Source: Chryseolinea sp. H1M3-3 (GTDB lineage Bacteria > Bacteroidota > Bacteroidia > Cytophagales > Cyclobacteriaceae). From it: a DNA stretch of 64,000 bases. The stretch covers positions 381,310-445,309 of the forward strand of contig NZ_JARKMY010000010.1 in the NCBI RefSeq assembly GCF_029360725.1. Direction: 5' to 3'. This document shows, one piece after another, positions 1 through 64,000 of this stretch (position 1 is its first letter; the number at the start of each line of letters is the position of its first letter). A program made the position numbers and the translations under genes. The notes under the pieces are model-generated. The model did not search any database and was not told the DNA's origin. It worked only from the letters and a program-made list of their open reading frames with translations.

Positions 1-1
1 C

Positions 2-946
2 ACAGATCATCATGAATATTACTGCACAACAAAAGAGGCGCAGGATATATTGCCAGATCTTCCCGAAATTTATGACGAACCCTTTGGAGATAGCTCTGCC
101 ATTCCTACTACACTGGTAAGCCGATTCGCTCGAAAACATGTAACCGTAAGTTTGTCTGCTGATGGCGGCGATGAAATATTTGCGGGTTATATGCGATACC
201 AATATCTGCAAGAGCTAAATGATAAACTAACGAAAGTGCCGAGGTTACTATGGTCAACGACCAGATCGGTATTAAATTTTTCATCTGGCGCACTTCCTCT
301 AATAACACACGTTCATAAAATTGGACGGCTTTCAGAAATCTTAAACACATATAAAAAAAACGGTCTTTCTGACATCTATCATCAACATTATAATGTCAGG
401 GAAGTAGACGCCCTGTTACCAGCAATAAAACAAAAAGTAGGATTGCTTGATGATCTGGGCAAAGTAAATCACGAAAATGATTTTATGAATACTTGTCTGG
501 CGCTTGACTACAACACCTATATGGTCGATGACATACTGGTAAAAGTTGACAGGGCTACCATGAGTACTGGTTTGGAGGGGCGAGAACCTTTGCTGGACAA
601 CAGAATCATTGAATTTGTGTCACAACTTCCTTCTGAATTGAAATATCATCATGGTGAAAAGAAGTATTTGCTGAAAAAGATCACATATAAATACCTTCCT
701 AAAACTTTAATGGATAGACCCAAAGCCGGATTTTCAATTCCGATGAATGAATGGTTTCGCAATGATTTAAAAAGTTATTTGTTCGAATTCATCAACGAAA
801 AGCAATTATCAAAACATAACTTGATAAATGTAAAGAAGGCAATTTCCGTCAGGGATGAATTTCTATCGGGTAAGGAATTTAAGGAGACACAAGTCTGGCT
901 TCTGCTCACATTTCAGATGTGGTGGAATAGATGGATGGAAAATTAA
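2..946 (+). CDS. Asparagine synthetase-like amidotransferase, 5' end missing
   Basis: This is the C-terminal part of a glutamine-dependent asparagine synthetase family protein. The reading frame is open to the left edge, so the N-terminal glutaminase domain and the ATP-binding SGGxDS loop lie outside the window. Visible here are the EPFGDSSAIPT segment, the SADGGDEIFAGY motif of the synthetase domain, and the conserved C-terminal blocks VDRATM, EGREPLLD and RPKAGFSIP. In the full enzyme the synthetase domain adenylates a carboxylate, which ammonia from glutamine then converts to an amide. It is the first of three paralogues in this polysaccharide cluster, so the substrate may be a sugar acid or amino acid of the polymer and not free aspartate; that is inference. 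An AT-rich hairpin follows the stop codon directly. Confidence 0.9.
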   Translation, partial: TDHHEYYCTTKEAQDILPDLPEIYDEPFGDSSAIPTTLVSRFARKHVTVSLSADGGDEIFAGYMRYQYLQELNDKLTKVPRLLWSTTRSVLNFSSGALPLITHVHKIGRLSEILNTYKKNGLSDIYHQHYNVREVDALLPAIKQKVGLLDDLGKVNHENDFMNTCLALDYNTYMVDDILVKVDRATMSTGLEGREPLLDNRIIEFVSQLPSELKYHHGEKKYLLKKITYKYLPKTLMDRPKAGFSIPMNEWFRNDLKSYLFEFINEKQLSKHNLINVKKAISVRDEFLSGKEFKETQVWLLLTFQMWWNRWMEN

Positions 947-973
947 AAAAACGTTAGAAAACAACGTTTTTAA
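947..973 (+). terminator. AT-rich hairpin with T-run after the first asparagine synthetase gene
   Basis: AAAAACGTT at 947-955 pairs with AACGTTTTT at 963-971 around a 7-base loop, directly after the stop codon. The 3' arm ends in a run of T. The stem holds few G:C pairs, so termination may be partial. Confidence 0.55.
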
Positions 974-1039
974 TAAAGTTGTTCCTGACGATATAAAGTG
1001 CAACTAGTGTTCAATCCCGTTTGTACAACTGTTTAATTT

Positions 1040-1822
1040 ATGGAAGCATCTACCGTCCGGTATCAAAAAAGAATGACCTCACAGTTAGGTATCATTCAGG
1101 AACTCGGATTTCAGATTAACAGAGATTCGGTTATCCTTGATCTTGGCTGCGGAAGCGGAAATTTGATTAATGAATATAGAAAAAATGGCTATCAGGCTTA
1201 CGGTTGTGACTTTGACTTTCGACCAGACGTAATCGCGTCTTTTGCCGAAAATGGCATAATCAAAAAGATCTGTGCTGATAAATATCGGTTACCCTTCGAA
1301 AGTGAAAGTATTGACTTCGTTTTTAGTGATCAGGTATTTGAACATGTTATCGATTATCCGGAGACACTTTCAGAAATTAAAAGGATTTTAAAACCGAATG
1401 GCTTTAGTCTTCATTTTTTCCCTTCGAGATATAAAATAATTGAGGTCCATGTGAATGTTCCATTCAGTTCTGTGATTAAGAATAAACTTTGGCTTACCCT
1501 TTGGGCTTATTTAGGCGTGAGGAATAATTATCAGAAAGGAATGCCGGCGAGAAATGTGGCAACCCTAAATCATGAGTTTCTCAATACGCGCACAAATTAT
1601 CTGACAAGGTCTCAAATAAAAAAATATTGTAAGATGTATTTCAAGGATGTGAGGTTTTGTGAAAAGAACTTTTTCAAGCACGTCCAGCGAACGCCGTACT
1701 TGTATCGGTTGTCGAACATCATCCCTCTTGTTCCAATGATCTATAGCGAACTGCATTCCAGGGTTATCTTTTTTACAAACAGAACTGAAAATGTTGAAGG
1801 AAAAATTGAAATTGACAAATAG
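1040..1822 (+). CDS. Class I SAM-dependent methyltransferase (Methyltransf_11-like)
   Basis: A 260-residue protein of the Rossmann-fold methyltransferase type. The SAM-binding motif I is clear at residues 32-41 (ILDLGCGSGN). An acidic residue follows at the end of strand 2 (YGCDFDFRPD, about 54-63), and a motif like FSDQVFEHVID lies near residue 95, followed by the typical ILKPNG turn. There is no signal peptide, so it acts in the cytoplasm. Placed between two asparagine-synthetase-like genes in a glycosyltransferase cluster, it probably methylates a sugar or lipid-linked intermediate of the polymer. The acceptor cannot be read from the sequence. The C-terminal half is long for the family and may form the acceptor pocket. 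Confidence 0.85.
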   Translation: MEASTVRYQKRMTSQLGIIQELGFQINRDSVILDLGCGSGNLINEYRKNGYQAYGCDFDFRPDVIASFAENGIIKKICADKYRLPFESESIDFVFSDQVFEHVIDYPETLSEIKRILKPNGFSLHFFPSRYKIIEVHVNVPFSSVIKNKLWLTLWAYLGVRNNYQKGMPARNVATLNHEFLNTRTNYLTRSQIKKYCKMYFKDVRFCEKNFFKHVQRTPYLYRLSNIIPLVPMIYSELHSRVIFFTNRTENVEGKIEIDK

Positions 1823-1887
1823 GTATATTGAATCTAGTGACCTGCGGGTTCTCTGCAAGCTTGTCTGACATTTATAAAAAATTAACA

Positions 1888-3783
1888 ATGTGTGGTATTT
1901 CCGGTTTTTTTCATTTTGATACTAAACGTAATGCAAACGCCGGCACCCTAAAAAAGATGGCTGATGTGCTATCTCATCGCGGTCCGGATGACGAAGGATT
2001 TTTTGTTAACCAGAATATCGCCTTAGGGCATAGACGACTGGCAATAATCGATTTGCATACTGGGCACCAACCCATGTTTAGTGAGGACCACAAAATTGTT
2101 TTGATATTTAATGGCGAGATCTACAACTACCTCGAGCTACGAGAAGAGCTACGGCTCCATGGAAATAAGTTTACAACCACCTCAGACAGCGAGGTAATCA
2201 TCAATGCCTATCGAACCTGGGGGGTCGATTGCCAAAACCGTTTTAATGGGATGTGGAGTTTTGCGCTGTGGGATGATCACTTGAAAAGAATGTTTGTATC
2301 ACGAGATCGAATCGGAGAAAAACCATTGTATTATTCAAAATTTGATGAGTCATTTATTTTTGCCTCTGAAATAAAATCTATCCTCGTATATGGAGTACCC
2401 GTTAAGCCTAGATTAGAAATGACTCAATTGTACCTGAGCATGGGTTTTATACCGGCGCCTTATACATATTATGAAAATATTTATCAGTTGATGCCAGGTA
2501 AGTACTTACTTATAGATCATGAGCTTGTTAAAGAGGGGACTTATTGGGATCTCCCTGACATTTCAGAAAAAGATCTCATCAACGACAAGTTGCATGTAGA
2601 ACGAGAGTTTTCGAAGCTATTTCACGATGCAGTTAATATAAGGATGCGTAGTGATGTTGCGTTTGGGGCGTTTTTAAGTGGTGGATTAGATTCTTCGTGT
2701 GTTGTGAGTGCCATGACCAGTCACACATCAAAACCTATTAAAACATTTACTATGGGATTTGAGAATAAACTATTTGACGAACGTCCTTTGGCCAAAATGG
2801 TAGCTGACAAGTTTAAGACTGAGCATCATGTAGGTGTACTTTCATCTGAACACTTTTATGACGCGTTAGCCAAGGTTGTATTTCAATATGATGAACCATT
2901 TGGTGATCCATCTGCTATTCCAACGGGACAGATCTCTCAATATGCGTCGAAGCATGTAAAAATGGTATTAACAGGCGATGGTGGTGATGAAGTGCTCTCA
3001 GGTTATACTAGCTATTTCGGTGAGCGGTTTGCCGGACAATATCAAAACTTACCTGCTACATTAAGGAAAATACTGCTTGTGCTCGCCAGGTTTTCCGCAA
3101 AACCATTCAGAGGAAATTTAAGATACAAGTTAAACCGTATTGCAAAAGTTCTTCACGCCAGTGACCTTACTTTCGAAAAACGTCTGTTGTCAAAATTATG
3201 CCAAATCTCGCCAGATGAACTTAGTAAAGTTATAAAACCAGAATTCAAGATGATTTCATTCAACGAGTTCTATGAAGAAGCTATGAAAAAATGCAGGTTC
3301 AAGGAATCTTTTTATAAGCTCATGTACTTCCATCATAAGGTAACTTTGCCAGGCGATATGCTGACAAAAGTTGACAGGATGAGCATGGCTTACTCCCTGG
3401 AACCACGAATCCCATTCCTGGACCACCGAATAATTGAATTATTATTCAGCGTTAACAAAAATCTAAAACTGAAAGGGCAGTTAAATAAAATTATTCTGAG
3501 GAATGCCGTGGCCAATAAAACGCTTCCTAAAGAATTACTGAGCGCTCCTAAGAAAGGCTTTAGTGTTCCACTCAGAGACTGGTTTAAGCAGGATAACTTA
3601 TACAATGAGATCAAACAGATGCTCCTTAACAAAAAAGGAAATACAATTTTGGACGAAAGTAGAATTGAAAACTTGATTGATCAAAATAACCAAGGACATA
3701 CTGATGCAGGTAATTTTCTTTGGATGCTTCTGGTTTTAAGAAAATGGAACGATGTAAATCAACAGCAGTGTTCAACATCATGA
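1888..3783 (+). CDS. asnB: Asparagine synthetase (glutamine-hydrolysing) family protein
   Basis: A complete 631-residue two-domain amidotransferase. The start was set at 1888 so that Cys2 follows the initiator Met (MCGISGF). Cys2 is the N-terminal nucleophile of class II glutaminases and must become the N-terminus, so the longer frame from 1828 would not be active. Glutaminase residues are present: the RGPDDEG arginine, NGEIYNY, and the TSDSE aspartate. The synthetase domain has the PP-loop SGGLDSS, then EPFGDPSAIPT, GDGGDEVLSGY and the C-terminal RIPFLD and KKGFSVP blocks. It overlaps the next gene by four bases (ATGA), which points to translational coupling. The role in polysaccharide amidation is inferred from context; ordinary asparagine synthesis remains possible. 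Confidence 0.9.
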   Translation: MCGISGFFHFDTKRNANAGTLKKMADVLSHRGPDDEGFFVNQNIALGHRRLAIIDLHTGHQPMFSEDHKIVLIFNGEIYNYLELREELRLHGNKFTTTSDSEVIINAYRTWGVDCQNRFNGMWSFALWDDHLKRMFVSRDRIGEKPLYYSKFDESFIFASEIKSILVYGVPVKPRLEMTQLYLSMGFIPAPYTYYENIYQLMPGKYLLIDHELVKEGTYWDLPDISEKDLINDKLHVEREFSKLFHDAVNIRMRSDVAFGAFLSGGLDSSCVVSAMTSHTSKPIKTFTMGFENKLFDERPLAKMVADKFKTEHHVGVLSSEHFYDALAKVVFQYDEPFGDPSAIPTGQISQYASKHVKMVLTGDGGDEVLSGYTSYFGERFAGQYQNLPATLRKILLVLARFSAKPFRGNLRYKLNRIAKVLHASDLTFEKRLLSKLCQISPDELSKVIKPEFKMISFNEFYEEAMKKCRFKESFYKLMYFHHKVTLPGDMLTKVDRMSMAYSLEPRIPFLDHRIIELLFSVNKNLKLKGQLNKIILRNAVANKTLPKELLSAPKKGFSVPLRDWFKQDNLYNEIKQMLLNKKGNTILDESRIENLIDQNNQGHTDAGNFLWMLLVLRKWNDVNQQQCSTS

Positions 3784-4871
3784 AAAAGATATTGATTTTA
3801 GTTCCAGATCTAAATCTACAAGGCGGAGTTGCGAATTATTACAGAACATTGAAGCTTGATGCAGATAAGAATGTTACATACTTTACTGTTAACAAGCAAA
3901 ATAAACAGACGCCTTTTGAAACGGCAAAAAGGCTACTCCTGAATTATTTTAGATTTTTCTATATGCTTTATCGGCACAACTACGAAGTAGTAGTTGTAAA
4001 TCCTTCCATGGACACTGGTAAATCATATTTTCGCGATTCAGTTTTTATTATCATAGCGAGACTTCTAAATAAAAAAACAATCGTGTTTTTCAGAGGATGG
4101 TTGGATTCATACGAAGAAAAAATCAAAAAAAGCAAGTTTAAGTCTTTACTCTTTAAATGGAGTTATGCCAGCGCCGGCAGTTACATTACGTTGGGAAATA
4201 TTTTCAAAAAGAAATTAATAGGTTTAGGGGTTCCCGACAAAAGTCAATTTTTTCTCGAGTCGACAGTAGCGGACTCCAGTTATTTAAAGGAGTTGGATTT
4301 GGACAAAAAACATCTGAGTTTTAAAAAAAATATATCCTTTCTATTCCTTTCAAGAATCGAAAAAGAAAAAGGATTGCATATCGCACTTAATGCATACGAG
4401 CTTTTCCTGGAAAAAAATCCAGGTCGGGATTCTTGTTTCCTAGTAGCTGGGGACGGTGACGCATTGAGTGACGCTATGGAATATGCAAACCAAAAACATA
4501 TTCCCAACATACATTTTTTAGGAAATGTCAGCGGTGATAGAAAGAAAGAAATTCTAATCACATCACATATATTGATTCTCCCAAGTATTTCCGGTGATGG
4601 CTTACCAAACACGGTGTTGGAATGCATGCTATATGGAATGCCAATAATTTCCAGGATTACAGCTGGAATTCCCGATGTCGTTCAGCAACATGTAAATGGG
4701 TACTTAACAGAAAGCCTGGATTTCGCAGTCTTTGCAGATTTTATGTCTACTATTGCCTCCAATGAGGTACTCTATAAAAAGATGTCAGAAAATAATCAAC
4801 GGATTGCATTAGAAAAATATACGAGTGAAAGAGTTCGAGAACGTATTCTTAAAATCTATAATTCGTTTTAA
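3780..4871 (+). CDS. Glycosyltransferase family 4 protein
   Basis: A 363-residue GT-B glycosyltransferase. The start at 3780 (MKKILILVPDL) overlaps the upstream stop codon as ATGA and gives the usual hydrophobic first beta strand. The N-terminal acceptor half contains a glycine-rich QGGVANYY segment near residue 17. The C-terminal nucleotide-sugar half shows the SRIEKEKGL block, LVAGDGDA, and GDGLPNTVLECMLYGMPII, the GT4 donor-binding region. The first acidic residue of the usual EX7E motif is Asp here. It most likely adds a sugar from a nucleotide donor to the growing lipid-linked repeat unit at the cytoplasmic face of the membrane. Donor and linkage cannot be told. Confidence 0.88.
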   Translation: MKKILILVPDLNLQGGVANYYRTLKLDADKNVTYFTVNKQNKQTPFETAKRLLLNYFRFFYMLYRHNYEVVVVNPSMDTGKSYFRDSVFIIIARLLNKKTIVFFRGWLDSYEEKIKKSKFKSLLFKWSYASAGSYITLGNIFKKKLIGLGVPDKSQFFLESTVADSSYLKELDLDKKHLSFKKNISFLFLSRIEKEKGLHIALNAYELFLEKNPGRDSCFLVAGDGDALSDAMEYANQKHIPNIHFLGNVSGDRKKEILITSHILILPSISGDGLPNTVLECMLYGMPIISRITAGIPDVVQQHVNGYLTESLDFAVFADFMSTIASNEVLYKKMSENNQRIALEKYTSERVRERILKIYNSF

Positions 4872-5039
4872 GGTGAACTATTAAATCTCGGAACAGAATA
4901 CTATTATAAAAGTTAGAGATAGCAACGTTGTTTGTAGAATCTTTACAAGTGTGTATGGCTATCATCATAGAAAAAAGATATTACGTTGAATACTCGGTCT
5001 CACATTTTACACTCCTAAGGGGATTAAATTATAAAATGC

Positions 5040-6839
5040 ATGTGTGGAATTGCCGGAATTTACTTTAAGAAAATTATAAACGGTCATTTGCTTGATAGAT
5101 TCGAGCACCTGGTAAAAGCAAGCCAATATAAAAGAGGTCCTGACGAATTTAATAAGCTTCAGATTTCTTCGAATTTATTCTTTTATCACAACATGCTTTC
5201 CATTATCGATATCGGAAATGCTAAACAACCTATGTCAGATGAAAAAGGCATATTAACCTATAACGGTGAAATTTATAATTATAGAGACTTAAAATATTCA
5301 CGGGAGAAATATGCAAAAAAGTCTGATACAGAAGTATTATTAAAAGGACTAAACAACGAATATATCGAGTTCTTAAAAAGGACGAATTCCATGTTTGGTC
5401 TAGCTTATTATAACATATCCAAAGCGGTATTGCTATTGTGTCGCGACAGATTAGGTATTAAACCAATTTACTATATCGACAATGACGACGTATTTGCATT
5501 CGCTTCAACCATTACCCCGCTCACCATATTTTCCAACAAGAAATTAAATCATCGACAGTTGTGGCAATTTTACTCCAACCGCGCATTTAAGGCGCCAGCT
5601 ACAATTTTTGATGATATTTATGAACTACCTGCAGCATCGTTTCTGGAGTTTGATACCCGTCAAGAAAAATTAGCCGCTGTTAAGTCGTGGTGGACCAGGA
5701 ACAAGGTTGAAGAATTATATACAAACGAAAATGAAGTCATTGAGACCATTGAGCAACTTCTTGTAGATTCGATAAAAAATAGATTGGTAGCAGATGTGCC
5801 AGTAGGACTGTTTTTGAGTGGGGGCGTGGATTCCTCCTTAGTTGCAGCATTAACCGCAAAACAAACAAGTAAGCTGAATGCTTTTACAGTTTCATTTTAT
5901 GATGAGAAGTTTGATGAATCCCCGTATGCTAAACAGGTCTGCAAGCAGTTTGGCATTCGATACAATGAGATAAAAGTAAATGCTACAGATTTTCTTGATA
6001 GCATTAACCATTGGATAACTATTCAGGATGATATTGTTGCGGATCCATCCGCCTTACTTCTTTACAAAATATCTGAATATGCAAGCAGTATGAACTATCG
6101 CGCGCTCCTTGCTGGTGAAGGTAGTGACGAATTATTTGCCGGCTATAATTCCTATAAATATTTTAATCTGTCGCGAACTATATATAATTCTTTTGGCAAG
6201 AATGTCCCTTTCAAAAAGAATATAGTGTCCCTCTTTAAGGACCATTCCAAATGGCAGGATTTTCTTTCTAATTCATTGCATACCCCAACATTTTATGGAA
6301 CCGCTAAAATATTTGAACCTCATCTGCTAACCGAGCTACTGCCAGATTTCAATAATGACGAACAAGAGAAAGTTTACGATTTGAAAAACGCAATGGATCT
6401 GGATATCAAAGACAGAATACAAAATGATATCTTAACAAGGTCCGATAGATCAACAAGTGGTGCATCTATTGAATTGCGTGTTCCATTTTTGTCGCACCAA
6501 CTGGTTAATTATTCTGCAGGAATAAGTCAGGAATTATTAATGAAGAATAAAACATCTAAGTACCTTGTAAAAAAATTAGCATCGAAGTATTTAGACCGTG
6601 ATTTGATCTACAGAAAGAAGGTCGGGTTTGATTTACCAATAAGACATTGGATATCGAATGAGTTAAGGGATCTGATGGAAGAAAATATAGATAATTCGAT
6701 CCAAAAAGATTTCATTAACATGAATGTTATTAAACGGTGTTTTGATCTCCATGTAAAAAGTAACATTGATTACTCCACAAAACTCTGGGCGTTTTTATGC
6801 CTGGAACTCAGCTATAAATATTTGTATAAAATTTATTAG
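5040..6839 (+). CDS. Asparagine synthetase-like amidotransferase (divergent)
   Basis: A 599-residue protein that begins MCGIAGIYF, so Cys2 is the predicted glutaminase nucleophile. The glutaminase domain keeps KRGPDE, TYNGEIYNYRD and KSDTEVL but is shorter and more divergent than in the 1888-3783 protein. The synthetase half has SGGVDSS as its PP-loop, GEGSDELFAGY, and DRSTSGASIELRVPFL followed by KKVGFDLPIRHW. All catalytic blocks are intact, so it should be active. The sequence is unlike canonical AsnB, which fits amidotransferases in exopolysaccharide clusters that amidate something other than aspartate. It lies 20 bases ahead of the adenylate-forming enzyme gene, probably in one transcript. 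Confidence 0.85.
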   Translation: MCGIAGIYFKKIINGHLLDRFEHLVKASQYKRGPDEFNKLQISSNLFFYHNMLSIIDIGNAKQPMSDEKGILTYNGEIYNYRDLKYSREKYAKKSDTEVLLKGLNNEYIEFLKRTNSMFGLAYYNISKAVLLLCRDRLGIKPIYYIDNDDVFAFASTITPLTIFSNKKLNHRQLWQFYSNRAFKAPATIFDDIYELPAASFLEFDTRQEKLAAVKSWWTRNKVEELYTNENEVIETIEQLLVDSIKNRLVADVPVGLFLSGGVDSSLVAALTAKQTSKLNAFTVSFYDEKFDESPYAKQVCKQFGIRYNEIKVNATDFLDSINHWITIQDDIVADPSALLLYKISEYASSMNYRALLAGEGSDELFAGYNSYKYFNLSRTIYNSFGKNVPFKKNIVSLFKDHSKWQDFLSNSLHTPTFYGTAKIFEPHLLTELLPDFNNDEQEKVYDLKNAMDLDIKDRIQNDILTRSDRSTSGASIELRVPFLSHQLVNYSAGISQELLMKNKTSKYLVKKLASKYLDRDLIYRKKVGFDLPIRHWISNELRDLMEENIDNSIQKDFINMNVIKRCFDLHVKSNIDYSTKLWAFLCLELSYKYLYKIY

Positions 6840-6859
6840 GGGCCGTCAAAGTTAGGATA

Positions 6860-8185
6860 ATGAATAAACACTTTCTTAAGCGTATAAGGGATAATATTCC
6901 TGAACCTCTTAAATATATTACCGCACCGATATTTCGTAATAGGTTGGTGCGAAATACAAACTTTCAGTTTTATTACGACTTGCTTTCCAATAATCGAATG
7001 AGCAATGACGAGCAACTGGAATTCCAATTTGGTCAATTAAAAAATGTGTTGAACTATGCTTATAAAAATGTTCCGTATTATACTAATCTCTTCAACAAAA
7101 TTAATTTTAACCCCAATAGTGTCACCGCTTTGAATGATATTGAGGTGCTGCCGTTATTAACCAAAAATACCATTAAAGAAAATTTTGACAACCTAACGTC
7201 AAAAGAAAAGGTGCCTGGAGGATATTATGTTGCAACAACCGGCGGAACTTCAGGCGAGCCCTTGAGGGTGCTACTTGATTACAATTCCATTTTTAAGGAA
7301 TCTGCATTTGTCTACTTCTTCAGAAAAAAATTAGGATATAGGTTTGAAGACAAATTGGTAACTTTTAGAGGCTTAGAGTTTGGAAGGCATCTGTGGAAAT
7401 ATAATCCAATGTACAATGAGTTAGTGTTCTCCCCTTTCAAGCTATCTAAACTTACAGTGCAGCAATATCTCGAAAAGATCACACAATTTAATCCTCGGTA
7501 CTTAAATGGGTATATGTCCTCCCTCTACTTATTCGCTAAGCTTTTAGAAGAAAGTAATGCACAAATTAAATTGAAGTTAAAGGGAATATTTCTTATCTCT
7601 GAAAACATCGACAAAACTGAACGAAAGTTTTTGGAAGACTTTTTTTGTGTTAAAACGATGACCTTTTATGGGCACAGTGAACGTTGTGTAATTGCTGAAG
7701 AAAAAGAAAATGGACTCTACAGCGTATCGCCGTTTTACGGTTATACGGAGTTGATCAAGCATACCAACGGTTATGAAATTGTAAGCACAGGATTTTTGAA
7801 TCAAACCATGCCATTAATTCGTTACCAGACAGGGGATATATGCGAAAAAGAAAAAGATCTTATCGCAATCCATGGCAGATGGACTAACGAAGATTACCTG
7901 CTGGGATTGAATAATGAGAAAGTATTTCCGTCAGCCTTTAACTTTCATAGCAACATCTTTCAACATGTTAGTAACTATCAATTCCTTCAAGAAGAAAAAG
8001 GAAAATCAAAGTTGATGTTAATTGTTAATAAAGACTTCAAGATATCAGAACTGGCGGTGATGAAAAGAGAGATAGATAAAAAAACCAAAGACGTTATTGA
8101 CTTTGAAATAAAAGTCGTCGACAATTTAATATTGACTCCGAGGGGAAAATTTAAAAGATTCGTAACAAATAATAAACGCGACTAA
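6860..8185 (+). CDS. PaaK/CapK-like adenylate-forming enzyme
   Basis: A 441-residue member of the phenylacetate-CoA ligase-like branch of the ANL superfamily. The ATP-binding loop is at residues 126-134 (TTGGTSGEP). Later blocks include YGHSER near residue 271, IRYQTGDIC, and a C-terminal PRGKFKRFV segment that carries the usual lysine. Such proteins are common in capsule and exopolysaccharide loci, where they are often called CapK. They activate a carboxylic acid as an acyl-adenylate for transfer to CoA or directly to an acceptor. Neither acid nor acceptor is known here. The gene is closely spaced with the amidotransferase before it and the toroid protein after it, which suggests these three act on one decoration. 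Confidence 0.82.
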   Translation: MNKHFLKRIRDNIPEPLKYITAPIFRNRLVRNTNFQFYYDLLSNNRMSNDEQLEFQFGQLKNVLNYAYKNVPYYTNLFNKINFNPNSVTALNDIEVLPLLTKNTIKENFDNLTSKEKVPGGYYVATTGGTSGEPLRVLLDYNSIFKESAFVYFFRKKLGYRFEDKLVTFRGLEFGRHLWKYNPMYNELVFSPFKLSKLTVQQYLEKITQFNPRYLNGYMSSLYLFAKLLEESNAQIKLKLKGIFLISENIDKTERKFLEDFFCVKTMTFYGHSERCVIAEEKENGLYSVSPFYGYTELIKHTNGYEIVSTGFLNQTMPLIRYQTGDICEKEKDLIAIHGRWTNEDYLLGLNNEKVFPSAFNFHSNIFQHVSNYQFLQEEKGKSKLMLIVNKDFKISELAVMKREIDKKTKDVIDFEIKVVDNLILTPRGKFKRFVTNNKRD

Positions 8186-8216
8186 TTATACAGCTATCCA
8201 TATTTGCTATATCAAA

Positions 8217-9434
8217 ATGCAAACCAATACAGGCGTAGATAAAATTGAAAAGGTAGTTCGAAACAAACATTTTGAAGATAGTTATACCAGATTAAAGAAT
8301 TACTGTGAGAATGAATCTTTCAAAGGATGGGATCCCTATGATGGTTTAAACAGCAAAATTTTTCAGGCCATACCGTTTATTCGATCAAACCGCATAGCTC
8401 GCCTTTGCTGGATTCAGTTCTTCAAACGTTCACCCATAAATTTTAGACGGCCGCTCAAAGTTTTAAAGGAACATAACAACAAAGGGCTGGGACTTTTTCT
8501 AGCTGGATATTGTAAAGAATTTAAAACAAATCCGACACGTGCGGTAGAGGGAAAAATAATTCAATTAGCAGAGATATTAGTTAATAATAGATCAACGCAA
8601 TATGCTGGCAGTTCGTGGGGCTACAATTTTGATTGGCAAGCAAGGGCATTCTTTCAGCCAAAAAATACGCCAACCGTGGTCGCTACAACTTTTATAAGCA
8701 GTGCCTTACTTGATGCTTATGAAATAACAAAAAATGATAAGTTTCTCAACACGGCTCGAACAGCGTGTAATTTTATTCTACATGATCTTAACAGAACCTA
8801 TGACGAAAAAGGAAATTTTGCTTTCTCTTACTCTCCTTTAGATCATAGTGTTGTTTTTAATGCTTCTCTCTTAGGCAGTAGATTACTGGCACGCGTATCT
8901 AGTATTACAGGAGAAAACGGGTTGATTGAAGAAGCAAAAAAATCAGTCGCTTTTTGCTGTGATCGGCAACAAAGTGATGGATCATGGAGATATGGAGCTT
9001 TACCATTCCACCAATGGATCGATAATTTCCATACGGGATATAATCTTGAATGCATCAACGATTACATGAAGTTCAGCGGAGATGCAACATTCCAAAAATC
9101 TTTAGATAGGGGTTTTACTTACTACATTCATACATTCTTTACCGAAGAAGGTATTCCAAGGTATTATAGCAACAATGTTTACCCCATCGACATTCATTCA
9201 CCGGCGCAGCTGGTAATTACATTATCCAAACTCGAGAAATTCAAAACATATAAAAAATTATTGGATAACGTACTTGACTGGACGATTAACAATATGCAGT
9301 CTGATAAAGGTTATTTTTATTATCAGATCAATAAATATTTTTCTTCAAAGATAGCTTACATGCGGTGGGCGCAAGCTTGGATGTTTTACGCCTTATCAAC
9401 TTATTTTTATGAAGAATCAAAAATTACAAACTAA
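8217..9434 (+). CDS. Uncharacterised alpha/alpha-toroid protein of a polysaccharide cluster
   Basis: A 405-residue protein without a signal peptide or membrane segments. Repeated helical pairs and motifs such as QQSDGSWRYG (about 252-261), HTGYNLECIND, DIHSPAQLV and RWAQAWMFYAL resemble the helical barrels of six-hairpin glycosidases and terpene-cyclase-like proteins. I do not recognise the exact family and assign no reaction. Similar proteins in polysaccharide loci are sometimes labelled delta-aminolevulinate dehydratase, which nothing in this sequence supports. Its place between the adenylate-forming enzyme and WecG suggests a role in building or modifying the polymer. A polysaccharide lyase or epimerase-like activity in the cytoplasm is possible but unproven. 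Confidence 0.7.
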   Translation: MQTNTGVDKIEKVVRNKHFEDSYTRLKNYCENESFKGWDPYDGLNSKIFQAIPFIRSNRIARLCWIQFFKRSPINFRRPLKVLKEHNNKGLGLFLAGYCKEFKTNPTRAVEGKIIQLAEILVNNRSTQYAGSSWGYNFDWQARAFFQPKNTPTVVATTFISSALLDAYEITKNDKFLNTARTACNFILHDLNRTYDEKGNFAFSYSPLDHSVVFNASLLGSRLLARVSSITGENGLIEEAKKSVAFCCDRQQSDGSWRYGALPFHQWIDNFHTGYNLECINDYMKFSGDATFQKSLDRGFTYYIHTFFTEEGIPRYYSNNVYPIDIHSPAQLVITLSKLEKFKTYKKLLDNVLDWTINNMQSDKGYFYYQINKYFSSKIAYMRWAQAWMFYALSTYFYEESKITN

Positions 9435-9507
9435 ATTTAGCTAGCTTCACCAACGTTTCAGTTGAGGCCGGAATACCGTTTATCTATAACTTTTAATCTC
9501 CCCTATT

Positions 9508-10323
9508 ATGCCCTCCAAGGTAACGCGAGTTAGTATTTGCGATATCCCCGTTGATGCATTGACTATGAAGCAGACGGTTGATATCATCGACACAGCCATC
9601 CGTGAAAAGAGGCCATTACATCATGGCGTTATTAACGCTGCCAAACTGGTAAATGCCCAAAAAAATTATGAGCTTAAAAAGTCGCTTGTTGATTGTGATG
9701 TCATCAATGCAGATGGAAAAGCTATTGTTTGGGCATCACGATTTCTTAAGAAACCCGTTCCTGAGCGAGTCGCAGGAATTGATCTGATGGAAACATTGAT
9801 CGCACGGGCTAAGCAAAATAAGTATAGGATCTACTTTTTTGGCGCAACAGAAAATGTTGTTGAACATGTTGTTAAAAAGTATGCTACCATTCATGGCACA
9901 GACATCATTGCCGGTTATTGCAATGGCTACTATTCAAAGAAAGATGAGCCGCTCATTGCTCAAAAGATTGCATCCTCGGGTGCCGATATTTTGTTTGTTG
10001 CTATAACCTCTCCTACTAAGGAAATTTTTCTTAATACTTACAAGAATTCAATCAAGATACCATTTATCATGGGTGTTGGTGGCAGTTTTGATGTTGTCGC
10101 AGGCGTTGTTAAGCGCGCGCCAAAATGGATGCAACAATATGGTTTGGAGTGGTTATATAGGGTCATTCAAGAACCAAGACGTTTATGGAAGCGCTATTTG
10201 ATCACGAACAGTATGTTCATTTACCTGGTCCTGAAAGAAAAGTTTTTTCCCCGGACTTATAATTCAAAACCCTCTATTTCCACCAGCGAGGCAGAACTGT
10301 TGCTTGCGCGGGATAAAAAGTAA
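9508..10323 (+). CDS. WecG/TagA/CpsF family glycosyltransferase
   Basis: A 271-residue protein of the GT26 family. Conserved blocks are HHGVINAAKLVNA near the N-terminus, VINADGKAIVWASRF with the family aspartate at about residue 70, RVAGIDLM, YFFGATENVV, and GVGGSFDVVAG followed by RAPKWMQQYGLEWLYR. Members transfer N-acetylmannosamine or a related sugar acid to a lipid-linked N-acetylglucosamine. The next gene encodes the UDP-GlcNAc 2-epimerase that makes UDP-ManNAc, so the two fit as donor synthesis and transfer. The protein would act at the inner face of the cytoplasmic membrane. The start ATG at 9508 gives a normal family N-terminus. Confidence 0.9.
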   Translation: MPSKVTRVSICDIPVDALTMKQTVDIIDTAIREKRPLHHGVINAAKLVNAQKNYELKKSLVDCDVINADGKAIVWASRFLKKPVPERVAGIDLMETLIARAKQNKYRIYFFGATENVVEHVVKKYATIHGTDIIAGYCNGYYSKKDEPLIAQKIASSGADILFVAITSPTKEIFLNTYKNSIKIPFIMGVGGSFDVVAGVVKRAPKWMQQYGLEWLYRVIQEPRRLWKRYLITNSMFIYLVLKEKFFPRTYNSKPSISTSEAELLLARDKK

Positions 10324-10330
10324 AAAACCG

Positions 10331-11464
10331 ATGTTAATTACTATCGTTGCTGGTGCAAGGCCAAATTTTATGAAAATTGGGCCCATAATTAACGCCATTA
10401 AATTTCAACAGGAAAGAGACCGCTACATCAATTACAGGTTGGTGCATACCGGCCAGCATTATGACCAAAAAATGAGCGGCAATTTCTTTCACGACTTAAG
10501 AATACCTGAACCTGATATAAACCTCGGGGGCGGCGGAGGAACGCAGGCGGAACAAACAGCAGCCATTATGGTGAAATTTGAAAAAGATCTTTTTGAAAAT
10601 CGATCCGATGTCGTTCTAGTTGTTGGAGACGTAACCTCCACTATGGCTTGTACCATTGCCGCCAAGAAATTATGCATTCCAGTGGCACATGTCGAAGCAG
10701 GTATTCGTTCAGGAGATATGACAATGCCGGAAGAAATCAATCGTGTGGTGACTGACTCTATTTGCGACCATTTTTTTACAACCAGTGAAGTTGCCAATGA
10801 GCATCTTTTGAAGTCGGGCGTACCCGACAACAGAATTCATTTAGTAGGAAATACAATGATCGACACATTGTATCAAAATCTGCACAGAATTAGACCGCCG
10901 AGGCTTTGGTCGCAAATCAAGCTAAGTTCATCAAATTATTTCTTGCTAACCCTTCACCGGCCGTCAAATGTTGATCATCCCCAAGATCTTAAAAAGATGC
11001 TGGATGTCTTGCTGAGCAATACAAATTTGCCGGTAGTTTTTCCCGTCCATCCGCGAACAAAAATCAGATTAGATGAACTTGGGTATCGCAACGATCGGCT
11101 AATAGTTGCAGATCCTATGGGCTACCTGGAATTCATCTTTCTTGTTAAAAATGCAAAAGCTGTCATCACCGATTCGGGTGGTATAACAGAAGAAGCTACC
11201 GTATTAAATGTTCCCTGCCTGACCCTAAGAAATTCAACCGAACGTCCCGAAACGATTACCATCGGGACAAATGAGTTAGTTGGAACGAATCCGTCCAATT
11301 TGATTCCATTCTTAGAGAAACTGCGCACTGGCAAGTGGAAAAAATCTAGCATCCCACCGCTGTGGGATGGCAAAACTTCTCCCAGGATTGTATCGAAATT
11401 AATGACGATATATCAGAACGAAACAATAGAAGCGTATTCCGGATTCTCAATGCCTTCATCTTAA
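10331..11464 (+). CDS. wecB: UDP-N-acetylglucosamine 2-epimerase (non-hydrolysing)
   Basis: A 377-residue cytoplasmic enzyme that interconverts UDP-GlcNAc and UDP-ManNAc. The start at 10331 (MLITIVAGARPNFMK) is preferred over the longer frame from 10304 because it matches the family N-terminus and falls seven bases after the wecG-like stop codon. Motifs include GARPNFMKIGP, HTGQHYD, VVGDVTST, HVEAGIRSGD, MPEEINR, LTLHRPSNVD and DSGGITEEA, the last holding the UDP contacts. It probably supplies UDP-ManNAc to the glycosyltransferase just upstream. It is the last clear gene of the polysaccharide cluster, and the next gene is convergent. Confidence 0.93.
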   Translation: MLITIVAGARPNFMKIGPIINAIKFQQERDRYINYRLVHTGQHYDQKMSGNFFHDLRIPEPDINLGGGGGTQAEQTAAIMVKFEKDLFENRSDVVLVVGDVTSTMACTIAAKKLCIPVAHVEAGIRSGDMTMPEEINRVVTDSICDHFFTTSEVANEHLLKSGVPDNRIHLVGNTMIDTLYQNLHRIRPPRLWSQIKLSSSNYFLLTLHRPSNVDHPQDLKKMLDVLLSNTNLPVVFPVHPRTKIRLDELGYRNDRLIVADPMGYLEFIFLVKNAKAVITDSGGITEEATVLNVPCLTLRNSTERPETITIGTNELVGTNPSNLIPFLEKLRTGKWKKSSIPPLWDGKTSPRIVSKLMTIYQNETIEAYSGFSMPSS

Positions 11465-11505
11465 TGATAATGGCAATTCCATAGCGAAGCCCTAATGATG
11501 TTGCT

Positions 11506-12384
11506 TCAATCGAACAACTCATCCTCCAGTTTTTCTATTAATCTTTTTAGCTCCTTGATGGCTTTTACGTCCCGTTCGTTTATTGCCTTATTGATCGCAC
11601 TCAGAATTAGGCCTTTTATTCGACGTAGTCTGTCACTTTTGTCAAGAAAAATAGGTTCTGAATTTTTAACTTCGCCTTGAAGGTTCTTTGACTTTTCCCT
11701 TTCCAGTTTCTTCAAGCCTGATTCTACTTCCTCCAGGATTTCGGCCTTTATGATTTTCGCCTTATTGAAAAGGTCAGCCTCATTCTTAATTGATAGCCGA
11801 TCAGGATTTTTGGCACTACACAAAGCTTGAACATCCCCTTTTTTGACTTTCGATTCCCCTGTCAGTATCTGGGCTTTTAATTTGGGGTTGGTCCGTCCAA
11901 CTATATTAAGTCCTTCAGCGAACTTAGCATCCCGCTTAATGGTACTTTCACTCACTTTGAAAAAGCTTGCAACAACTTCTGAGGTCGAAGTTTCACTTTG
12001 GCCCTTCGATTTTACGTTATCGTAACCACCCTTCCTTTTTTTCAAGGAAAGATATTTTAGTCCCCTGTAGTAGCTCATCTGGTCAGGGTTAAGATTTCTT
12101 CTACCAATTTGGTTATCGATCATCCACACTTTCGCGTCTTCAATACTATTAAGCTTGATCTTGCGGATTTTGTATGGAATATTTTTCTTTTGACAAATTT
12201 TAAACCGGTTGTGGCCGTCCACCAGTACCAACTGGCTTTCATTCTTTTCCCACACAATGAGTGGTTCTCGGCACCCCTCCTCTGTCAAACTTTTTTCAAG
12301 CAAAAATAATTCTTCTTCACCGAGGGGTATAATATGTTCCCTGAGTTCTTTAAGAATGGTAATTGGCTGGTCGACACTTAACAT
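11506..12384 (-). CDS. ParB-domain protein, orphan (no ParA partner)
   Basis: A 292-residue protein with an N-terminal ParB/Spo0J-like nuclease domain: EEELFLLEKSL, PLIVWEKN and LVLVDGHNRFKICQ near residues 52-65, where the classic arginine-rich GERR box is replaced by GHNR. A helical middle part (DQMSYYRGLKYLSLKKRKG, then SEVVASFFKVSESTIKRD) looks like a helix-turn-helix. The C-terminus is a charged, Lys/Glu-rich probable coiled coil. Chromosomal ParB lies beside parA, and there is none here. It more closely resembles partition- or replication-related proteins of mobile elements. It is convergent with the epimerase gene and divergent from the unknown 145-residue protein. Its function is unknown; DNA binding is likely. 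Confidence 0.75.
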   Translation of the reverse strand: MLSVDQPITILKELREHIIPLGEEELFLLEKSLTEEGCREPLIVWEKNESQLVLVDGHNRFKICQKKNIPYKIRKIKLNSIEDAKVWMIDNQIGRRNLNPDQMSYYRGLKYLSLKKRKGGYDNVKSKGQSETSTSEVVASFFKVSESTIKRDAKFAEGLNIVGRTNPKLKAQILTGESKVKKGDVQALCSAKNPDRLSIKNEADLFNKAKIIKAEILEEVESGLKKLEREKSKNLQGEVKNSEPIFLDKSDRLRRIKGLILSAINKAINERDVKAIKELKRLIEKLEDELFD

Positions 12385-12445
12385 TTTGTGCTGGCGTGAT
12401 GTTAGTAAAAAAAAATTGTTTAAATTTCCTGAACAAAAACGTTAT

Positions 12446-12883
12446 ATGTTGTCAGAAAGTTTCAGAATAGGAAGGACGCATAAAATGTTCTTCTCCGATC
12501 GGTTTAATATAGAACTCACCTTCTCTCGCAACGGTGGGATTACTGGAACTCTATTCCCGTTTCCTGCATTAAAAAGTATTAGCAGCGACATCTCAGGATT
12601 ATATACGATCATAAATTCAAATACCGTTTTATCTTTTTTTTGTAAGTTTAAGAATCCTAATGTAATAACAAAAACTGAAATTTTATTTGAGGGCGAAATT
12701 ATTGAGTATGAAAACAATCATGAATGCCTGATAATTAAGTGGTTAGCAATACAAAACACCTTCGCTTGCCAAATGGTAGACAAGGATATCGAGATTCTGC
12801 TTGATACCCAACATCAAAATGGATTGGAGGCCGTAAAGATACACGCTTACATGAAGCAATACTCGCTGGAGATAATGTCCTAA
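12446..12883 (+). CDS. Hypothetical protein, 145 residues
   Basis: I do not recognise this protein. The start at 12446 (MLSESFRIGRTHKMFF) is chosen because the frame further upstream is antisense to the ParB-domain gene and its sequence looks unnatural. From the chosen Met the composition is that of a folded soluble protein, with alternating hydrophobic strands (FNIELTFSRNGGITGTLFPF, then ILFEGEIIEYENNHECLIIKW) that suggest a beta-rich fold. There is no signal peptide or membrane segment. It is divergent from the ParB-like gene with only 61 bases between the starts, so the two may share a control region. It may belong to a small accessory insertion. Confidence 0.5.
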   Translation: MLSESFRIGRTHKMFFSDRFNIELTFSRNGGITGTLFPFPALKSISSDISGLYTIINSNTVLSFFCKFKNPNVITKTEILFEGEIIEYENNHECLIIKWLAIQNTFACQMVDKDIEILLDTQHQNGLEAVKIHAYMKQYSLEIMS

Positions 12884-14050
12884 CTTCTCATTGACATAAA
12901 GAAATCAACTCTACTACCAGTTTTATCTAAAGAACAGCTCGATATCACCTCGTTTTTTTTCATTACAACTTATAGGCCACACGCAAAATAACGTTTGACT
13001 ATATTCATTAGTGTTTTTATCAGTATTAGAGCATCCAAAAAGATTAAATGCATACATTATCGTTAGATTGTCGCATCCTCAGATAATAAGTCACGAAATC
13101 AAATAAGGTGATGATAGATATTAGTTCTTCACCAATCGCTCAATACTATCAACCCATACCCTACTAGTCGGCACTACTGAAGGATGTATTGTCTTGAGTG
13201 AAGGAATAGTAAGCATTCTTCAGCGGACCTTTTCAATATAGCACGAAGGGCACAGGCTCGTGGGGAATGATACATGTCTCAATAAAATGAGCACTACAAG
13301 ACCAAACTGATTCGATTCCTTTCGTGGCCATATTTAAATTACATTAATTACTCACCACCTCCGCCCTATGACTTCAGATGTTGAATCGTCAGAAAACTGA
13401 AATAATTATCGTTTATGCGATAAAAACGATCAATGGCCGTCAGTATGCCCCTCGAGTCTTAAGGTAAGCGCTCTCCGGATGAGCTAATATTCCTTCCACC
13501 AGCCGAAAATGCACAACTATAGTGAGGAACAACACAACAACATTCTATTAATCACAACCTTTCTCTCAATTTTTTTGTTGAATCTATGAACGTGCTTAAA
13601 GCACATCGGCGGCTATTAATGGCTTTATCAATATTTGCTTCGCCTTCGCGGTAAGTTGAACAAAAAATAATAAATGATGGAAAGACGAGCGGGATTAGAT
13701 ATTTAAGAATTAAATTACAACAATCTACACAGTAAAAAGGGTTAATGAAACAACATAGACGCAGTGGTAAGTAACAATCCAGCCACTGCTAACAGAATAT
13801 GTCCATCTGCGGTCGGTTTTAGGGCCGTCGGCATTTGGTTCACCCTCGCGCAAACGATTACGGTTTTTTTCGAAGCACGTCGCATATCCAACAATCTACA
13901 ACGGCAGACCTATTTCACCAATTTAATTGAGGCGCCGATTAACAGACCGTGCCATTGGCAACACCAATTGAATCAAATACGGCGCACACAAGAGTATGCA
14001 GCCAGCATAGGTTATAATTTTTATAAAACAGTTCAAAATTCAACACAACA
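12884..14050 (+). other. Long region without a convincing gene
   Basis: About 1.2 kb rich in stop codons in all frames. It holds a decayed tRNA fragment on the minus strand (13451-13493) and a small hairpin near 13406-13429 (ATCGTTT pairing with AAACGAT). A 96-codon frame at 13764-14054 has an unnatural composition and is not called. The stretch before 14051 must contain the promoter of the sigma-factor gene, but I see no exact TAnnTTTG box there. The region looks like the remains of decayed DNA. Confidence 0.6.
13451..13493 (-). pseudogene. Decayed tRNA 5' half
   Basis: Read on the minus strand, the sequence begins GGAATATTAGCTCATCCGGA and continues GAGCGCTTACC. This is the pattern of a tRNA acceptor 5' strand, the TA at positions 8-9, a D-stem GCTC pairing with GAGC, and the start of an anticodon stem, as in Ala- or Val-type tRNAs. 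The anticodon stem does not close, and no T-arm with TTCRANTCC or 3' acceptor strand follows. It is therefore a remnant and not a working tRNA. Confidence 0.5.
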
Positions 14051-14914
14051 ATGAGGCAACTAAAGATCGTTAAACAGATTACCAATCGTGAGAGCCAATC
14101 GCTCGATAAATATTTACAGGAAATAGGTAAAGTAGACCTGATTACTGCTGAAATGGAGGTAGAGTTAACGAAACGAATTAGAGAAGGAGATCAGATTGCC
14201 CTTGAAAAGATGGTAAATGCCAATCTCAGGTTTGTCGTTTCTGTAGCAAAACAATACCAGAGCAACGGCTTAACACTTGGCGATCTCATTAACGAAGGAA
14301 ATGTAGGGCTGATCAAGGCGGCGATGCGTTTCGATGAAACACGAGGTTTCAAATTTATCTCGTATGCCGTTTGGTGGATTCGGCAATCTATTTTGCAGGC
14401 ACTCGCAGAACAATCGAGAGTCGTGAGAATTCCATTAAACCGGGTAGGGTCGCTTAATAAGTTAAATAAAACATTCTCTGAGTTGGAACAAAAATTCCAA
14501 CGAGAGCCGTCGCCCGATGAGTTGGCAGAAATCATGCATTTGGATACGAAGGAAGTGACTGATACCATCCAAATGGGTGCTCGACATGTTTCCGTAAATG
14601 CTCCATTTGTGCAAGGTGAAGAAAATGGGTTACTCGATGTATTGGAGAATGATTCAGAAGAAACACCTGATTCCGGATTGATTGACGCTTCGTTACGTAC
14701 CGAGGTCCAGCGGTCGCTTTCAACATTAACTCAAAAAGAATCTGATGTTCTTTCTCTTTATTTTGGCCTGAATGGCGCGCATCCGTTAACCCTTGAGGAA
14801 ATCGGTGAAAGGTATCACCTGACGCGCGAGCGTGTACGCCAAATAAAAGAAAAAGGTATCCGGAGACTTCGGACAACTTCACGAAGTAAGTCTTTGAAAT
14901 CTTATCTGGGTTAA
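14051..14914 (+). CDS. RNA polymerase sigma factor, RpoD/SigA family (short Bacteroidota type)
   Basis: A 287-residue sigma-70 protein with regions 1.2, 2, 3 and 4 and no long region 1.1, the usual form of the Bacteroidota primary sigma factor. Region 1.2 starts at about residue 17 ([18 protein letters not shown]). Region 2 has [28 protein letters not shown] and [15 protein letters not shown]. Region 4.2 carries [29 protein letters not shown]. It directs RNA polymerase to promoters. Several positions differ from the strongly conserved primary sequence ([19 protein letters not shown]; the GAHPLTLEE turn), so this may be a second paralogue and not the housekeeping copy. A perfect hairpin terminator follows, and more than 1 kb upstream is free of genes. 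Confidence 0.92.
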
Positions 14915-14946
14915 ACAGGAGATTAATCGCCTATTAGTCTAAAAAC

Positions 14947-14987
14947 AGGGAAGAGGTCGTTTACGATAAACCTCTTCCCTTTCTTTT
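14947..14987. terminator. Bidirectional rho-independent terminator
   Basis: AGGGAAGAGGT at 14947-14957 pairs perfectly with ACCTCTTCCCT at 14970-14980. TTCTTTT follows on the plus strand, and GTTTTTAG follows on the minus strand. It lies between the convergent sigma-factor and lipoprotein genes and can end transcripts from both. Confidence 0.85.
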
Positions 14988-15002
14988 AACAATTAAGGCG
15001 TC

Positions 15003-17189
15003 CTACTTTGCCAGTGGATCCGGCCGCATCTGGAACTTAAATACCTTACTAGAAGTACCTTTTCCACCTTCCATGTGAAAAGGGGCGCGTGTACTCACCG
15101 TTGCCCACAATCCGCGGCCCTTCCAACCTCCGTCGGGATCATCAATTCTGCCGTCCATCCATTTGGTATAAAATCCCATCGGATAAGGAACACGTAGCAC
15201 GACCCATTTTCCATCCTTTAGTGCAAGAAGTCCTTCCGATTCATTTCCTGTATTAATAGGTGTATTCGCACCCAGGCCCGATGTGTTAAACTGATCTACC
15301 CAAGTATAATAGCTACCTTCGGCGCTTCCGGGTGTATCGACTCCCTGCATCTGAGGCAATGGTTCAGTATAGAATGTCCAGCCCTCCTGACAATGTTGTC
15401 CAGTAGCATCGGGTCCATTGAGGGCGCCTTTGCATTTCCTTCTATCGAAGCTTGCCATATGGCCACTCGCGAGGGCAACCCATGAAACGCCATTCCTATC
15501 CACGTCCATTCCACGCGGTGAAAAGCCTTCAACAGGTTCACCTGCACTATCGAGTGGCAACTCATAGTATTCCACCAGAGCTGTTTCATGTGGATTTGAC
15601 CCGGGGTTTAATCGAATCACCGCGCCTGGATATCCCAAAGAAGATCCCCATACAGAACCATCTGGCGCTGGAGAAACTGCGTATAGACCTTTCGATATTC
15701 TTTTATCTTTTTTAGGATCAATCGGTTGGTTCGGCTCGACATATTGATCTCTTTTGCCATTTCCATTCGTGTCCAGAACAAGGGGCGTCCAACCTTGCGA
15801 CACTTTCTCATCGCCAGTCTCTTCATATTTCTTCGTATCCAGCCAGCCGATGACATCTCCCCCACCGCTTGTCCAGAGCGTATTATTTTCATCTTCGGCA
15901 AACATCAGGTGATGCGTACTAAAGCATGTATTGATGTGCGTATATTTTTTTGTTTCAGGATTATAATATCCCAGGTGGCGGTTTGCCCTTTGTAAGGGAA
16001 AAGCTTTAGCAGAGGCATGGTCGGAACCTTCTTTGCAAAAGTCTGGGTTATCAGGTGGGCGTACCGTTGCAGTGATCCACACACGGCCTTTGTCATCGAA
16101 CATTGGATTATGAACATTGGTCTTACTATTCCAGATCGGCTCATCTCCCCAGTAAGGCGAGGGCTGTGGCATGTCTGGTCCGGTGGCTACTTGAGTTGTT
16201 GAATCGCGCACGGTTAACGGCACCTGGCTTAGGCTGTGATTCATAGGATCCAACACGGGAAGATAGTCGGCACTAACCTCCAACGCCCCATACAAGGCGC
16301 CATTCGCGTTCACCGTTGGTTTTCGCCGGTCGGTTGAAACCAGATCGTGAAGGTATACTTTGGGATCTGCCCAATCCCATTGCGTGATTACTACATTTCT
16401 CTCCATGCCTTGGGGCCGTGGCGGAGTTGGTGGCACTTCACCCTTAGCGATGCGATCCGTCCAGTCGGCAAACATCTTGAGTACTTCCTCACGTCCGATT
16501 TGATGAAGCGACGAAACCATTGAAGCGCCGGCCTGACCGGATTGTAACCGACGCTCCCACGCCTCTACGGAGGAATTAAATTTCCCCAGGGAAGCCTGAA
16601 ACTCACGCGTTCCTTTACTACCAAGTTGATGACATGCCAGGCAAGTACCAGATTTTATTTGTCTTAGAAACTGGGCTTGATTTGTAATACCCGGGGATAT
16701 TCCATTCCCTTTTGGGCCCGTTCCAGGAAATTCACTTTTGTCAGGCGCATGGAGAAGTGAAAACCAGTAGCCCGCGGGATAATATTCCGCCGCAGCTTGT
16801 GGGTTGGGAGCAATTGTCGCATCAAGGTCCAGGGTACTTCCCGGCTTAGCTTCTTTCTTTGGAGAATCCACCAAACCATATCCGCGAACCCAAATCGCAT
16901 AATTAGCTTTTGGCAGATCCGGTATTAAATATTGTCCTTTGTCATCGGTCACTACAATTTTTGCGTAACGGGTCGGCAAGTCGTGTGTTTCAGCAATTAC
17001 CCATACACCTGCCTCAGGCCCGTTGGGACCTGTAACAATCCCTCCAATGTCATCATCACCAATTTCTATCGATTCTTTCTTTGGGTTACAGGCGACGAAC
17101 ATACCGACGAAAATTGCAACAAGTAAGGTATTAGAAATCCATGCTTCCTTTTTCTTAAGGCAAGTACTGATGTTCACTAATGCTTTCAT
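15003..17189 (-). CDS. Lipoprotein with carboxypeptidase-regulatory, heme c and beta-propeller-like parts
   Basis: The start at 17189 (MKALVNIST) gives 728 residues and a good lipoprotein signal with a hydrophobic stretch and lipobox FVAC at Cys34. A carboxypeptidase-regulatory-like beta sandwich follows (about 48-125). Then comes a single heme c attachment motif CLACH at about residues 183-187, inside a stretch that resembles a small cytochrome domain. The long C-terminal part has repeated DxxGRVWITA, NNTLWTSGGG and DGSVWGSS blocks, as in virginiamycin B lyase-like or SMP-30-like propellers. The protein should sit in the periplasm or on the outer membrane, with one covalent heme. Similar multidomain proteins are known from soil bacteria, but their reaction is not established. 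It probably binds or oxidises an organic substrate. Confidence 0.8.
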   Translation of the reverse strand: MKALVNISTCLKKKEAWISNTLLVAIFVGMFVACNPKKESIEIGDDDIGGIVTGPNGPEAGVWVIAETHDLPTRYAKIVVTDDKGQYLIPDLPKANYAIWVRGYGLVDSPKKEAKPGSTLDLDATIAPNPQAAAEYYPAGYWFSLLHAPDKSEFPGTGPKGNGISPGITNQAQFLRQIKSGTCLACHQLGSKGTREFQASLGKFNSSVEAWERRLQSGQAGASMVSSLHQIGREEVLKMFADWTDRIAKGEVPPTPPRPQGMERNVVITQWDWADPKVYLHDLVSTDRRKPTVNANGALYGALEVSADYLPVLDPMNHSLSQVPLTVRDSTTQVATGPDMPQPSPYWGDEPIWNSKTNVHNPMFDDKGRVWITATVRPPDNPDFCKEGSDHASAKAFPLQRANRHLGYYNPETKKYTHINTCFSTHHLMFAEDENNTLWTSGGGDVIGWLDTKKYEETGDEKVSQGWTPLVLDTNGNGKRDQYVEPNQPIDPKKDKRISKGLYAVSPAPDGSVWGSSLGYPGAVIRLNPGSNPHETALVEYYELPLDSAGEPVEGFSPRGMDVDRNGVSWVALASGHMASFDRRKCKGALNGPDATGQHCQEGWTFYTEPLPQMQGVDTPGSAEGSYYTWVDQFNTSGLGANTPINTGNESEGLLALKDGKWVVLRVPYPMGFYTKWMDGRIDDPDGGWKGRGLWATVSTRAPFHMEGGKGTSSKVFKFQMRPDPLAK

Positions 17190-17456
17190 AGGTAAGGTTT
17201 TATTGGTGAGCCGAGACAATGATTGGTCTAAGGATTGGATCAACCACTGCTTCCTTTGCGTTAACTAAAAATAGAAACTTCTCATTGCTCTGGCAATTTT
17301 TTACAGGACGTTTCCAAACTCGATCTGATGAATCTTTGTAAAGTGTCAAACTGAGGGGAGAGCGGCTCAATTTTGATGTGTACCACCAAGCCTTTCAATT
17401 CTTAATTTTTTCTTTTTGGCTCAGGAACCATTTGCTTGGATACTGAACGAGAAAAA

Positions 17457-17684
17457 TTAAAAGATTTTTATTTTTTCGTGATAAATGGTCCGCAGGTATT
17501 TTTTAACGACATACCCTTTCCACAACCAAAATCCTGAGATCACAAGCACGGGAAAAAATATAAACCTTACTGCCATCGACGCTTGAGGTATTTCAGCAAC
17601 AGGCCCGTATATATAACCAATCACAGGAATAGATATAAGCAGATGCAACCAACGAATTAGATTTCTTTCAAAAGATGCTTTCAT
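17457..17684 (-). CDS. Small membrane protein, 75 residues
   Basis: Two hydrophobic segments are visible, about residues 10-27 (IRWLHLLISIPVIGYIYG) and 38-57 (AVRFIFFPVLVISGFWLWKG), with positive residues at both ends. The protein should therefore be an inner-membrane hairpin. It lies 11 bases downstream of the retropepsin-like gene on the same strand and is probably co-transcribed. I do not recognise the family. Confidence 0.6.
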   Translation of the reverse strand: MKASFERNLIRWLHLLISIPVIGYIYGPVAEIPQASMAVRFIFFPVLVISGFWLWKGYVVKKYLRTIYHEKIKIF

Positions 17685-17695
17685 TTTATTAAGGA

Positions 17696-18262
17696 TTAGT
17701 TAGCGACTGTACTTCCTTCATTTACTTTATAGGATATGGTCTTACTTTCATAATTTATGCTGATGCCGTATTGCGAAAGAATATCCGAGCCTATAATGCC
17801 AGTGATTCGAATGTTCTCTCTTCCGCTAATTAAGGCAAAGAGTCCATTCAAGTCCTTTGATTTTAAAGCTGCATGATTAATGGTAAGGATTCCGATCTCA
17901 ATTTTACAAACAAAAGATTCAAATCCGACGCGTCCACCCAAACCGTTGATTTCCGTTTTATCCTCGTTGGAATCAAATCTCTCTGATAATCCAAAGTGTT
18001 TTATTATGGCTTTGTTGATGAGCGTAACCGAGGCACCGGTATCGACAATAAACCAGGCGTCCCGCCCATTTAACTTACCCTTGACCATCGGAATCTTTGC
18101 CGCCGCAAGACGAAAAGAAATAAAATGATAGTCGTCTTTCAGAACAATCGGAGATGGTGCACATCCTGCATAGACTAAAAACATGAGCATGATTAACACG
18201 TTTTGAACTATCATTTTGTAAATGCTTTTTCTGATTTTGTGCGTTACCAGGTCAATAAACAC
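17696..18262 (-). CDS. Retropepsin-like aspartic protease, lipoprotein
   Basis: A 188-residue protein with one pepsin-type half. The active-site motif WFIVDTGASVTLIN lies near residues 71-84, and a second conserved block, GIIGSDILSQYGISINY, near 155-171. Single-lobed retropepsins work as homodimers and cleave peptides. A hydrophobic N-terminus ends in a lipobox-like VYAGC near residue 34, so the protein is probably anchored in the periplasm. Translation could also begin at 18214 (MIVQNVLIML); the longer start keeps more positive charge before the hydrophobic core. A small membrane protein follows in the same direction. Substrate unknown. Confidence 0.78.
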   Translation of the reverse strand: MFIDLVTHKIRKSIYKMIVQNVLIMLMFLVYAGCAPSPIVLKDDYHFISFRLAAAKIPMVKGKLNGRDAWFIVDTGASVTLINKAIIKHFGLSERFDSNEDKTEINGLGGRVGFESFVCKIEIGILTINHAALKSKDLNGLFALISGRENIRITGIIGSDILSQYGISINYESKTISYKVNEGSTVAN

Positions 18263-18357
18263 TCGACTCAGGAATAACCAACGGAATGAAATGCATCGCG
18301 TTTTGTGAAGTATACGAGCGAGTAAACCTTGTCGATAAACGGGAAAAGACCCGCTAC

Positions 18358-19065
18358 TTACTTTCTGTTTCCAGTGATAAGCTTTATACTTTCTTTAAAA
18401 GATTCTCCAACTGGAATTTCGGTTTCATGAATACATACAAAATCTCTTTTAATAGAAGTAACCTTATCAACAGCGACGATAAATGACTTATGTATACGAA
18501 TGAATTTAGAAGGGGATAGCTTTTCTTCCATTGCCTTCATGCTCATTCGCGTAAGTATCGGTTTGGAAGCAGACGACAGGTGTATCTTAATATAATCCTT
18601 CAACCCTTCGACATGCGTAATGTCATCAAAAATAATCTTAACAAGACTGTACTCGACATTAATAAAAATGTGGTCAGGAATTGAAACAGCTTTGGTTGAC
18701 TTTTCAGTCCTCATGTCGAAAAGGAGTTTAGCTTTATTACAAGCTTTAATAAAACGCTCAAGCGCCACGGGCTTCACTAAATAATCTACAACCGACAAGT
18801 TGAATCCCTCAAGTGCATATTGCTCATAGGCAGTAACCAGAATAACCATCGGTGGTTCTGGAAGCGTCTGAATAAACTGCAATCCATTTAGGCCAGGCAT
18901 CTGAACGTCCGTGAATATGAGATCTATTTTTCCGGCGTGTAGCGATTCCGATGCATCACGCGCGTTTTTACAGCGAGCTACCAGTTCCAAATAAGGAACA
19001 TGCCTGATGTTGTCCACCAGAAGATCCAATGCCCATTTCTCATCATCGACCGCAATACAACGCAT
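18358..19065 (-). CDS. LytTR-family response regulator
   Basis: A 235-residue two-domain regulator. The receiver domain (about 1-120) has the acidic pair DDE at residues 7-9, the phospho-acceptor Asp53 in LIFTDVQMPGLNG, and the later Thr and Lys (VTAYE, VKP). The C-terminal LytTR DNA-binding domain (about 130-235) shows the block FIRIHKSFIVAVDKV. It should be phosphorylated by the LytS-type kinase encoded directly upstream, two bases away on the same strand, and then bind DNA. Its targets are not known. The retropepsin and small membrane protein genes downstream on the same strand could be among them. Confidence 0.92.
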   Translation of the reverse strand: MRCIAVDDEKWALDLLVDNIRHVPYLELVARCKNARDASESLHAGKIDLIFTDVQMPGLNGLQFIQTLPEPPMVILVTAYEQYALEGFNLSVVDYLVKPVALERFIKACNKAKLLFDMRTEKSTKAVSIPDHIFINVEYSLVKIIFDDITHVEGLKDYIKIHLSSASKPILTRMSMKAMEEKLSPSKFIRIHKSFIVAVDKVTSIKRDFVCIHETEIPVGESFKESIKLITGNRK

Positions 19066-19067
19066 GG

Positions 19068-20063
19068 TTAACGTAGTTTTATCCTAAGATCGACTTCAAA
19101 AATACCCTCCCTTTTCTTAATTGAAAGCTGATGTCTTTTAGCGTATAAAAGATTTAAACGCGATTTTACATTGCTAAGTCCAATCCCGGAGTTCATATCT
19201 TTTGACAAATTTCCCTTTTCGAATTTGTTCATAACCTTGAAGTGTAATGAATCATCCTTCACAAACAGGTCGAGTTTAATTACGGGTTTTTCCAGAACAG
19301 TGATTCCATGTTTAAATGCATTTTCCACAAAAGGAATGAGTAGCATCGGTTCAATCGAATACGCCGTACTGTCATAATTAAAATTCGTTTGAATCACTAC
19401 ATCTTGATCAAAACGAAGCTCCTGTAAATTGATATAATTTGTTAGGTACTCTAACTCCACCTGCACCGGTATCTTCTTTACCTCCGACTCAAAAAGCATA
19501 TAGCGCATGAGTCCTGAAAGCTTTATCAGGGATGGTTCGAGTTTTTCGGACCGATGTCGCGCCATAGACACGAGATTATTCAATACGTTGAATAAAAAAT
19601 GAGGATTTACCTGGGATCGAAGAAATTTCAGTTCCATAGCAAGTTGTTCCCTTTCCGAATTTATCTTATCCAATATTAGCCGATAAACTGTACTGATAAC
19701 AAAAAACACAACGATGGGAAAAAAGGTAAATCCGAAGAAATCCTGACTTGCCGCCAATAGCGGAAACGATGCATTCAAAATCAACACCTTAAGATTATAA
19801 ATGACAAGTATCAACAATGCTACACTGACTACATACAGCCACCAAAATCTGGAATTAAAAAGCTTCGAATACAAATAATATGCATTGAAATAAAACAGAC
19901 CAATGTGTATAATATTGGTTAGTGTAAAAAAATTACACCGAAAAGATCCTACGTGTACGTAATGATTTTCAGGAGATGAAAATGTATAGGGCAATACCAA
20001 TACCGCTCCCCAGACCAGAACGTGTAAAGCTATCGTAACATATTTTGAAGTTGTCACCTGCAT
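19068..20063 (-). CDS. LytS-type sensor histidine kinase (His_kinase family)
   Basis: A 331-residue membrane kinase. Four hydrophobic segments lie in the first 130 residues (about 9-27, 45-66, 74-97 and 112-128). The phospho-acceptor block LRSQVNPHFLFNVLNNL has His155. The C-terminal ATP-binding part carries PMLLIPFVENAFKHGI (N box) and SGIGLSNVKSRL (G box). No extracytoplasmic ligand domain is visible, so sensing probably happens within the membrane. It forms a two-gene operon with the LytTR regulator downstream. The short distance between the genes suggests coupled translation. Confidence 0.92.
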   Translation of the reverse strand: MQVTTSKYVTIALHVLVWGAVLVLPYTFSSPENHYVHVGSFRCNFFTLTNIIHIGLFYFNAYYLYSKLFNSRFWWLYVVSVALLILVIYNLKVLILNASFPLLAASQDFFGFTFFPIVVFFVISTVYRLILDKINSEREQLAMELKFLRSQVNPHFLFNVLNNLVSMARHRSEKLEPSLIKLSGLMRYMLFESEVKKIPVQVELEYLTNYINLQELRFDQDVVIQTNFNYDSTAYSIEPMLLIPFVENAFKHGITVLEKPVIKLDLFVKDDSLHFKVMNKFEKGNLSKDMNSGIGLSNVKSRLNLLYAKRHQLSIKKREGIFEVDLRIKLR

Positions 20064-20266
20064 TAGACAATAACAAATATGTCCAAAAATTTTCTATCAA
20101 AGGAAATTTGATACGAATGGGATAAGTCTGACGACAAACAGGTAACAATATACAACAACTAACAAAGATCAATCGCTTCAACAAACGGACTAAAAGCCAA
20201 ATCTTTGAGACATAAAGGAACCAAACTTTTAATGAATTATGATTTTGATTACCCTTTCACCTAGGT

Positions 20267-20839
20267 CTATTGTTTGAGGTGACCCAGTGGAGGTCCTACG
20301 CGCTCAAACCCGTGTGCTTTTCGAAAATTGTTTGCTTCTTCCTGCGACATATTCGACAGTTTCCCCTCGCTCACGGCATGAAAATATTCTTCCATTTTAC
20401 CAGCCGGTTGAAAGAACATCAGCAACCTTCCTTCACCTTCACCTAGCTTCGCAAAACAATGTGGTACCCCTCTTGGACCAAATACGCTGTCACCCTCTTT
20501 AAGCTGATAAACTTCTTCACCAACCTTAACAGCAAATTGGCCCTTTAATACATACCACCATTCATCCTGGTTATAATGGATATGAAGGGCTGGCCCACCC
20601 TCTCTCACACGAACTGATTCAAACATGTAGATGTCGCCTTCAGTATCTTTTGAAGACACCTTACAAAAAAAAGTATCACCTTCAAATAAGGATATGCTTT
20701 TACCAAAGCGATCTTTGCCCGCATCGACTTTAAAAGCTTTAGGGATTCTCGTCCTGACGTATTGTTTTGCCTGGATAGCAAGTGGAAGCGTCATTGTAAT
20801 TCCAGCTAGAATTCGTTTGAAAAAATTTTTTCTTTTCAT
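20267..20839 (-). CDS. Exported cupin-domain protein
   Basis: A 190-residue protein with an N-terminal signal (MKRKNFFKRILAGITMTLPLA, cleavage probably after AIQA). The cupin barrel spans about residues 60-150. Its metal-binding motif reads HIHYNQDEWWYVLKG, with the His and Glu ligands, and the second cupin motif GPRGVPHCF carries the last His. The protein probably binds a divalent metal in the periplasm. Members of this group act as quercetinase-like dioxygenases, isomerases or simple binding proteins; the reaction here is unknown. A terminator separates it from the gene upstream on the same strand, so it is probably transcribed alone. Confidence 0.82.
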   Translation of the reverse strand: MKRKNFFKRILAGITMTLPLAIQAKQYVRTRIPKAFKVDAGKDRFGKSISLFEGDTFFCKVSSKDTEGDIYMFESVRVREGGPALHIHYNQDEWWYVLKGQFAVKVGEEVYQLKEGDSVFGPRGVPHCFAKLGEGEGRLLMFFQPAGKMEEYFHAVSEGKLSNMSQEEANNFRKAHGFERVGPPLGHLKQ

Positions 20840-20991
20840 AATATCTTTCTTTTAGAAGTGTATAGCTGCTTGCGACTGACTAACAAAATCATCGCCTTAC
20901 CTTTCAAAAAGAATATATTTTATGAGCGAAATCAATCACCTTTTTGGGTGATGATCAAGGCAACAGGAAGCGTAACTTTTCCGAATTTGGG

Positions 20992-21025
20992 TAATAAAAA
21001 AGGTCTGAAAAACTTCAGACCTTTT
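20992..21025 (-). terminator. Rho-independent terminator of the pyridoxamine-oxidase-like gene
   Basis: AAAAGGTCTGAA at 20998-21009 pairs with TTCAGACCTTTT at 21014-21025 around a 4-base loop. Read on the minus strand, it lies 27 bases after the stop codon at 21052 and ends in a T-run. Confidence 0.8.
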
Positions 21026-21051
21026 ATTGCAGAAAAATAGCTATTAAAAAG

Positions 21052-21573
21052 CTACCTAACTGATATTGTTCCCTCCACGCCTTCCTCAAAGGTCTTCCCG
21101 ACAACGGCAGATGCCGCAATTTTGATAAGCGATACAAGTTTGCCATCTTTCGTATCCCAGTAAAATCCTTGTTCCGGCGTAACTTTTATAACAGTAACCC
21201 GAGGATCATCCTTTCCTTCCGGAAACCACGCCTTTGCGATATCACTCCAAAGTTCATCGATCTTTTGCCGATCCCGCGATATGCTGGCCTTACCATATAC
21301 AGACAAGAATTCATAGTTGGAAGTGTTGGAAATAAATAACTGCACCCTTGGATCGCTGATAATCTCTTGATTTTTATCGCTGTCACTGGCACTTAAAAAC
21401 CAAAAATTTCCCTGGTCGCATACCTTTTGCACAGCCATCGGTCGTGTGGTAAGAGGAACCGTTGTTAAACGTGTCGTAAAAAGACAGGTTGATTCATGTT
21501 TTACAAGTTCTTTAAATTTATCAATCGCCTCCTTATGGGTGAGGTTTTTGATTTTTGATGCATCGTTTTCCAT
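21052..21573 (-). CDS. Pyridoxamine 5'-phosphate oxidase-fold protein (general stress protein 26-like)
   Basis: A 173-residue cytoplasmic split-barrel protein. Typical blocks are CLFTTRLTTVPLTTRPMAVQKV, NFWFLSASDSDKNQEI, VQLFISNTSNYEFLSVYGKA, and the C-terminal VTVIKVTPEQGFYWDT. These proteins bind flavin and are linked to stress tolerance or flavin-dependent reduction; they are not the vitamin B6 oxidase itself. The length fits the family. It is followed by its own hairpin terminator and appears to be a single-gene unit. Confidence 0.85.
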   Translation of the reverse strand: MENDASKIKNLTHKEAIDKFKELVKHESTCLFTTRLTTVPLTTRPMAVQKVCDQGNFWFLSASDSDKNQEIISDPRVQLFISNTSNYEFLSVYGKASISRDRQKIDELWSDIAKAWFPEGKDDPRVTVIKVTPEQGFYWDTKDGKLVSLIKIAASAVVGKTFEEGVEGTISVR

Positions 21574-21837
21574 ACATTATTTGTTTGTTACCGGTTTGAG
21601 GCTCCAAATAGCGTTCCTATTACGATTAATGCATTTGTTTAACACAACGAGCTAAAATATGACAATAGCGCCCACCAACCTTGAACAAAACACAGCATTT
21701 GCGGTCCACATTGTAGAGATATTTACGCGCTGAATAACAACACCAGGTCTACACGCCGTTTTATTATTGCTGTGATGTGATCCTTAGATATATACAACGT
21801 TATGTTTACGGAACTTTAATCATACATGAAGTCATCA

Positions 21838-22620
21838 TCAAAAGGAGTAGTTAGATTCCAAAGCTGATGCGCTTACGACACCGTTCCCGTTTCGGAGGTC
21901 CTTTCTAATTCGAATCAAACGAGATACAAGCCTTTCTGCTTTTTCCCCTCCGTTATACAAATAACTTTTTCTATCCTGAAGATATCGCCTCTCAAAATCA
22001 TTGGCATACTTTCCACTTTGGTCCTTTGGGTTATGGCCGACGAAACTGATACTAACCTCTGGCCTTTTGTATTTCTTTTCATAAAACTTCAGATATTCAG
22101 CAAGATTGGGCACTATATATTTTATATGACCCAATTCATGGCTTAACAAGAATAAAGCATTTTCAACCATCCAAATATCAACAGAGACAGAATAATCGCC
22201 ATAAGTTGAGACATTCATGTCTTCATCCATTGACCGTCGTTCGAAAAAGCTTGCTGCCTTAAGTTGTACTTTGGAATTTTCACGCGGCACTACTTTTACA
22301 TATACATCCGTTGGCCTTCCTTTCTTATCTTTTATACTATCAATCTCATTGTAAATGCCAGGAGAGACAATTCTTAGTTCCTCAATCAATGCGGCTGTGA
22401 TTTCATAAAACGATATATAGTTAATCAAAGCTTCAATGTTGGATTTCACATCAAGCCGTTGAATCACTGTCATATTCTTATCTTCTACTAACAATAAATT
22501 TAGTTTTTGAAGGGATGTCTTAGCGCATTGGAGTTCCGATTCATAACCGTTTTTGATTCGTCCAACTACATGGCTGTACGAAAAAACAAATAGCACAATA
22601 ACCAAATAAAATGTCTTCAT
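21838..22620 (-). CDS. Exported protein with an HELGH zinc-protease-like motif
   Basis: The start at 22620 (MKTFYLVIVLFVFSYSHVVG) gives 260 residues and a signal peptide; the longer frame from 22767 adds an unlikely N-terminus. The middle holds LFLLSHELGHIKYI, the HExxH zinc-binding pattern of metallopeptidases, near residues 155-168. A glutamate-rich stretch follows and could provide the third ligand. The N-terminal half looks mostly helical. The protein would act in the periplasm. I do not recognise a named peptidase family, and the HExxH pattern alone is weak proof of catalysis. It stands alone between two regions without genes. Confidence 0.7.
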   Translation of the reverse strand: MKTFYLVIVLFVFSYSHVVGRIKNGYESELQCAKTSLQKLNLLLVEDKNMTVIQRLDVKSNIEALINYISFYEITAALIEELRIVSPGIYNEIDSIKDKKGRPTDVYVKVVPRENSKVQLKAASFFERRSMDEDMNVSTYGDYSVSVDIWMVENALFLLSHELGHIKYIVPNLAEYLKFYEKKYKRPEVSISFVGHNPKDQSGKYANDFERRYLQDRKSYLYNGGEKAERLVSRLIRIRKDLRNGNGVVSASALESNYSF

Positions 22621-23115
22621 GTCATGATTGTTAATGTTAACTTTTTTTAAAACTAATAAGCAATAAGAATCCACTGCTAAATCATTATCACTTAGCATGT
22701 CGCGACGCTTTACAGTTCTGAGGATATCCGCTAAGCAGGCAATTGAACTCGCAACTGCGTGAGTCAATTTTTGTACCTGACTAAAAACGTCAAATTTTTA
22801 CATTACAAAGGCTAGTGTAATGCTCGTCGTTCATTCGTGAACAGAATTATGTTCCGAATCGAACAACGGTCACTCGATCCGCTTTAAATATAATTGATGA
22901 CAATACGTTTACTTGAGGTTTAGCAGAAGGTTACTTAAGAGATGATGACCTTTCCAGAAAAGTTGCATGCCAAGCATTTAAAAAAATAACATTTTGTAAA
23001 TTATTAACACTCAGAAAAAGATGTCCGCGTAAATCCAGCCGGAGATATCAAAAAAATATTAGAAATTTATTTAACGGCAAGTTGATGCTATGCATTAAAT
23101 GCTACAGGTGTGAAT
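22621..23115 (+). other. Region without a visible gene
   Basis: About 500 bases with many stops in all frames. The part near 22621-22770 is the untranslated start of the HELGH protein gene. I see no RNA gene or clear repeat. Confidence 0.5.
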
Positions 23116-23301
23116 CTACCTCACAAAGTCGGATTTATTGATGATGGTTACGAAGGCATACCCTAACACAATAACGGTTAAAATAATAATGACAACGGTG
23201 GGCGTTTTCTTAGGTTTTGCAAAGAAGATGAATAAAAGAATGTCTATTAAAAACGTCCACATAAATAAAGATAGATAATTTGAATTACTTTCAATAGTCA
23301 T
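23116..23301 (-). CDS. Small membrane protein, 61 residues
   Basis: Two hydrophobic segments are visible, about residues 10-28 (LSLFMWTFLIDILLFIFFA) and 34-52 (TPTVVIIILTVIVLGYAFV), joined by a basic KPKKT turn. This is a plausible inner-membrane hairpin of unknown function. It has no partner gene nearby, so the call depends on composition alone. Confidence 0.45.
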   Translation of the reverse strand: MTIESNSNYLSLFMWTFLIDILLFIFFAKPKKTPTVVIIILTVIVLGYAFVTIINKSDFVR

Positions 23302-23420
23302 AATTCATAAACACCATGCTTTAAGACCATCACATCGCCCGTCAGGACATATTTAATAAAGTGGCTGTACATTGATTCGAACAATGTTTTGTCGCTGGTT
23401 TTAACCATCATAAACTACCC

Positions 23421-23481
23421 AGGTAGAGTGGTGGGATTCGAACCCATTCAGCAACTGTTTTGCCATTAAACTAACAACCTT
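23421..23481 (-). pseudogene. Decayed tRNA lacking the anticodon arm (Gly-like)
   Basis: On the minus strand the sequence shows a D-arm with GUUU pairing with AAAC (TTAGTTTAATGGCAAAAC, as in Gly tRNAs) and an intact T-arm core GGGTTCGAATCCC. The acceptor strands pair only in part (AGGUUGU with UCUACCU, two mismatches). Between D- and T-arm there are only about nine bases, so the anticodon arm is missing. It is a relic and not a functional tRNA. The region between 23302 and 23639 holds nothing else that I can name. Confidence 0.55.
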
Positions 23482-23639
23482 ATACTTTGAACTCAAACGA
23501 TTAGCAATCTAAAATAGTTTGAACTTATCTTTCAAAAAAAAATTTATTTCAATTACCTACCAAACACTTTTCTCCTGACATACTATTGACATCGAACAGA
23601 AGAACTTTAATACCATGATAGAAAATCAAAACAACATTT

Positions 23640-24212
23640 ATGGAAAAGGTAAATGGCATCCGCACATTTAATCCGGCAGACCGGAACGCGTGGCGAAACT
23701 GGCTTCTTAAAAATCATGAGTCAACCGACCCGGTTTGCTTGATCGTATTTCACAAAAAGAGCAAGCCGCCTAATATAGCGTACGACGAAGCCGTTGAAGA
23801 GGCGCTTTGTTTTGGGTGGATTGACAACAAGGGAATGAAAAGAAACGATGAAAGTATGTATTTGCAATTTTGTCCCCGAAAGGAAAAAAGCAATTGGAGC
23901 AAACTCAATCGTGAGAGAGCCGAAAAAATGATCCAAACGGGATTGATGACGCCTGCCGGACAGTATTTTGTTGACATTGCCAAGAAAACCGGCGCATGGG
24001 ATGCATCTCTCCAAACTGACGTAATCCCCGCCGACTTACAAAAAGCTTTTGATAAAAAGAAAAAAGCTTTTAAGAATTTCCAGTCTTTCGCACCATCGTC
24101 TCAGCGTTTAATAATTCAATGGATCACCGATGCAAAAAAAGCGGAGACCCGCCAACAGCGAATTGAAAAGACGGTAGAACTCGCGGCGCAAAATATTAAA
24201 GCGAAGCCGTAG
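23640..24212 (+). CDS. YdeI/OmpD-associated family protein
   Basis: A 190-residue cytoplasmic protein. The conserved blocks of the YdeI family are present: WRNWLLKNHES, VCLIVFHKKSKPPN, YDEAVEEALCFGWIDNKGM, FCPRKEKSNWSKLNRERAEKM, and a C-terminal SSQRLIIQWITDAKKAETRQQRI. In this family the last block is the so-called bacteriocin-protection or YdeI C-terminal region. Members have been linked to stress and antimicrobial-peptide tolerance, but the molecular function is not settled. The gene stands alone, convergent with the DoxX gene. Confidence 0.85.
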   Translation: MEKVNGIRTFNPADRNAWRNWLLKNHESTDPVCLIVFHKKSKPPNIAYDEAVEEALCFGWIDNKGMKRNDESMYLQFCPRKEKSNWSKLNRERAEKMIQTGLMTPAGQYFVDIAKKTGAWDASLQTDVIPADLQKAFDKKKKAFKNFQSFAPSSQRLIIQWITDAKKAETRQQRIEKTVELAAQNIKAKP

Positions 24213-24244
24213 TACCCCGCAGGTTCCATTTTTTTGTTGTATCA

Positions 24245-24628
24245 TCAAATGATAAGTTTGAAATGCTTATCGGTTGCTAACAATACAACAGATGAAATGG
24301 ATCCCAGCAGGGCTCCATAAAAATGCTCGTATTCATGATAAGCAAAATGTACCATCAACGCACCAATTGCAAAGGGAAAAAGCCAAAGCACCGCGATGTT
24401 CTTCACTTCATGATATCGTATGCCCATAAGCAATCCGATTACACCGATCAGTTCGCCGTAACCTATAAATAATGTCCATGTTTCATCGAATCCAAATGAC
24501 AGCATTCCTTCCATCATGCTTTGTTTCTGAAAAACTTTAAAGAGGCTTGCATAACCGAAGAGATAAAGATAATACACGAAGGTAGCCCAGTGAATTATTT
24601 GTTTGGCCATTTGAATTTTTAATTTCAT
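24245..24628 (-). CDS. DoxX-family membrane protein
   Basis: A 127-residue protein with four hydrophobic segments. Family features are the KVFQKQSMMEGMLSFGFDE segment after the first helix and GYGELIGVIGLLMGIRY in the second. Translation could start at 24628 or at 24610 (MAKQIIHW). DoxX proteins sit in the inner membrane and are often found beside redox-responsive regulators. Here the gene is divergent from an HxlR regulator, with a palindrome in between, so it is probably the regulator's target. Confidence 0.85.
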   Translation of the reverse strand: MKLKIQMAKQIIHWATFVYYLYLFGYASLFKVFQKQSMMEGMLSFGFDETWTLFIGYGELIGVIGLLMGIRYHEVKNIAVLWLFPFAIGALMVHFAYHEYEHFYGALLGSISSVVLLATDKHFKLII

Positions 24629-24666
24629 TTCACAAACTTCATATGTAAGTACCCGTTGAACAAGTA

Positions 24667-24682
24667 CCTACAAAATTGTAGG
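24667..24682. promoter_or_regulatory. Palindromic operator between doxX-like and hxlR-like genes
   Basis: CCTACAA and TTGTAGG form an inverted repeat with two central bases. Around it GTACC occurs at 24649-24653 and 24664-24668, and GGTAC at 24682-24686. This is a likely binding site for the HxlR-type regulator encoded 12 bases downstream, and it could control both divergent genes. Confidence 0.6.
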
Positions 24683-24694
24683 GTACCAACAAAT

Positions 24695-25060
24695 ATGTAT
24701 GATATGGTAAAGGAGACTACAAACAAATTAAATAAACGCACGCTTCAAGATGACTGTGGGATGGCATACTTCATGACCGTATTGAGTGGCCGATGGAAAC
24801 TTAGTCTCCTTGCATTCATGCTCGACGTTAAGACGTTACGCTATGGCGAACTTAAAAGGAAACTTCCAGCAATTTCAGAGCGGATGCTGATTACGCAATT
24901 AAAAGAATTGCAGAAGGATGGATTGATCTTTCGTACATCGTATCCTGAAGTACCTCCCCGCGTAGAATATGGACTTACTGACAAAGGTATGTCTTTGAAA
25001 AAAATCCTTTTGCTGATGTCGACGTGGGGTGAAGAAAATCGTCCTCGGGATAATCGGTAA
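24695..25060 (+). CDS. HxlR-family transcriptional regulator
   Basis: A winged-helix regulator of about 121 residues from the start at 24695 (MYDMVKETTN). The frame runs up to 24656, but that would place the palindromic operator inside the gene. The HxlR domain is complete: GMAYFMTVLSGRWKLSLLAF, LRYGELKRKLPAISERMLITQLKEL, DGLIFRTSYPEVPPRVEYGLTDKG. The early CGMAY cysteine lies where redox-sensing members such as HypR and YodB have theirs, so sensing of quinones or oxidants is possible. It is divergent from doxX, the classic arrangement. Confidence 0.87.
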   Translation: MYDMVKETTNKLNKRTLQDDCGMAYFMTVLSGRWKLSLLAFMLDVKTLRYGELKRKLPAISERMLITQLKELQKDGLIFRTSYPEVPPRVEYGLTDKGMSLKKILLLMSTWGEENRPRDNR

Positions 25061-25230
25061 AAAAACAACTGCGTACATCAGATGGGAAACGTCTTTAACG
25101 GAGCCGATAGACGGTCCGTGCTTTTCCACATCTTTACATGAATCGTTCCACGTTTACTGGCCGTGAACAATATTTCATTCTAGCCCTCTAATTTCATTAT
25201 AAACTGCTTCACAATATTTTTTAGAGAGCT

Positions 25231-26802
25231 TTATTTTAACTCGCCGACCAAAGTGAGGATGGACTTTTTTGGAATGACAATATTATCGGCATTTGATTTG
25301 GGAAGTGGCTTTAATCGCTCGTCCTCATTTGGGCCGGTTACGTAAGGCTGCCATGATTTTATCTCACCCCCCTTGGTGTGTATTGCAACAGATGAATCGC
25401 TGTTACCGTTGTTGATAATGACGGTTATTAGCGTTTGGTTGTTAGCGTCTAAATAAGACGAAATCATCAGTTGACTGACATTATCAAGGTCCATGTTCGC
25501 CGCAGTCACTGCGATTCGCTGCGCTCCGGGACGAATGAACCTGCTGAAATTCCCAAATGCCCAAAGGAGTTTTGAATCTTCAATTTCGCCTTCTGTTTTA
25601 TATTTTTCTGCATAGATCAACCCATCCTTATAGTCGTAAACGGAAACTGATAACCACCAGTGCCATGCCGAAGCATTTGCAAAAACAAGATCATGATGAA
25701 TTAATCTTGCAACGTATAAGGCAGGCGTAATGCCGGTATCTTTGCCAGGCCCTTTCACTTCTTCTTCGTCGCCTAGAATACAATATTCGCTTTGCCAGAA
25801 CTCCAGCGGCACGGTAGCAGTCTGTACTGTTTCAGAAACCTTCATCCGGACACGCTTCAATGTTTCAGCAGGCGCAGCGGTAAAATAGCTATGGCCAGTA
25901 ATGGTTTTATCTACGTTAGAAAGATCACCAAGGAATAATGGAGATTGTTCGTTGAAAAATTCATAGACCTGATTACCCCGTGTGGGTTTATCGGCTGTTT
26001 CATAAAGATAATTGAGCTTCCCCGCCTCCGCTATTTGAATCTTAATATCCAATTGCACAGCTGTTAAAAGTGAATCTAAATCTTTTGTGATTGCAAAAAT
26101 CTCCGCATTTGTAAATGGAGATCCTTCTTGTCCATTGCCCGTCCAATCCCACTGCGGTTCATTAAAAGGGCTTAGGTAGTTGAAAGGGATTTCTTCCTTA
26201 TGAAATTGTTTGGCAACTTCCACCAGAAATTTCGAGAAAGGTAAATAGTTTCCAACTGGAATATTGGCTTCTTCCCCATTACTGGAATATGCCTTACCAT
26301 TTTTTGTCAATTGAATAGGTGGGCTATTGGTAAAACCAAGGAATTGCTTTACACCTCTTTGCTTTGCAGCATGCATAAACCATTTCTGACCGGCCTGCTT
26401 TGTCCAATCGTATGACATATCATCTTGAAGAAAGCCTTCCGTTTTTCTCCAATCATCAGAAATATTATTTTGGGTTGCACTTCCCGCACCGATGTTGAAT
26501 CTCCATAACGACAAACCGATACCTTTGGGTTTTCCAAGATCATCTACCTCCATGCTAAATAACCAGTCGGCTACCTGCTTTCTTTTGGCATCAGGCCATT
26601 GTCCTATATATTGACAAGCCCAGGCATCCGACGCACCAAAATTTCTTATGATTTGTTTTTTGTCGGCCAGATCAATCACAATAGTATTTTGGGTATCATC
26701 TTCGTATGCTTCTAACGAACTATTTTTTGAACATCCTGCCAGTAAAGCCAAAGAAAAAAATAAGCTGAATAATGTGCGGCCGGCTAAAGGGAAGTGCTTC
26801 AT
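25231..26802 (-). CDS. Glycoside hydrolase family 30, lipoprotein
   Basis: A 523-residue protein with lipobox LLAGC at Cys24. The GH30 barrel begins with IIRNFGASDAWACQY, the usual family opening. The catalytic acid is Glu215 (SPFNEPQWDW) and the probable nucleophile Glu339 (EFWQSEYC). The C-terminal part forms the GH30 side beta domain (VITVIINNGNSDSSVAIHT). GH30 enzymes split beta-linked glycans such as beta-1,6-glucan, beta-1,6-galactan or xylan; the subfamily and substrate here are uncertain. It lies downstream of susCD on the same strand, behind a strong hairpin, and is probably a cell-surface enzyme of this locus. Confidence 0.85.
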   Translation of the reverse strand: MKHFPLAGRTLFSLFFSLALLAGCSKNSSLEAYEDDTQNTIVIDLADKKQIIRNFGASDAWACQYIGQWPDAKRKQVADWLFSMEVDDLGKPKGIGLSLWRFNIGAGSATQNNISDDWRKTEGFLQDDMSYDWTKQAGQKWFMHAAKQRGVKQFLGFTNSPPIQLTKNGKAYSSNGEEANIPVGNYLPFSKFLVEVAKQFHKEEIPFNYLSPFNEPQWDWTGNGQEGSPFTNAEIFAITKDLDSLLTAVQLDIKIQIAEAGKLNYLYETADKPTRGNQVYEFFNEQSPLFLGDLSNVDKTITGHSYFTAAPAETLKRVRMKVSETVQTATVPLEFWQSEYCILGDEEEVKGPGKDTGITPALYVARLIHHDLVFANASAWHWWLSVSVYDYKDGLIYAEKYKTEGEIEDSKLLWAFGNFSRFIRPGAQRIAVTAANMDLDNVSQLMISSYLDANNQTLITVIINNGNSDSSVAIHTKGGEIKSWQPYVTGPNEDERLKPLPKSNADNIVIPKKSILTLVGELK

Positions 26803-26817
26803 TTTTCGTAATAAGAA

Positions 26818-26852
26818 TTTAAAAAAAGGTGAAGGTTCAAATGAACCTTCAC
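26818..26852 (-). terminator. Hairpin with T-run between susD and the GH30 gene
   Basis: GGTGAAGGTTCA at 26827-26838 pairs perfectly with TGAACCTTCACC at 26841-26852. Read on the minus strand, a T-run follows (the A-run at 26818-26826). It may end or attenuate the susCD transcript and lower expression of the GH30 gene. Confidence 0.8.
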
Positions 26853-26890
26853 CACATCACCCTAACCCAAACGAAAGAGTGATTTTGCTT

Positions 26891-28585
26891 TTAATTATAT
26901 AATGGATTTTGCTCGATCGCGCCATTGGAGGCATTAATTTCCTCTACCGGAATAGGGAACCAATAGTGTCTGGCTGAAAATGTTTTTCCCGTCAACGCGA
27001 CTTTGGGAGCATAAGTAAAGGTACCATCCCCATTCTTTGTAACGGATACCCCACGTGCCGGTTGATTTTCAACGTCTTCGGCGATCATCCAACGCCTGAC
27101 ATCGAAATAGCGATGTTCCTCATAAGCTAATTCTACCCGGCGTTCATTACGAATGCGTTCACGCATTTCATCCGTCGTGAGTCCAGCCGGTAGGTCAGGC
27201 ATGCCCGCACGATTTCTTACCTGGTTTACTGCATCATGAACCGATTGATCGGGACCCGCTGCTTCATTTTGAGCTTCGGCATAGTTCAATAAGATCTCTG
27301 CATAACGAATGTAACGCCATGGGGAGACTCCCATATTATTCCAATCGTCAAGACTGATGTTTTCATTTAAAAATTTACGCAAATAATATCCTGTAGGAGA
27401 AGTATTCCATGGCTCATTACCGGCAGGACTGTCTTTTCCATCAGGAAGGAAAGTTTCTATCTGACGTCCACGGTAAGCAGCGCCATTGTAGAGTATAGAA
27501 GCATAAAATCTGGGATCTCTTCCGGTATATGGATCCTGAGGATCATAACCCGATGCTCCATTATCGATAGCCATACCGTTAGACATTTCGTAGTCATCCA
27601 CAAGGTTCTGCATAGGACAATTTCCACCCCAGCCACCAAAGCCATTAGGAGCGTTCATTCTTTCCATCGCCATAGCACGGCTGGTGACAGAGTATTCGCG
27701 GAAAAAGATATCCTCTACGCCAGGTGCGGATAAGAAAAATTTGCGGTAATTCTCTGCAGGGTCAGCATCGAGGTTTTTTACCAGATCAAACTTGTTAAGA
27801 TCCATAATATCCTTTGCAGCATCGGCAGCTACCTGCCATTTGGCCGCATCATTCGCTCCTCCCGTATACAACGGACTGGCTGCATACAACAACAACCTTG
27901 ACTTTAATCCCATCGCTGCCGTACTTGTTGCCCGCCCACGTTCCCAGTCACTTCCTGGATCCTGGGGTAGCACTGATATGGCAGCTTCCAATTCTGATTT
28001 TATATAATCCACCGTCTCAACGATGGATTTGCGTTCATACAAATCAGAAAAATCATCAGTAAGCGTGGTAACGCGGTCTCCAATCAGCGGCACACCACCA
28101 AAACCTTTTAGCAAATCAAAATATCGGTATGCCCTGATGAAGCGCAATTCAGCTGTTAGAAGACTTCTCCGTTCGTCCGATATGGGTGTCGCACCAATAT
28201 TTTGAAGTGCAAGATTTACTTCGCGTATGCCGCGATAGCTTCGTGCCCATGTGGTGCTGGTCCAGCCAAAAAGCACGGGGCTTAATTGCCCGCGTTGTAC
28301 AAGGTAAGTCTGATCATCATTGCTGTACACTGCTTCATCTGTTATGGAGGCATACATAGCCCAGTGATATCCTCGCCCAAAGCCAATATTCCGTTCACCA
28401 TCGCTAGCCTCTTTATCAGCCATTCGAATGCCGGTATACAAATTAATAATATAAGCTTCCGTTAAGCCAGCATCTGTCCACAGCGCTTGGTCGGTTACAG
28501 TCGTGGGCTTCACCTCCAGGAAATCTTTGTCACAGGAAACGAGGCAGCACGCCATTGCTATTAAGACATATAAAGAATATTTCAT
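26891..28585 (-). CDS. SusD/RagB-family nutrient-binding lipoprotein
   Basis: A 564-residue outer-membrane lipoprotein. The signal MKYSLYVLIAMACCLVSC has its lipobox ending at Cys18. Helical TPR-like segments follow, for example LRFIRAYRYFDLLKGFGGVPLIGD. The RagB-like C-terminal region includes RYAEILLNYAEAQNEA and VNQVRNRAGMPDLP, then RIRNERRVELAYEEHRYFDVRRW, all typical of SusD. It forms a lid on the SusC channel and binds the glycan at the cell surface. The gene follows susC after only five bases and is surely co-transcribed. A terminator-like hairpin follows. Confidence 0.95.
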   Translation of the reverse strand: MKYSLYVLIAMACCLVSCDKDFLEVKPTTVTDQALWTDAGLTEAYIINLYTGIRMADKEASDGERNIGFGRGYHWAMYASITDEAVYSNDDQTYLVQRGQLSPVLFGWTSTTWARSYRGIREVNLALQNIGATPISDERRSLLTAELRFIRAYRYFDLLKGFGGVPLIGDRVTTLTDDFSDLYERKSIVETVDYIKSELEAAISVLPQDPGSDWERGRATSTAAMGLKSRLLLYAASPLYTGGANDAAKWQVAADAAKDIMDLNKFDLVKNLDADPAENYRKFFLSAPGVEDIFFREYSVTSRAMAMERMNAPNGFGGWGGNCPMQNLVDDYEMSNGMAIDNGASGYDPQDPYTGRDPRFYASILYNGAAYRGRQIETFLPDGKDSPAGNEPWNTSPTGYYLRKFLNENISLDDWNNMGVSPWRYIRYAEILLNYAEAQNEAAGPDQSVHDAVNQVRNRAGMPDLPAGLTTDEMRERIRNERRVELAYEEHRYFDVRRWMIAEDVENQPARGVSVTKNGDGTFTYAPKVALTGKTFSARHYWFPIPVEEINASNGAIEQNPLYN

Positions 28586-28590
28586 AACCT

Positions 28591-31500
28591 CTAGAATTTT
28601 AAGTTGACACCGATATTAAAAATCTGTTGCTGCGGATAGAATTGGGCATTCTCAGTCCGGCCTTCAGGATCAAAATCCTTTACCTTGCTGAAAGTTGCCA
28701 GGTTAAAAGCGTTCACATAAATACGCGCCCCGCTAATTCTGATTTTTTCCGCAACACCAACCGGCAGGTTGTAGCCTAGTTCCACATTCTTGATTCTAAG
28801 AAAGGAAGTATTGTATAACCAAAAGTCATTTCTGTTTAACCCGCCATTAATACTTGAAGACGTACGGGTATCCACTCTTGGATAGGTACCTTCGGTATTG
28901 TTCGGACTCCACCGGTTCTCTGCCCAGGAGTTAAAGTAATTTCCAACCGAACCTGCTTCTTGCAACACATACTGAACCACACGTGCCTGGCCTTGTAATA
29001 ATATACTCAGGTCAAAATTCTTGTATGCAAAGCCCGCGGTGAAACCGTAAACGATCTGTGGAACATTGCTTAAGTTCTCACGAACCCGGTCGTTCGCGTT
29101 AATCTGTCCATCTTTATTTACATCGTCAAAGATGAGATCACCCAATTGATTTCCAGGAAGGCTTGGATAAGCTGCCAGATCTTCTGCTGTCTTAAACACT
29201 CCGATAGCACGGTACAACAACTGTGAACCCAACGGGCTCCCTATCCTCTTTTGGTATTCAGGTATGCCGGCGGCGTCATCGAGGAAGATAGCTTCACTTT
29301 TATTATAAGTAAAGTTTCCAGCAAGGTTGATATCCAAATTACCCACTGTCTGATTATATCCTAACTGTACTTCGACGCCACTATTTTTTACTTCACCAAT
29401 GTTTTCCGCTGGTATAATAGGAGGTTTTCCAAACTCGTTCACGATCCCGGAGACATAGGGAATTGAACCCGTTCTGGGTATCAGCAGATCGGTTCTTCGT
29501 TCATTGAAATAATCCAACTCCATCGTGAATCTTTTCAGGAAGCCAAACTCAAGACCGATGTCAAGTTTTTTAGCGGTCTCCCATGTAATATCAGGATTGG
29601 CCAATTGAAATACACCGAAGGTAGGAACAGGTGTTCCGTCAATCACATACGCTCCATTCCTTAACGTAAAGGAGTTGAGATATTGAAAAGCATTGATGCG
29701 ATCGTTACCTAGTAATCCATAGGATGCCCGAAGTTTTAAATTGTTGACGGCAGCGACATCAAACCATGACTCCTCCGATATCCGCCATCCAACGGAGGCG
29801 CTGGGGAAAAATCCATACTCTTTTCCAATAGGAAATATGGAAGATCCATCGTAGCGAAATTGAACTTCCACGAGGTACCTCTGACCATAATCATAAGACA
29901 GCCTACCAAAATAATTTCGTCTTGTAAAATGCTTACTGTTTCCACTGTTGGAACTCTCTTCAGGCGCAGAGCCTCCCAGATCAATTTCCGGAATCTGATC
30001 AGACAAGAAACCTCTTCGGAACGTTTCAAAGTAACGTCCTTTTATTTCATTCTGCTCATAGGCTATAAATGCTTTGAAAAAGCTTTGTCCGATTGTTTTT
30101 TCATAATTCAGACTAACATTGATGGATCTCAGTGTACTGGTAGTATCACGTTGTGTAAGTTCAGGTGTAACCGGGCCATATTTGCGCGCCTCGTATGTGG
30201 TTGGCGTTGTGCTGGTGTTCGGCACATAAGCGGTCCATGGTTTACGGAATAACTTTCTGCTTCCAAAACTTAAGTCTTGCGCAACGAAGCCCCTAGCGGA
30301 TAATCCTTCCAAAAATGGAAGCTTGTACTCAAAATTTATCAGGCTATTTAAAACGGTTAAAGGTTGTTCGTCAAAACCTGTCTTGTCAGTAGCAATGAGG
30401 ATGGGCGTGTTTCCGCCTTCAAGGCCTGGAGACGGCAAGTTGCCAGGATAATAAACCGGGAGGGTGGGATAGGTACGGTATGTTGCACGGAAAATATTTC
30501 CAGCTCCTTCTGTGGGTAATATTTTTTTCTCGTCGCGCCCCGCGAGATCAACCCCAATTTTAAAATTCTCCGATACTTTTATATCCAGATTGATTCTTAG
30601 ATTCCATTGTTCGAAATCAAGATTCGTGTTCTTATAAATCCCTTCCTGATGTCTTCTTCCGAGGGAAACAAAATAATTTACATTTTCACCGCCACCATTG
30701 AGTGACAAATTCTGCTGACTCTGTAATGAAACGGGTCTCATAACTGCATCAACCCAATTTGTATTGGGATAATCAACGGGATCAGATCCATCCGCAAACT
30801 TTTGAATATCTCCGGCAGAATAAATCTGATTAAGTCCTCCCGCAGGATTATTATAATATTGAATCTCATTCAGCATCTGCGCATAGGTAGATGAGTTCGC
30901 CATCTCCGGCAAGCGCGTCGGCCTCACAAAACCCTGATTGTTGGTAAAGGTAAATACTGGCTTACCTTTGGTGCCCCGCTTCGTGGTTATCAGGATTACA
31001 CCATTTGCTGCTTGTGCTCCATAAATAGCAGCCGACGCATCCTTTAATACGGAGACACTTTCAATATCATTGGGATCCAAACGTTCCAACCCGCCAATGC
31101 GATTAGCCACACCATCAATGACAACCAGCGGAGAATTATTTCCCACGGTACTTTGACCTCGAATCAACAATCTCGAATTGTCAAAACCCGGCTCTCCCGA
31201 AGCAGTGCTAGCCACCACACCGGAAACTCTTCCGGCAAAAGAATTAGAAAGATTTGGTTGTGGGCTTTTAACAAGTTCTTTGCCTTTTACTGAAGTGATG
31301 GCACTTGTCAGGGATTCTCTTTTCGTTTCTCCATATCCTACCACGACAATCTCCGAGAGTGTTTCAATGTCTGCAGCAAGTTTGATTTCAAAAAGAGATT
31401 GAGAACCCACCGTTACTTCCTGGGATTTATAACCGATAAAAGAAAAAACGAGAACGGCATTCTGATCAGGAACATTCAAGGCAAATGCCCCTTCAGCATC

Positions 31501-31695
31501 TGTTGTGGTTCCAACAGAAGTGCCTTTTACAATGACGTTAACGCCGGGTAGTGGTGTGCCACTTTCTTCCTCGAGTACCTTACCCTCAACTTTACTTCCC
31601 GTTTGTGCAAAGAGGAAGCTACAACAGAACTGCAAAACAATTACTATGAGCATAGTCGTGTTTCGCCTAATTTTCCTTGGTAGATGATTTATCAT
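28591..31695 (-). CDS. SusC/RagA-family TonB-linked outer-membrane transporter
   Basis: A 1034-residue protein. An N-terminal signal peptide (cleavage near FLFAQ) leads into a carboxypeptidase-regulatory-like domain (VEGKVLEEESGTPLPGVNVIVKG, about 36-120). The TonB box and plug domain follow (VVVGYGETKRESLTSAI, then DPNDIESVSVLKDASAAIYGAQAANGVILITTKRG). The rest is the 22-strand barrel and ends in aromatic FNIGVNLKF. It imports oligosaccharides across the outer membrane with energy from TonB/ExbBD, in complex with the SusD partner encoded next. The hybrid two-component system upstream probably controls it. Confidence 0.95.
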   Translation of the reverse strand: MINHLPRKIRRNTTMLIVIVLQFCCSFLFAQTGSKVEGKVLEEESGTPLPGVNVIVKGTSVGTTTDAEGAFALNVPDQNAVLVFSFIGYKSQEVTVGSQSLFEIKLAADIETLSEIVVVGYGETKRESLTSAITSVKGKELVKSPQPNLSNSFAGRVSGVVASTASGEPGFDNSRLLIRGQSTVGNNSPLVVIDGVANRIGGLERLDPNDIESVSVLKDASAAIYGAQAANGVILITTKRGTKGKPVFTFTNNQGFVRPTRLPEMANSSTYAQMLNEIQYYNNPAGGLNQIYSAGDIQKFADGSDPVDYPNTNWVDAVMRPVSLQSQQNLSLNGGGENVNYFVSLGRRHQEGIYKNTNLDFEQWNLRINLDIKVSENFKIGVDLAGRDEKKILPTEGAGNIFRATYRTYPTLPVYYPGNLPSPGLEGGNTPILIATDKTGFDEQPLTVLNSLINFEYKLPFLEGLSARGFVAQDLSFGSRKLFRKPWTAYVPNTSTTPTTYEARKYGPVTPELTQRDTTSTLRSINVSLNYEKTIGQSFFKAFIAYEQNEIKGRYFETFRRGFLSDQIPEIDLGGSAPEESSNSGNSKHFTRRNYFGRLSYDYGQRYLVEVQFRYDGSSIFPIGKEYGFFPSASVGWRISEESWFDVAAVNNLKLRASYGLLGNDRINAFQYLNSFTLRNGAYVIDGTPVPTFGVFQLANPDITWETAKKLDIGLEFGFLKRFTMELDYFNERRTDLLIPRTGSIPYVSGIVNEFGKPPIIPAENIGEVKNSGVEVQLGYNQTVGNLDINLAGNFTYNKSEAIFLDDAAGIPEYQKRIGSPLGSQLLYRAIGVFKTAEDLAAYPSLPGNQLGDLIFDDVNKDGQINANDRVRENLSNVPQIVYGFTAGFAYKNFDLSILLQGQARVVQYVLQEAGSVGNYFNSWAENRWSPNNTEGTYPRVDTRTSSSINGGLNRNDFWLYNTSFLRIKNVELGYNLPVGVAEKIRISGARIYVNAFNLATFSKVKDFDPEGRTENAQFYPQQQIFNIGVNLKF

Positions 31696-31854
31696 ATTTA
31701 TTAAGCTTTAGTGTAGACGGTCGAAATGGCGTGATGCATCTGCCCTGGCGTAAAAAAATGCGCATCAAACGTTGGCAAAGGTTATTTATAACGATTGCTG
31801 TGAAGGGGGTCTAACTAATAAAAAAGGGGGGTGGAATGAGCTTTTCTAAGAAAA

Positions 31855-34800
31855 TCAGCTATTCAGGTCATGCTTCACGGGAGGTTCCGTCCTCTGCGAC
31901 GCTTCCGTTTGCTTAATAAAATCTGAAGGGGAATATCCAAACTCCTTCGTAAAACACTGTCGAAAATACTTGAGGTCCGAGAATCCAACCATGTAAACGA
32001 CTTCGAAAACTTTGTACTTTTTGGTTTTGAGTAATGTAGCGGCCTCCTTCATCCGTAAGGATCTTATGTACTCGCCTGGTGAAAGACCTGTCAGCATCTT
32101 TACTTTTTTATAAACCAGCGATCGGCTCATGTTTAAAACGTCGCAGAGTTCGTTGATATTAAAATCAGGCTTATCGATGTTTGCCCTTAACATTTCATAA
32201 ATAGATTGGAGAAATTTTTCATCCAGAGAGTTTATGTTCGAGTTTCCCTCCGTAGGGGAATCAGGTGTAAAAAGGTTCCGGTAAAACCGCATCAGATTTT
32301 CCCGCGATTGTAAAAGATTGTTGACTGTCAGTCCAAGTATATCAGGACTGAAGGGTTTTGTAATGTAGGCATCCGCGCCTGTTCCAATACCTTCCTTATG
32401 ATGGGTTAAACTTGTTTTGGCAGTCAGCAAAATAACCGGAATGTGACTCGTCCGGATATTATTCTTTATTGATTTACAAAAGTCTATGCCATCCATTTCA
32501 GGCATCATGATATCGCTGATGATTAGATCGGGATGGTTTTGAGTAGCGACTTCCAGTCCTTCTTTGCCATTTGTCGATTCGAATATCCTATAATGCTTCT
32601 CAAAATATTCTTTCAGGAAAGACCGGATTTCATCATCATCCTCAATGATCAATAAACTTTTAAAACCCTTTTTGTTAGCGGAATATTCCTCCGCTTCCTG
32701 AAGCAGCATATTTTCTTTGATCGTCGTCGACTTAATATCCGACAGCCCATTATCTGTGGCTGTCTCCACGATCATTTCATCCGCTTTCAAATGGTCTTTG
32801 CCCAGCGGGATTTTAATACTGAAAACGGACCCGTTTCCTTCCGCACTATCGACAAATATTTCGCCTTTATGCAAGTGAACAAGTTTCTTTGCCAGCGACA
32901 ATCCTATGCCAGAGTTCATCGTCCCGGAACTATCGCCCTTGTAAAACCAATCAAAAATATTTCCAAGGTGTTTTTTTGGAATACCGATGCCATTGTCCCT
33001 GATCTTAATAATAGCCCTACCGTTAGGATATCGGTCTGTTATTTGCCTGCCCACATGAATACTAATTTCATTTCCTTTTCCAATGTATTTAAAGGAATTA
33101 GAGAGAATGTTGTTGAGCACCATTTCCAGTTTTTCCTTATCGAACCAAAGGGTGATTACTGGCTGTTCGGCATGAAAATAAAACTTGATATTCTTGTGAT
33201 TAGCCAGTTCTTTAAAAGTAATGTACACTTCTTCAACAAACGCAACGATGTTATCTTCCTTTACCTTGAGCAAAATATTACCGCTTTCAATTTTTCGATA
33301 ATCAAGAAGCTTGTTGATAAGATTTAAAAGCTTATGTGCATTTCGGTACACCAGCTTGAGTTTTCTTCCTTCTGACGTAAGGCCTCCATCCTTTGCCAGC
33401 ATTTCTTCAAGTGGGCCAATCATCAACGTGAGCGGGGTTTTAAACTCATGCGAGATCTCCGTAAAAAAAGTCAGTTTTTGCTGCACCAATTGTCGTTCAT
33501 GCTTGCGCTGGCTTTTTTCAATTTTTAATCTTCTTCTGAGATTCAATTGCTTTTTTCGAAATGAAAATATAATAAAAGCAATTCCCCCAAATGTTAATAT
33601 GTAAAGCGTATAGGCAATGGGAGTCTTCCAAAAAGGGGGTGTTATTTTTACGGAGACGCTGGCATACTCCGTGTTCCATACATTTTCAACGTTAGATGCT
33701 TTGACTTTAAACACATATTCACCGGGTTGTAAATATCGATAAGTAGCTGTTCGCTGATTACCCACAAAATTCCAATCTTCATCAAAACCCTCTAGTTTAT
33801 AAGCGTAAATATTTTTCTCAGGATAACTATAGTTCACTCCTACAAATTCAAAAGTCAAGACGTTCTGGTCATCGCTTAAGTTAATGTGATCTGTGCGACT
33901 AATCACTTGCGTCAATACCGGCGGTCCATCGGTGCTATCATTTACCTTGATCGGCTTGTTGAACAAGGAAAGTCCTGTAAGCATAATCTCTGGTTTTTTC
34001 AGATTCTCGATAATCTGATCAGGGTAAAAAATATTGAGACCTAACGTCCCACCCATACACATATATCCACCCAGTTCATTATACAAAGCTGAGCCTGGAT
34101 TAAACTGCCCTTCCTGCAAACCATCAAAAACATCAAAGTTCAAAAACTTATTTTTCCCCACATCATACTTGGAGATGCCGGTATTGGTACTAGCCCAAAC
34201 GTTTTGGTTGTTGTCAATAAGAATAGCGTTGATCGTATTATTGGCCAAGCCGTCTTTATCGGTGTACCGTTTGAATTGATCTTTTGCGGGATCAAAAGAA
34301 CAAAGTCCACCACCTCTTGTTCCTATCCAAATACTTCCCTTCCGGTCTGCTTTAATGGCGAATACAACATCGCTCTTTAATTGTTCGGCAGCCGTTGGTC
34401 CATTAAAATGTCTCTTGAATTTTTTAGTGGACGGCGAATAAGAATAAACACCATCACCATAACAGCCGATCCAAATATTTCCCTGATTATCTTCAGTAAT
34501 GGAACGCACATCCCCATTCAGCAATGCATCATTAAAATGCTCCGGATTCGAATAGACTTTTTCTTCCTCATCCAACAAACATAGACCGCCTCTGTTAGTG
34601 CCGATCCAGATGTTATGTTTTGAGTCTTCAAAAATTACCCTGACATCATTCCCGCCTGCCTTCGTTTTACTGTTTTTATAGTGGTAGTTAATAAAGGAGT
34701 CCTTAGCGCGATCATACAAAAATAGTCCTTGTGAATAAGAACCAAACCAAAGTCTTCCTTCTTCATCACGAAGGGCAGATATAATAGCATTGTCTGTTAA

Positions 34801-36048
34801 GCTTGCACTGGTTTCCGAAGTATAATGACGGATGGTATTGCCGTACAGGTCTGACTTGTAAATTCCATTGCCATCGGTTCCCAGCCACAAATTACCCTCA
34901 TGATCATAACACATGCCGTAATAAGGGACATAACTTACCGCCGTGTTTTTATAAATTGGTTTTTGTACCCTTACAAAATTTTCTTTTACACTGCTGATAA
35001 AATAGATACCTTCTCCAAATGTGCCGATCCAAATATTTTTGTCCTTGTCTTCATAAATGAACTGAATGGTACGCTTTGAGATGTCATAGTCATTGAGGTG
35101 TTTAACACTGACAAAAATAAAATCATCCAGCGGCCTTGTGTTGAACTGCCTTAGATCCAACTGATACAATCCTTCGCCCTGTGAGCCGATCCAAAGATTA
35201 TCATTTGAATCTGTAAAAAGTGAAAAAACATTCACTGTTGATATGGGGGATTTTCTGTCTTTGAAGGTGAAGAACTTATTCTCCTGCCTTTTATAAACGA
35301 CAAGTCCCTGGCTGGTGCCGATCCATACATTTCCAAATTTATCTTCTGCAAAACAACGGACGTTTACCAACGGAAAGTTTAAACCGCCAGATAGGTCATT
35401 CATTTTCTTAACCACAGCACCCTGACTAACCTGAAAAACATTTACGCCTCCCTCCTGCGTTCCTACCCACAACAAACCAAATCTGTCCTCAAGCATGGCG
35501 ACCGTTTTTTCGCTGGTTAAACCAGGCAACGTTTCAGGCGTGTAGGGTATGAATGTTTTCTTTTCTTTATTGAAAGAAGCAAAGCCACTCCCATACCACG
35601 AAATCCATAAATTACCGGCGCTGCCTTCCGTAATGAAACTGACATCGTTGAAAGCATAATTCTCTTTATCCTTAAAATCGTGACGATATATTGAGAAAGT
35701 CTCTTGATAAGGATTGAATTTCAACAAACCCTTCCTTGACGATACCCAGAGCGTACCTTTCGAATCCTTAAAAATACTTTGAATGAAATTATCGGCAATG
35801 CTGGTTTTATCATCAGGATCGTACTGAAATACCTTAAATGAATAGCCATCGAAGCGGTTTAAGCCATCTTCAGTAGCAAACCACATCATCGATTGGTTGT
35901 CTTGGGTGATACTGTTGATTACGCCTTGCGAAAGGCCCTCTTTAATACTCCAATGCTTGGTAAGATTGCGAGGCTGGAATTGCGCGATCAGCCCGTGACT
36001 TAATAATAACAGGAACCCAACAATTACACTATACTTTAGTCTCGTCAT
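31855..36048 (-). CDS. Hybrid two-component system sensor/regulator (HTCS)
   Basis: A protein of about 1397 residues from the start at 36048 (MTRLKYSVIV), which gives a clear signal peptide ending near GLIAQ; the frame begins 21 bases earlier. The periplasmic part is made of repeated two-component propeller motifs (NIWIGTxGEG-like blocks, about 20-690), followed by a Y_Y_Y domain (YAYKLEGFDEDWNFVGNQR). One transmembrane segment lies near residue 820. The kinase has ISHEFKTPLTLM (His near 870) and DNGIGIPKKHLGNIFDWF. A receiver domain (LIISDIMMPEMDG, near 1190) and an AraC-type DNA-binding domain complete it. Such regulators sense an oligosaccharide and switch on the adjacent susCD genes. Confidence 0.95.
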   Translation of the reverse strand: MTRLKYSVIVGFLLLLSHGLIAQFQPRNLTKHWSIKEGLSQGVINSITQDNQSMMWFATEDGLNRFDGYSFKVFQYDPDDKTSIADNFIQSIFKDSKGTLWVSSRKGLLKFNPYQETFSIYRHDFKDKENYAFNDVSFITEGSAGNLWISWYGSGFASFNKEKKTFIPYTPETLPGLTSEKTVAMLEDRFGLLWVGTQEGGVNVFQVSQGAVVKKMNDLSGGLNFPLVNVRCFAEDKFGNVWIGTSQGLVVYKRQENKFFTFKDRKSPISTVNVFSLFTDSNDNLWIGSQGEGLYQLDLRQFNTRPLDDFIFVSVKHLNDYDISKRTIQFIYEDKDKNIWIGTFGEGIYFISSVKENFVRVQKPIYKNTAVSYVPYYGMCYDHEGNLWLGTDGNGIYKSDLYGNTIRHYTSETSASLTDNAIISALRDEEGRLWFGSYSQGLFLYDRAKDSFINYHYKNSKTKAGGNDVRVIFEDSKHNIWIGTNRGGLCLLDEEEKVYSNPEHFNDALLNGDVRSITEDNQGNIWIGCYGDGVYSYSPSTKKFKRHFNGPTAAEQLKSDVVFAIKADRKGSIWIGTRGGGLCSFDPAKDQFKRYTDKDGLANNTINAILIDNNQNVWASTNTGISKYDVGKNKFLNFDVFDGLQEGQFNPGSALYNELGGYMCMGGTLGLNIFYPDQIIENLKKPEIMLTGLSLFNKPIKVNDSTDGPPVLTQVISRTDHINLSDDQNVLTFEFVGVNYSYPEKNIYAYKLEGFDEDWNFVGNQRTATYRYLQPGEYVFKVKASNVENVWNTEYASVSVKITPPFWKTPIAYTLYILTFGGIAFIIFSFRKKQLNLRRRLKIEKSQRKHERQLVQQKLTFFTEISHEFKTPLTLMIGPLEEMLAKDGGLTSEGRKLKLVYRNAHKLLNLINKLLDYRKIESGNILLKVKEDNIVAFVEEVYITFKELANHKNIKFYFHAEQPVITLWFDKEKLEMVLNNILSNSFKYIGKGNEISIHVGRQITDRYPNGRAIIKIRDNGIGIPKKHLGNIFDWFYKGDSSGTMNSGIGLSLAKKLVHLHKGEIFVDSAEGNGSVFSIKIPLGKDHLKADEMIVETATDNGLSDIKSTTIKENMLLQEAEEYSANKKGFKSLLIIEDDDEIRSFLKEYFEKHYRIFESTNGKEGLEVATQNHPDLIISDIMMPEMDGIDFCKSIKNNIRTSHIPVILLTAKTSLTHHKEGIGTGADAYITKPFSPDILGLTVNNLLQSRENLMRFYRNLFTPDSPTEGNSNINSLDEKFLQSIYEMLRANIDKPDFNINELCDVLNMSRSLVYKKVKMLTGLSPGEYIRSLRMKEAATLLKTKKYKVFEVVYMVGFSDLKYFRQCFTKEFGYSPSDFIKQTEASQRTEPPVKHDLNS

Positions 36049-36246
36049 AGCTGATTGTCTTATAGCCATAGTTATCAGTTCCGTAAACTTAAGTTATAGC
36101 CGGGATTATGTTCAATAAACTTGGCCTTTCCTAGGGGGACATTTGAATATGGTTAGCGGGGCAAATGTATTCTTGCGATTTCAGGCAGAAAAAGCAATTG
36201 ATTTGGTCAAAAGTTAATGGCGCAAATGTTTGGATTCTTCTTTCTA

Positions 36247-36515
36247 AAGCGAATCATCTTGCATCCCTAACGGGATTCGCTTCCAAACGTGCGTGTTTTT
36301 TGTACCGATATTTCATCCCCTAAAGGACCCTAAAGGGATTTACGCAGCACATGAAAGAAATTAAAGCACAGCATGATTTATTTCAGTTGCCATTTATCTC
36401 ATCCCGCTGATCAAGTCGTTGTCGCATCTAATTGGTTAGATGCACACGCCCGGTGCCGTTAGGCATCGCATATTAGTATCACTCAGTCGAGATTTAGCGG
36501 AGTGCCGTAGGCATC
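36247..36515. repeat. Cluster of short palindromes (REP-like), between HTCS and small gene
   Basis: Four types of palindrome lie here. AAGCGAATC at 36247-36255 pairs with GATTCGCTT at 36274-36282, and nested inside is ATCCC TAAC GGGAT. ATCCC near 36314 pairs with GGGAT near 36338, around two CCCTAAAGG units. GCATCTAA at 36424-36431 pairs with TTAGATGC at 36436-36443. TGCC..GGCA occurs twice (36454-36465 and 36503-36513), each followed by ATC and a CATAT-like stretch. The 530-base gap from 36070 to 36600 holds no gene. The layout resembles interspersed palindromic repeats of Bacteroidota, but I cannot test its copy number. Confidence 0.6.
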
Positions 36516-36600
36516 ATATATAACAGCAGAGAAAGCCATTAAGGAAGAATTGTCTCTGTTCGTTTTGCTCATGTCCATCAACGCCTCGGGTAAATCCCAC

Positions 36601-36819
36601 CTATTTAAAGATATTACTCTCCGCCACCATTTTTTTATACTCCGGCAGAATCTTTTCATAAAGGCTTTCGTCTACTTTCTTCAATGAATTCATAAGCCCA
36701 CCGATACCAGACTCTCTCAGGCTCACACGTTGTTTTCTGATATCTTCCATTTTCTTCCGGATCGTTCCTTCCAATTTGAGCAGTTCTCTTTCGGTCATAG
36801 ACTTAAAATTATGGTGCAA
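36601..36819 (-). CDS. Small charged helical protein, 72 residues
   Basis: Predicted to be almost fully helical, with heptad-like leucines (ERELLKLEGTIRKKMEDIRK, then LMNSLKKVDESLYEKILPEYKKM). It may form a coiled coil. Translation could begin at the second Met (MTEREL, 36798). It has no recognisable family and no signal peptide. It lies 116 bases past the end of the eboF gene on the same strand, so read-through from the ebo operon is possible, but no function can be given. Confidence 0.55.
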   Translation of the reverse strand: MHHNFKSMTERELLKLEGTIRKKMEDIRKQRVSLRESGIGGLMNSLKKVDESLYEKILPEYKKMVAESNIFK

Positions 36820-36935
36820 ATTAACCTAGTTATCGTTCTTCTAATAATATTTAAATTTTCCGGCCCGATTGACGCTTTACCATTAATTCGATTGGCTTTA
36901 TCGGTACACCACTTGGCAAGAGTCCCTTCAATACG

Positions 36936-38303
36936 TCACCCCGTGTGCAAGGATTCATCAAGATGTTCCCAGATTACTTCATATACATCCGTAGGAAGCA
37001 GTTCTTGCTTCTTAACCTCCTGATCGGTGATCAACACCGGATGGAAAGTAGACGGGGTATTGATATTTCCATGAGACCCTTTGATTAGCGTAGCATCTAA
37101 CGGAATAACATCCATGACATACCGGAGTGCTGCTTTTTTTCGTAATAACTTATAGGCTGCACGTAATTTTGAGGACATAAACATTTCAACGGGATCGTAG
37201 CCGGGCTTTTTATGGATATCCACGGTGCGGGCATAGTCAGGTGCTTTATTGTCGTCCTGCCAGAAGTAGTAGCAAAACCAGCTTCGCGCGTCAGCCATCA
37301 CTACAAGATCACCCGACCGCGCGTGGTCGATGTGATATTGATGTTGCTCCTTTCGGTCAAGCACCAATTCAACGCCGGGAATTTTTTCAAGGATACTTCT
37401 TACTTTTGAAATTGCGCTTCCATTATTTATATATACATGTGCAACCTGGTGATCGGCGACTGCAAATGCTGCAGACGCTCCAGGGTCCAGTAATTCAAGA
37501 CCTCGTTCTATTCGAATCTGCAGCAAGCCGTTTTCACGCAATACGCGATTGATATAGATGGGGCGGTCAACATTGGTAATTCCGTATTCCGATAAAAGAA
37601 TAATCCATGCTCCGGCCTTTGTATAGTGAGAAATCAGCTGCTCAATAACATTATCAATTTCTTTAAGCTCTTGAGATATGAGGCTAAAGTTCTGTCCGAA
37701 TTTCTGAAGACAATAATCAAGATGCGGAAGATAGATTAGCGTTAGCGTTGGATTATATTTTTGATCGGTAATCACAGAAGCATCAGCAATCCATTGGGTA
37801 GACTTGATATTTGCGCCAGGTCCCCAAAATTGAAATAGAGGGAACATGCCCAGTTCTTTTTGCAATTCATCACGCAGCATGGCGGGATGTGAATAACAAT
37901 CGGGCATCTTTCTTCCATCTGCGAGGTAATTGGGCCGCGGCGTTACTGAAAAATCAGCAGTCGAGTACATGTTGTACCACCAAAACATTTTTGAACACGT
38001 AAATGCAGGATTGATGCGCTTCCCTTTATCCCAGATTTTTTCACCGTATACCAGCTTGTTGGATTGCTTCCAGAATTTGATCTCACAATCTTCACGGTCA
38101 TACCAGCCATTGCCAACAATCCCATGTTCGCTGGGCCACTTTCCTGTCACATAAGTTGACTGCACCGATGTGGTCACAGCAGGCAACATCGGCAAGATCG
38201 TATGGACGAATTTATTTTGTGTATACTTTTTTAAAAAAGGTGTATGCTCACCGATCAACCCGCTGGACAATCCTACAATATCAATTACAACCGTCTTCTG
38301 CAT
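36936..38303 (-). CDS. eboF: EboF: alkaline phosphatase-superfamily protein of the ebo operon
   Basis: A 455-residue protein of the nucleotide pyrophosphatase/phosphodiesterase type. The start at 38303 (MQKTVVIDIVGLSSGLIGEH) puts the first metal-binding Asp in place; the longer frame from 38354 adds a poor N-terminus. The nucleophile region is LPAVTTSVQSTYVTGKWPSEHGIVGNGWYD, with Thr as the probable nucleophile near residue 45 (only key residues quoted). Further metal-ligand regions include LPHLDYCLQKFG, LLSEYGITNV and GSHGNIN. There is no signal peptide, so it is probably cytoplasmic. It is the last gene of a complete ebo set. The family is metal-dependent and cleaves phosphodiester or phosphate bonds; its substrate in the ebo pathway is unknown. 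Confidence 0.88.
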   Translation of the reverse strand: MQKTVVIDIVGLSSGLIGEHTPFLKKYTQNKFVHTILPMLPAVTTSVQSTYVTGKWPSEHGIVGNGWYDREDCEIKFWKQSNKLVYGEKIWDKGKRINPAFTCSKMFWWYNMYSTADFSVTPRPNYLADGRKMPDCYSHPAMLRDELQKELGMFPLFQFWGPGANIKSTQWIADASVITDQKYNPTLTLIYLPHLDYCLQKFGQNFSLISQELKEIDNVIEQLISHYTKAGAWIILLSEYGITNVDRPIYINRVLRENGLLQIRIERGLELLDPGASAAFAVADHQVAHVYINNGSAISKVRSILEKIPGVELVLDRKEQHQYHIDHARSGDLVVMADARSWFCYYFWQDDNKAPDYARTVDIHKKPGYDPVEMFMSSKLRAAYKLLRKKAALRYVMDVIPLDATLIKGSHGNINTPSTFHPVLITDQEVKKQELLPTDVYEVIWEHLDESLHTG

Positions 38304-38398
38304 GTTTTTTTTAGAAAGCCTACCAACTATCCATACTGGTAACCTTATTACCAACTACCTCTTTACCCCCCACCGATTACCCTTTACCGATTACCTGC

Positions 38399-39619
38399 CT
38401 ACCTGCCCACCCCATTGCTCAAATAACTCATCACCCATTCCATTTCCCGAATAATAGATTCCGATAGTGGTAGCTTCAAAGCATCGGGTATCACCTCCCA
38501 GGTATATGTTTCCACTTCAAGGTGTTTCGTAAACGGTTGCTGCTTTTGAATAGACAAAACATCCCTGATATCGTCCTGGGTGGATTTTAGTAATCCATAA
38601 TCCTCAACGAACAGCGGAACATGAAAATGCGAACGCCATTCTTTTGTTGACGGGTTGCCTGCATCATTCAACGCTTCCGGGAGATCCGGATACTGCTTTA
38701 ACGTACCGTCTACCTGCCGCGCAACAACCTGATGCAGGTAGGTTGATTCATTAAACTGCCGGAATGCCTGAATTACCTTTTCTCGTTTCGTCTGGTCCTC
38801 TGGAATGAATGCCTTCAGTGCAGCACTGATTTGAATTTTTCCGACTTTTATTTTTTTCTCCTCGAGTTCCTTAACGATAGCAGCGTGGTTTTCATAACCC
38901 ACCGCGAAATGACAAACATCATAGCACAACTGAAGGTGATCTTTGATCGCTTGCGTGGCTTTTTCGGTTGTTAGCCCAAGCTGCTGCTGCAAATATACTG
39001 TGCCTAAAGGCAATAAATAACGATCATACCAATCAAAAAACTCGGGACCATTTCCCAGCAGGCCATCAGGTTCCGGTTCAATATCCAGGTGAAGCAGCTT
39101 GCCAGTATCATTTTTGATTCGGATAAGATGCTCAACAACCTGAAGAATATTTTTTGTTGTCTTTTCGAAGACGTCCTGTTCAGGTGCACCGCTGTGCCAA
39201 TATTTATAGGACAATGGTGATGTAGAAATTCCACCTTCCATTCCATCCGGCAATAACATTATCAGAATATTAAATAAGCGAATGGTATAGGCAACCCGTT
39301 CGGGCGTTGTCCAGTCGGGTGCATGCACCTGATCCTTTACTTTTGTTCTGTGAAATCCTCCGTAAGGAAATCCATTCATGGTAAAAACATAGCAATCTTC
39401 TTTTTTTAGCCAGTCTTTAAAATCATTAAGCGCACTTTTCTCCTGAAGCTGAAGACTCGCCTCGTGCGACAACCGTAGCCCTATGCCAAAAGACTGTGAA
39501 GCGCTGATTCGTTTTTTTATTCCGGGAATATTTTGTTTCAACGCGGCAAAATGATCGATCCAGTTTTCGCCTGCATGTATGTTTGTACAGTACGTCAGCA
39601 ATCCATGAGATGTACGCAT
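38399..39619 (-). CDS. eboE: EboE: metabolite traffic protein, TIM-barrel sugar-isomerase-like
   Basis: A 406-residue protein that opens MRTSHGLLTYCTNIHAGENW, typical of EboE. It has the TIM-barrel metal-site pattern of xylose isomerase-like proteins. Blocks include YVFTMNGFPYGGFH, the LLHLDIEPEPDGLLGN segment with paired acidic residues, and LCYDVCHFAVGYEN, each carrying possible metal ligands. It has no signal peptide. The true reaction of EboE is not known; the name records its link to the transport of a metabolite in cyanobacteria. It lies 95 bases before eboF and 26 bases after eboD. Confidence 0.9.
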   Translation of the reverse strand: MRTSHGLLTYCTNIHAGENWIDHFAALKQNIPGIKKRISASQSFGIGLRLSHEASLQLQEKSALNDFKDWLKKEDCYVFTMNGFPYGGFHRTKVKDQVHAPDWTTPERVAYTIRLFNILIMLLPDGMEGGISTSPLSYKYWHSGAPEQDVFEKTTKNILQVVEHLIRIKNDTGKLLHLDIEPEPDGLLGNGPEFFDWYDRYLLPLGTVYLQQQLGLTTEKATQAIKDHLQLCYDVCHFAVGYENHAAIVKELEEKKIKVGKIQISAALKAFIPEDQTKREKVIQAFRQFNESTYLHQVVARQVDGTLKQYPDLPEALNDAGNPSTKEWRSHFHVPLFVEDYGLLKSTQDDIRDVLSIQKQQPFTKHLEVETYTWEVIPDALKLPLSESIIREMEWVMSYLSNGVGR

Positions 39620-39645
39620 AATTCTATTTTGAAATGAGATTCAAT

Positions 39646-40800
39646 TTAAGGGTTACTTCTATCTTTCAACAACTGGCTGGCCTGCCTTATCAGGGCACCA
39701 TCCATTTCGTGAACTTCTTCGCCAATACCTATGCCATTAAGTAACGTGATAGTGAGTTTCCCCCCCAGGTGTTCACGGAACTCTTCCAGGCCCTGAAGCA
39801 GGGGGCTTTCGTTATCACGAACTTCTAACAACGGGTGCGTTGTACTCAAGCCGAGTGTTTTATTCAGATTCAGGATCACGTTCATGGCTTCTTCACTTAA
39901 CCTTCCGCTCAAATAAGAATAGACACTGTCGAGAGCGATACCGATAGCCACAGCCTCACCGTGACGGATATGGAAGTTTGTGAGCTGCTCGAGTTTATGA
40001 GCGCTCCAATGACCGAAATCTAACGGACGGGATGAGCCCATTTCGAAAGGATCCCCTCCACGAATATGTTGCATGTGAAGATCAGCACAGCGTTTAATTA
40101 GAGATTGCATTGCCGGCATATCCCGTTTGGCAAGTAATGCGGCGTTATCCAACAGCCATTGAAAAAATGCCGCATCTTTGATCAACGCCACTTTTATCGC
40201 CTCCGATATTCCCGACCGCCAGTCAACATCTTCAAGGGTAGTCAGAAAATGAAAGTCGTTGAATACGGCGACAGGTGGCGCAAATGTTCCCAGAAAATTT
40301 TTCTTGTTAAAATAGTTAATGCCATTCTTAACGCCGACACCCGAATCGTTTTGTGAAAGTACAGTGGTAGGGATGCGAATATGCCTGATGCCACGGTGTG
40401 ACACAGCGGCAGCATAGCCTGCAAGATCCAGTACAGAACCCCCGCCGATTGCGACGAGATATGAATGCCTGTCTATCTTATGGTTGTGGACTGCAGTAAC
40501 GATTTGACGAAACAAGTTTTCATCATTTTTTGCAGCTTCGCCACCAGGTACAATCATCATTTCTTCAATAAGTGAAATGGATGGAAATCCTTTGAAATAG
40601 GATTTAATGCCGTTGATCAGATCAGGATGATGGGCGACAACACCGTCATCTAAAACAAAAAAAATCTTGGGCGTTGCATCTGATTTTTTCGCCGTACTAA
40701 AAAAATTCCCGAGAAGCGGATTTTCCTTACTAAAAAGGTGGTTGGTGAAAAAAACTTTATAATCAAACCGAACACTGAACGACTGCTGCAAAAAATCCAT
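39646..40800 (-). CDS. eboD: EboD: 3-dehydroquinate synthase-like protein
   Basis: A 384-residue member of the sugar-phosphate cyclase superfamily, to which AroB belongs. The NAD-binding motif VAIGGGSVLDLAGY lies near residues 117-130, followed by HIRIPTTVLSQNDSGVGVKNGINYFNKKN. Zinc-site histidines are suggested in LDFGHWSAHKLEQL and HGEAVAIGIALD. It is distinct from the housekeeping AroB and would act on another cyclic or sugar phosphate. Its place in the ebo operon, between the UbiA-like and the TIM-barrel genes, is conserved. It lies 88 bases after eboC. The product of the reaction is not established. Confidence 0.9.
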   Translation of the reverse strand: MDFLQQSFSVRFDYKVFFTNHLFSKENPLLGNFFSTAKKSDATPKIFFVLDDGVVAHHPDLINGIKSYFKGFPSISLIEEMMIVPGGEAAKNDENLFRQIVTAVHNHKIDRHSYLVAIGGGSVLDLAGYAAAVSHRGIRHIRIPTTVLSQNDSGVGVKNGINYFNKKNFLGTFAPPVAVFNDFHFLTTLEDVDWRSGISEAIKVALIKDAAFFQWLLDNAALLAKRDMPAMQSLIKRCADLHMQHIRGGDPFEMGSSRPLDFGHWSAHKLEQLTNFHIRHGEAVAIGIALDSVYSYLSGRLSEEAMNVILNLNKTLGLSTTHPLLEVRDNESPLLQGLEEFREHLGGKLTITLLNGIGIGEEVHEMDGALIRQASQLLKDRSNP

Positions 40801-40888
40801 AAAAGGCCTACTGATAAATTTCGTGAATCGCTAAAATTAGCAGGAATAGGCCTGCTCTCCTCTTCTGTTTATATATATTTTTCGTCGA

Positions 40889-41770
40889 TCAGGTAACAGC
40901 AAATAGTTTGGCCAAAAGGATAGAGACCGGTAACAGCAACACAATAAAGAGTGCCAGGTATAAGGCACCAAACGCGGCTGCCCAGCTGGCATTCATCACG
41001 ATCAACGCCAGTACGCCCGCCCTGACTGCTCTACCTATGTTCCGCCCTATCGGCGCTTGGAATGCCTTAAGCAATGGAACATAAATGAGGATGGCAAGAA
41101 TGACAAGAAAAAACACGGCGTAAACACTATTTCCCTGCCCTATCGAGACATACAGTATTGAGACAATTACCACCAAATATAAAAACCCTGCAAATAAAAT
41201 TGTTTTGCTTTTTCCACCGTGGACTTCACCCCGGCTGATCATCGTAATTGCGGCAATATAAATAACCGGTATTACCGCAAAGTGACCAAAACGGAATAAC
41301 ACATCGGGCACAAGGCTTATCCCCAATAAAAGATTCAGCCCTCTGCAAAGGCCCATGTTTAAAGGCCCCAATATAAATTGATGTTTGCCCCATTTATCGT
41401 AGATGAGTGCCGCGAGTGCAATTACAAAGGCGATAATTCCGGACGGATAAGCGGCGCGCCCGAAAGCAGCTGCTATACCAATAATCAGCAATGACGCTCC
41501 CAGAAAAGTACCTTCTTTTTCTGTGATGAGTCCGCTGGGAATTGGACGTTCAGGTCGTTCGATACGATCAAGTGCCGCATCAAAAACATCGTTGAATACC
41601 ACACCTCCGCCGTATAGGCCTATCGTAGCCAATATGAGTAAAAGCAGGGCAGAAAGTTCAGGCATGCTACCGGAGTATCCCGCAATGGCGGCGCCAGCAA
41701 GAATATCCGAAATTGCTGTAACAATATTGGCAGGTCGCGTGAGCCTGAGAAACCCGATCAGCTTTTTCAC
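40889..41770 (-). CDS. eboC: EboC: UbiA-like membrane prenyltransferase
   Basis: A 293-residue protein with about eight hydrophobic segments. The first Asp-rich prenyltransferase motif is NDVFDAALDRIERPERPIPSG at residues 60-80; I see the N, D and D ligands for Mg-diphosphate (N60, D61, D64). A second acidic site may be DKWGKHQ near residue 135. UbiA-type enzymes move an isoprenoid group from a diphosphate to an acceptor in the inner membrane. In ebo clusters this may make a lipid carrier or prenylate the cargo, but the acceptor is unknown. It overlaps almost with eboB (one base apart), which indicates translational coupling. Confidence 0.9.
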   Translation of the reverse strand: MKKLIGFLRLTRPANIVTAISDILAGAAIAGYSGSMPELSALLLLILATIGLYGGGVVFNDVFDAALDRIERPERPIPSGLITEKEGTFLGASLLIIGIAAAFGRAAYPSGIIAFVIALAALIYDKWGKHQFILGPLNMGLCRGLNLLLGISLVPDVLFRFGHFAVIPVIYIAAITMISRGEVHGGKSKTILFAGFLYLVVIVSILYVSIGQGNSVYAVFFLVILAILIYVPLLKAFQAPIGRNIGRAVRAGVLALIVMNASWAAAFGALYLALFIVLLLPVSILLAKLFAVT

Positions 41771-41771
41771 T

Positions 41772-42758
41772 TTATCGAATGATCAACGAATCCTTATTGA
41801 TCCGAGGCTGCTGACCGCCACGCAGGATGGTATTTCCTTGAAATTTAAGACTTTGATCAACTTGCTGAGTCGTGGAGAAATCCGTTTCATGAAGTTGTCC
41901 GCTCTGGCCAAAGGCAGCGATGGCATTTTTGTACGTGACCAAGTGAATGATATCGTCCGATATCCCACTTTGCTTCATTAATGCTGCAGTTTTTGGAACA
42001 GCCAATGGATCGCTTATTCCCCAGTCGGCGGCGGAGTTGACCATGATGCGTTCAGCACCATATTTTTTAACAACTTCCACCATTCGTTCATTCCCCATTT
42101 TTGTAAAGGGATAGATGGTAAATGCAGCCCAGAATCCTCTTTCCAGAACTTCCTGGACCGTCTCTTCATTGTTATGATCAACGATCACCATTCCGGGATC
42201 AAGTCCACAGTCAATGGCAATATCCATACTGCGTTGTGTTCCCTGCTTCTTATCGCGATGGGGTGTATGAATCTGCACGGGAAGCGACGCCTCCTTTGCC
42301 AACAGCAGTTGAAGCCGGTAATATTTTTCTTCGGCTTTGGTCTGATCATCAAACCCGATCTCACCTACCCCGACCACCCCTTCTTTATAGATAAAAAGAG
42401 GGAGAATTTCCATGACCTGTTCAGCGAGTGCTTCGTTATTTGCTTCCCTTGAATTCAGACCAATCGTACAATAATGTTTAATACCGAATTGAGAGGATCT
42501 AAACCGTTCCCAGCCTACCAGACTGCTATAATAATCCTGGAAGGTTGCCACACCGGTACGCGGCTGACCCAACCAGAAAGCAGGCTCGATAATACCAACA
42601 ACTCCCGCATCTGCCATGGCCTGATAGTCGTCGGTGGTGCGCGAGGTCATGTGGATGTGAGGATCAAAGAATTTCATCCCTTTAATACTTTCAAGATACA
42701 AGGGTATCTCCACTCGAGGCTCGAGATCTTTTTCGGTGAGGTTATGGCTACAGCTCAT
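41772..42758 (-). CDS. eboB: EboB: TatD-family metal-dependent hydrolase
   Basis: A 328-residue amidohydrolase-fold protein. The first metal motif FFDPHIHMTSRT has His34 and His36. EIGFDD follows in the middle with the bridging Glu, QIHTPHRD carries another His pair, and the last aspartate is in NSAADWG. It has no signal peptide. TatD proteins hydrolyse phosphodiester or amide bonds, but EboB forms its own branch with unknown substrate. The gene lies directly before eboC (one base between them) and 48 bases after eboA. Confidence 0.9.
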   Translation of the reverse strand: MSCSHNLTEKDLEPRVEIPLYLESIKGMKFFDPHIHMTSRTTDDYQAMADAGVVGIIEPAFWLGQPRTGVATFQDYYSSLVGWERFRSSQFGIKHYCTIGLNSREANNEALAEQVMEILPLFIYKEGVVGVGEIGFDDQTKAEEKYYRLQLLLAKEASLPVQIHTPHRDKKQGTQRSMDIAIDCGLDPGMVIVDHNNEETVQEVLERGFWAAFTIYPFTKMGNERMVEVVKKYGAERIMVNSAADWGISDPLAVPKTAALMKQSGISDDIIHLVTYKNAIAAFGQSGQLHETDFSTTQQVDQSLKFQGNTILRGGQQPRINKDSLIIR

Positions 42759-42806
42759 AGTTTCTTGCGTTTCATTCTATCAGGCACTTACAAATATGGC
42801 CGATTC

Positions 42807-43730
42807 TCAGGAATTTCTTTCGAGTTTTTTAGCAAGGTCTGCCCAGCTCATACCACTTTTTGCGATATCGCGGAGGACCGGATTTTTTTCAACCAGTTCA
42901 CGTGCAGGGGCATAATTACTTTGCATACAGGCTAGCGCGGCAGCTTCACGTTCTGTCTCCTGTTCGGAAGATGCGATCCGTTGGATGTCCGGGAAATTCT
43001 TTTCATTAATAAATTTACCGACACACTGCCAAAGTAATGGATGAACGGTGCGATGTGCCGCCCATCTTTCGTGTGCATAATCGGATAAAATATTAGCCAG
43101 GTTCAGGTTGGCACGTTCATCCAGATTTATAATTTGGTGAATAGGTTTTTCCGTAAAAATGGCCTTCATTACTAACTGATTCCATGCTGGCTCATCAAGG
43201 TTTTCTGATGGATAAGGATTGTTACACATGATCGCCCTGAGGACGTCACCAATGTTGCTGCGAATACCCTCGGCACAGCGCGCGCGCCATCGCGCAGGAT
43301 AAGCCAAGACGGGTAACGCCGAATACAACGCAACCTGCTCATTCATCTCCGCGGTGGGAAACAAATCTTCTATGGTCTTAATGTATTTGTTTTCATCCTT
43401 TGTATCGAGATGCAAGAGAATCCAAACCCGGCACAAGCGATCGATTTCCCAATGCTGAATAATAAAGTGAGATCGGATTTGCTGAATTTCAGAGATTTCT
43501 GAGTCAGATAATACAACTGGCTGCTTTCCTGTTTTGCGCGTTACGGCAGCAAAGGCAACCATAAAGCTCTGAACATTCTCACTCTTGGAGATCAATGAAG
43601 TTTTCTCCGTAAGCCATTGCCAGGCATCTGTTGATACATGCCGTGAAATACAATCGGCTAATTTTGATTTGAGGGAGTTCGCGTTGTAAGTGAACACCGT
43701 GTTTTTTGTACGCTCTTCTGTTGTTGGCAT
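42807..43730 (-). CDS. eboA: EboA domain-containing protein
   Basis: A 307-residue helical protein that matches the EboA family by its conserved blocks: NEQVALYSALPVLAYPARW, AEGIRSNIGDVLRAIMCNNPYP, AWNQLVMKAIF, and LSDYAHERWAAHRTVHPLLWQ. EboA has no known catalytic motif and may be a structural or binding part of the system. It is the first gene of six on the minus strand. A TAGATTTG box that fits the Bacteroidota -7 element lies at 43735-43742, only four bases before the ATG, which would make the transcript nearly leaderless; this is weak evidence. Confidence 0.9.
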   Translation of the reverse strand: MPTTEERTKNTVFTYNANSLKSKLADCISRHVSTDAWQWLTEKTSLISKSENVQSFMVAFAAVTRKTGKQPVVLSDSEISEIQQIRSHFIIQHWEIDRLCRVWILLHLDTKDENKYIKTIEDLFPTAEMNEQVALYSALPVLAYPARWRARCAEGIRSNIGDVLRAIMCNNPYPSENLDEPAWNQLVMKAIFTEKPIHQIINLDERANLNLANILSDYAHERWAAHRTVHPLLWQCVGKFINEKNFPDIQRIASSEQETEREAAALACMQSNYAPARELVEKNPVLRDIAKSGMSWADLAKKLERNS

Positions 43731-44193
43731 AATACAAATCTAATATAAAGAGACCTGTTTTGAATTCATAGCGGCAACAATCATTAATAGCGGAATGGCA
43801 TCTGCGTTTTATGGTAGCTTTATAGAGCTGCATGCGAAGCTGCAAGGTACTTTGAGCCTTTTTAGGCTGGGATTAAAGTTTATCCCCAATAAGACATTGC
43901 AGAATTGACAAATGACTGGCTGGTGAGAAAGGGGTGAGCGTGTTTTAACGTATTAAGAATACAACTGCTCGTTTGCAAAAAAAAATATTTTAACAGATCT
44001 AACGCCATCGCTATTGGTGAATTGGCGCGTGACCTCATGCCGGGGCAAGATGCAAAATTGAAACCCCAACGTAAGTAAACGCTGGGGCTTTCGATTTATA
44101 AATTTGAGTGATCCAGTTGCTTGGCAATCTTAAGAGATAAGTTTACGGTCAAGCGCCCGACACCACCTGATCTAGCGATTAAACCTGCCCACT
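43731..44193 (-). other. Region without a gene before the ebo operon
   Basis: The part next to 43731 should hold the ebo promoter. The far end holds a hairpin at 44064-44088 (CCCCAACG with CGCTGGGG, one mismatch), a possible terminator for the NTF2-like gene that ends at 44194. I see no other feature. Confidence 0.5.
44064..44090 (-). terminator. Imperfect terminator hairpin after the NTF2-like gene
   Basis: CCCCAACG pairs with CGCTGGGG with one mismatch and an 8-base loop. On the minus strand GTTTC and later AATTTT follow. Only a weak T-tract is present. Confidence 0.4.
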
Positions 44194-44646
44194 TTACCCT
44201 ATCAATTGCTTCAAAAAGTTTTCATGGTCCCAAAGAATGCGTATCTCACGGATCTTTGTCTGATCATCAAATTTAAAAATGAAAATATGATCCGAGTCAA
44301 AGCGTAAGCCCTGCGCTGCAATGCCAAGGAATTCTTTTTGCTGCGTTCCGAAAATTTTGACGCGACAATGGACAGCATTGGCCTCTTCATTCCAGTCTAG
44401 TTGCATAACCGTATTATCAAGATCAGGAAAACAGTCCATGAGCGTTATCCATATATGTCTTCCGACTTCATTAATTAATCCTGTACCCAGCTCTTCCAAT
44501 GGTTCAAAAAAGACTAGTCCATCGGTAGTGCATAGGTTAAGCATGCGGGCAATATCTTTTTCCTGATAGGCAGAGAAAAACTCAAGACAGATTCCCTTCA
44601 TTTCCATTACGGAGGTTGACTCCTGAACCAATTTTGTTGTTTTCAT
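44194..44646 (-). CDS. NTF2-like (SnoaL-type) protein
   Basis: A 150-residue protein from the start at 44646 (MKTTKLVQES); the frame from 44739 has an unlikely N-terminus. It shows the cone-shaped NTF2/SnoaL pattern: MKGICLEFFSAYQEKDIARML, DGLVFFEPLEELGTG, DWNEEANAVHCRVKIFG, and a C-terminal FKFDDQTKIREIRIL. It has no signal peptide, so it is cytoplasmic. Such proteins bind or isomerise small hydrophobic molecules. It is the last of three genes on this strand after an AraC-type regulator and another NTF2-like gene. The ligand is unknown. Confidence 0.78.
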   Translation of the reverse strand: MKTTKLVQESTSVMEMKGICLEFFSAYQEKDIARMLNLCTTDGLVFFEPLEELGTGLINEVGRHIWITLMDCFPDLDNTVMQLDWNEEANAVHCRVKIFGTQQKEFLGIAAQGLRFDSDHIFIFKFDDQTKIREIRILWDHENFLKQLIG

Positions 44647-44687
44647 AATATTAGTGTTGTGTACTCGTTGGAGTACGGTTATGTAAT

Positions 44688-45203
44688 TTAATTCTTTTTC
44701 CTGCCATCCAACAGCCAGCCGACGTAAGCAATTCTCCACTGACCGTTATGTTTTTCAAGTATCCGCGTTTCGTAACTGAGGCCTGGCATGTCCATCGCTT
44801 TTTCTCCTGTATCCGTGCCATATTGCTCAAAGGTAACCCAGGCCATGTTGCCAGAAATCCGGATGTTGAAATTTTCCCGCGCTACGTTCTGTCGGTTTTT
44901 CTCAGGATTTTCTTTGATAAGCTTTTCCATTCTATCGCCGATGACCGACCATCCTTTTCTTACCGTAACCCCGCCATGCTCCCACCAGCCTACAACGCGC
45001 ACATAATCATCGTGCACCCAGCAGTTGGATAACTTTTGAAAATCTTTATCCCAGAATGCTTCAGTTTCTGAGATGATTACTTTTTTAATTGCCTCTTCTT
45101 CAGAAACAGATGGCATAGATTTGTTTGACGTTTTTAAAGTTACCGCAGTGCTGATCAAAAGAGGACCTAACAAGATGCAGCAAAGAATGTATGTAAATTT
45201 CAT
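44688..45203 (-). CDS. Exported NTF2-like (DUF4440/SnoaL-type) protein
   Basis: A 171-residue protein with a signal peptide (MKFTYILCCILLGPLLIS). The NTF2-like fold is suggested by AIKKVIISETEAFWDKDFQKL, CWVHDDYVRVVGW, MAWVTFEQYG and HNGQWRIAYVGWLL. The typical opening helix and strand order of DUF4440 is kept. It would act in the periplasm. It lies 41 bases before the second NTF2-like gene and 59 bases after the AraC-type regulator, probably in one operon. Two related proteins, one exported and one cytoplasmic, may handle the same ligand; this is inference. Confidence 0.78.
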   Translation of the reverse strand: MKFTYILCCILLGPLLISTAVTLKTSNKSMPSVSEEEAIKKVIISETEAFWDKDFQKLSNCWVHDDYVRVVGWWEHGGVTVRKGWSVIGDRMEKLIKENPEKNRQNVARENFNIRISGNMAWVTFEQYGTDTGEKAMDMPGLSYETRILEKHNGQWRIAYVGWLLDGRKKN

Positions 45204-45262
45204 GGCTTTGTTTTTTTGACAAAGCTATGCGGCATGAATATGCGCCCATAGTAAAAATGCGG

Positions 45263-46105
45263 CTACGATTTTTTATTGTTGTGCAACAGCCGAATCAGCT
45301 CAGCATGTTCCTGGTGATATTTTACAGGACTTAAGTTATTTAGCGCCTTAAAATCTTTGATAAAATGATTTTGATCGTGGAAGCCTCCCTTGAAAACTAA
45401 ATCCTGCCAATCGATTTCTTCGTGATGCGCAACAATGTTTGAGATATGTGCCATTCGGACAATGCGACAATATTGTTTAGGTGTAAGCCCGACTTTGTCA
45501 GTAAATTTTCTTTCGAGATGCCTGCGACTCACGCAGAGCTGATCCAGCAATTCTTCAATGGAAATCGTACCATGGCTCTTAAGAATGATATCGGACGCCA
45601 GGTCGGCTACATTCATTCTTTTTTCATAGCCTTCCATCGCTTCCAACAAAAAGGAGTGTATTAAGGCTAACCGGTAGTCGGTACGCGATTCATTTTTCAA
45701 TCGTTCAAACAGCAACCGTGATTCCGTTTCCCCTATCGCCATCTCTAATGCAACACGTTTGTCGACCATATCTTTCAATGGATAATTTAACAGTGTCGCG
45801 ATGGCAGTTGGTTTAAATACCACCCCGATTTGTTGAATATGGCCAGATAAGCGGAGCTTGTAATTTTTTGTTTGCTGGCCTATGATAACGGCGGATGGCG
45901 AAGGGGTGAATTCTGTATCGACGCCGGCGCAAACATCGTAGTCGCTGATGAAGTTAAATGTCATTGCCGCATAGCCGGTAGGTGGAGACTGGATGATCTT
46001 TACATCATCGAATTTAGCTTCAAAAAAATAATAGCAGATTAAAAACGGAGAAAGCCTCACGTCAGGCGAATATTTCGAATATGTCAATTTCCCTGAGCCT
46101 TCCAT
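45263..46105 (-). CDS. AraC-family transcriptional regulator
   Basis: A 280-residue regulator. The N-terminal half is an effector domain of the DUF6597 type (SPDVRLSPFLICYYFFE, GYAAMTFNFISDY). The C-terminal half has two helix-turn-helix motifs: TISIEELLDQLCVSRRHLERKF with KVGLTPKQYCRIVRM, then IDWQDLVFKGGFHDQNHFIKDFKALNNLSP. It should bind DNA as an activator. The two NTF2-like genes directly downstream on the same strand are the likely targets. The signal is unknown. Confidence 0.87.
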   Translation of the reverse strand: MEGSGKLTYSKYSPDVRLSPFLICYYFFEAKFDDVKIIQSPPTGYAAMTFNFISDYDVCAGVDTEFTPSPSAVIIGQQTKNYKLRLSGHIQQIGVVFKPTAIATLLNYPLKDMVDKRVALEMAIGETESRLLFERLKNESRTDYRLALIHSFLLEAMEGYEKRMNVADLASDIILKSHGTISIEELLDQLCVSRRHLERKFTDKVGLTPKQYCRIVRMAHISNIVAHHEEIDWQDLVFKGGFHDQNHFIKDFKALNNLSPVKYHQEHAELIRLLHNNKKS

Positions 46106-46366
46106 AGCATTTGCATGATGTGCGATAGCCTGATTTGTCCTCGACAGTCATGTGAGCGTTTTATCGCAATCCAACCCGAATATAGCAATTGTCAAGGTGA
46201 ACCCCTCGCTACGATGTTTGATGCTCTTATTCGAGCGTCTCTATATTTTTATTAGAGTTACAATTTAAGCAAATATCGCAAAGACAGTTTTGCTTGTCGA
46301 AAGGGTACAGACGCGATATGCAGTTTAGCACTAACAGGTTCATCCATCTGGGATGGATCCGGGTAA

Positions 46367-46546
46367 TCATTTATTCTCGATACAAACAAATAACCCTGAA
46401 TCTTGGGTGTCTACCTTAATAAGATAATCGTGGCAGCAGATTAAATCAACTGTTCCCACATATTTTTTAAAGTTTCGAGATATCCGAACAAAACGCTCAC
46501 AACGGTCTTTATATAAGTATTCAAAACTTTTATAAAAATTATCCAT
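46367..46546 (-). CDS. Possible small protein, 59 residues (doubtful)
   Basis: A short frame from 46546 (MDNFYKSFEYLYKDRCERF) with natural-looking composition and no recognised family. Its start codon is one base away from the divergent start of the esterase gene, so its promoter would have to lie inside that gene and the esterase promoter inside it. This makes the call doubtful. The rest of 46106-46366 shows no feature. Confidence 0.25.
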   Translation of the reverse strand: MDNFYKSFEYLYKDRCERFVRISRNFKKYVGTVDLICCHDYLIKVDTQDSGLFVCIENK

Positions 46547-46547
46547 T

Positions 46548-49500
46548 ATGAAATCCTTTTTACGCAGGTTACTATCCACCGTGTTGGTAGGTTCCCTGGC
46601 ATCGTTGTCTTTGGACAGTTTAGCGCAAGTTCCCGTATGGCCATCAGGTTATCCCTCCTCCGTTCCTAGTTATTCGGATCCCGTTACGAATGGAGTGTAT
46701 CAATCGAATGTAAGAGTAAGAGTTCGCACGGATCAGCCGGGGTGGGCTTACTTCGTTACCTATCAGACACCTCCACCCACGGCGCCCTCGGCCGATGACA
46801 TTGTGAGATATGCCAGAGGCACTTTGTCGGCGCCCTCAGGTATGGTAGGAAAAGATTCTATCGGCATCGGCACAGCCAATACCACCTATACGAAAGATGT
46901 TCCTAACCTGGCCCAGAATGCCAGCGGATATACGACGTATGTTGTTGCGCGAAGTACCGCTGGTGTGGCAAGCATTGTGAAATCCACTCTTTGCAGATTA
47001 AAATTAAAAGGGAAAAGAATCGCATCATCCTACTTTTATCTTGAATACCTGCCGGCTGACTACAACAACAATTCGAATTCCTATCCGCTCATGATATTTT
47101 TGCATGGCGCAGGTGAGCGAGGCAATTCTATTGGGTCATTGGGCAATGTTATAACGCATGGTCCGCCAAAAGAAATTACTGCCGGCAAGGATTTGCCTTT
47201 TATAATCATTTCGCCCCAATTGCCTACGGGAACATTTTGGGATTCCAATCTCGCAAATGTTGATGCCTTTGTTGAAGCAATAAAGGCTGCATATCCACGC
47301 ATCGACTTAAACCGGGTCTATTTAACTGGCTTAAGTATGGGTGGGTACGGGACATGGAAGTATGCACAAAGAAATCCCGAAAAATTTGCTGCTATTGCTC
47401 CTATCTCCGGTGGGGGTAACGTAAGCCAGGCGTGTGTATTAGAAGATATGCCGATCTGGGCACTACACGATGATCCCGATGACGTTGTTCCGACAAGTAA
47501 TACAACCAACATGGAGAATGCCATTACAAACTGTGCAGGGTATACAGGAAAAATGAGGGTGACTTTATATAGAAACAAGAATAGTGATGGCAGCCCCAGG
47601 GATGTTCACGCAGGTTGGTCAAGAGCGTATGGCACGACCAACAACAGTATCTCACCAGAAAGTACAGCAACGTTGGAAGTTGTTGAGCGACCGGGGCCTG
47701 TACCTGATGATATGACACTCTATAGTTGGCTGCTTCAATATAGTTTAGGCAATAATCCACCCGTTGCCAATGCAGGAACAGACATTACTTTTACCCCTCC
47801 GCCCAATAGCCGAACGTTAACCGGCACGGGCAGTGATAGCGACGGCACGATTGTTTCTTATTTATGGACACAACAAAATGGTCCCAATCAAGCAACCATT
47901 CAAAACGGATCAACACCTTCTCCAACAGTGAGCAACTTGATAACGGGTACGTATACCTTCAGGCTGACCGTTACAGATAATGACGGACTGCCAGCGACCG
48001 ATGATGTAAATGTAGTGGTCCAGGCGCCGGGCCAGGTAGTCTGGAATTCTTACAACATTGTTATGCAATCCAACCCTGCACAACAGGGCCTTGTGACCAG
48101 CAACAACAACGCGGTTCAGGCAACTGTTGAATTCTATCAGTCAACCAATGATTTTGGTGTTGACAAGGGTAATCTTTTTACAACCTTTACACCCGCCAAT
48201 CACACCAATTCAAACAGCGCAGCAACCAACTACTGGGCTAATGGTACGGGCAATGTTTATCCATATGCTGCCAAAAGCACACAGGGAAGAGGCCTTGAAC
48301 CAGGCGAGGGAAATGTACAGCCGCCTACAGGAGTTTTTGATCTTCAGCTTCATCCCCCGAATACCAACAAGTTAACGGTTTGTGCATTTGTCGTCCCTTC
48401 TTCCGGAAATTATACCCTCAGCGGTTTGGCGGCAAGAAGAGTGTTAACGCAATCCGGCACAGCGCTCTACAAAGTGTTTGATCAAAATAAAGTGTTGCTC
48501 ACAACCATTCAAGTAACGCCAGACCAGGACTGGGTGACAGATTCAAATTCATATTCATTGGGAACGCTGGCTGCCGGCGACCGGATTTATTTTGCCACGG
48601 ACCGGGAAGGAAATTATGCTTATGACTTTACCGAGGTATCCTGGAGTGTCGCGATGGAACCTACCACTGTAACGCAAACGTGGAACTCCTATGATCTTGT
48701 GATGCAATCCAGCCCGTCGCAACAAGCCGTTGTTAACAGCGACAACTCCGTTCAGGCAACGCTTGAATTTTATCAATCAACCAATGATTTTGGAGTAGAC
48801 AAAGGAACACTTTTTACAACATTTACACCTTCCAATCACACCAATTCAAATAGTGCTGCTACCAACTATTGGGCTAATGGTACCGGTAATGTTTATCCCT
48901 ATGCGGCCAAAAGCACTCAAGGAAGAGGCCTTGAACCGGGAGAAGGAAATGTTCAACCTCCAACAGGTGTTTTTGATCTCCAGCTCCACCCGCCGAACAA
49001 CAACAAGCTAACGGTTTGTGCTTTTGTTGTTCCGAGTTCCGGTGACTACACGATCAGTGGCTTAGCGGCACGGAGAGTGTTAACACAAGCAGGTACCACG
49101 CTTTACAAAGTTTTTGATCAAAACAAAGTGCTGGTCACGTCCATACAGGTTACTCCAGACCAGGACTGGGTAACAGATCCGAATTCATATTCATTGGGCA
49201 CCCTGACTGCCGGAGACAGAATATATTTTGCTACGGATCGGGAAGGAAATTACGCTTATGATTTTACGGAGGTAGCCTGGACTATAACGTCAACGGCCGG
49301 TGGTAGCATGGCAATGGGACGATTGGCTTTCGAAACGCCTGAACAAACGGATAAAGTTGCGGAAAATGGCGAGCGGGAAATAACACTTTATCCGAACCGT
49401 GTAAAAGATGAAATCAATATTTCAGGAATCAAAACAGAAGCCGAGATTCAGATTTATGATTTGTCTGGAAAAAATATTGTTCGTCAACAATTAACGAGTA

Positions 49501-49607
49501 CGGACGGAACGGTGAACATTCAAGCGCCCATGCTACAACCCGGTATGTATTATATGGTCATTCAAACCAACGGTTCGATAGTTCATAAGAAATTTCAAAA
49601 AGAATAA
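46548..49607 (+). CDS. T9SS-targeted esterase with PKD-like domain and a duplicated C-terminal module
   Basis: A 1019-residue secreted protein with a signal peptide (cleavage near DSLAQ). The alpha/beta-hydrolase part (about 150-395) has oxyanion motif HGAGERG at 186-192, nucleophile Ser263 in GLSMGGYG, an acid in LHDDPDDVVP (about 310), and His354 in DVHAGW, as in polyhydroxyalkanoate-depolymerase- or feruloyl-esterase-like enzymes. A PKD/REJ-like domain follows (about 404-492). A module of about 200 residues then occurs twice (499-700 and 712-912). The C-terminus (about 940-1019) is a type A T9SS sorting domain (LYPNRVKDEINI, MYYMVIQTNG, HKKF). It probably removes ester groups from plant polysaccharides at the cell surface. 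The substrate is unproven. Confidence 0.88.
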   Translation: MKSFLRRLLSTVLVGSLASLSLDSLAQVPVWPSGYPSSVPSYSDPVTNGVYQSNVRVRVRTDQPGWAYFVTYQTPPPTAPSADDIVRYARGTLSAPSGMVGKDSIGIGTANTTYTKDVPNLAQNASGYTTYVVARSTAGVASIVKSTLCRLKLKGKRIASSYFYLEYLPADYNNNSNSYPLMIFLHGAGERGNSIGSLGNVITHGPPKEITAGKDLPFIIISPQLPTGTFWDSNLANVDAFVEAIKAAYPRIDLNRVYLTGLSMGGYGTWKYAQRNPEKFAAIAPISGGGNVSQACVLEDMPIWALHDDPDDVVPTSNTTNMENAITNCAGYTGKMRVTLYRNKNSDGSPRDVHAGWSRAYGTTNNSISPESTATLEVVERPGPVPDDMTLYSWLLQYSLGNNPPVANAGTDITFTPPPNSRTLTGTGSDSDGTIVSYLWTQQNGPNQATIQNGSTPSPTVSNLITGTYTFRLTVTDNDGLPATDDVNVVVQAPGQVVWNSYNIVMQSNPAQQGLVTSNNNAVQATVEFYQSTNDFGVDKGNLFTTFTPANHTNSNSAATNYWANGTGNVYPYAAKSTQGRGLEPGEGNVQPPTGVFDLQLHPPNTNKLTVCAFVVPSSGNYTLSGLAARRVLTQSGTALYKVFDQNKVLLTTIQVTPDQDWVTDSNSYSLGTLAAGDRIYFATDREGNYAYDFTEVSWSVAMEPTTVTQTWNSYDLVMQSSPSQQAVVNSDNSVQATLEFYQSTNDFGVDKGTLFTTFTPSNHTNSNSAATNYWANGTGNVYPYAAKSTQGRGLEPGEGNVQPPTGVFDLQLHPPNNNKLTVCAFVVPSSGDYTISGLAARRVLTQAGTTLYKVFDQNKVLVTSIQVTPDQDWVTDPNSYSLGTLTAGDRIYFATDREGNYAYDFTEVAWTITSTAGGSMAMGRLAFETPEQTDKVAENGEREITLYPNRVKDEINISGIKTEAEIQIYDLSGKNIVRQQLTSTDGTVNIQAPMLQPGMYYMVIQTNGSIVHKKFQKE
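48042..49283 (+). repeat. Internal tandem duplication in the esterase gene
   Basis: Two copies of a module of about 200 codons lie at 48042-48647 and 48681-49283. The proteins are almost the same over long stretches, for example NHTNSNSAATNYWANGTGNV in both. Most base differences between the copies fall at third codon positions. This points to an old duplication kept under selection on the protein, not to a recent copy. Confidence 0.85.
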
Positions 49608-49631
49608 ATTTTAGTAGGGTCTTTTGAAAGG

Positions 49632-49660
49632 TTTGGAGTCCACTGCTCCAAATCTTTCTT
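49632..49660 (+). terminator. Terminator after the esterase gene
   Basis: TTTGGAG at 49632-49638 pairs with CTCCAAA at 49646-49652 around a 7-base loop, and TCTTTCTT follows. It lies 25 bases after the stop codon. Confidence 0.65.
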
Positions 49661-49772
49661 AATAAATCCCGGCTTCATCGTCGGCTTGACTTTTTTGATT
49701 ACCGACCTTTCAAAAAAAAATATTTTTCCATGCCTGCAACGTGACAGGCATCAGCAATGGATATTTACAACA

Positions 49773-52436
49773 CTATTGCGGAAATAGAATGGTGAATTCT
49801 GCTCCCTTATCTTTTTCTCCCTGAGCGCTGATCATCCCTCCATGGCGTTCAACAATTTTTTTACAAAGCGCAAGACCTAATCCAGTACCTTCATACTTGT
49901 CTTTGGAATTCAGTCGAAAAAACGTTTGGAATATTTGCTCTGCATAAGCTTCGTCAAAGCCAATTCCATTGTCGGACAAGCCAATTTTATAATACATTTT
50001 ACCGGCAATGTTAACAGGGTCGCATTGGATATGGATGACAGCAGGTACATCACTTTTTGAGAATTTGAGCGAGTTGTTAATCAGATTATAAAATAATTGA
50101 TAGATCAACGGTGAAATGCCTTTGAAGGTGGGAAGCTTGCCATAAGTAATGATTGCTTTTTTTTCATTGATCAATACCTCGAAATCTGTCTCAATGGATT
50201 TTATAATTTGGTTCAAATCAATATTTTCAAATGCAATTGATTCAGTGGTTACAGATGAATAATCGAGCACGCCCTCTATCATGGTATAAATCCTATCGGT
50301 AGCGCGGATGATCTTATCGATAAAACCAGTGCCACGATCGTTCAAAACATGTTTGAATTCCTCCTGTAATTTTAAACTGAAGAGTTTAATTTTTCTTACA
50401 GGTTCCTTCAAATCATGGCTGGCTACATGAGCAAACTGCTGCAGATCTTCATTTGAACGTTGTAGTTCCATGGTTCTTTCGTTCACGATATTTTCCAGAT
50501 TCATTTCCAGAAGTTTCTGATCATGGACATCTGTTGCCGTGCCATACCACTTGATCCCACCTTCGCGCTTAAAAGGGTAAGCGCGACTAAGATGCCAACG
50601 ATAAGACCCATCTTTCATTTTAATCCTATGCTCCGTTTCATAAGGTGTCAAATTAGTGACAGCCTGGTTCCATGTTTTTGCCGTTAGGGTGATATCAGCG
50701 GGATGGACGAAACCTTCCCATTTCCACATTCCAGCTTCGTATTTCACGTCTGAAAATTCTGTGACACGGTCATTATAATAAGTAACCGAACCATCCTCCT
50801 CAGCAATCCATACCACCTGGGGCATTGAGTTCGCCAGATCGTATAATTTGAGTTCGTTCTTCTCGACCTTCTTCCTGGCATTTACCAGGTCCGTCACGTC
50901 ATTGGCGATAGCGAGCAGACCAATGATCTCTCCTTGTGAGTTTCTTTGTGGCTGAAAACCGAAATGGACAACGATCGTTTCCGTCGTCCCATTTCGTAAA
51001 ACATTGACTGGCGTTTCTGGCGATTCATATGAAATGCCCGTCTCGAAAACCTGTTGAGAAATTTTATCAATCCCTTGCTGAGCCACTTCGGGAAGCACTT
51101 CCCATACGGGTCTGTTAATTACTTCTTCGCGATTCCTACCCCAGTAAATGAGCATTGTTTCATTCACCATTTCAACAACAAGATCATTACCTTTGAAAAC
51201 AGCGATTCCTACAGGCGTTTGTGCGAATAATCTTTTTACAGCCTCTTCACTTTCTATTAATGTTAATTTATTTTCCACCTGTTCCGTTACATCTACGGCC
51301 ATATGATGAATAGCATAGATTTCGCCCAGGTGATCTCGCAACGCCTTATAGGTGTAGTTAAAATAATATGGTCTTATGATACCATCTATTTCGAGATACG
51401 CTTTAACCTCTCTTCCGGTAAATGCTACGCCCGTAGTGTACACGTTGTCTAATTGCTGAAGAAATGGTTGTCCTTGCAAAACCGGCAGGGCTTCAATAAA
51501 AGTTTTGCCAATAATCGAATGGTCCTTGCCCCAGAACTTAAGCATAACCTCGTTTACATATTGTATTCTGAATTCTCTGCCCAAATAAAGTCCTGCCCCA
51601 ACCTCAGGTGTTTCGGTGATTAATGTACGGAAGCGTTGTTCGCTTTCTTGTAACTTTAGCAGTGCTAATTTTTCTTCGGTAATATCGAGGGCCGTACCGA
51701 GCAGTCGCTCCGGATTTCTATTTTCGTCGAAATTAATAACACCGTTTATTCTCACCCATCGAATGCTTTGGTCAGGTAATAACAGGCGCGATTCGTATGA
51801 AAGTTTTCCGGTTTGAACGGCTTTTTGCTGTGCAATATTCCTTATGGCGAGATCGTCCGGATGAATCCGTGACACATAGGCTTCATGGGAGACTGGCGAT
51901 GTAAACCCAAAAATTGAATCAAATCTAGAAGATGTGGTTGTCTGACCAGTTATATAATTTCTTTCAAAGGTACCCATACCCACAGAATCGATGATCAGTC
52001 TCATTCTGGCATCAGATTCTTCTATTTTTTGTCTCGCTATAACCTGATCGCTGACGTCATACCCGACCGCAAGCACCCCGGTTATTTTTCCCTCATCATC
52101 GCGTAATGGTTTATAGGTAAAATTCACATATACCTTTTTTATGGTATTGCCTGCTGGCAGGTATGCAGTTTGCTCTTTGCCCTCGAAGGTTTCTCCTGAG
52201 TGATAAACATGCTGAAGCAATTTAAACACATGCTGATCTTTCATTTCAGGCATTGCTTTAAGAAGGGGCATGCCGATGATGCTACTGTCTTTGCCCCAAA
52301 GGTCAAGAGTGACCTCATTTGCCATATCAATCACAAAATCATCGCCCGAAAGTAAGGCTGCAGAAAAAGGCGCTTCTTTAAAAAGACTTCGAAATCTTTT
52401 CTCGAAAATGCTGAGGTTTAATATTTCACTACCCAT
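49773..52436 (-). CDS. Soluble multi-PAS sensor histidine kinase
   Basis: An 887-residue protein with no signal peptide or membrane segment, so it senses a cytoplasmic signal. Five PAS/PAC-like units are visible (about 10-130, 140-260, 270-390, 395-515 and 530-645). Three of them share a related pattern (VNEVTLDLWGKDSSIIG, VNEVMLKFWGKDHSIIG, VNETMLIYWGRNREEV). The kinase core has QFAHVASHDLKEPVRKI, with the phospho-acceptor His near residue 673, and DNGIGFDEAYAEQIFQTFFR with TGLGLALCKKIVERHGG. No response regulator gene is adjacent, so the partner is elsewhere. Several PAS units may bind heme, flavin or small molecules, but no cofactor motif is evident. Confidence 0.92.
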   Translation of the reverse strand: MGSEILNLSIFEKRFRSLFKEAPFSAALLSGDDFVIDMANEVTLDLWGKDSSIIGMPLLKAMPEMKDQHVFKLLQHVYHSGETFEGKEQTAYLPAGNTIKKVYVNFTYKPLRDDEGKITGVLAVGYDVSDQVIARQKIEESDARMRLIIDSVGMGTFERNYITGQTTTSSRFDSIFGFTSPVSHEAYVSRIHPDDLAIRNIAQQKAVQTGKLSYESRLLLPDQSIRWVRINGVINFDENRNPERLLGTALDITEEKLALLKLQESEQRFRTLITETPEVGAGLYLGREFRIQYVNEVMLKFWGKDHSIIGKTFIEALPVLQGQPFLQQLDNVYTTGVAFTGREVKAYLEIDGIIRPYYFNYTYKALRDHLGEIYAIHHMAVDVTEQVENKLTLIESEEAVKRLFAQTPVGIAVFKGNDLVVEMVNETMLIYWGRNREEVINRPVWEVLPEVAQQGIDKISQQVFETGISYESPETPVNVLRNGTTETIVVHFGFQPQRNSQGEIIGLLAIANDVTDLVNARKKVEKNELKLYDLANSMPQVVWIAEEDGSVTYYNDRVTEFSDVKYEAGMWKWEGFVHPADITLTAKTWNQAVTNLTPYETEHRIKMKDGSYRWHLSRAYPFKREGGIKWYGTATDVHDQKLLEMNLENIVNERTMELQRSNEDLQQFAHVASHDLKEPVRKIKLFSLKLQEEFKHVLNDRGTGFIDKIIRATDRIYTMIEGVLDYSSVTTESIAFENIDLNQIIKSIETDFEVLINEKKAIITYGKLPTFKGISPLIYQLFYNLINNSLKFSKSDVPAVIHIQCDPVNIAGKMYYKIGLSDNGIGFDEAYAEQIFQTFFRLNSKDKYEGTGLGLALCKKIVERHGGMISAQGEKDKGAEFTILFPQ

Positions 52437-52756
52437 TACAGGAAATTAAAAAAAATGCTCTAGCCGCCGTCATTTGATTATTTCAAAGGATGATGAGAAA
52501 CCTTAAAACAAAGGGGTACACGGAAAGTTCAAAACACCAGTCCCTTTGCCCAAGGATAATTGGCTGCAATGGCTTTCGCCTCAATTCCATTGCCCTGAAT
52601 CGGAAGACCCCGGTTCAGTATCGCATCAGTCTGGAATCAGTGTAGCTTGAAATATCCATCTTTAAAAGTCGTTTTTTACCGAAGAAGAGATACAAAATAC
52701 TGTACCGTGGCTAATGCGCTATCGTAGGAACGACGACGAACCACGGTCATCGTCTA

Positions 52757-52820
52757 ATGAACATCTGGACAACAACGATGAACATCTGGACGGGAACGAT
52801 GAACATCTAATAAACAACTG
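52757..52820 (+). repeat. 21-base tandem repeat, three units
   Basis: Units begin with ATGAACATCT at 52757, 52778 and 52799, exactly 21 bases apart; the next ATG is at 52821. The first two units are ATGAACATCTGGAC followed by a variable AACAACG or GGGAACG end, and the third diverges after ATGAACATCT. The unit length keeps the reading frame, but no gene is open here. Confidence 0.75.
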
Positions 52821-53009
52821 ATGAAAGACCAATGCCATATGGAAGCTAGCCTAATGCCACAAGTCGGCCGATATGATGGGCAATTAACAAATGGGTGTTA
52901 ACCGGTTCGTCAGCAAGTCACATAATTTGCGCCGGTTGTTTCTGAAAATTTAGTACAAGAGTATCAACGAGATACAAAAAAGCTTAATAAAAAAATAGTG
53001 AAACGTTAT

Positions 53010-53054
53010 GCACCCTAAAGGTTGCATATTATATTTGCACCCATACGGTTGCAT
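53010..53054. promoter_or_regulatory. Duplicated operator around a -7 box, ArsR-type autoregulation
   Basis: GCACCC-TAAA-GGTTGCAT at 53010-53027 and GCACCC-ATAC-GGTTGCAT at 53037-53054 are near-identical, 27 bases apart, and each is an imperfect palindrome. TATATTTG at 53030-53037 fits the Bacteroidota -7 element (TAnnTTTG) and lies between them. The ArsR-type gene starts at 53063, so its product may bind here and repress itself. Confidence 0.65.
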
Positions 53055-53062
53055 TTACACAT

Positions 53063-53428
53063 ATGAGACGCGATGTTTTTCAAGGAATTGCTGACCCAAC
53101 TCGCCGGGCACTTTTAGGGCGACTTACAAAGGAGAAGCTCAACCTCACTTCTGTGGCGGAGTCATTTGACATCAGCCGGCAATCTGTGACGAAGCATCTT
53201 CGGATACTCATTGAATGCGGACTGGTGACGGAACAAAAAGAAGGCCGCGAGAAATATTTCAAGGCGCAGCCCGAAAAATTGAGTGAAGTAGCAGCGTGGA
53301 TGGAGCAATACAGGATGTTCCTGAGTAAAAGTTACGATCGTCTGGACGACTATTTAAAAACACTTCAAACAAAAAAACCGAAAAATCATGAGCAAAGAAA
53401 AAGTCAAAGTAGAAACAAACGGAAATGA
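53063..53428 (+). CDS. ArsR-family transcriptional regulator
   Basis: A 121-residue winged-helix regulator. The typical start MRRDVFQGIADPTRRALLGRL is followed by the recognition region LNLTSVAESFDISRQSVTKHLRIL and the wing EQKEGREKYFKAQPEKL. It has no cysteine metal site (no ELCVC), so it belongs to the group often paired with AHSA1/SRPBCC genes and not with metal resistance. The 3' end overlaps the start of the next gene by 41 bases, which indicates a two-gene operon with coupled translation. A doubled operator lies directly upstream. Confidence 0.9.
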   Translation: MRRDVFQGIADPTRRALLGRLTKEKLNLTSVAESFDISRQSVTKHLRILIECGLVTEQKEGREKYFKAQPEKLSEVAAWMEQYRMFLSKSYDRLDDYLKTLQTKKPKNHEQRKSQSRNKRK

Positions 53429-53888
53429 AATGATCACTACACGCAAGTTCAATGCACCTCGGAAGCTGGTATTCGACGCTCACACGGATTGCAAACATCT
53501 GGAGAACTGGTGGGGACCACGCGAGTGGCCACTAAGCTATTGCAAAATGGATTTTCGTGTAGGCGGAAAATGGCACTATTGCATGAAAGGCCCTGAGGGC
53601 ATGGAATCCTGGGGCATGGCTTTATATAAAGAAATTAAAGCACCTGAGAAGCTCTACTATGAAGATTATTTCGCTGACAAAGACGGCAACTTGAATAAGG
53701 AAATGCCTTCAACGATGATCAAGACACATTTCGAGGAAGTAGGTGGCACAACCATTGTTAAATCCAGTGCTGTTTACCGAAGCAAGGAAGATCTCCAAAA
53801 GGTTCTCGACATGGGCATGATCGGAGGATTGGAGGAAACGATGGATAGACTGGATGAATATATGGAAACGTTATTGGCCGCAAAATAA
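53388..53888 (+). CDS. SRPBCC/AHSA1-domain protein
   Basis: A 166-residue protein with the START-like helix-grip fold of the AHSA1 group. Blocks include TTRKFNAPRKLVFDAHTDCKHLENWWGPREWP, then CKMDFRVGGKWHYCMKGPEG, and a C-terminal helix GMIGGLEETMDRLDEYM (only short parts quoted). It has a hydrophobic ligand cavity; the ligand is unknown. It shares 41 bases with the ArsR-type gene in another frame. This pairing is common in Bacteroidota. A perfect terminator hairpin follows the gene. Confidence 0.88.
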   Translation: MSKEKVKVETNGNEMITTRKFNAPRKLVFDAHTDCKHLENWWGPREWPLSYCKMDFRVGGKWHYCMKGPEGMESWGMALYKEIKAPEKLYYEDYFADKDGNLNKEMPSTMIKTHFEEVGGTTIVKSSAVYRSKEDLQKVLDMGMIGGLEETMDRLDEYMETLLAAK

Positions 53889-53906
53889 AAGTTAGATCCG
53901 AAACGG

Positions 53907-53940
53907 GAGGTCACTGGAATCGAGTGACCTCTCTTATTTA
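53907..53940 (+). terminator. Rho-independent terminator of the arsR-AHSA1 operon
   Basis: GAGGTCACT at 53907-53915 pairs perfectly with AGTGACCTC at 53923-53931 around a 7-base loop. TCTTATTTATTTA follows. Confidence 0.85.
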
Positions 53941-54393
53941 TTTAGAATTGTTTAGCAAGACATTGAAGAATGGATCTTTTCTTTTCTGAAAAATAAAAAC
54001 TCCCCGTCCTTATAAATCCAAGATCAATAGCTTCAGTGAGTCCCTTCCCAGCCGGGCAAAACAACTCATCCAATTTCTAACCAGGGAAAGCCGAACTTTG
54101 GAAGGTAATATGAACTGCTGTTCGGTATGACAAAACAGGTGTTGTGATCGTAATTTCTCTCCTGCTCCCCCGCTGAATCAGAACCAGATTGGCCGATAAC
54201 GATTTTACAGTTCTGAATTTTAAGTTTTCGCCCTCCTTAGGCTCTGCTGCCCTTGGCTTCATAGTCTTATGTTACAATAATGCTACGCATTGGGAGCGCT
54301 GTGTTAAATGTTTTCGTCTCACCAAAATAGTTTTGCGCCTGGTGGAAGCCGAAAAACCATTTTCAGAGTAGGCGTATTCTAAAATTATCAATC
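53941..54393 (+). other. Region without a visible gene
   Basis: About 450 bases with stops in all frames and no convincing small gene. The last part should contain the promoter for the lipoprotein gene at 54394. Confidence 0.5.
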
Positions 54394-55107
54394 ATGAGAA
54401 ATATTTGGTTTGTTGTAACAGTCGTGTTGGGCTCGATAATCATTGGAGGTTGCGAGGATCCGGCCCTGACAAGAAATCCTTCAGCACAACTTGGTACTAC
54501 TATTCTTCACGGAAATGACGAAGGACCAGGTTCTTATACTGATCACCCAAATGGTAGCAGGTATGCATATCCAGAAATTATTTTCAAAGAATTCATTCCC
54601 AAAGATGATTTGTATAATTGGAAAACGCTGGCATGGCGGATTACTTGGCCGGTGTATGCACCGGGAGCAGATGCCGATAAAATACCCACGCTATTTAGTT
54701 TGAACGGAGCTTTGAATAGTTTTTATTATTTGAACAATGTCGACCCGGCAAATACTTATAAAACGGTATTCTCCCTTTATCACGACAATAAGTTAACACG
54801 CCCCGCGGATTTAGCGACGGAGTTAGACTTTGTCGCCACAGCTCCCAAAGGGAGTATGAAAGAAGCATGGTTTGTATACGACAAATGGAATACCCCTCTT
54901 GATCATATTCAACATATGGTAGAACAGGCACCAGGCGGTTTTCAATGGAACTATTATGATGAAATGACTGGCGAAATAGCGTATAATGCCGGGGATTATT
55001 TCAAGTTCAGGCTGGACCAACCAGGAGAACCTACCCGCTGGGGTGGAATTCGTATCGTCTCCATGACACCAAGAATCATTGAAGTTTATGTAGCAGTGCC
55101 ACAGTAG
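54394..55107 (+). CDS. Lipoprotein of unknown function, 237 residues
   Basis: The signal MRNIWFVVTVVLGSIIIGGC has its lipobox ending at Cys20, so the protein is lipid-anchored at the inner or outer membrane. The mature part is rich in aromatic and beta-forming stretches (LAWRITWPVYAPG, FNYLNN-like FYYLNNVDP, GGFQWNYYDEM, YFKFRLDQPGEPTRWGG). It looks like a beta-sandwich fold, perhaps a carbohydrate- or protein-binding one. I do not recognise the family. It lies just before the GH43-like gene on the same strand (117 bases), so a link to glycans is possible. Confidence 0.75.
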   Translation: MRNIWFVVTVVLGSIIIGGCEDPALTRNPSAQLGTTILHGNDEGPGSYTDHPNGSRYAYPEIIFKEFIPKDDLYNWKTLAWRITWPVYAPGADADKIPTLFSLNGALNSFYYLNNVDPANTYKTVFSLYHDNKLTRPADLATELDFVATAPKGSMKEAWFVYDKWNTPLDHIQHMVEQAPGGFQWNYYDEMTGEIAYNAGDYFKFRLDQPGEPTRWGGIRIVSMTPRIIEVYVAVPQ

Positions 55108-55224
55108 AAAGCTGACTTTTATAAATCATAAAGTTGTTTTAGGGTCTTTGCTATTGACCAAAAATGCATAGGGACTTCATAATCCTTTTACAAAAAATGT
55201 TGTTTAGTGTAAAAGGTCAGGATC

Positions 55225-56169
55225 ATGGATTTATCTCATACTGTTAAAAAGTCGCAAGATGGTTTAGGCAGAGACATTACCACAGACAACTGCAACAATC
55301 CCATTATCAGGCATAAGTTTACAGCAGATCCAACGGCGATTGTTTATCGAGATACGCTCTACTTATATACGGGTCGCGATGAAGCGCCGGAAGACCAGGC
55401 CAAGTATGTGATGAATGAATGGTTGTGCTTTTCATCCCAGGACCTTTGTACCTGGACGGAACATACAAACATATTAAAACCGGTAGACTTCACGTGGGCA
55501 AGCGGCGATGCCTATGCCTCAAAAGTGATACAACATGAAAAGAAATTTCTCTGGTATGTTGCCGTAACGCATCGAACGATACCCGGTAAAGCAATCGGTG
55601 TCGCGGTTTCTGATAATCCGGATGGCCCTTTTACAGATGCAATAGGGGCTGCGCTGATCACCAACGACATGATCGGCGCATCACCCGACAGCAAAGACAA
55701 TCTGGACCCAACGGTAATCATAGACGATGATGGATTTGGTCATATGTATTGGGGAAACTCTCAATGTTACTATGCCCGCGTGAAAAAAAGTATGACGGAA
55801 CTCGACGGCCCGATACACAAAATCGACCTTCCGGGATTTACAGAAGGCGCAAACATCCATCGACGTAACCAATGGTATTACTTATCCTACGGTTACGGCT
55901 TTCCTGAAAAAGTAGCTTATGTAATGAGCAGGAAACCTGAAGGTCCTTGGGAATTTAAAGGTATCCTCAATGAAATCCCAGGCAACTGCATGACGAATCG
56001 GCCCTGCATGATTGAATTTAAGGGGAGATGGTATTTTATTTACCATAACGGGGCGCTTCCAACCGGAGGAAGTCACAGGAGATCCGTTTGCATGGATTAC
56101 CTTTATTATAATGAAGATGATACCATCAAAAGAATTATCATGACTTCCGAAGGTGTGAAGGCTTTGTGA
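55225..56169 (+). CDS. Glycoside hydrolase family 43-like protein
   Basis: A 314-residue five-bladed propeller enzyme. The three catalytic acids fit the family: the base Asp35 in KFTADPTAIVYRD, the pKa-tuning Asp161 in DNLDPTVIIDDDG, and the acid Glu207 in GFTEGANIHRRN. Other blocks are EWLCFSSQDLCTWTEH and YYLSYGYGFPEKVAYV, followed by GPWEFKGIL. GH43 enzymes remove arabinose or xylose, or related residues, from plant polymers. There is no signal peptide from the start at 55225, which would place it in the cytoplasm. The specificity is not predictable here. Confidence 0.85.
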   Translation: MDLSHTVKKSQDGLGRDITTDNCNNPIIRHKFTADPTAIVYRDTLYLYTGRDEAPEDQAKYVMNEWLCFSSQDLCTWTEHTNILKPVDFTWASGDAYASKVIQHEKKFLWYVAVTHRTIPGKAIGVAVSDNPDGPFTDAIGAALITNDMIGASPDSKDNLDPTVIIDDDGFGHMYWGNSQCYYARVKKSMTELDGPIHKIDLPGFTEGANIHRRNQWYYLSYGYGFPEKVAYVMSRKPEGPWEFKGILNEIPGNCMTNRPCMIEFKGRWYFIYHNGALPTGGSHRRSVCMDYLYYNEDDTIKRIIMTSEGVKAL

Positions 56170-56199
56170 ACTTGTCTTCAAAAGTAAATGATGGCACTG

Positions 56200-56946
56200 T
56201 TACTTTGTCTCGGCAGCAGTTTGTTCCGGCGAAGTAACACCCGGAGGAAGTTCGACCAACGAAAAATTCCTAAAGTGAATTTTTGCACCTTCCGATTCAA
56301 GGCATAGGTAACCTTTTTTCTGCGACGACCTGCTGATGCCATTCACAAATTTACCATTCACAGATAGCTTGATGACCCCGTCAACACAAACCACATCGTA
56401 GGTATTCCATTCCCCCCGACCTTTGCAGCGATTTTCAATCGACTTGCTGCGTGTACCTCTTGGGTTATCAGGAGTAGTGTCCACGCCACCGACACCAAAA
56501 AGCTCACCGTGTACATAGGCTATTGGAGGAACTGCCCCATCCCGAACGTTGAGCTTTACCCAATCCAGCTCGAGCATTTGTACTTCAACACCATCGGGCA
56601 GCCGGCTTTTTTCGTCCGGAACGGCGCTGCTCCAAACAAATACACCGGAGTTTCCTCCCGGTTCCATGTGCTTCCATTCGACATGCATGACAAAATTTTC
56701 ATATTGCTTTTCACTTCGCATCACACCAATTGGTTGCCCTGAACATATCAGTTCATCCTTTTTCAACGTCCACGTGTTTGCATCGGTATTCACATTAATC
56801 CATCGCATGGGCGTTTGCTGTTTCTTATTTGCAAAAAAGTTATCAGCGCTTGACTCTGCACCAAATTCTATGTGCTTTTTTTGCGCATACAACGGCGGCA
56901 CCATACACAGCGCAACAAGAAAAAACAAAACGTGTGTGACAGTCAT
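56200..56946 (-). CDS. Exported DUF1080 (3-keto-disaccharide hydrolase-like) protein
   Basis: A 248-residue protein with a signal peptide ([22 protein letters not shown]). The DUF1080 jelly-roll is seen in [64 protein letters not shown] and [17 protein letters not shown] (short parts). Some members cleave 3-keto-glycosides by lyase or hydrolase action. It lies 27 bases downstream of a Tat-exported Gfo/Idh/MocA oxidoreductase on the same strand. That neighbour could make the 3-keto sugar, which suggests a two-step periplasmic pathway; this is inference. Confidence 0.85.
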
Positions 56947-56973
56947 TCAAATCGGATTTGGTGTAAACGAATA

Positions 56974-58284
56974 TTAGAGAACTTGTGTGATACCAGGAAT
57001 TGCGATATCAGGACTTTTGTGTTTAAGATTCCAGTTATACTCGTCGATAGCCGGACCTAATACCTGAGTTGAGTTAAGGGCGTCATTCCACGAAAGCGTC
57101 TGCCCGCTATATGCGACCATCCTTCCGAGAATGGCAACCATCGTACTGTTCGCCATTCTTTCCCCGTCGTTCATAGGTTTAGCGTTTCTGATGGAAGCAA
57201 AGAATTCGTCGTGCTGTGTCTGGTAAGGATTGTTTTTTTCTCCATCGTAAATCCATTTATTTTTTCCGGTGATCTCGTGTGCCCACTTCCCCATATTGGC
57301 GTATGCGTTGCCTAAAGTTCCCGTAATCTCAACTGTATTCCGGTTAGAGCAACCCGGCTGCTGCCTGCTGAAACTAAATGCACGAACATTATTGTCATAT
57401 TCAAATTCGATCGCAAAATGATCAAAAATATTCCCATACTTTGGGTCGACCCGCACTTGCCGGCCTCCGGTTCCTGTTGCCCTGGCCGGAACTTTATCAC
57501 CCATCGCCCACGTCATGAGATCCAGGCTGTGAACGATCATCTCCACGAGATAATCTCCCGACAACCAATTTTGATAGTACCAGTTACGCATTTGATATTC
57601 CATGTCCGTCCAGGAAGATTGGCGTGGATGATACCATAGGTCGCCACCATTTCTGGTAGATGATACCGATACAACGTCACCGATAGCACCATTAAGTATT
57701 TTATCAAACAAAGCGCGTTTCGAGTAATCGTACCGGAAGGTAAAGCCTGATACAAGCGAGAGTTTTTTTGCTTTTGCTTTTTTAGCAGCGTCAAGGACTT
57801 TACGTACGCCAGGAGCGTCTACTGCAACTGGTTTTTCACAAAACACATGTTTACCTGCCTCAATGGCTGCAATCAGATGATCGGGCCTGAATGCTGGCGG
57901 TGTTGCCAGCAGTACGACATCTACCCCCGACTCGATAACTTTTCGGTAAGCATCGAATCCAACAAACTTATTTGCTTTGTCAACTTTCATTTTGGCGGGC
58001 ACTTCTTCCAGTAACGCTGCGTGAGATTCCTCAAGACGATCAGCAAATACATCGCCCATCGCTGTAAGAAGAACATCACCATCGGCTTGGAGCGCTTGTG
58101 CAGCGGCACCTGTTCCCCGGCCTCCACATCCGATCAATCCAACTTTTAATGTGTTAGCTCCCGAAGATGCGTAACTATTAGCTGGTAAGCCCAGGTTTAA
58201 TGCCATTGTGCCTCCCACTACTGCTGCGCCCGAGGACTCAAGAAATTTCCGGCGGTTAATTCTTTCTGATTCGTTTAGTTTCAT
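56974..58284 (-). CDS. Tat-exported Gfo/Idh/MocA-family oxidoreductase
   Basis: A 436-residue enzyme from the start at 58284 (MKLNESERINRRKFLESSG). The twin-arginine motif RRKFL and the following hydrophobic stretch form a Tat signal; the frame from 58323 would bury it. The NAD(P)-binding motif GLIGCGGRGTGAA lies near residue 50, and the conserved lysine in EKPVAVD near 153. The C-terminal alpha/beta domain includes GDYLVEMIVHSLDLMTWAMG. It probably oxidises sugars with a bound cofactor in the periplasm. In related systems such enzymes make 3-keto sugars for DUF1080 proteins, and one follows here. Confidence 0.9.
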   Translation of the reverse strand: MKLNESERINRRKFLESSGAAVVGGTMALNLGLPANSYASSGANTLKVGLIGCGGRGTGAAAQALQADGDVLLTAMGDVFADRLEESHAALLEEVPAKMKVDKANKFVGFDAYRKVIESGVDVVLLATPPAFRPDHLIAAIEAGKHVFCEKPVAVDAPGVRKVLDAAKKAKAKKLSLVSGFTFRYDYSKRALFDKILNGAIGDVVSVSSTRNGGDLWYHPRQSSWTDMEYQMRNWYYQNWLSGDYLVEMIVHSLDLMTWAMGDKVPARATGTGGRQVRVDPKYGNIFDHFAIEFEYDNNVRAFSFSRQQPGCSNRNTVEITGTLGNAYANMGKWAHEITGKNKWIYDGEKNNPYQTQHDEFFASIRNAKPMNDGERMANSTMVAILGRMVAYSGQTLSWNDALNSTQVLGPAIDEYNWNLKHKSPDIAIPGITQVL

Positions 58285-58544
58285 AGCGACTCCATTATGA
58301 ATTTTGGCTCCTGAATATAACACTTGGATTTCAATTCCTTGACCTGCCCTTCCAGGTTTGCTATGATGAACTAATGAAGCAAGCAGGAATAACGATGCTC
58401 TTCATTTCGCACATCCAGATTATTTTTTTATTCGGCAGGTTAACAAGCCGATCCAGCCGCAACATAACACACACTTGTGTTTGCTGTTTGGTTTACCGCT
58501 TATCAGCTTGACTTGATTGATCTTCTTTTAAGTATTTTGCGTCC

Positions 58545-59237
58545 ATGAGTAACGCAGTAATGATTAAAAAAACAACATTAGATTTTCTTAAAAAATTGTC
58601 GGCCAACAACGACCGCGATTGGTTTTTGCAGCATAAGGTGCAATACGACCGGGCCAAGGAGAATGCAGAAGATTTCGTGGATGCGCTCATCACGAAAATG
58701 AATCAACATGATGATATTGAAACACCATCAGCGAAGAAAAGTCTTTACCGTATCTACAATGATGTTCGCTTTTCAAAAGATAAGTCGCCCTACAGTCCGC
58801 GGTTTGCCGGTTATCTTAAACGCAGGAAACCGGCCTTGCGCGGTGGTTATTACTTTTGGATCAGGCCAGGTGGTTCCAGAATAGGATGTGGTTTTATTTA
58901 TCCTGTTGGTATGGATCTGCAACGAATCCGGCAGGATATTGATCTTAATTATGAGGATTGGTACAAGTTGTTAAAATCGAAAAGCATCGTCAGGAACTAT
59001 GGCGCCATGCAAGGTGATAAAGTTGCGACTGTGCCACGTGGATTTCAAAAAGATCACCCTGCTATCGACTTGTTGCGTTTCAAACAGTTTTGGTTTGAAA
59101 AAAACTTTACCGATCGTGACGTACTCGCCGATAATTTTTTGCATGAGGTCAATAGCAGCTTCAAAGCGATTCGGCCATTTTTTAATTACATGAGCGATGT
59201 ATTGGGCACCAACGCAAATGGTGAGCCGCTAGGGTAG
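58545..59237 (+). CDS. DUF2461-domain protein
   Basis: A 230-residue cytoplasmic protein of the TIGR02453 type. Blocks include LDFLKKLSANNDRDWFLQHK, DFVDALITKMNQHDDI, SLYRIYNDVRFSKDKSPYSPRFAGYLKR, and GGYYFWIRPGGSRIGCGFIYP (short parts quoted). The family is common in Bacteroidota and plants, and its function is unknown. It stands alone on the plus strand between minus-strand genes and is convergent with the aldo/keto reductase gene. Confidence 0.85.
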   Translation: MSNAVMIKKTTLDFLKKLSANNDRDWFLQHKVQYDRAKENAEDFVDALITKMNQHDDIETPSAKKSLYRIYNDVRFSKDKSPYSPRFAGYLKRRKPALRGGYYFWIRPGGSRIGCGFIYPVGMDLQRIRQDIDLNYEDWYKLLKSKSIVRNYGAMQGDKVATVPRGFQKDHPAIDLLRFKQFWFEKNFTDRDVLADNFLHEVNSSFKAIRPFFNYMSDVLGTNANGEPLG

Positions 59238-59401
59238 TTTTATCATTTACTGAAACAGACTTCGATTCAGTGGCGGGAAAAATTTCCTCGATGCAACGCT
59301 ATGGGTATTGCAAATCGATCGTGCTAGTATAAAAGCTGTTTCTTCACGCTTATACTTGCAGCAAAGCTCCGTCTTGAAATAGCGTGAAATGTGTCCGCTA
59401 A

Positions 59402-60448
59402 TCATCTTCCACTGTACAAATCGGGAGCAGCATGCAACATTGGAAACTGTCGTTGATGCCAATACGGATACGCAGGAAATGTTTCGCTTACCTCGTCAAG
59501 TGACTTGACTTGATCAAGAGTCAAATTCCAGCCTACGGCATCAAGGTTTTGCTTAAGTTGTTTCTCGTTTCTTGCACCAAAAATGATATTGGAAACTGTG
59601 GGCCGTTGCAAAAGCCAGTTGAGCGATATTTGAGCGACACTTTTTCCGGTTTCGTTTGATATCGCATCCAATCTATCAATGATCCTATACAACCGTTCAT
59701 TATCGATGGTATCTGCTGGTACGGGACTTCCACCCTGCGCTACTCTGGCATCTTGTGGTATCGGTTGATTTCTGCGATACTTCCCGCTTAACAAACCACT
59801 TGCCAATGGGCTCCACACAATCGTTCCTATTTTTTGGTCAATGGCCAACGGCATGAGTTCCCATTCAAAATCACGGTTAACCAAAGAATAGTAGGCCTGA
59901 TGTGCAATGTACTTCGACCATCCATAACGCTCCGAAACTGATAGCGATTTCATTAAGTGCCATCCTGAAAAATTCGAACATGCGATGTAACGAACTTTTC
60001 CAGTCTGCACCAAATGATCCAATGCTTTCAACGTTTCGTCTATCGGTGTGTTAGCATCAAATCCATGCATGTGGTAGATGTCGATATATTCCGTGCCGAG
60101 GCGGCGAAGACTATCCTCACAACTTTTTATCACGTGCAATCGGGAAGATCCATAATCATTCACCTGGTCGGACATGGGAAAAGTCGCCTTGGTAGAAATC
60201 AGTATTTTATTACGCAATCCTGAAATTGCTTTGCCTAAGATTTCTTCTGCCATTCCAAATGAGTACACATTTGCAGTGTCGAAAAGATTTACGCCTGCAT
60301 CGAGGCAAAGGTTTACCATGTGGGTTGCTTCGTTCACTTCTGTATTACCCCATGCTTTAAAAAAATTGCTTCCTCCCCCAAATGTTCCTGTACCAAAACT
60401 TAATACAGGAACTCTTAAACCTGAATTTCCCAACTGTCTGTGTTCCAT
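59402..60448 (-). CDS. Aldo/keto reductase
   Basis: A 348-residue (beta/alpha)8-barrel oxidoreductase. It starts MEHRQLGNSGLRVPVLSFG. The catalytic tetrad can be assigned to Asp and Tyr in LFDTANVYSFGMAEEILG (about 56-73), Lys in ILISTKATFP (about 86), and His in IYHMHGFDANT (about 126). The NADPH site is suggested by GTIVWSPLASGLLSGKYR and NIIFGARNEKQL. It has no signal peptide, so it works in the cytoplasm and reduces carbonyls of sugars or other aldehydes. It could act on keto-sugars released by the neighbouring exported enzymes, but this is inference. Confidence 0.92.
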   Translation of the reverse strand: MEHRQLGNSGLRVPVLSFGTGTFGGGSNFFKAWGNTEVNEATHMVNLCLDAGVNLFDTANVYSFGMAEEILGKAISGLRNKILISTKATFPMSDQVNDYGSSRLHVIKSCEDSLRRLGTEYIDIYHMHGFDANTPIDETLKALDHLVQTGKVRYIACSNFSGWHLMKSLSVSERYGWSKYIAHQAYYSLVNRDFEWELMPLAIDQKIGTIVWSPLASGLLSGKYRRNQPIPQDARVAQGGSPVPADTIDNERLYRIIDRLDAISNETGKSVAQISLNWLLQRPTVSNIIFGARNEKQLKQNLDAVGWNLTLDQVKSLDEVSETFPAYPYWHQRQFPMLHAAPDLYSGR

Positions 60449-60689
60449 GTTCAGTAATTTATTTTCTGTTCGTCGGCTATTATTTAATTACGTAACTCTC
60501 TTGGTTATTAAAAGTTGAACAGAAATTGATTTTTTCGAAAATTAAACTGCGAATTTCTGTTAAACATTGCAGGAGATCCCTTCGGTATACGAGACGTACC
60601 ATTCGATCCGCTAATATTCACTACGTTGTTATCTATCCATGCGGGCTGTATTGTAGCAACCAGTCACCGTCCGATTTCCCTGCGTTCAA

Positions 60690-62444
60690 TCATAGCTGCG
60701 ATCGCACGGCCTGCACTTCTTCTGCAGAGACCGGCGTTCCGCCGTGATTCATTCTGGTGCGTATATAGGTGAGAATTTCAGCTACCTGTTCATCACTTAA
60801 AAAAGCATGCGCAGGCATAACACCATCGTAAGATTTTCCTCTGACCTTAATCGGACCCGACATCCCTTTCAGTACGAGTTCGATTAATCTCGTTTTAGAA
60901 CCACCAACCCATTCAGAACCAAATAAGGGTGGAAACCGGTTTCCGTCGCCTTGTCCTTGAGGGAGATGACACGAAGCACAGTAGCGGGTGTACGCAATGG
61001 CGCCAGCTGGTTGCTTTCCTCTTAACAGGTTGTCTTTGTCTTCGTCGGGTGTCTTGATGTTGGTACGAGTTTTACGCTGCTCCATCCCGGCAAGCGCCTT
61101 CTCGCCAAACGCTTGCTTGTCACCCTTGAACATAACGCGCCAGATTTTGCCACTAACACTTTCTGTGATATACAATGAACCGTCGGGCCCCATGGCAAGT
61201 CCCATGGGACGAGCCTTCGCATCGAAGACATTTTCGATTGTATCCAGTTGTGCGAACCCGTCAGCAAATACTTCCCATGGGCCGGAAGGCTTACCTCCAC
61301 TGAAAGGCACAAACGCCACGAAGTATCCCGCCTGCGGATAGGGTGCCCGTATGGTAGATCCATGGAAAGCAATGAAGGCGCCATTTTTATAGCGCGCGGG
61401 AAACTGATCGCCCTTATAAAAAAGGAGATCGTTGGGTGCAAAGTGTCCGGGAAATCCAATAAGCGGCATAGCAACTGTATCAGCACCATCGTCCTTTTTA
61501 CCATCTCCCCCATATTCCGGATTCAGCACTTTCTTATTCTGCAGTTGATCGTAGTAGTAATAAGGCCAACCGCCGTTTGTTCCTTCCGTCACCCGGAAGA
61601 ATTCCTCCGAGGGGAGTAAAGCACTCTGATAGGCAGAATAGAAGTTTGGCCATGTGCGAAAAAAGTCATCCCGACCATGTTGGAGTGCGAATAGATTTCC
61701 ATCGTCGAAATTCCAGTCCATAGCCACAACGCTGCGTATACCGGTAGCGTATCTTTTGCCGTCTGTTTGTAGCTGTCCTGGTTTATTAGCATCAAATTGC
61801 CAGATACCACCGTGGAGCTCAAGTTCGGGACACGGAAATTTTCCAGGCGATCCGGGTACCCTGTTCTCGACCTGGCACATGTCGCCGGGCGCACCAAAAC
61901 CCACATATACATGTCCCTTGTCATCAAACGTGATAGCTTTTGTGATGTGTTCTGTTCTATAAGAACGGCTGCGGTAGTCGTCAATTACGATAGCCTCGGT
62001 CGTAGTATCGGGTAATAGCTGTTCGGGGATAAGTTTGTTCCTGTATACGATCCCCGTTGTGCTAAAGTAAATATATCCATTATAAATGCGCATAGCGGTG
62101 CCGTAAGATCCTGGATCCGCGTAAGTCCCAAAATATTTAATGATATCTGCTTTACCATCGCCCGTCGTGTCACGAAGGGCTACTGAACCACCCGCAGTTG
62201 TTACTGCCCGAAGTTTTACATAAATATCACCATTTTCGTTAACTGCAAGATGTCTTGCGCGGCCAATGCTGTCTGCTACGACCACGGCTTCAAATCCGTC
62301 GGGCAGTGCAAGCTTTCCATTGTCCGGATCGCCTTTGGGAAGGACCGTTTCCTTTGATGAGCATTGACAGCAAAGGACGACCATAATAATACCCGCGCCA
62401 ACGGTGGCCATACGCGAAATTCTCTCAAATAATTGTCTCTTCAT
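60690..62444 (-). CDS. Soluble glucose dehydrogenase-like (PQQ-type) lipoprotein fused to cytochrome c
   Basis: A 584-residue lipoprotein with the signal MKRQLFERIS and a lipobox in VVLCCQC near residue 28. Residues about 45-440 look like the six-bladed propeller of sorbosone or soluble glucose dehydrogenases (ARHLAVNENGDIYVKL, HVYVGFGAPGDMC, YATGIRSVVAMDWN, GPDGSLYITESVSGKIW). A cytochrome c domain follows with heme motif CASCH at 489-493 and the probable axial Met543 in GVMPAH. The protein likely oxidises a sugar with PQQ in the periplasm and passes electrons to its own heme. It is the second heme-bearing protein of the window. Confidence 0.9.
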   Translation of the reverse strand: MKRQLFERISRMATVGAGIIMVVLCCQCSSKETVLPKGDPDNGKLALPDGFEAVVVADSIGRARHLAVNENGDIYVKLRAVTTAGGSVALRDTTGDGKADIIKYFGTYADPGSYGTAMRIYNGYIYFSTTGIVYRNKLIPEQLLPDTTTEAIVIDDYRSRSYRTEHITKAITFDDKGHVYVGFGAPGDMCQVENRVPGSPGKFPCPELELHGGIWQFDANKPGQLQTDGKRYATGIRSVVAMDWNFDDGNLFALQHGRDDFFRTWPNFYSAYQSALLPSEEFFRVTEGTNGGWPYYYYDQLQNKKVLNPEYGGDGKKDDGADTVAMPLIGFPGHFAPNDLLFYKGDQFPARYKNGAFIAFHGSTIRAPYPQAGYFVAFVPFSGGKPSGPWEVFADGFAQLDTIENVFDAKARPMGLAMGPDGSLYITESVSGKIWRVMFKGDKQAFGEKALAGMEQRKTRTNIKTPDEDKDNLLRGKQPAGAIAYTRYCASCHLPQGQGDGNRFPPLFGSEWVGGSKTRLIELVLKGMSGPIKVRGKSYDGVMPAHAFLSDEQVAEILTYIRTRMNHGGTPVSAEEVQAVRSQL

Positions 62445-62486
62445 AAACTTCGGAGTGTTCTTAATTCAGTCAGCATTAAACTTTTC

Positions 62487-63695
62487 CTATCCTTTAGTAG
62501 CTTTTTCCAGCTCCTCTGCAATTCTGTCCGCCACAATTTGATCTTCTCCCGCCTGTAACATAAACACCGTAACCTTCACGGCATCTTTGTCTTCCCATGA
62601 AACTACTTCAATAGAGGGCGACCCATCGCGCAGTCGTTTGCCTAACGCTTCTCCTGTAAGTGTCGTCAGATCAGGGTTCCATGAAATCTTCAATGATGGT
62701 GTGTGATTGGCAACGGGTGGCACAATCACTTCAGTTTTTACGCCTTTTACTTTCTTTACCGTCTTATCGATGAGCGCAATCTTTTGCTCCCACGCTTTCC
62801 ATTCTTTCGCGTGATCGAGTTTGACATACCGATCAAGCGCTGCATACATACCAATGATCTCTTCCTTGTTCACCTTTTGACCTCTAGCAATACCCGAACG
62901 AGGCGGAGCATTTAAACGGGCGGCTGCAATCAGATCTTTTTTACCCATCAATATGCCTGCGCTCTGAGGTCCAAGGAGTGCTTTACCACCGGAAATGCAC
63001 ACGAGATCAAATCCCATTTCGTTGAATCGCCACAAATTTTCAACTGGCGGGACATCTGCAGCAATATCAATTATCGTGGGAATACCAAGCGCTTTACCAA
63101 GGCTTAACCACGCTTCATGTTTGATTGCTCCAACAGACGCTTCCCGATTAAGAAACCAGAGGCAGGCAGTTCTTTCATTCACGGCGTTCTGCAGTTCCTC
63201 CGTTGTCTCGACCATTACAATCTTTACCCCGGTGTTGGTTAGCGCCATGTGATATCCATTTGCGTGTGCCTTTTGAACGATCACCTCCGACTTCATACCT
63301 GATGCCTCCGGAAAAGGAAGCAAGGCTACCTTTTTATCATCCATTCCCGTAAGAATGCCAGCCATGCCGAGAACCATGGCAGACCAACATCCTGCGGTGA
63401 CCATGGCAGCTTCTGCCTTACAGATTTTTGCAATCTGTTGTCCCACCTTGTCTTGCACGTCGTCGAGCAGTGCAAATTGTTTGGCGCTTACGCGAATGGC
63501 GTCAACAACCTCCGGCGGCATAAGGGAGGCCGTCATGAATGTATATGTGCCTGCTGCGTTTATAAATACACGAATACCAAGCTCTTTAAAGAAGTCGCGT
63601 TCGGCTGGCAATGATGGAGCGGCGCCCATTGACACCGTTGAGACACCCATCAGCGGAAGGAGTGTAATACCTTTAACTAAATCTCTTCGGTTCAT
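62487..63695 (-). CDS. Exported SelA-like PLP-dependent enzyme
   Basis: A 402-residue fold-type I PLP enzyme related to SelA and to aminotransferase class V. The PLP lysine is K238 in CISGGKALLGPQSAG. The PLP-phosphate region is around MVTAGCWSAM and the cofactor aspartate in IIDIAADVPP. The N-terminus MNRRDLVKGITLLPLMGVST has RR followed by a hydrophobic stretch, a Tat-like signal, so a PLP enzyme folded in the cytoplasm may be exported. Relatives in this branch include ammonia-lyases of amino sugars. The substrate here is unknown. The gene lies 42 bases before the dehydrogenase gene on the same strand. Confidence 0.85.
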   Translation of the reverse strand: MNRRDLVKGITLLPLMGVSTVSMGAAPSLPAERDFFKELGIRVFINAAGTYTFMTASLMPPEVVDAIRVSAKQFALLDDVQDKVGQQIAKICKAEAAMVTAGCWSAMVLGMAGILTGMDDKKVALLPFPEASGMKSEVIVQKAHANGYHMALTNTGVKIVMVETTEELQNAVNERTACLWFLNREASVGAIKHEAWLSLGKALGIPTIIDIAADVPPVENLWRFNEMGFDLVCISGGKALLGPQSAGILMGKKDLIAAARLNAPPRSGIARGQKVNKEEIIGMYAALDRYVKLDHAKEWKAWEQKIALIDKTVKKVKGVKTEVIVPPVANHTPSLKISWNPDLTTLTGEALGKRLRDGSPSIEVVSWEDKDAVKVTVFMLQAGEDQIVADRIAEELEKATKG

Positions 63696-63767
63696 ATGGA
63701 TGACAAGTTTGTTTTATAATAATTGATGACCAGCGTAGTTGAATAAGTTGCTCTTTAATGCTGACCA

Positions 63768-64000
63768 TCATTTAAAATTTAGCATTCCAAAATATTCCGG
63801 CAAATGAAAGTTAGGCTCCGGATTAGATACCGGCGACCAGGTGTAATAATGTGGATTGCTGGTACTGCTTCCGGTCTTATAAAAATTGGCTCGCCATGTC
63901 ACACCCGGTTGAGGCATCGAGACGGTAGTGAATTGTTTTAGTATTTCAAGTGGAATGCGACATTCTACTGTCCAGGTAATTTCTTTTGTGATTTCAGGAT
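63768..64000 (-). CDS. CBM9-like carbohydrate-binding protein, 5' end missing
   Basis: The last 76 residues of a protein that continues past the right edge. They read EITWTVECRIPLEILKQF, then VTWRANFYKTG and NPHYYTWSPV, ending NFHLPEYFGMLNF. The pattern WRANFYK...W.P...NFHxPExFG is typical of the CBM9-like family found in exported Bacteroidota proteins that bind sugars. The signal peptide and N-terminal part are outside the window. It is the upstream neighbour of the SelA-like gene on the same strand and may belong to the same transcript. Confidence 0.8.
   Translation of the reverse strand, partial: PEITKEITWTVECRIPLEILKQFTTVSMPQPGVTWRANFYKTGSSTSNPHYYTWSPVSNPEPNFHLPEYFGMLNFK

Follow-up and report, generated by a model that had tools for sequence, protein, structure and literature searches.

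A complete ebo operon without an adjacent cargo gene in Chryseolinea sp. H1M3-3 and a candidate inositol-like building block for its product

Results

The window, a stretch of 64,000 nucleotides from Chryseolinea sp. H1M3-3 (NCBI RefSeq assembly GCF_029360725.1, contig NZ_JARKMY010000010.1, positions 381,310 to 445,309 of the forward strand), carries six open reading frames on the minus strand between positions 36936 and 43730, in the order eboA-B-C-D-E-F. The gaps between them, from A to F, measure 48, 1, 88, 26 and 44 nt, short distances that are compatible with co-transcription. A promoter scan returned 13 predictions versus 18.1 in shuffled sequences and a terminator scan 10 versus 8.1; neither was counted as an excess. 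A preliminary description had named these genes eboABCDEF in this order, which the ORF layout and the NCBIfam and Pfam searches bear out. It had tied the assignment to at least four of the six proteins falling into ebo families; all six families were found from profile matches and identity to ordered relatives, EboA, EboC and EboE by ebo-specific models and EboB, EboD and EboF by identity and conserved order.

EboA (42807..43730, minus strand; 307 aa) contains the EboA domain (NF035938, 176.4 bits with an NCBIfam cut-off of 50) and scores 262.5 bits with the stricter family NF035937, under its cut-off of 320; a Pfam search of this protein gave no match. A single-sequence structure model of EboA had a pLDDT of 41 and was left unused. 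EboB (41772..42758, minus strand; 328 aa) is a TatD-like metal-dependent hydrolase (TatD_DNase, PF01026, 55.6 bits in Pfam), and no ebo-specific NCBIfam model matched it or EboF. Residues His34, His36, Glu133, His164, His195 and Asp245, which we take to be the metal ligands, are present in all 51 aligned rows. Because residues 1 to 27 of the ORF as read in the window have no counterpart in the 13 other rows of a 14-row EboB alignment, Met28 (position 42677) may be a likelier start than the first codon of the ORF. EboE (38399..39619, minus strand; 406 aa) is a xylose-isomerase-like TIM barrel (NF035939, 510.3 bits, NCBIfam cut-off 250). Its predicted structure has a pLDDT of 93.6, and a fold search with this model places IolI, AsbF and IolE among its neighbors, AsbF ranking third; we take IolI to be an inosose isomerase and AsbF an aromatizing dehydratase.

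EboC (40889..41770, minus strand; 293 aa) is a UbiA-type prenyltransferase (NF035940, 382.8 bits, NCBIfam cut-off 250) whose best solved relative is a DGGGP synthase. The first Asp-rich motif is kept in 49 of 49 aligned rows; the second is absent, a single Glu remaining in 48 of the 49, and we found no account of this absence in the open-access literature searched. EboD (39646..40800, minus strand; 384 aa) is a sugar phosphate cyclase that scores 568.7 bits with the NCBIfam equivalog model PRK06203, '3-dehydroquinate synthase' (cut-off 333). Although this exceeds the cut-off, the residue pattern of EboD is unlike that of 3-dehydroquinate synthase; its conserved catalytic-type residues are kept across 39 rows, and it has residues in common with sedoheptulose-7-phosphate cyclases, which would suit a C7 cyclitol no less well than a C6 one. 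Since the genome holds a second DHQ_synthase gene, EboD is probably dispensable for the shikimate pathway despite its NCBIfam name.

EboF (36936..38354, minus strand; at most 472 aa, with an ambiguous start at TTG 38354 or ATG 38303) has an alkaline-phosphatase-like fold with an altered metal site and belongs to the type I phosphodiesterase/nucleotide pyrophosphatase family (Phosphodiest, PF01663, 204.1 bits, Pfam cut-off 23). Positions 27, 217, 256 and 257 presumably correspond to the ligands Asp, His, Asp and His of the two-metal site with its D, DxxxH and DH motifs; on that assumption the alignment does not recover this site in EboF, and the window protein has Val27, Gln217, Glu256 and Tyr257 instead. 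Among full-length rows, Glu256 and Tyr257 occur in 46 of 46 and Gln217 in 43 of 46, and all four EboF paralogs that were aligned, among nine other matches listed, keep Asp, His, Asp and His. The "phosphatase-like" label of the preliminary description therefore stands for the fold, which is retained, and is doubtful for the function, because the four presumed ligand positions are replaced. We found no report of this replacement in the open-access literature searched; the terms catalytic residues, metal-binding, zinc, active site and aspartate-rich do not occur in the main text of PMC5133447.

As anticipated, the ABCDEF order recurs in related genomes: it was seen in 31 of 56 compared loci from the same taxonomic order, where EboB is 64 to 80% identical. 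Across 194 genomes EboE was present in 66, EboA in 65 and EboC, over its cut-off, in 63, with EboE and EboA together in 64 and EboE and EboC in 63, such that every genome with EboC has EboE. The ebo genes are kept together in genomes even when unclustered. EboB lies elsewhere in the genome in 25 of 25 genomes whose compared EboE locus is without it, and a separate system of EboE-only loci is not supported on this count.

The "unknown cargo" of the preliminary description found no counterpart. Considering ORFs of at least 90 aa in 56 loci of the same order and the window, no specific neighbor recurs beside ebo, and the operon here thus looks like a general stand-alone module with no dedicated cargo gene beside it. 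A conserved cargo gene was rejected, as the most widely shared neighbor families reach at most eight genera; these look like common families, namely a short-chain dehydrogenase, a sensor kinase and a TonB-type receptor. In the window the downstream flank holds a hybrid sensor, a TonB-type receptor, SusD and GH30 and the upstream flank SnoaL-like and AraC-type genes; nothing was found that ties them to ebo. PF12902, present in 10 of 194 genomes, five of which have EboE (Fisher p 0.31), was rejected as a partner of general occurrence and is absent from the window genome. A whole-genome search for the ScyD/ScyE family (scyABC not covered) gave ten ScyE_fam matches, none over the cut-off of 80 bits and the best at 31.1, and no protein of this family was among the scanned neighbors; within that scope, the earlier remark that no scytonemin-type gene is visible holds.

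We examined which cyclase accompanies ebo genes in 48 plasmid records with EboE, scoring EboD or Ino1 (inositol-3-phosphate synthase) as near within 10 kb of EboE. Ino1 was near in 29 records (19 of which share one identity value, probably as near copies of one another), EboD in 15, both in none and neither in four. In a separate sample (the best 80 of 586 EboB loci), Ino1 was near EboB in none of the 80 and EboD of more than 40% identity in 27; two planctomycete loci there have the isomerase, with both EboD and Ino1 missing from the stretch. The replacement seen in the plasmid records was thus not extended by this sample. Ino1 with a sugar-phosphate isomerase occurs without EboD in Actinomycetota, haloarchaea (Ino1 being missing from the stretch in one of four loci) and a Gemmatimonadota plasmid; Ino1 was found in none of 57 Bacteroidota ebo loci, window included. 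In the EboB tree, Ino1-type proteins sit in three places.

Discussion

The window operon is an ordinary, complete, self-contained copy of the known ebo operon; its six genes, their order and co-retention in relatives, the families of EboB to EboF and the active-site residues kept or changed were computed directly. Both the operon and the idea of a prenylated cyclitol are already in print (passages of PMC5133447, PMC6282210 and PMC9235831). Yurchenko et al. (2016; PMC5133447) describe six genes of the same order and families from Bacteroidetes, Cyanobacteria and the plastids of eustigmatophytes, and the window shows no structural difference from the operon as passages of that paper describe it, where ABCDEF is called the ancestral order in Bacteroidetes and Cyanobacteria. 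The prenylated, sugar-derived product of the preliminary description agrees with the hypothesis published there.

The scytonemin ebo cluster of Nostoc punctiforme shares the Ebo families with the window, whose genome differs in having no ScyD/ScyE-family protein over the cut-off (scyABC not covered). Nostoc ebo deletion mutants, eboD not among them, hold the scytonemin monomer in the cytoplasm, and Nostoc is the only organism in which sections of that paper have the export role demonstrated (PMC6282210). Likened by description, the EDB cluster of Pseudomonas fluorescens NZI7 is said to hold the full ebo set (PMC6282210) and, unlike the window operon, is tied to nematode-repelling indole products (passages of the review PMC9655573). 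Ubi-297 prenyltransferases, also likened by description, are given as part of ebo clusters in Maribacter, Zobellia and Algoriphagus (PMC9235831). Streptomyces SCO3242/Ino1 clusters hold EboA, B, C, E and F homologs together, as in the window, and differ in carrying Ino1 and a sugar-phosphate isomerase, EboD not being found in the stretches read; in S. coelicolor, SCO3242 and SCO3243 (myo-inositol phosphate synthase) have adjacent locus numbers (PMC3610822).

Judged from gene content, an inositol synthase appears to stand in for EboD in some bacteria and archaea, and the ebo cyclitol is probably inositol-like because Ino1 and the isomerase appear where EboD is missing. We did not find this replacement in the open-access literature searched, and the word inositol is not found in the main text of PMC5133447. 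We tentatively speculate that EboD and Ino1 plus isomerase are interchangeable modules, swapped more than once for the same building block, so that bacteria and haloarchaea alike would make a prenylated inositol-type lipid, with EboF a metal-altered alkaline-phosphatase fold that has lost phosphodiester hydrolysis. It is conceivable, to a similar degree, that the two cluster types differ in product and that the swap is uninformative on EboD chemistry: the Ino1 clusters read carry the additional isomerase, and EboC and EboA homologs are 25 to 37% identical between types. Against this, EboB, EboE-type and EboF proteins are common to both, and the EboB of the Ino1-type Gemmatirosa cluster nests among EboD-type relatives and shares 72% identity with the Deinococcus protein.

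Our overall proposal, whose chances we regard as evenly balanced, is that ebo makes a predicted membrane-anchored, prenylated, inositol-like lipid that aids export of other molecules. EboD would close a sugar phosphate into a keto-cyclitol, which EboE, with its xylose-isomerase fold near IolI and AsbF, would isomerize or dehydrate; EboB, with its putative metal ligands intact, may trim or rearrange the cyclitol, and EboC would add an isoprenoid chain to give the membrane-anchored prenyl-cyclitol. EboF is probably no normal two-metal phosphodiesterase and might use a single metal or serve in binding or transfer, and EboA is perhaps a helical scaffold. By analogy with the published scytonemin work, the lipid could help metabolites that cross membranes poorly to reach the periplasm.

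Alternatively, EboE and EboB could aromatize the keto-cyclitol by dehydration and EboC farnesylate the resulting ring, giving a diffusible prenylated aromatic natural product. The third rank of AsbF, a presumed aromatizing dehydratase, in the EboE fold search would fit. So would the finding that EboC homologs take quinolines in vitro but not phenols or catechols. Homologs from three genera farnesylate 8-hydroxyquinoline-2-carboxylic acid, and the acceptors assayed so far were aromatic only, with no cyclitols (sections of PMC9235831). Those assays, however, used substrates fed to membrane fractions or cells, and every tested Nostoc ebo mutant stops at the same cytoplasmic intermediate rather than at differing steps (sections of PMC6282210), and we consider an aromatic product unlikely. 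That the Ebo proteins form a membrane complex moving metabolites, with no product made, as the NCBIfam label "metabolite traffic" for EboA and EboE and the Nostoc export phenotype with its suggested EboCAB complex (PMC6282210) might imply, is more improbable still, since pure transport would not need the putative EboB ligands or the EboD catalytic-type residues that are conserved, and no transporter family was found among EboB to EboF in Pfam.

Returning to the proposed lipid, the apparent replacement of EboD by Ino1 narrows the guess at its nature from any cyclitol towards the inositol type, and the changed metal site of EboF cautions against giving this protein a phosphatase step. The ebo operon, which received its name in 2016, is spread over several phyla and algal plastids. 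A Bacteroidota operon without an adjacent cargo gene suits the study of its core function, free of scytonemin or indole pathways. If EboD and Ino1 plus isomerase are indeed interchangeable modules, ebo would yield a cyclitol lipid of a new class that serves as an export carrier.

Identity and setting of the ebo locus

Six ORFs, all on the minus strand, occupy 36936-43730. Profile searches with the window proteins placed the EboA domain, EboC and EboE each above a curated NCBIfam cut-off and EboD, as a DHQS-type protein, above that model's cut-off; a stricter NCBIfam model of the EboA family scored below its cut-off (262.5 vs 320). Pfam assigned EboB to TatD_DNase, EboC to UbiA, EboD to DHQ_synthase and EboF to Phosphodiest. 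NCBIfam (A, C, E and DHQS-type D) and Pfam (B, C, D and F) agree with the six-gene minus-strand ebo set of the preliminary description, and the locus is an ordinary example of the known operon. Earlier papers give the ebo name, gene order and prenyl-cyclitol hypothesis (PMC5133447), an export phenotype (PMC6282210), in vitro farnesylation by EboC homologues (PMC9235831), ebo in a Rickettsiales endosymbiont (PMC6092422) and an EDB cluster tied to indoles (PMC9655573).

The host genome (6.88 Mb, 19 contigs) carries a second DHQ_synthase gene and encodes no Ino1 (PF07994), PF12902 protein or ScyE-family protein above cut-off, the last in line with the earlier remark that no scytonemin-type gene is visible. 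SnoaL-like and AraC-type genes lie upstream of ebo. Downstream, the hybrid sensor, TonB-type receptor, SusD and GH30 enzyme at 25231-36069 likely form a polysaccharide-utilisation locus. The cargo had been called unknown; neighbours were compared in relatives, and no specific gene recurred beside ebo among the loci compared.

Recurrence and co-retention in the order

EboE was present in 66 of 194 genomes of the same order and in 7 of 16 in the window's family. Of the remaining 65 EboE loci we retrieved 56; within the fetched stretches their gene contents were ABCDEF (31), E alone (15), DEF (4), EF (3) and DE (3), and the full gene order recurs in 31 loci. Contig ends cut some fetched stretches (e.g. 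loci L072 and L088-L091), and incomplete loci may partly be assembly effects for that reason. EboA occurred in 65 of the 194 genomes, 64 of them shared with the EboE set, and the 63 genomes in which EboC exceeded its cut-off all have EboE too (Fisher p < 1e-47 for each association with EboE, kinship ignored). EboB lay outside the fetched stretch in all 25 partial-locus genomes, with in-frame stops in three; it was only ~18 kb from EboE in genome G029, and in G004, a single contig, EboE, EboC and an EboA/EboB pair are hundreds of kilobases from one another. Because the ebo genes are kept together in genomes though scattered, they behave as one unit, operon or not.

EboE fold and active-site residues

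The AlphaFold model of EboE (pLDDT 93.6, 29-row alignment) is a TIM barrel. Its top three Foldseek matches were SCO6571, IolI and AsbF, followed by xylose isomerases and IolE, with TM scores by query length of 0.35-0.54 among the 50 matches listed. The modelled fold fits cyclitol-type chemistry, with no one reaction fixed.

Residues are numbered as in the window proteins, and the metal-ligand roles assigned to active-site positions are presumed. EboB retains H34, H36, E133, H164, H195 and D245 in 51/51 rows and EboC retains N60, D61, D64 and D68 in 49/49. EboC lacks a second Asp-rich motif (E182 in 48/49 rows), unlike a paralogue in the genome (L002) with a typical acidic second motif. EboD shares D261 with all three annotated sedoheptulose-7-phosphate cyclases compared, and H344 with two of them; H268 agrees with DHQS, and H242 occupies the DHQS lysine position.

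EboF retains T61 (45/46 rows, one gap), D213 (46/46) and H428 (46/46). At four canonical ligand positions it carries V27, Q217 (43/46), E256 (46/46) and Y257 (46/46), where its four best-scoring genome paralogues have D, H, D and H. Both alignments with phosphonoacetate hydrolases showed the D-to-E and H-to-Y changes, and one showed H-to-Q; these alignments stop short of V27. The earlier term phosphatase-like agrees with the Pfam placement, but the residues at the ligand positions call the customary phosphatase label into question.

EboD and Ino1 beside EboE

A tblastn search of a plasmid collection returned EboE matches in 48 records. EboD at ≥44% identity occurred in at least 16 records, 15 within 10 kb of EboE, among the 60 of 115 matching records listed, and Ino1 lay ≤10 kb from EboE in 29 of the 48. 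No record had both near EboE among the matches listed, and four had neither: in one the EboE match is at the record end, and another has B, E and F homologues only. A third neither-type record, from Streptomyces sp. NBC_01244 (L109:8965-10143), has an EboE-like gene alone, adjoined by type II polyketide-type genes. In 19 of the 29 Ino1 records the identity with the Ino1 query is the same, and these records are probably near-duplicates.

Five Streptomyces plasmids share the order Ino1, SCO3242-family prenyltransferase, isomerase, EboA, TatD, EboE and EboF-type gene. By tblastn, Nonomuraea and Gemmatirosa also have Ino1 and an isomerase, with no EboA match in Gemmatirosa. Ino1 accompanies TatD, isomerases, UbiA and EboF-type genes in three of four haloarchaeal plasmids and is absent from the stretch of the fourth. 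Window proteins were 51% (EboB), 45% (EboF) and 34% (EboC, 147 residues) identical to Streptomyces proteins, and 40%, 34% and 37% to haloarchaeal ones. The one Ino1 compared with solved structures, from L100, matches myo-inositol-1-phosphate synthases. In three of five annotated Streptomyces clusters (L100, L102 and L107) a gene annotated as ScyD/ScyE-family lies directly upstream of Ino1, the model match being confirmed for L100 only; these genes hint at a scytonemin-like secretion theme beyond cyanobacteria.

In a maximum-likelihood EboB tree (49 proteins, 200 bootstrap trees, long-branch warning), the 10 Ino1-type rows were divided among three positions (haloarchaea, Actinomycetota and Gemmatirosa), with 0% of bootstrap trees uniting them; five changes were counted, a number inflated by L104 and L110, which are without Ino1 nearby. 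Among the best 80 of 586 confirmed EboB loci, EboD (>40% identity) occurred in 27 and Ino1 in none, which counts against an exchange of EboD for Ino1 as a general rule. In two Planctomycetota EboB loci (L147 and L172), homologues of F, C and the sugar-phosphate isomerase are encoded on the opposite strand, and the stretch lacks both EboD and Ino1; these loci may be a third variant.

A two-gene cassette, coding for a PF12902 ferritin-like protein and a protein of 590-660 aa that matches no Pfam family, adjoins ebo genes at L093:4168-7228, L099:3048-6066, L112:8861-12142 and L062:13574-16605. The copies, from Aureibacter, Mycetohabitans, Gloeothece and a member of the window's order, are 35-48% identical. 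Since PF12902 also includes the violacein enzyme VioB, an indole-type cargo is possible at these loci.

Together, the comparative results render the cyclitol step testable.
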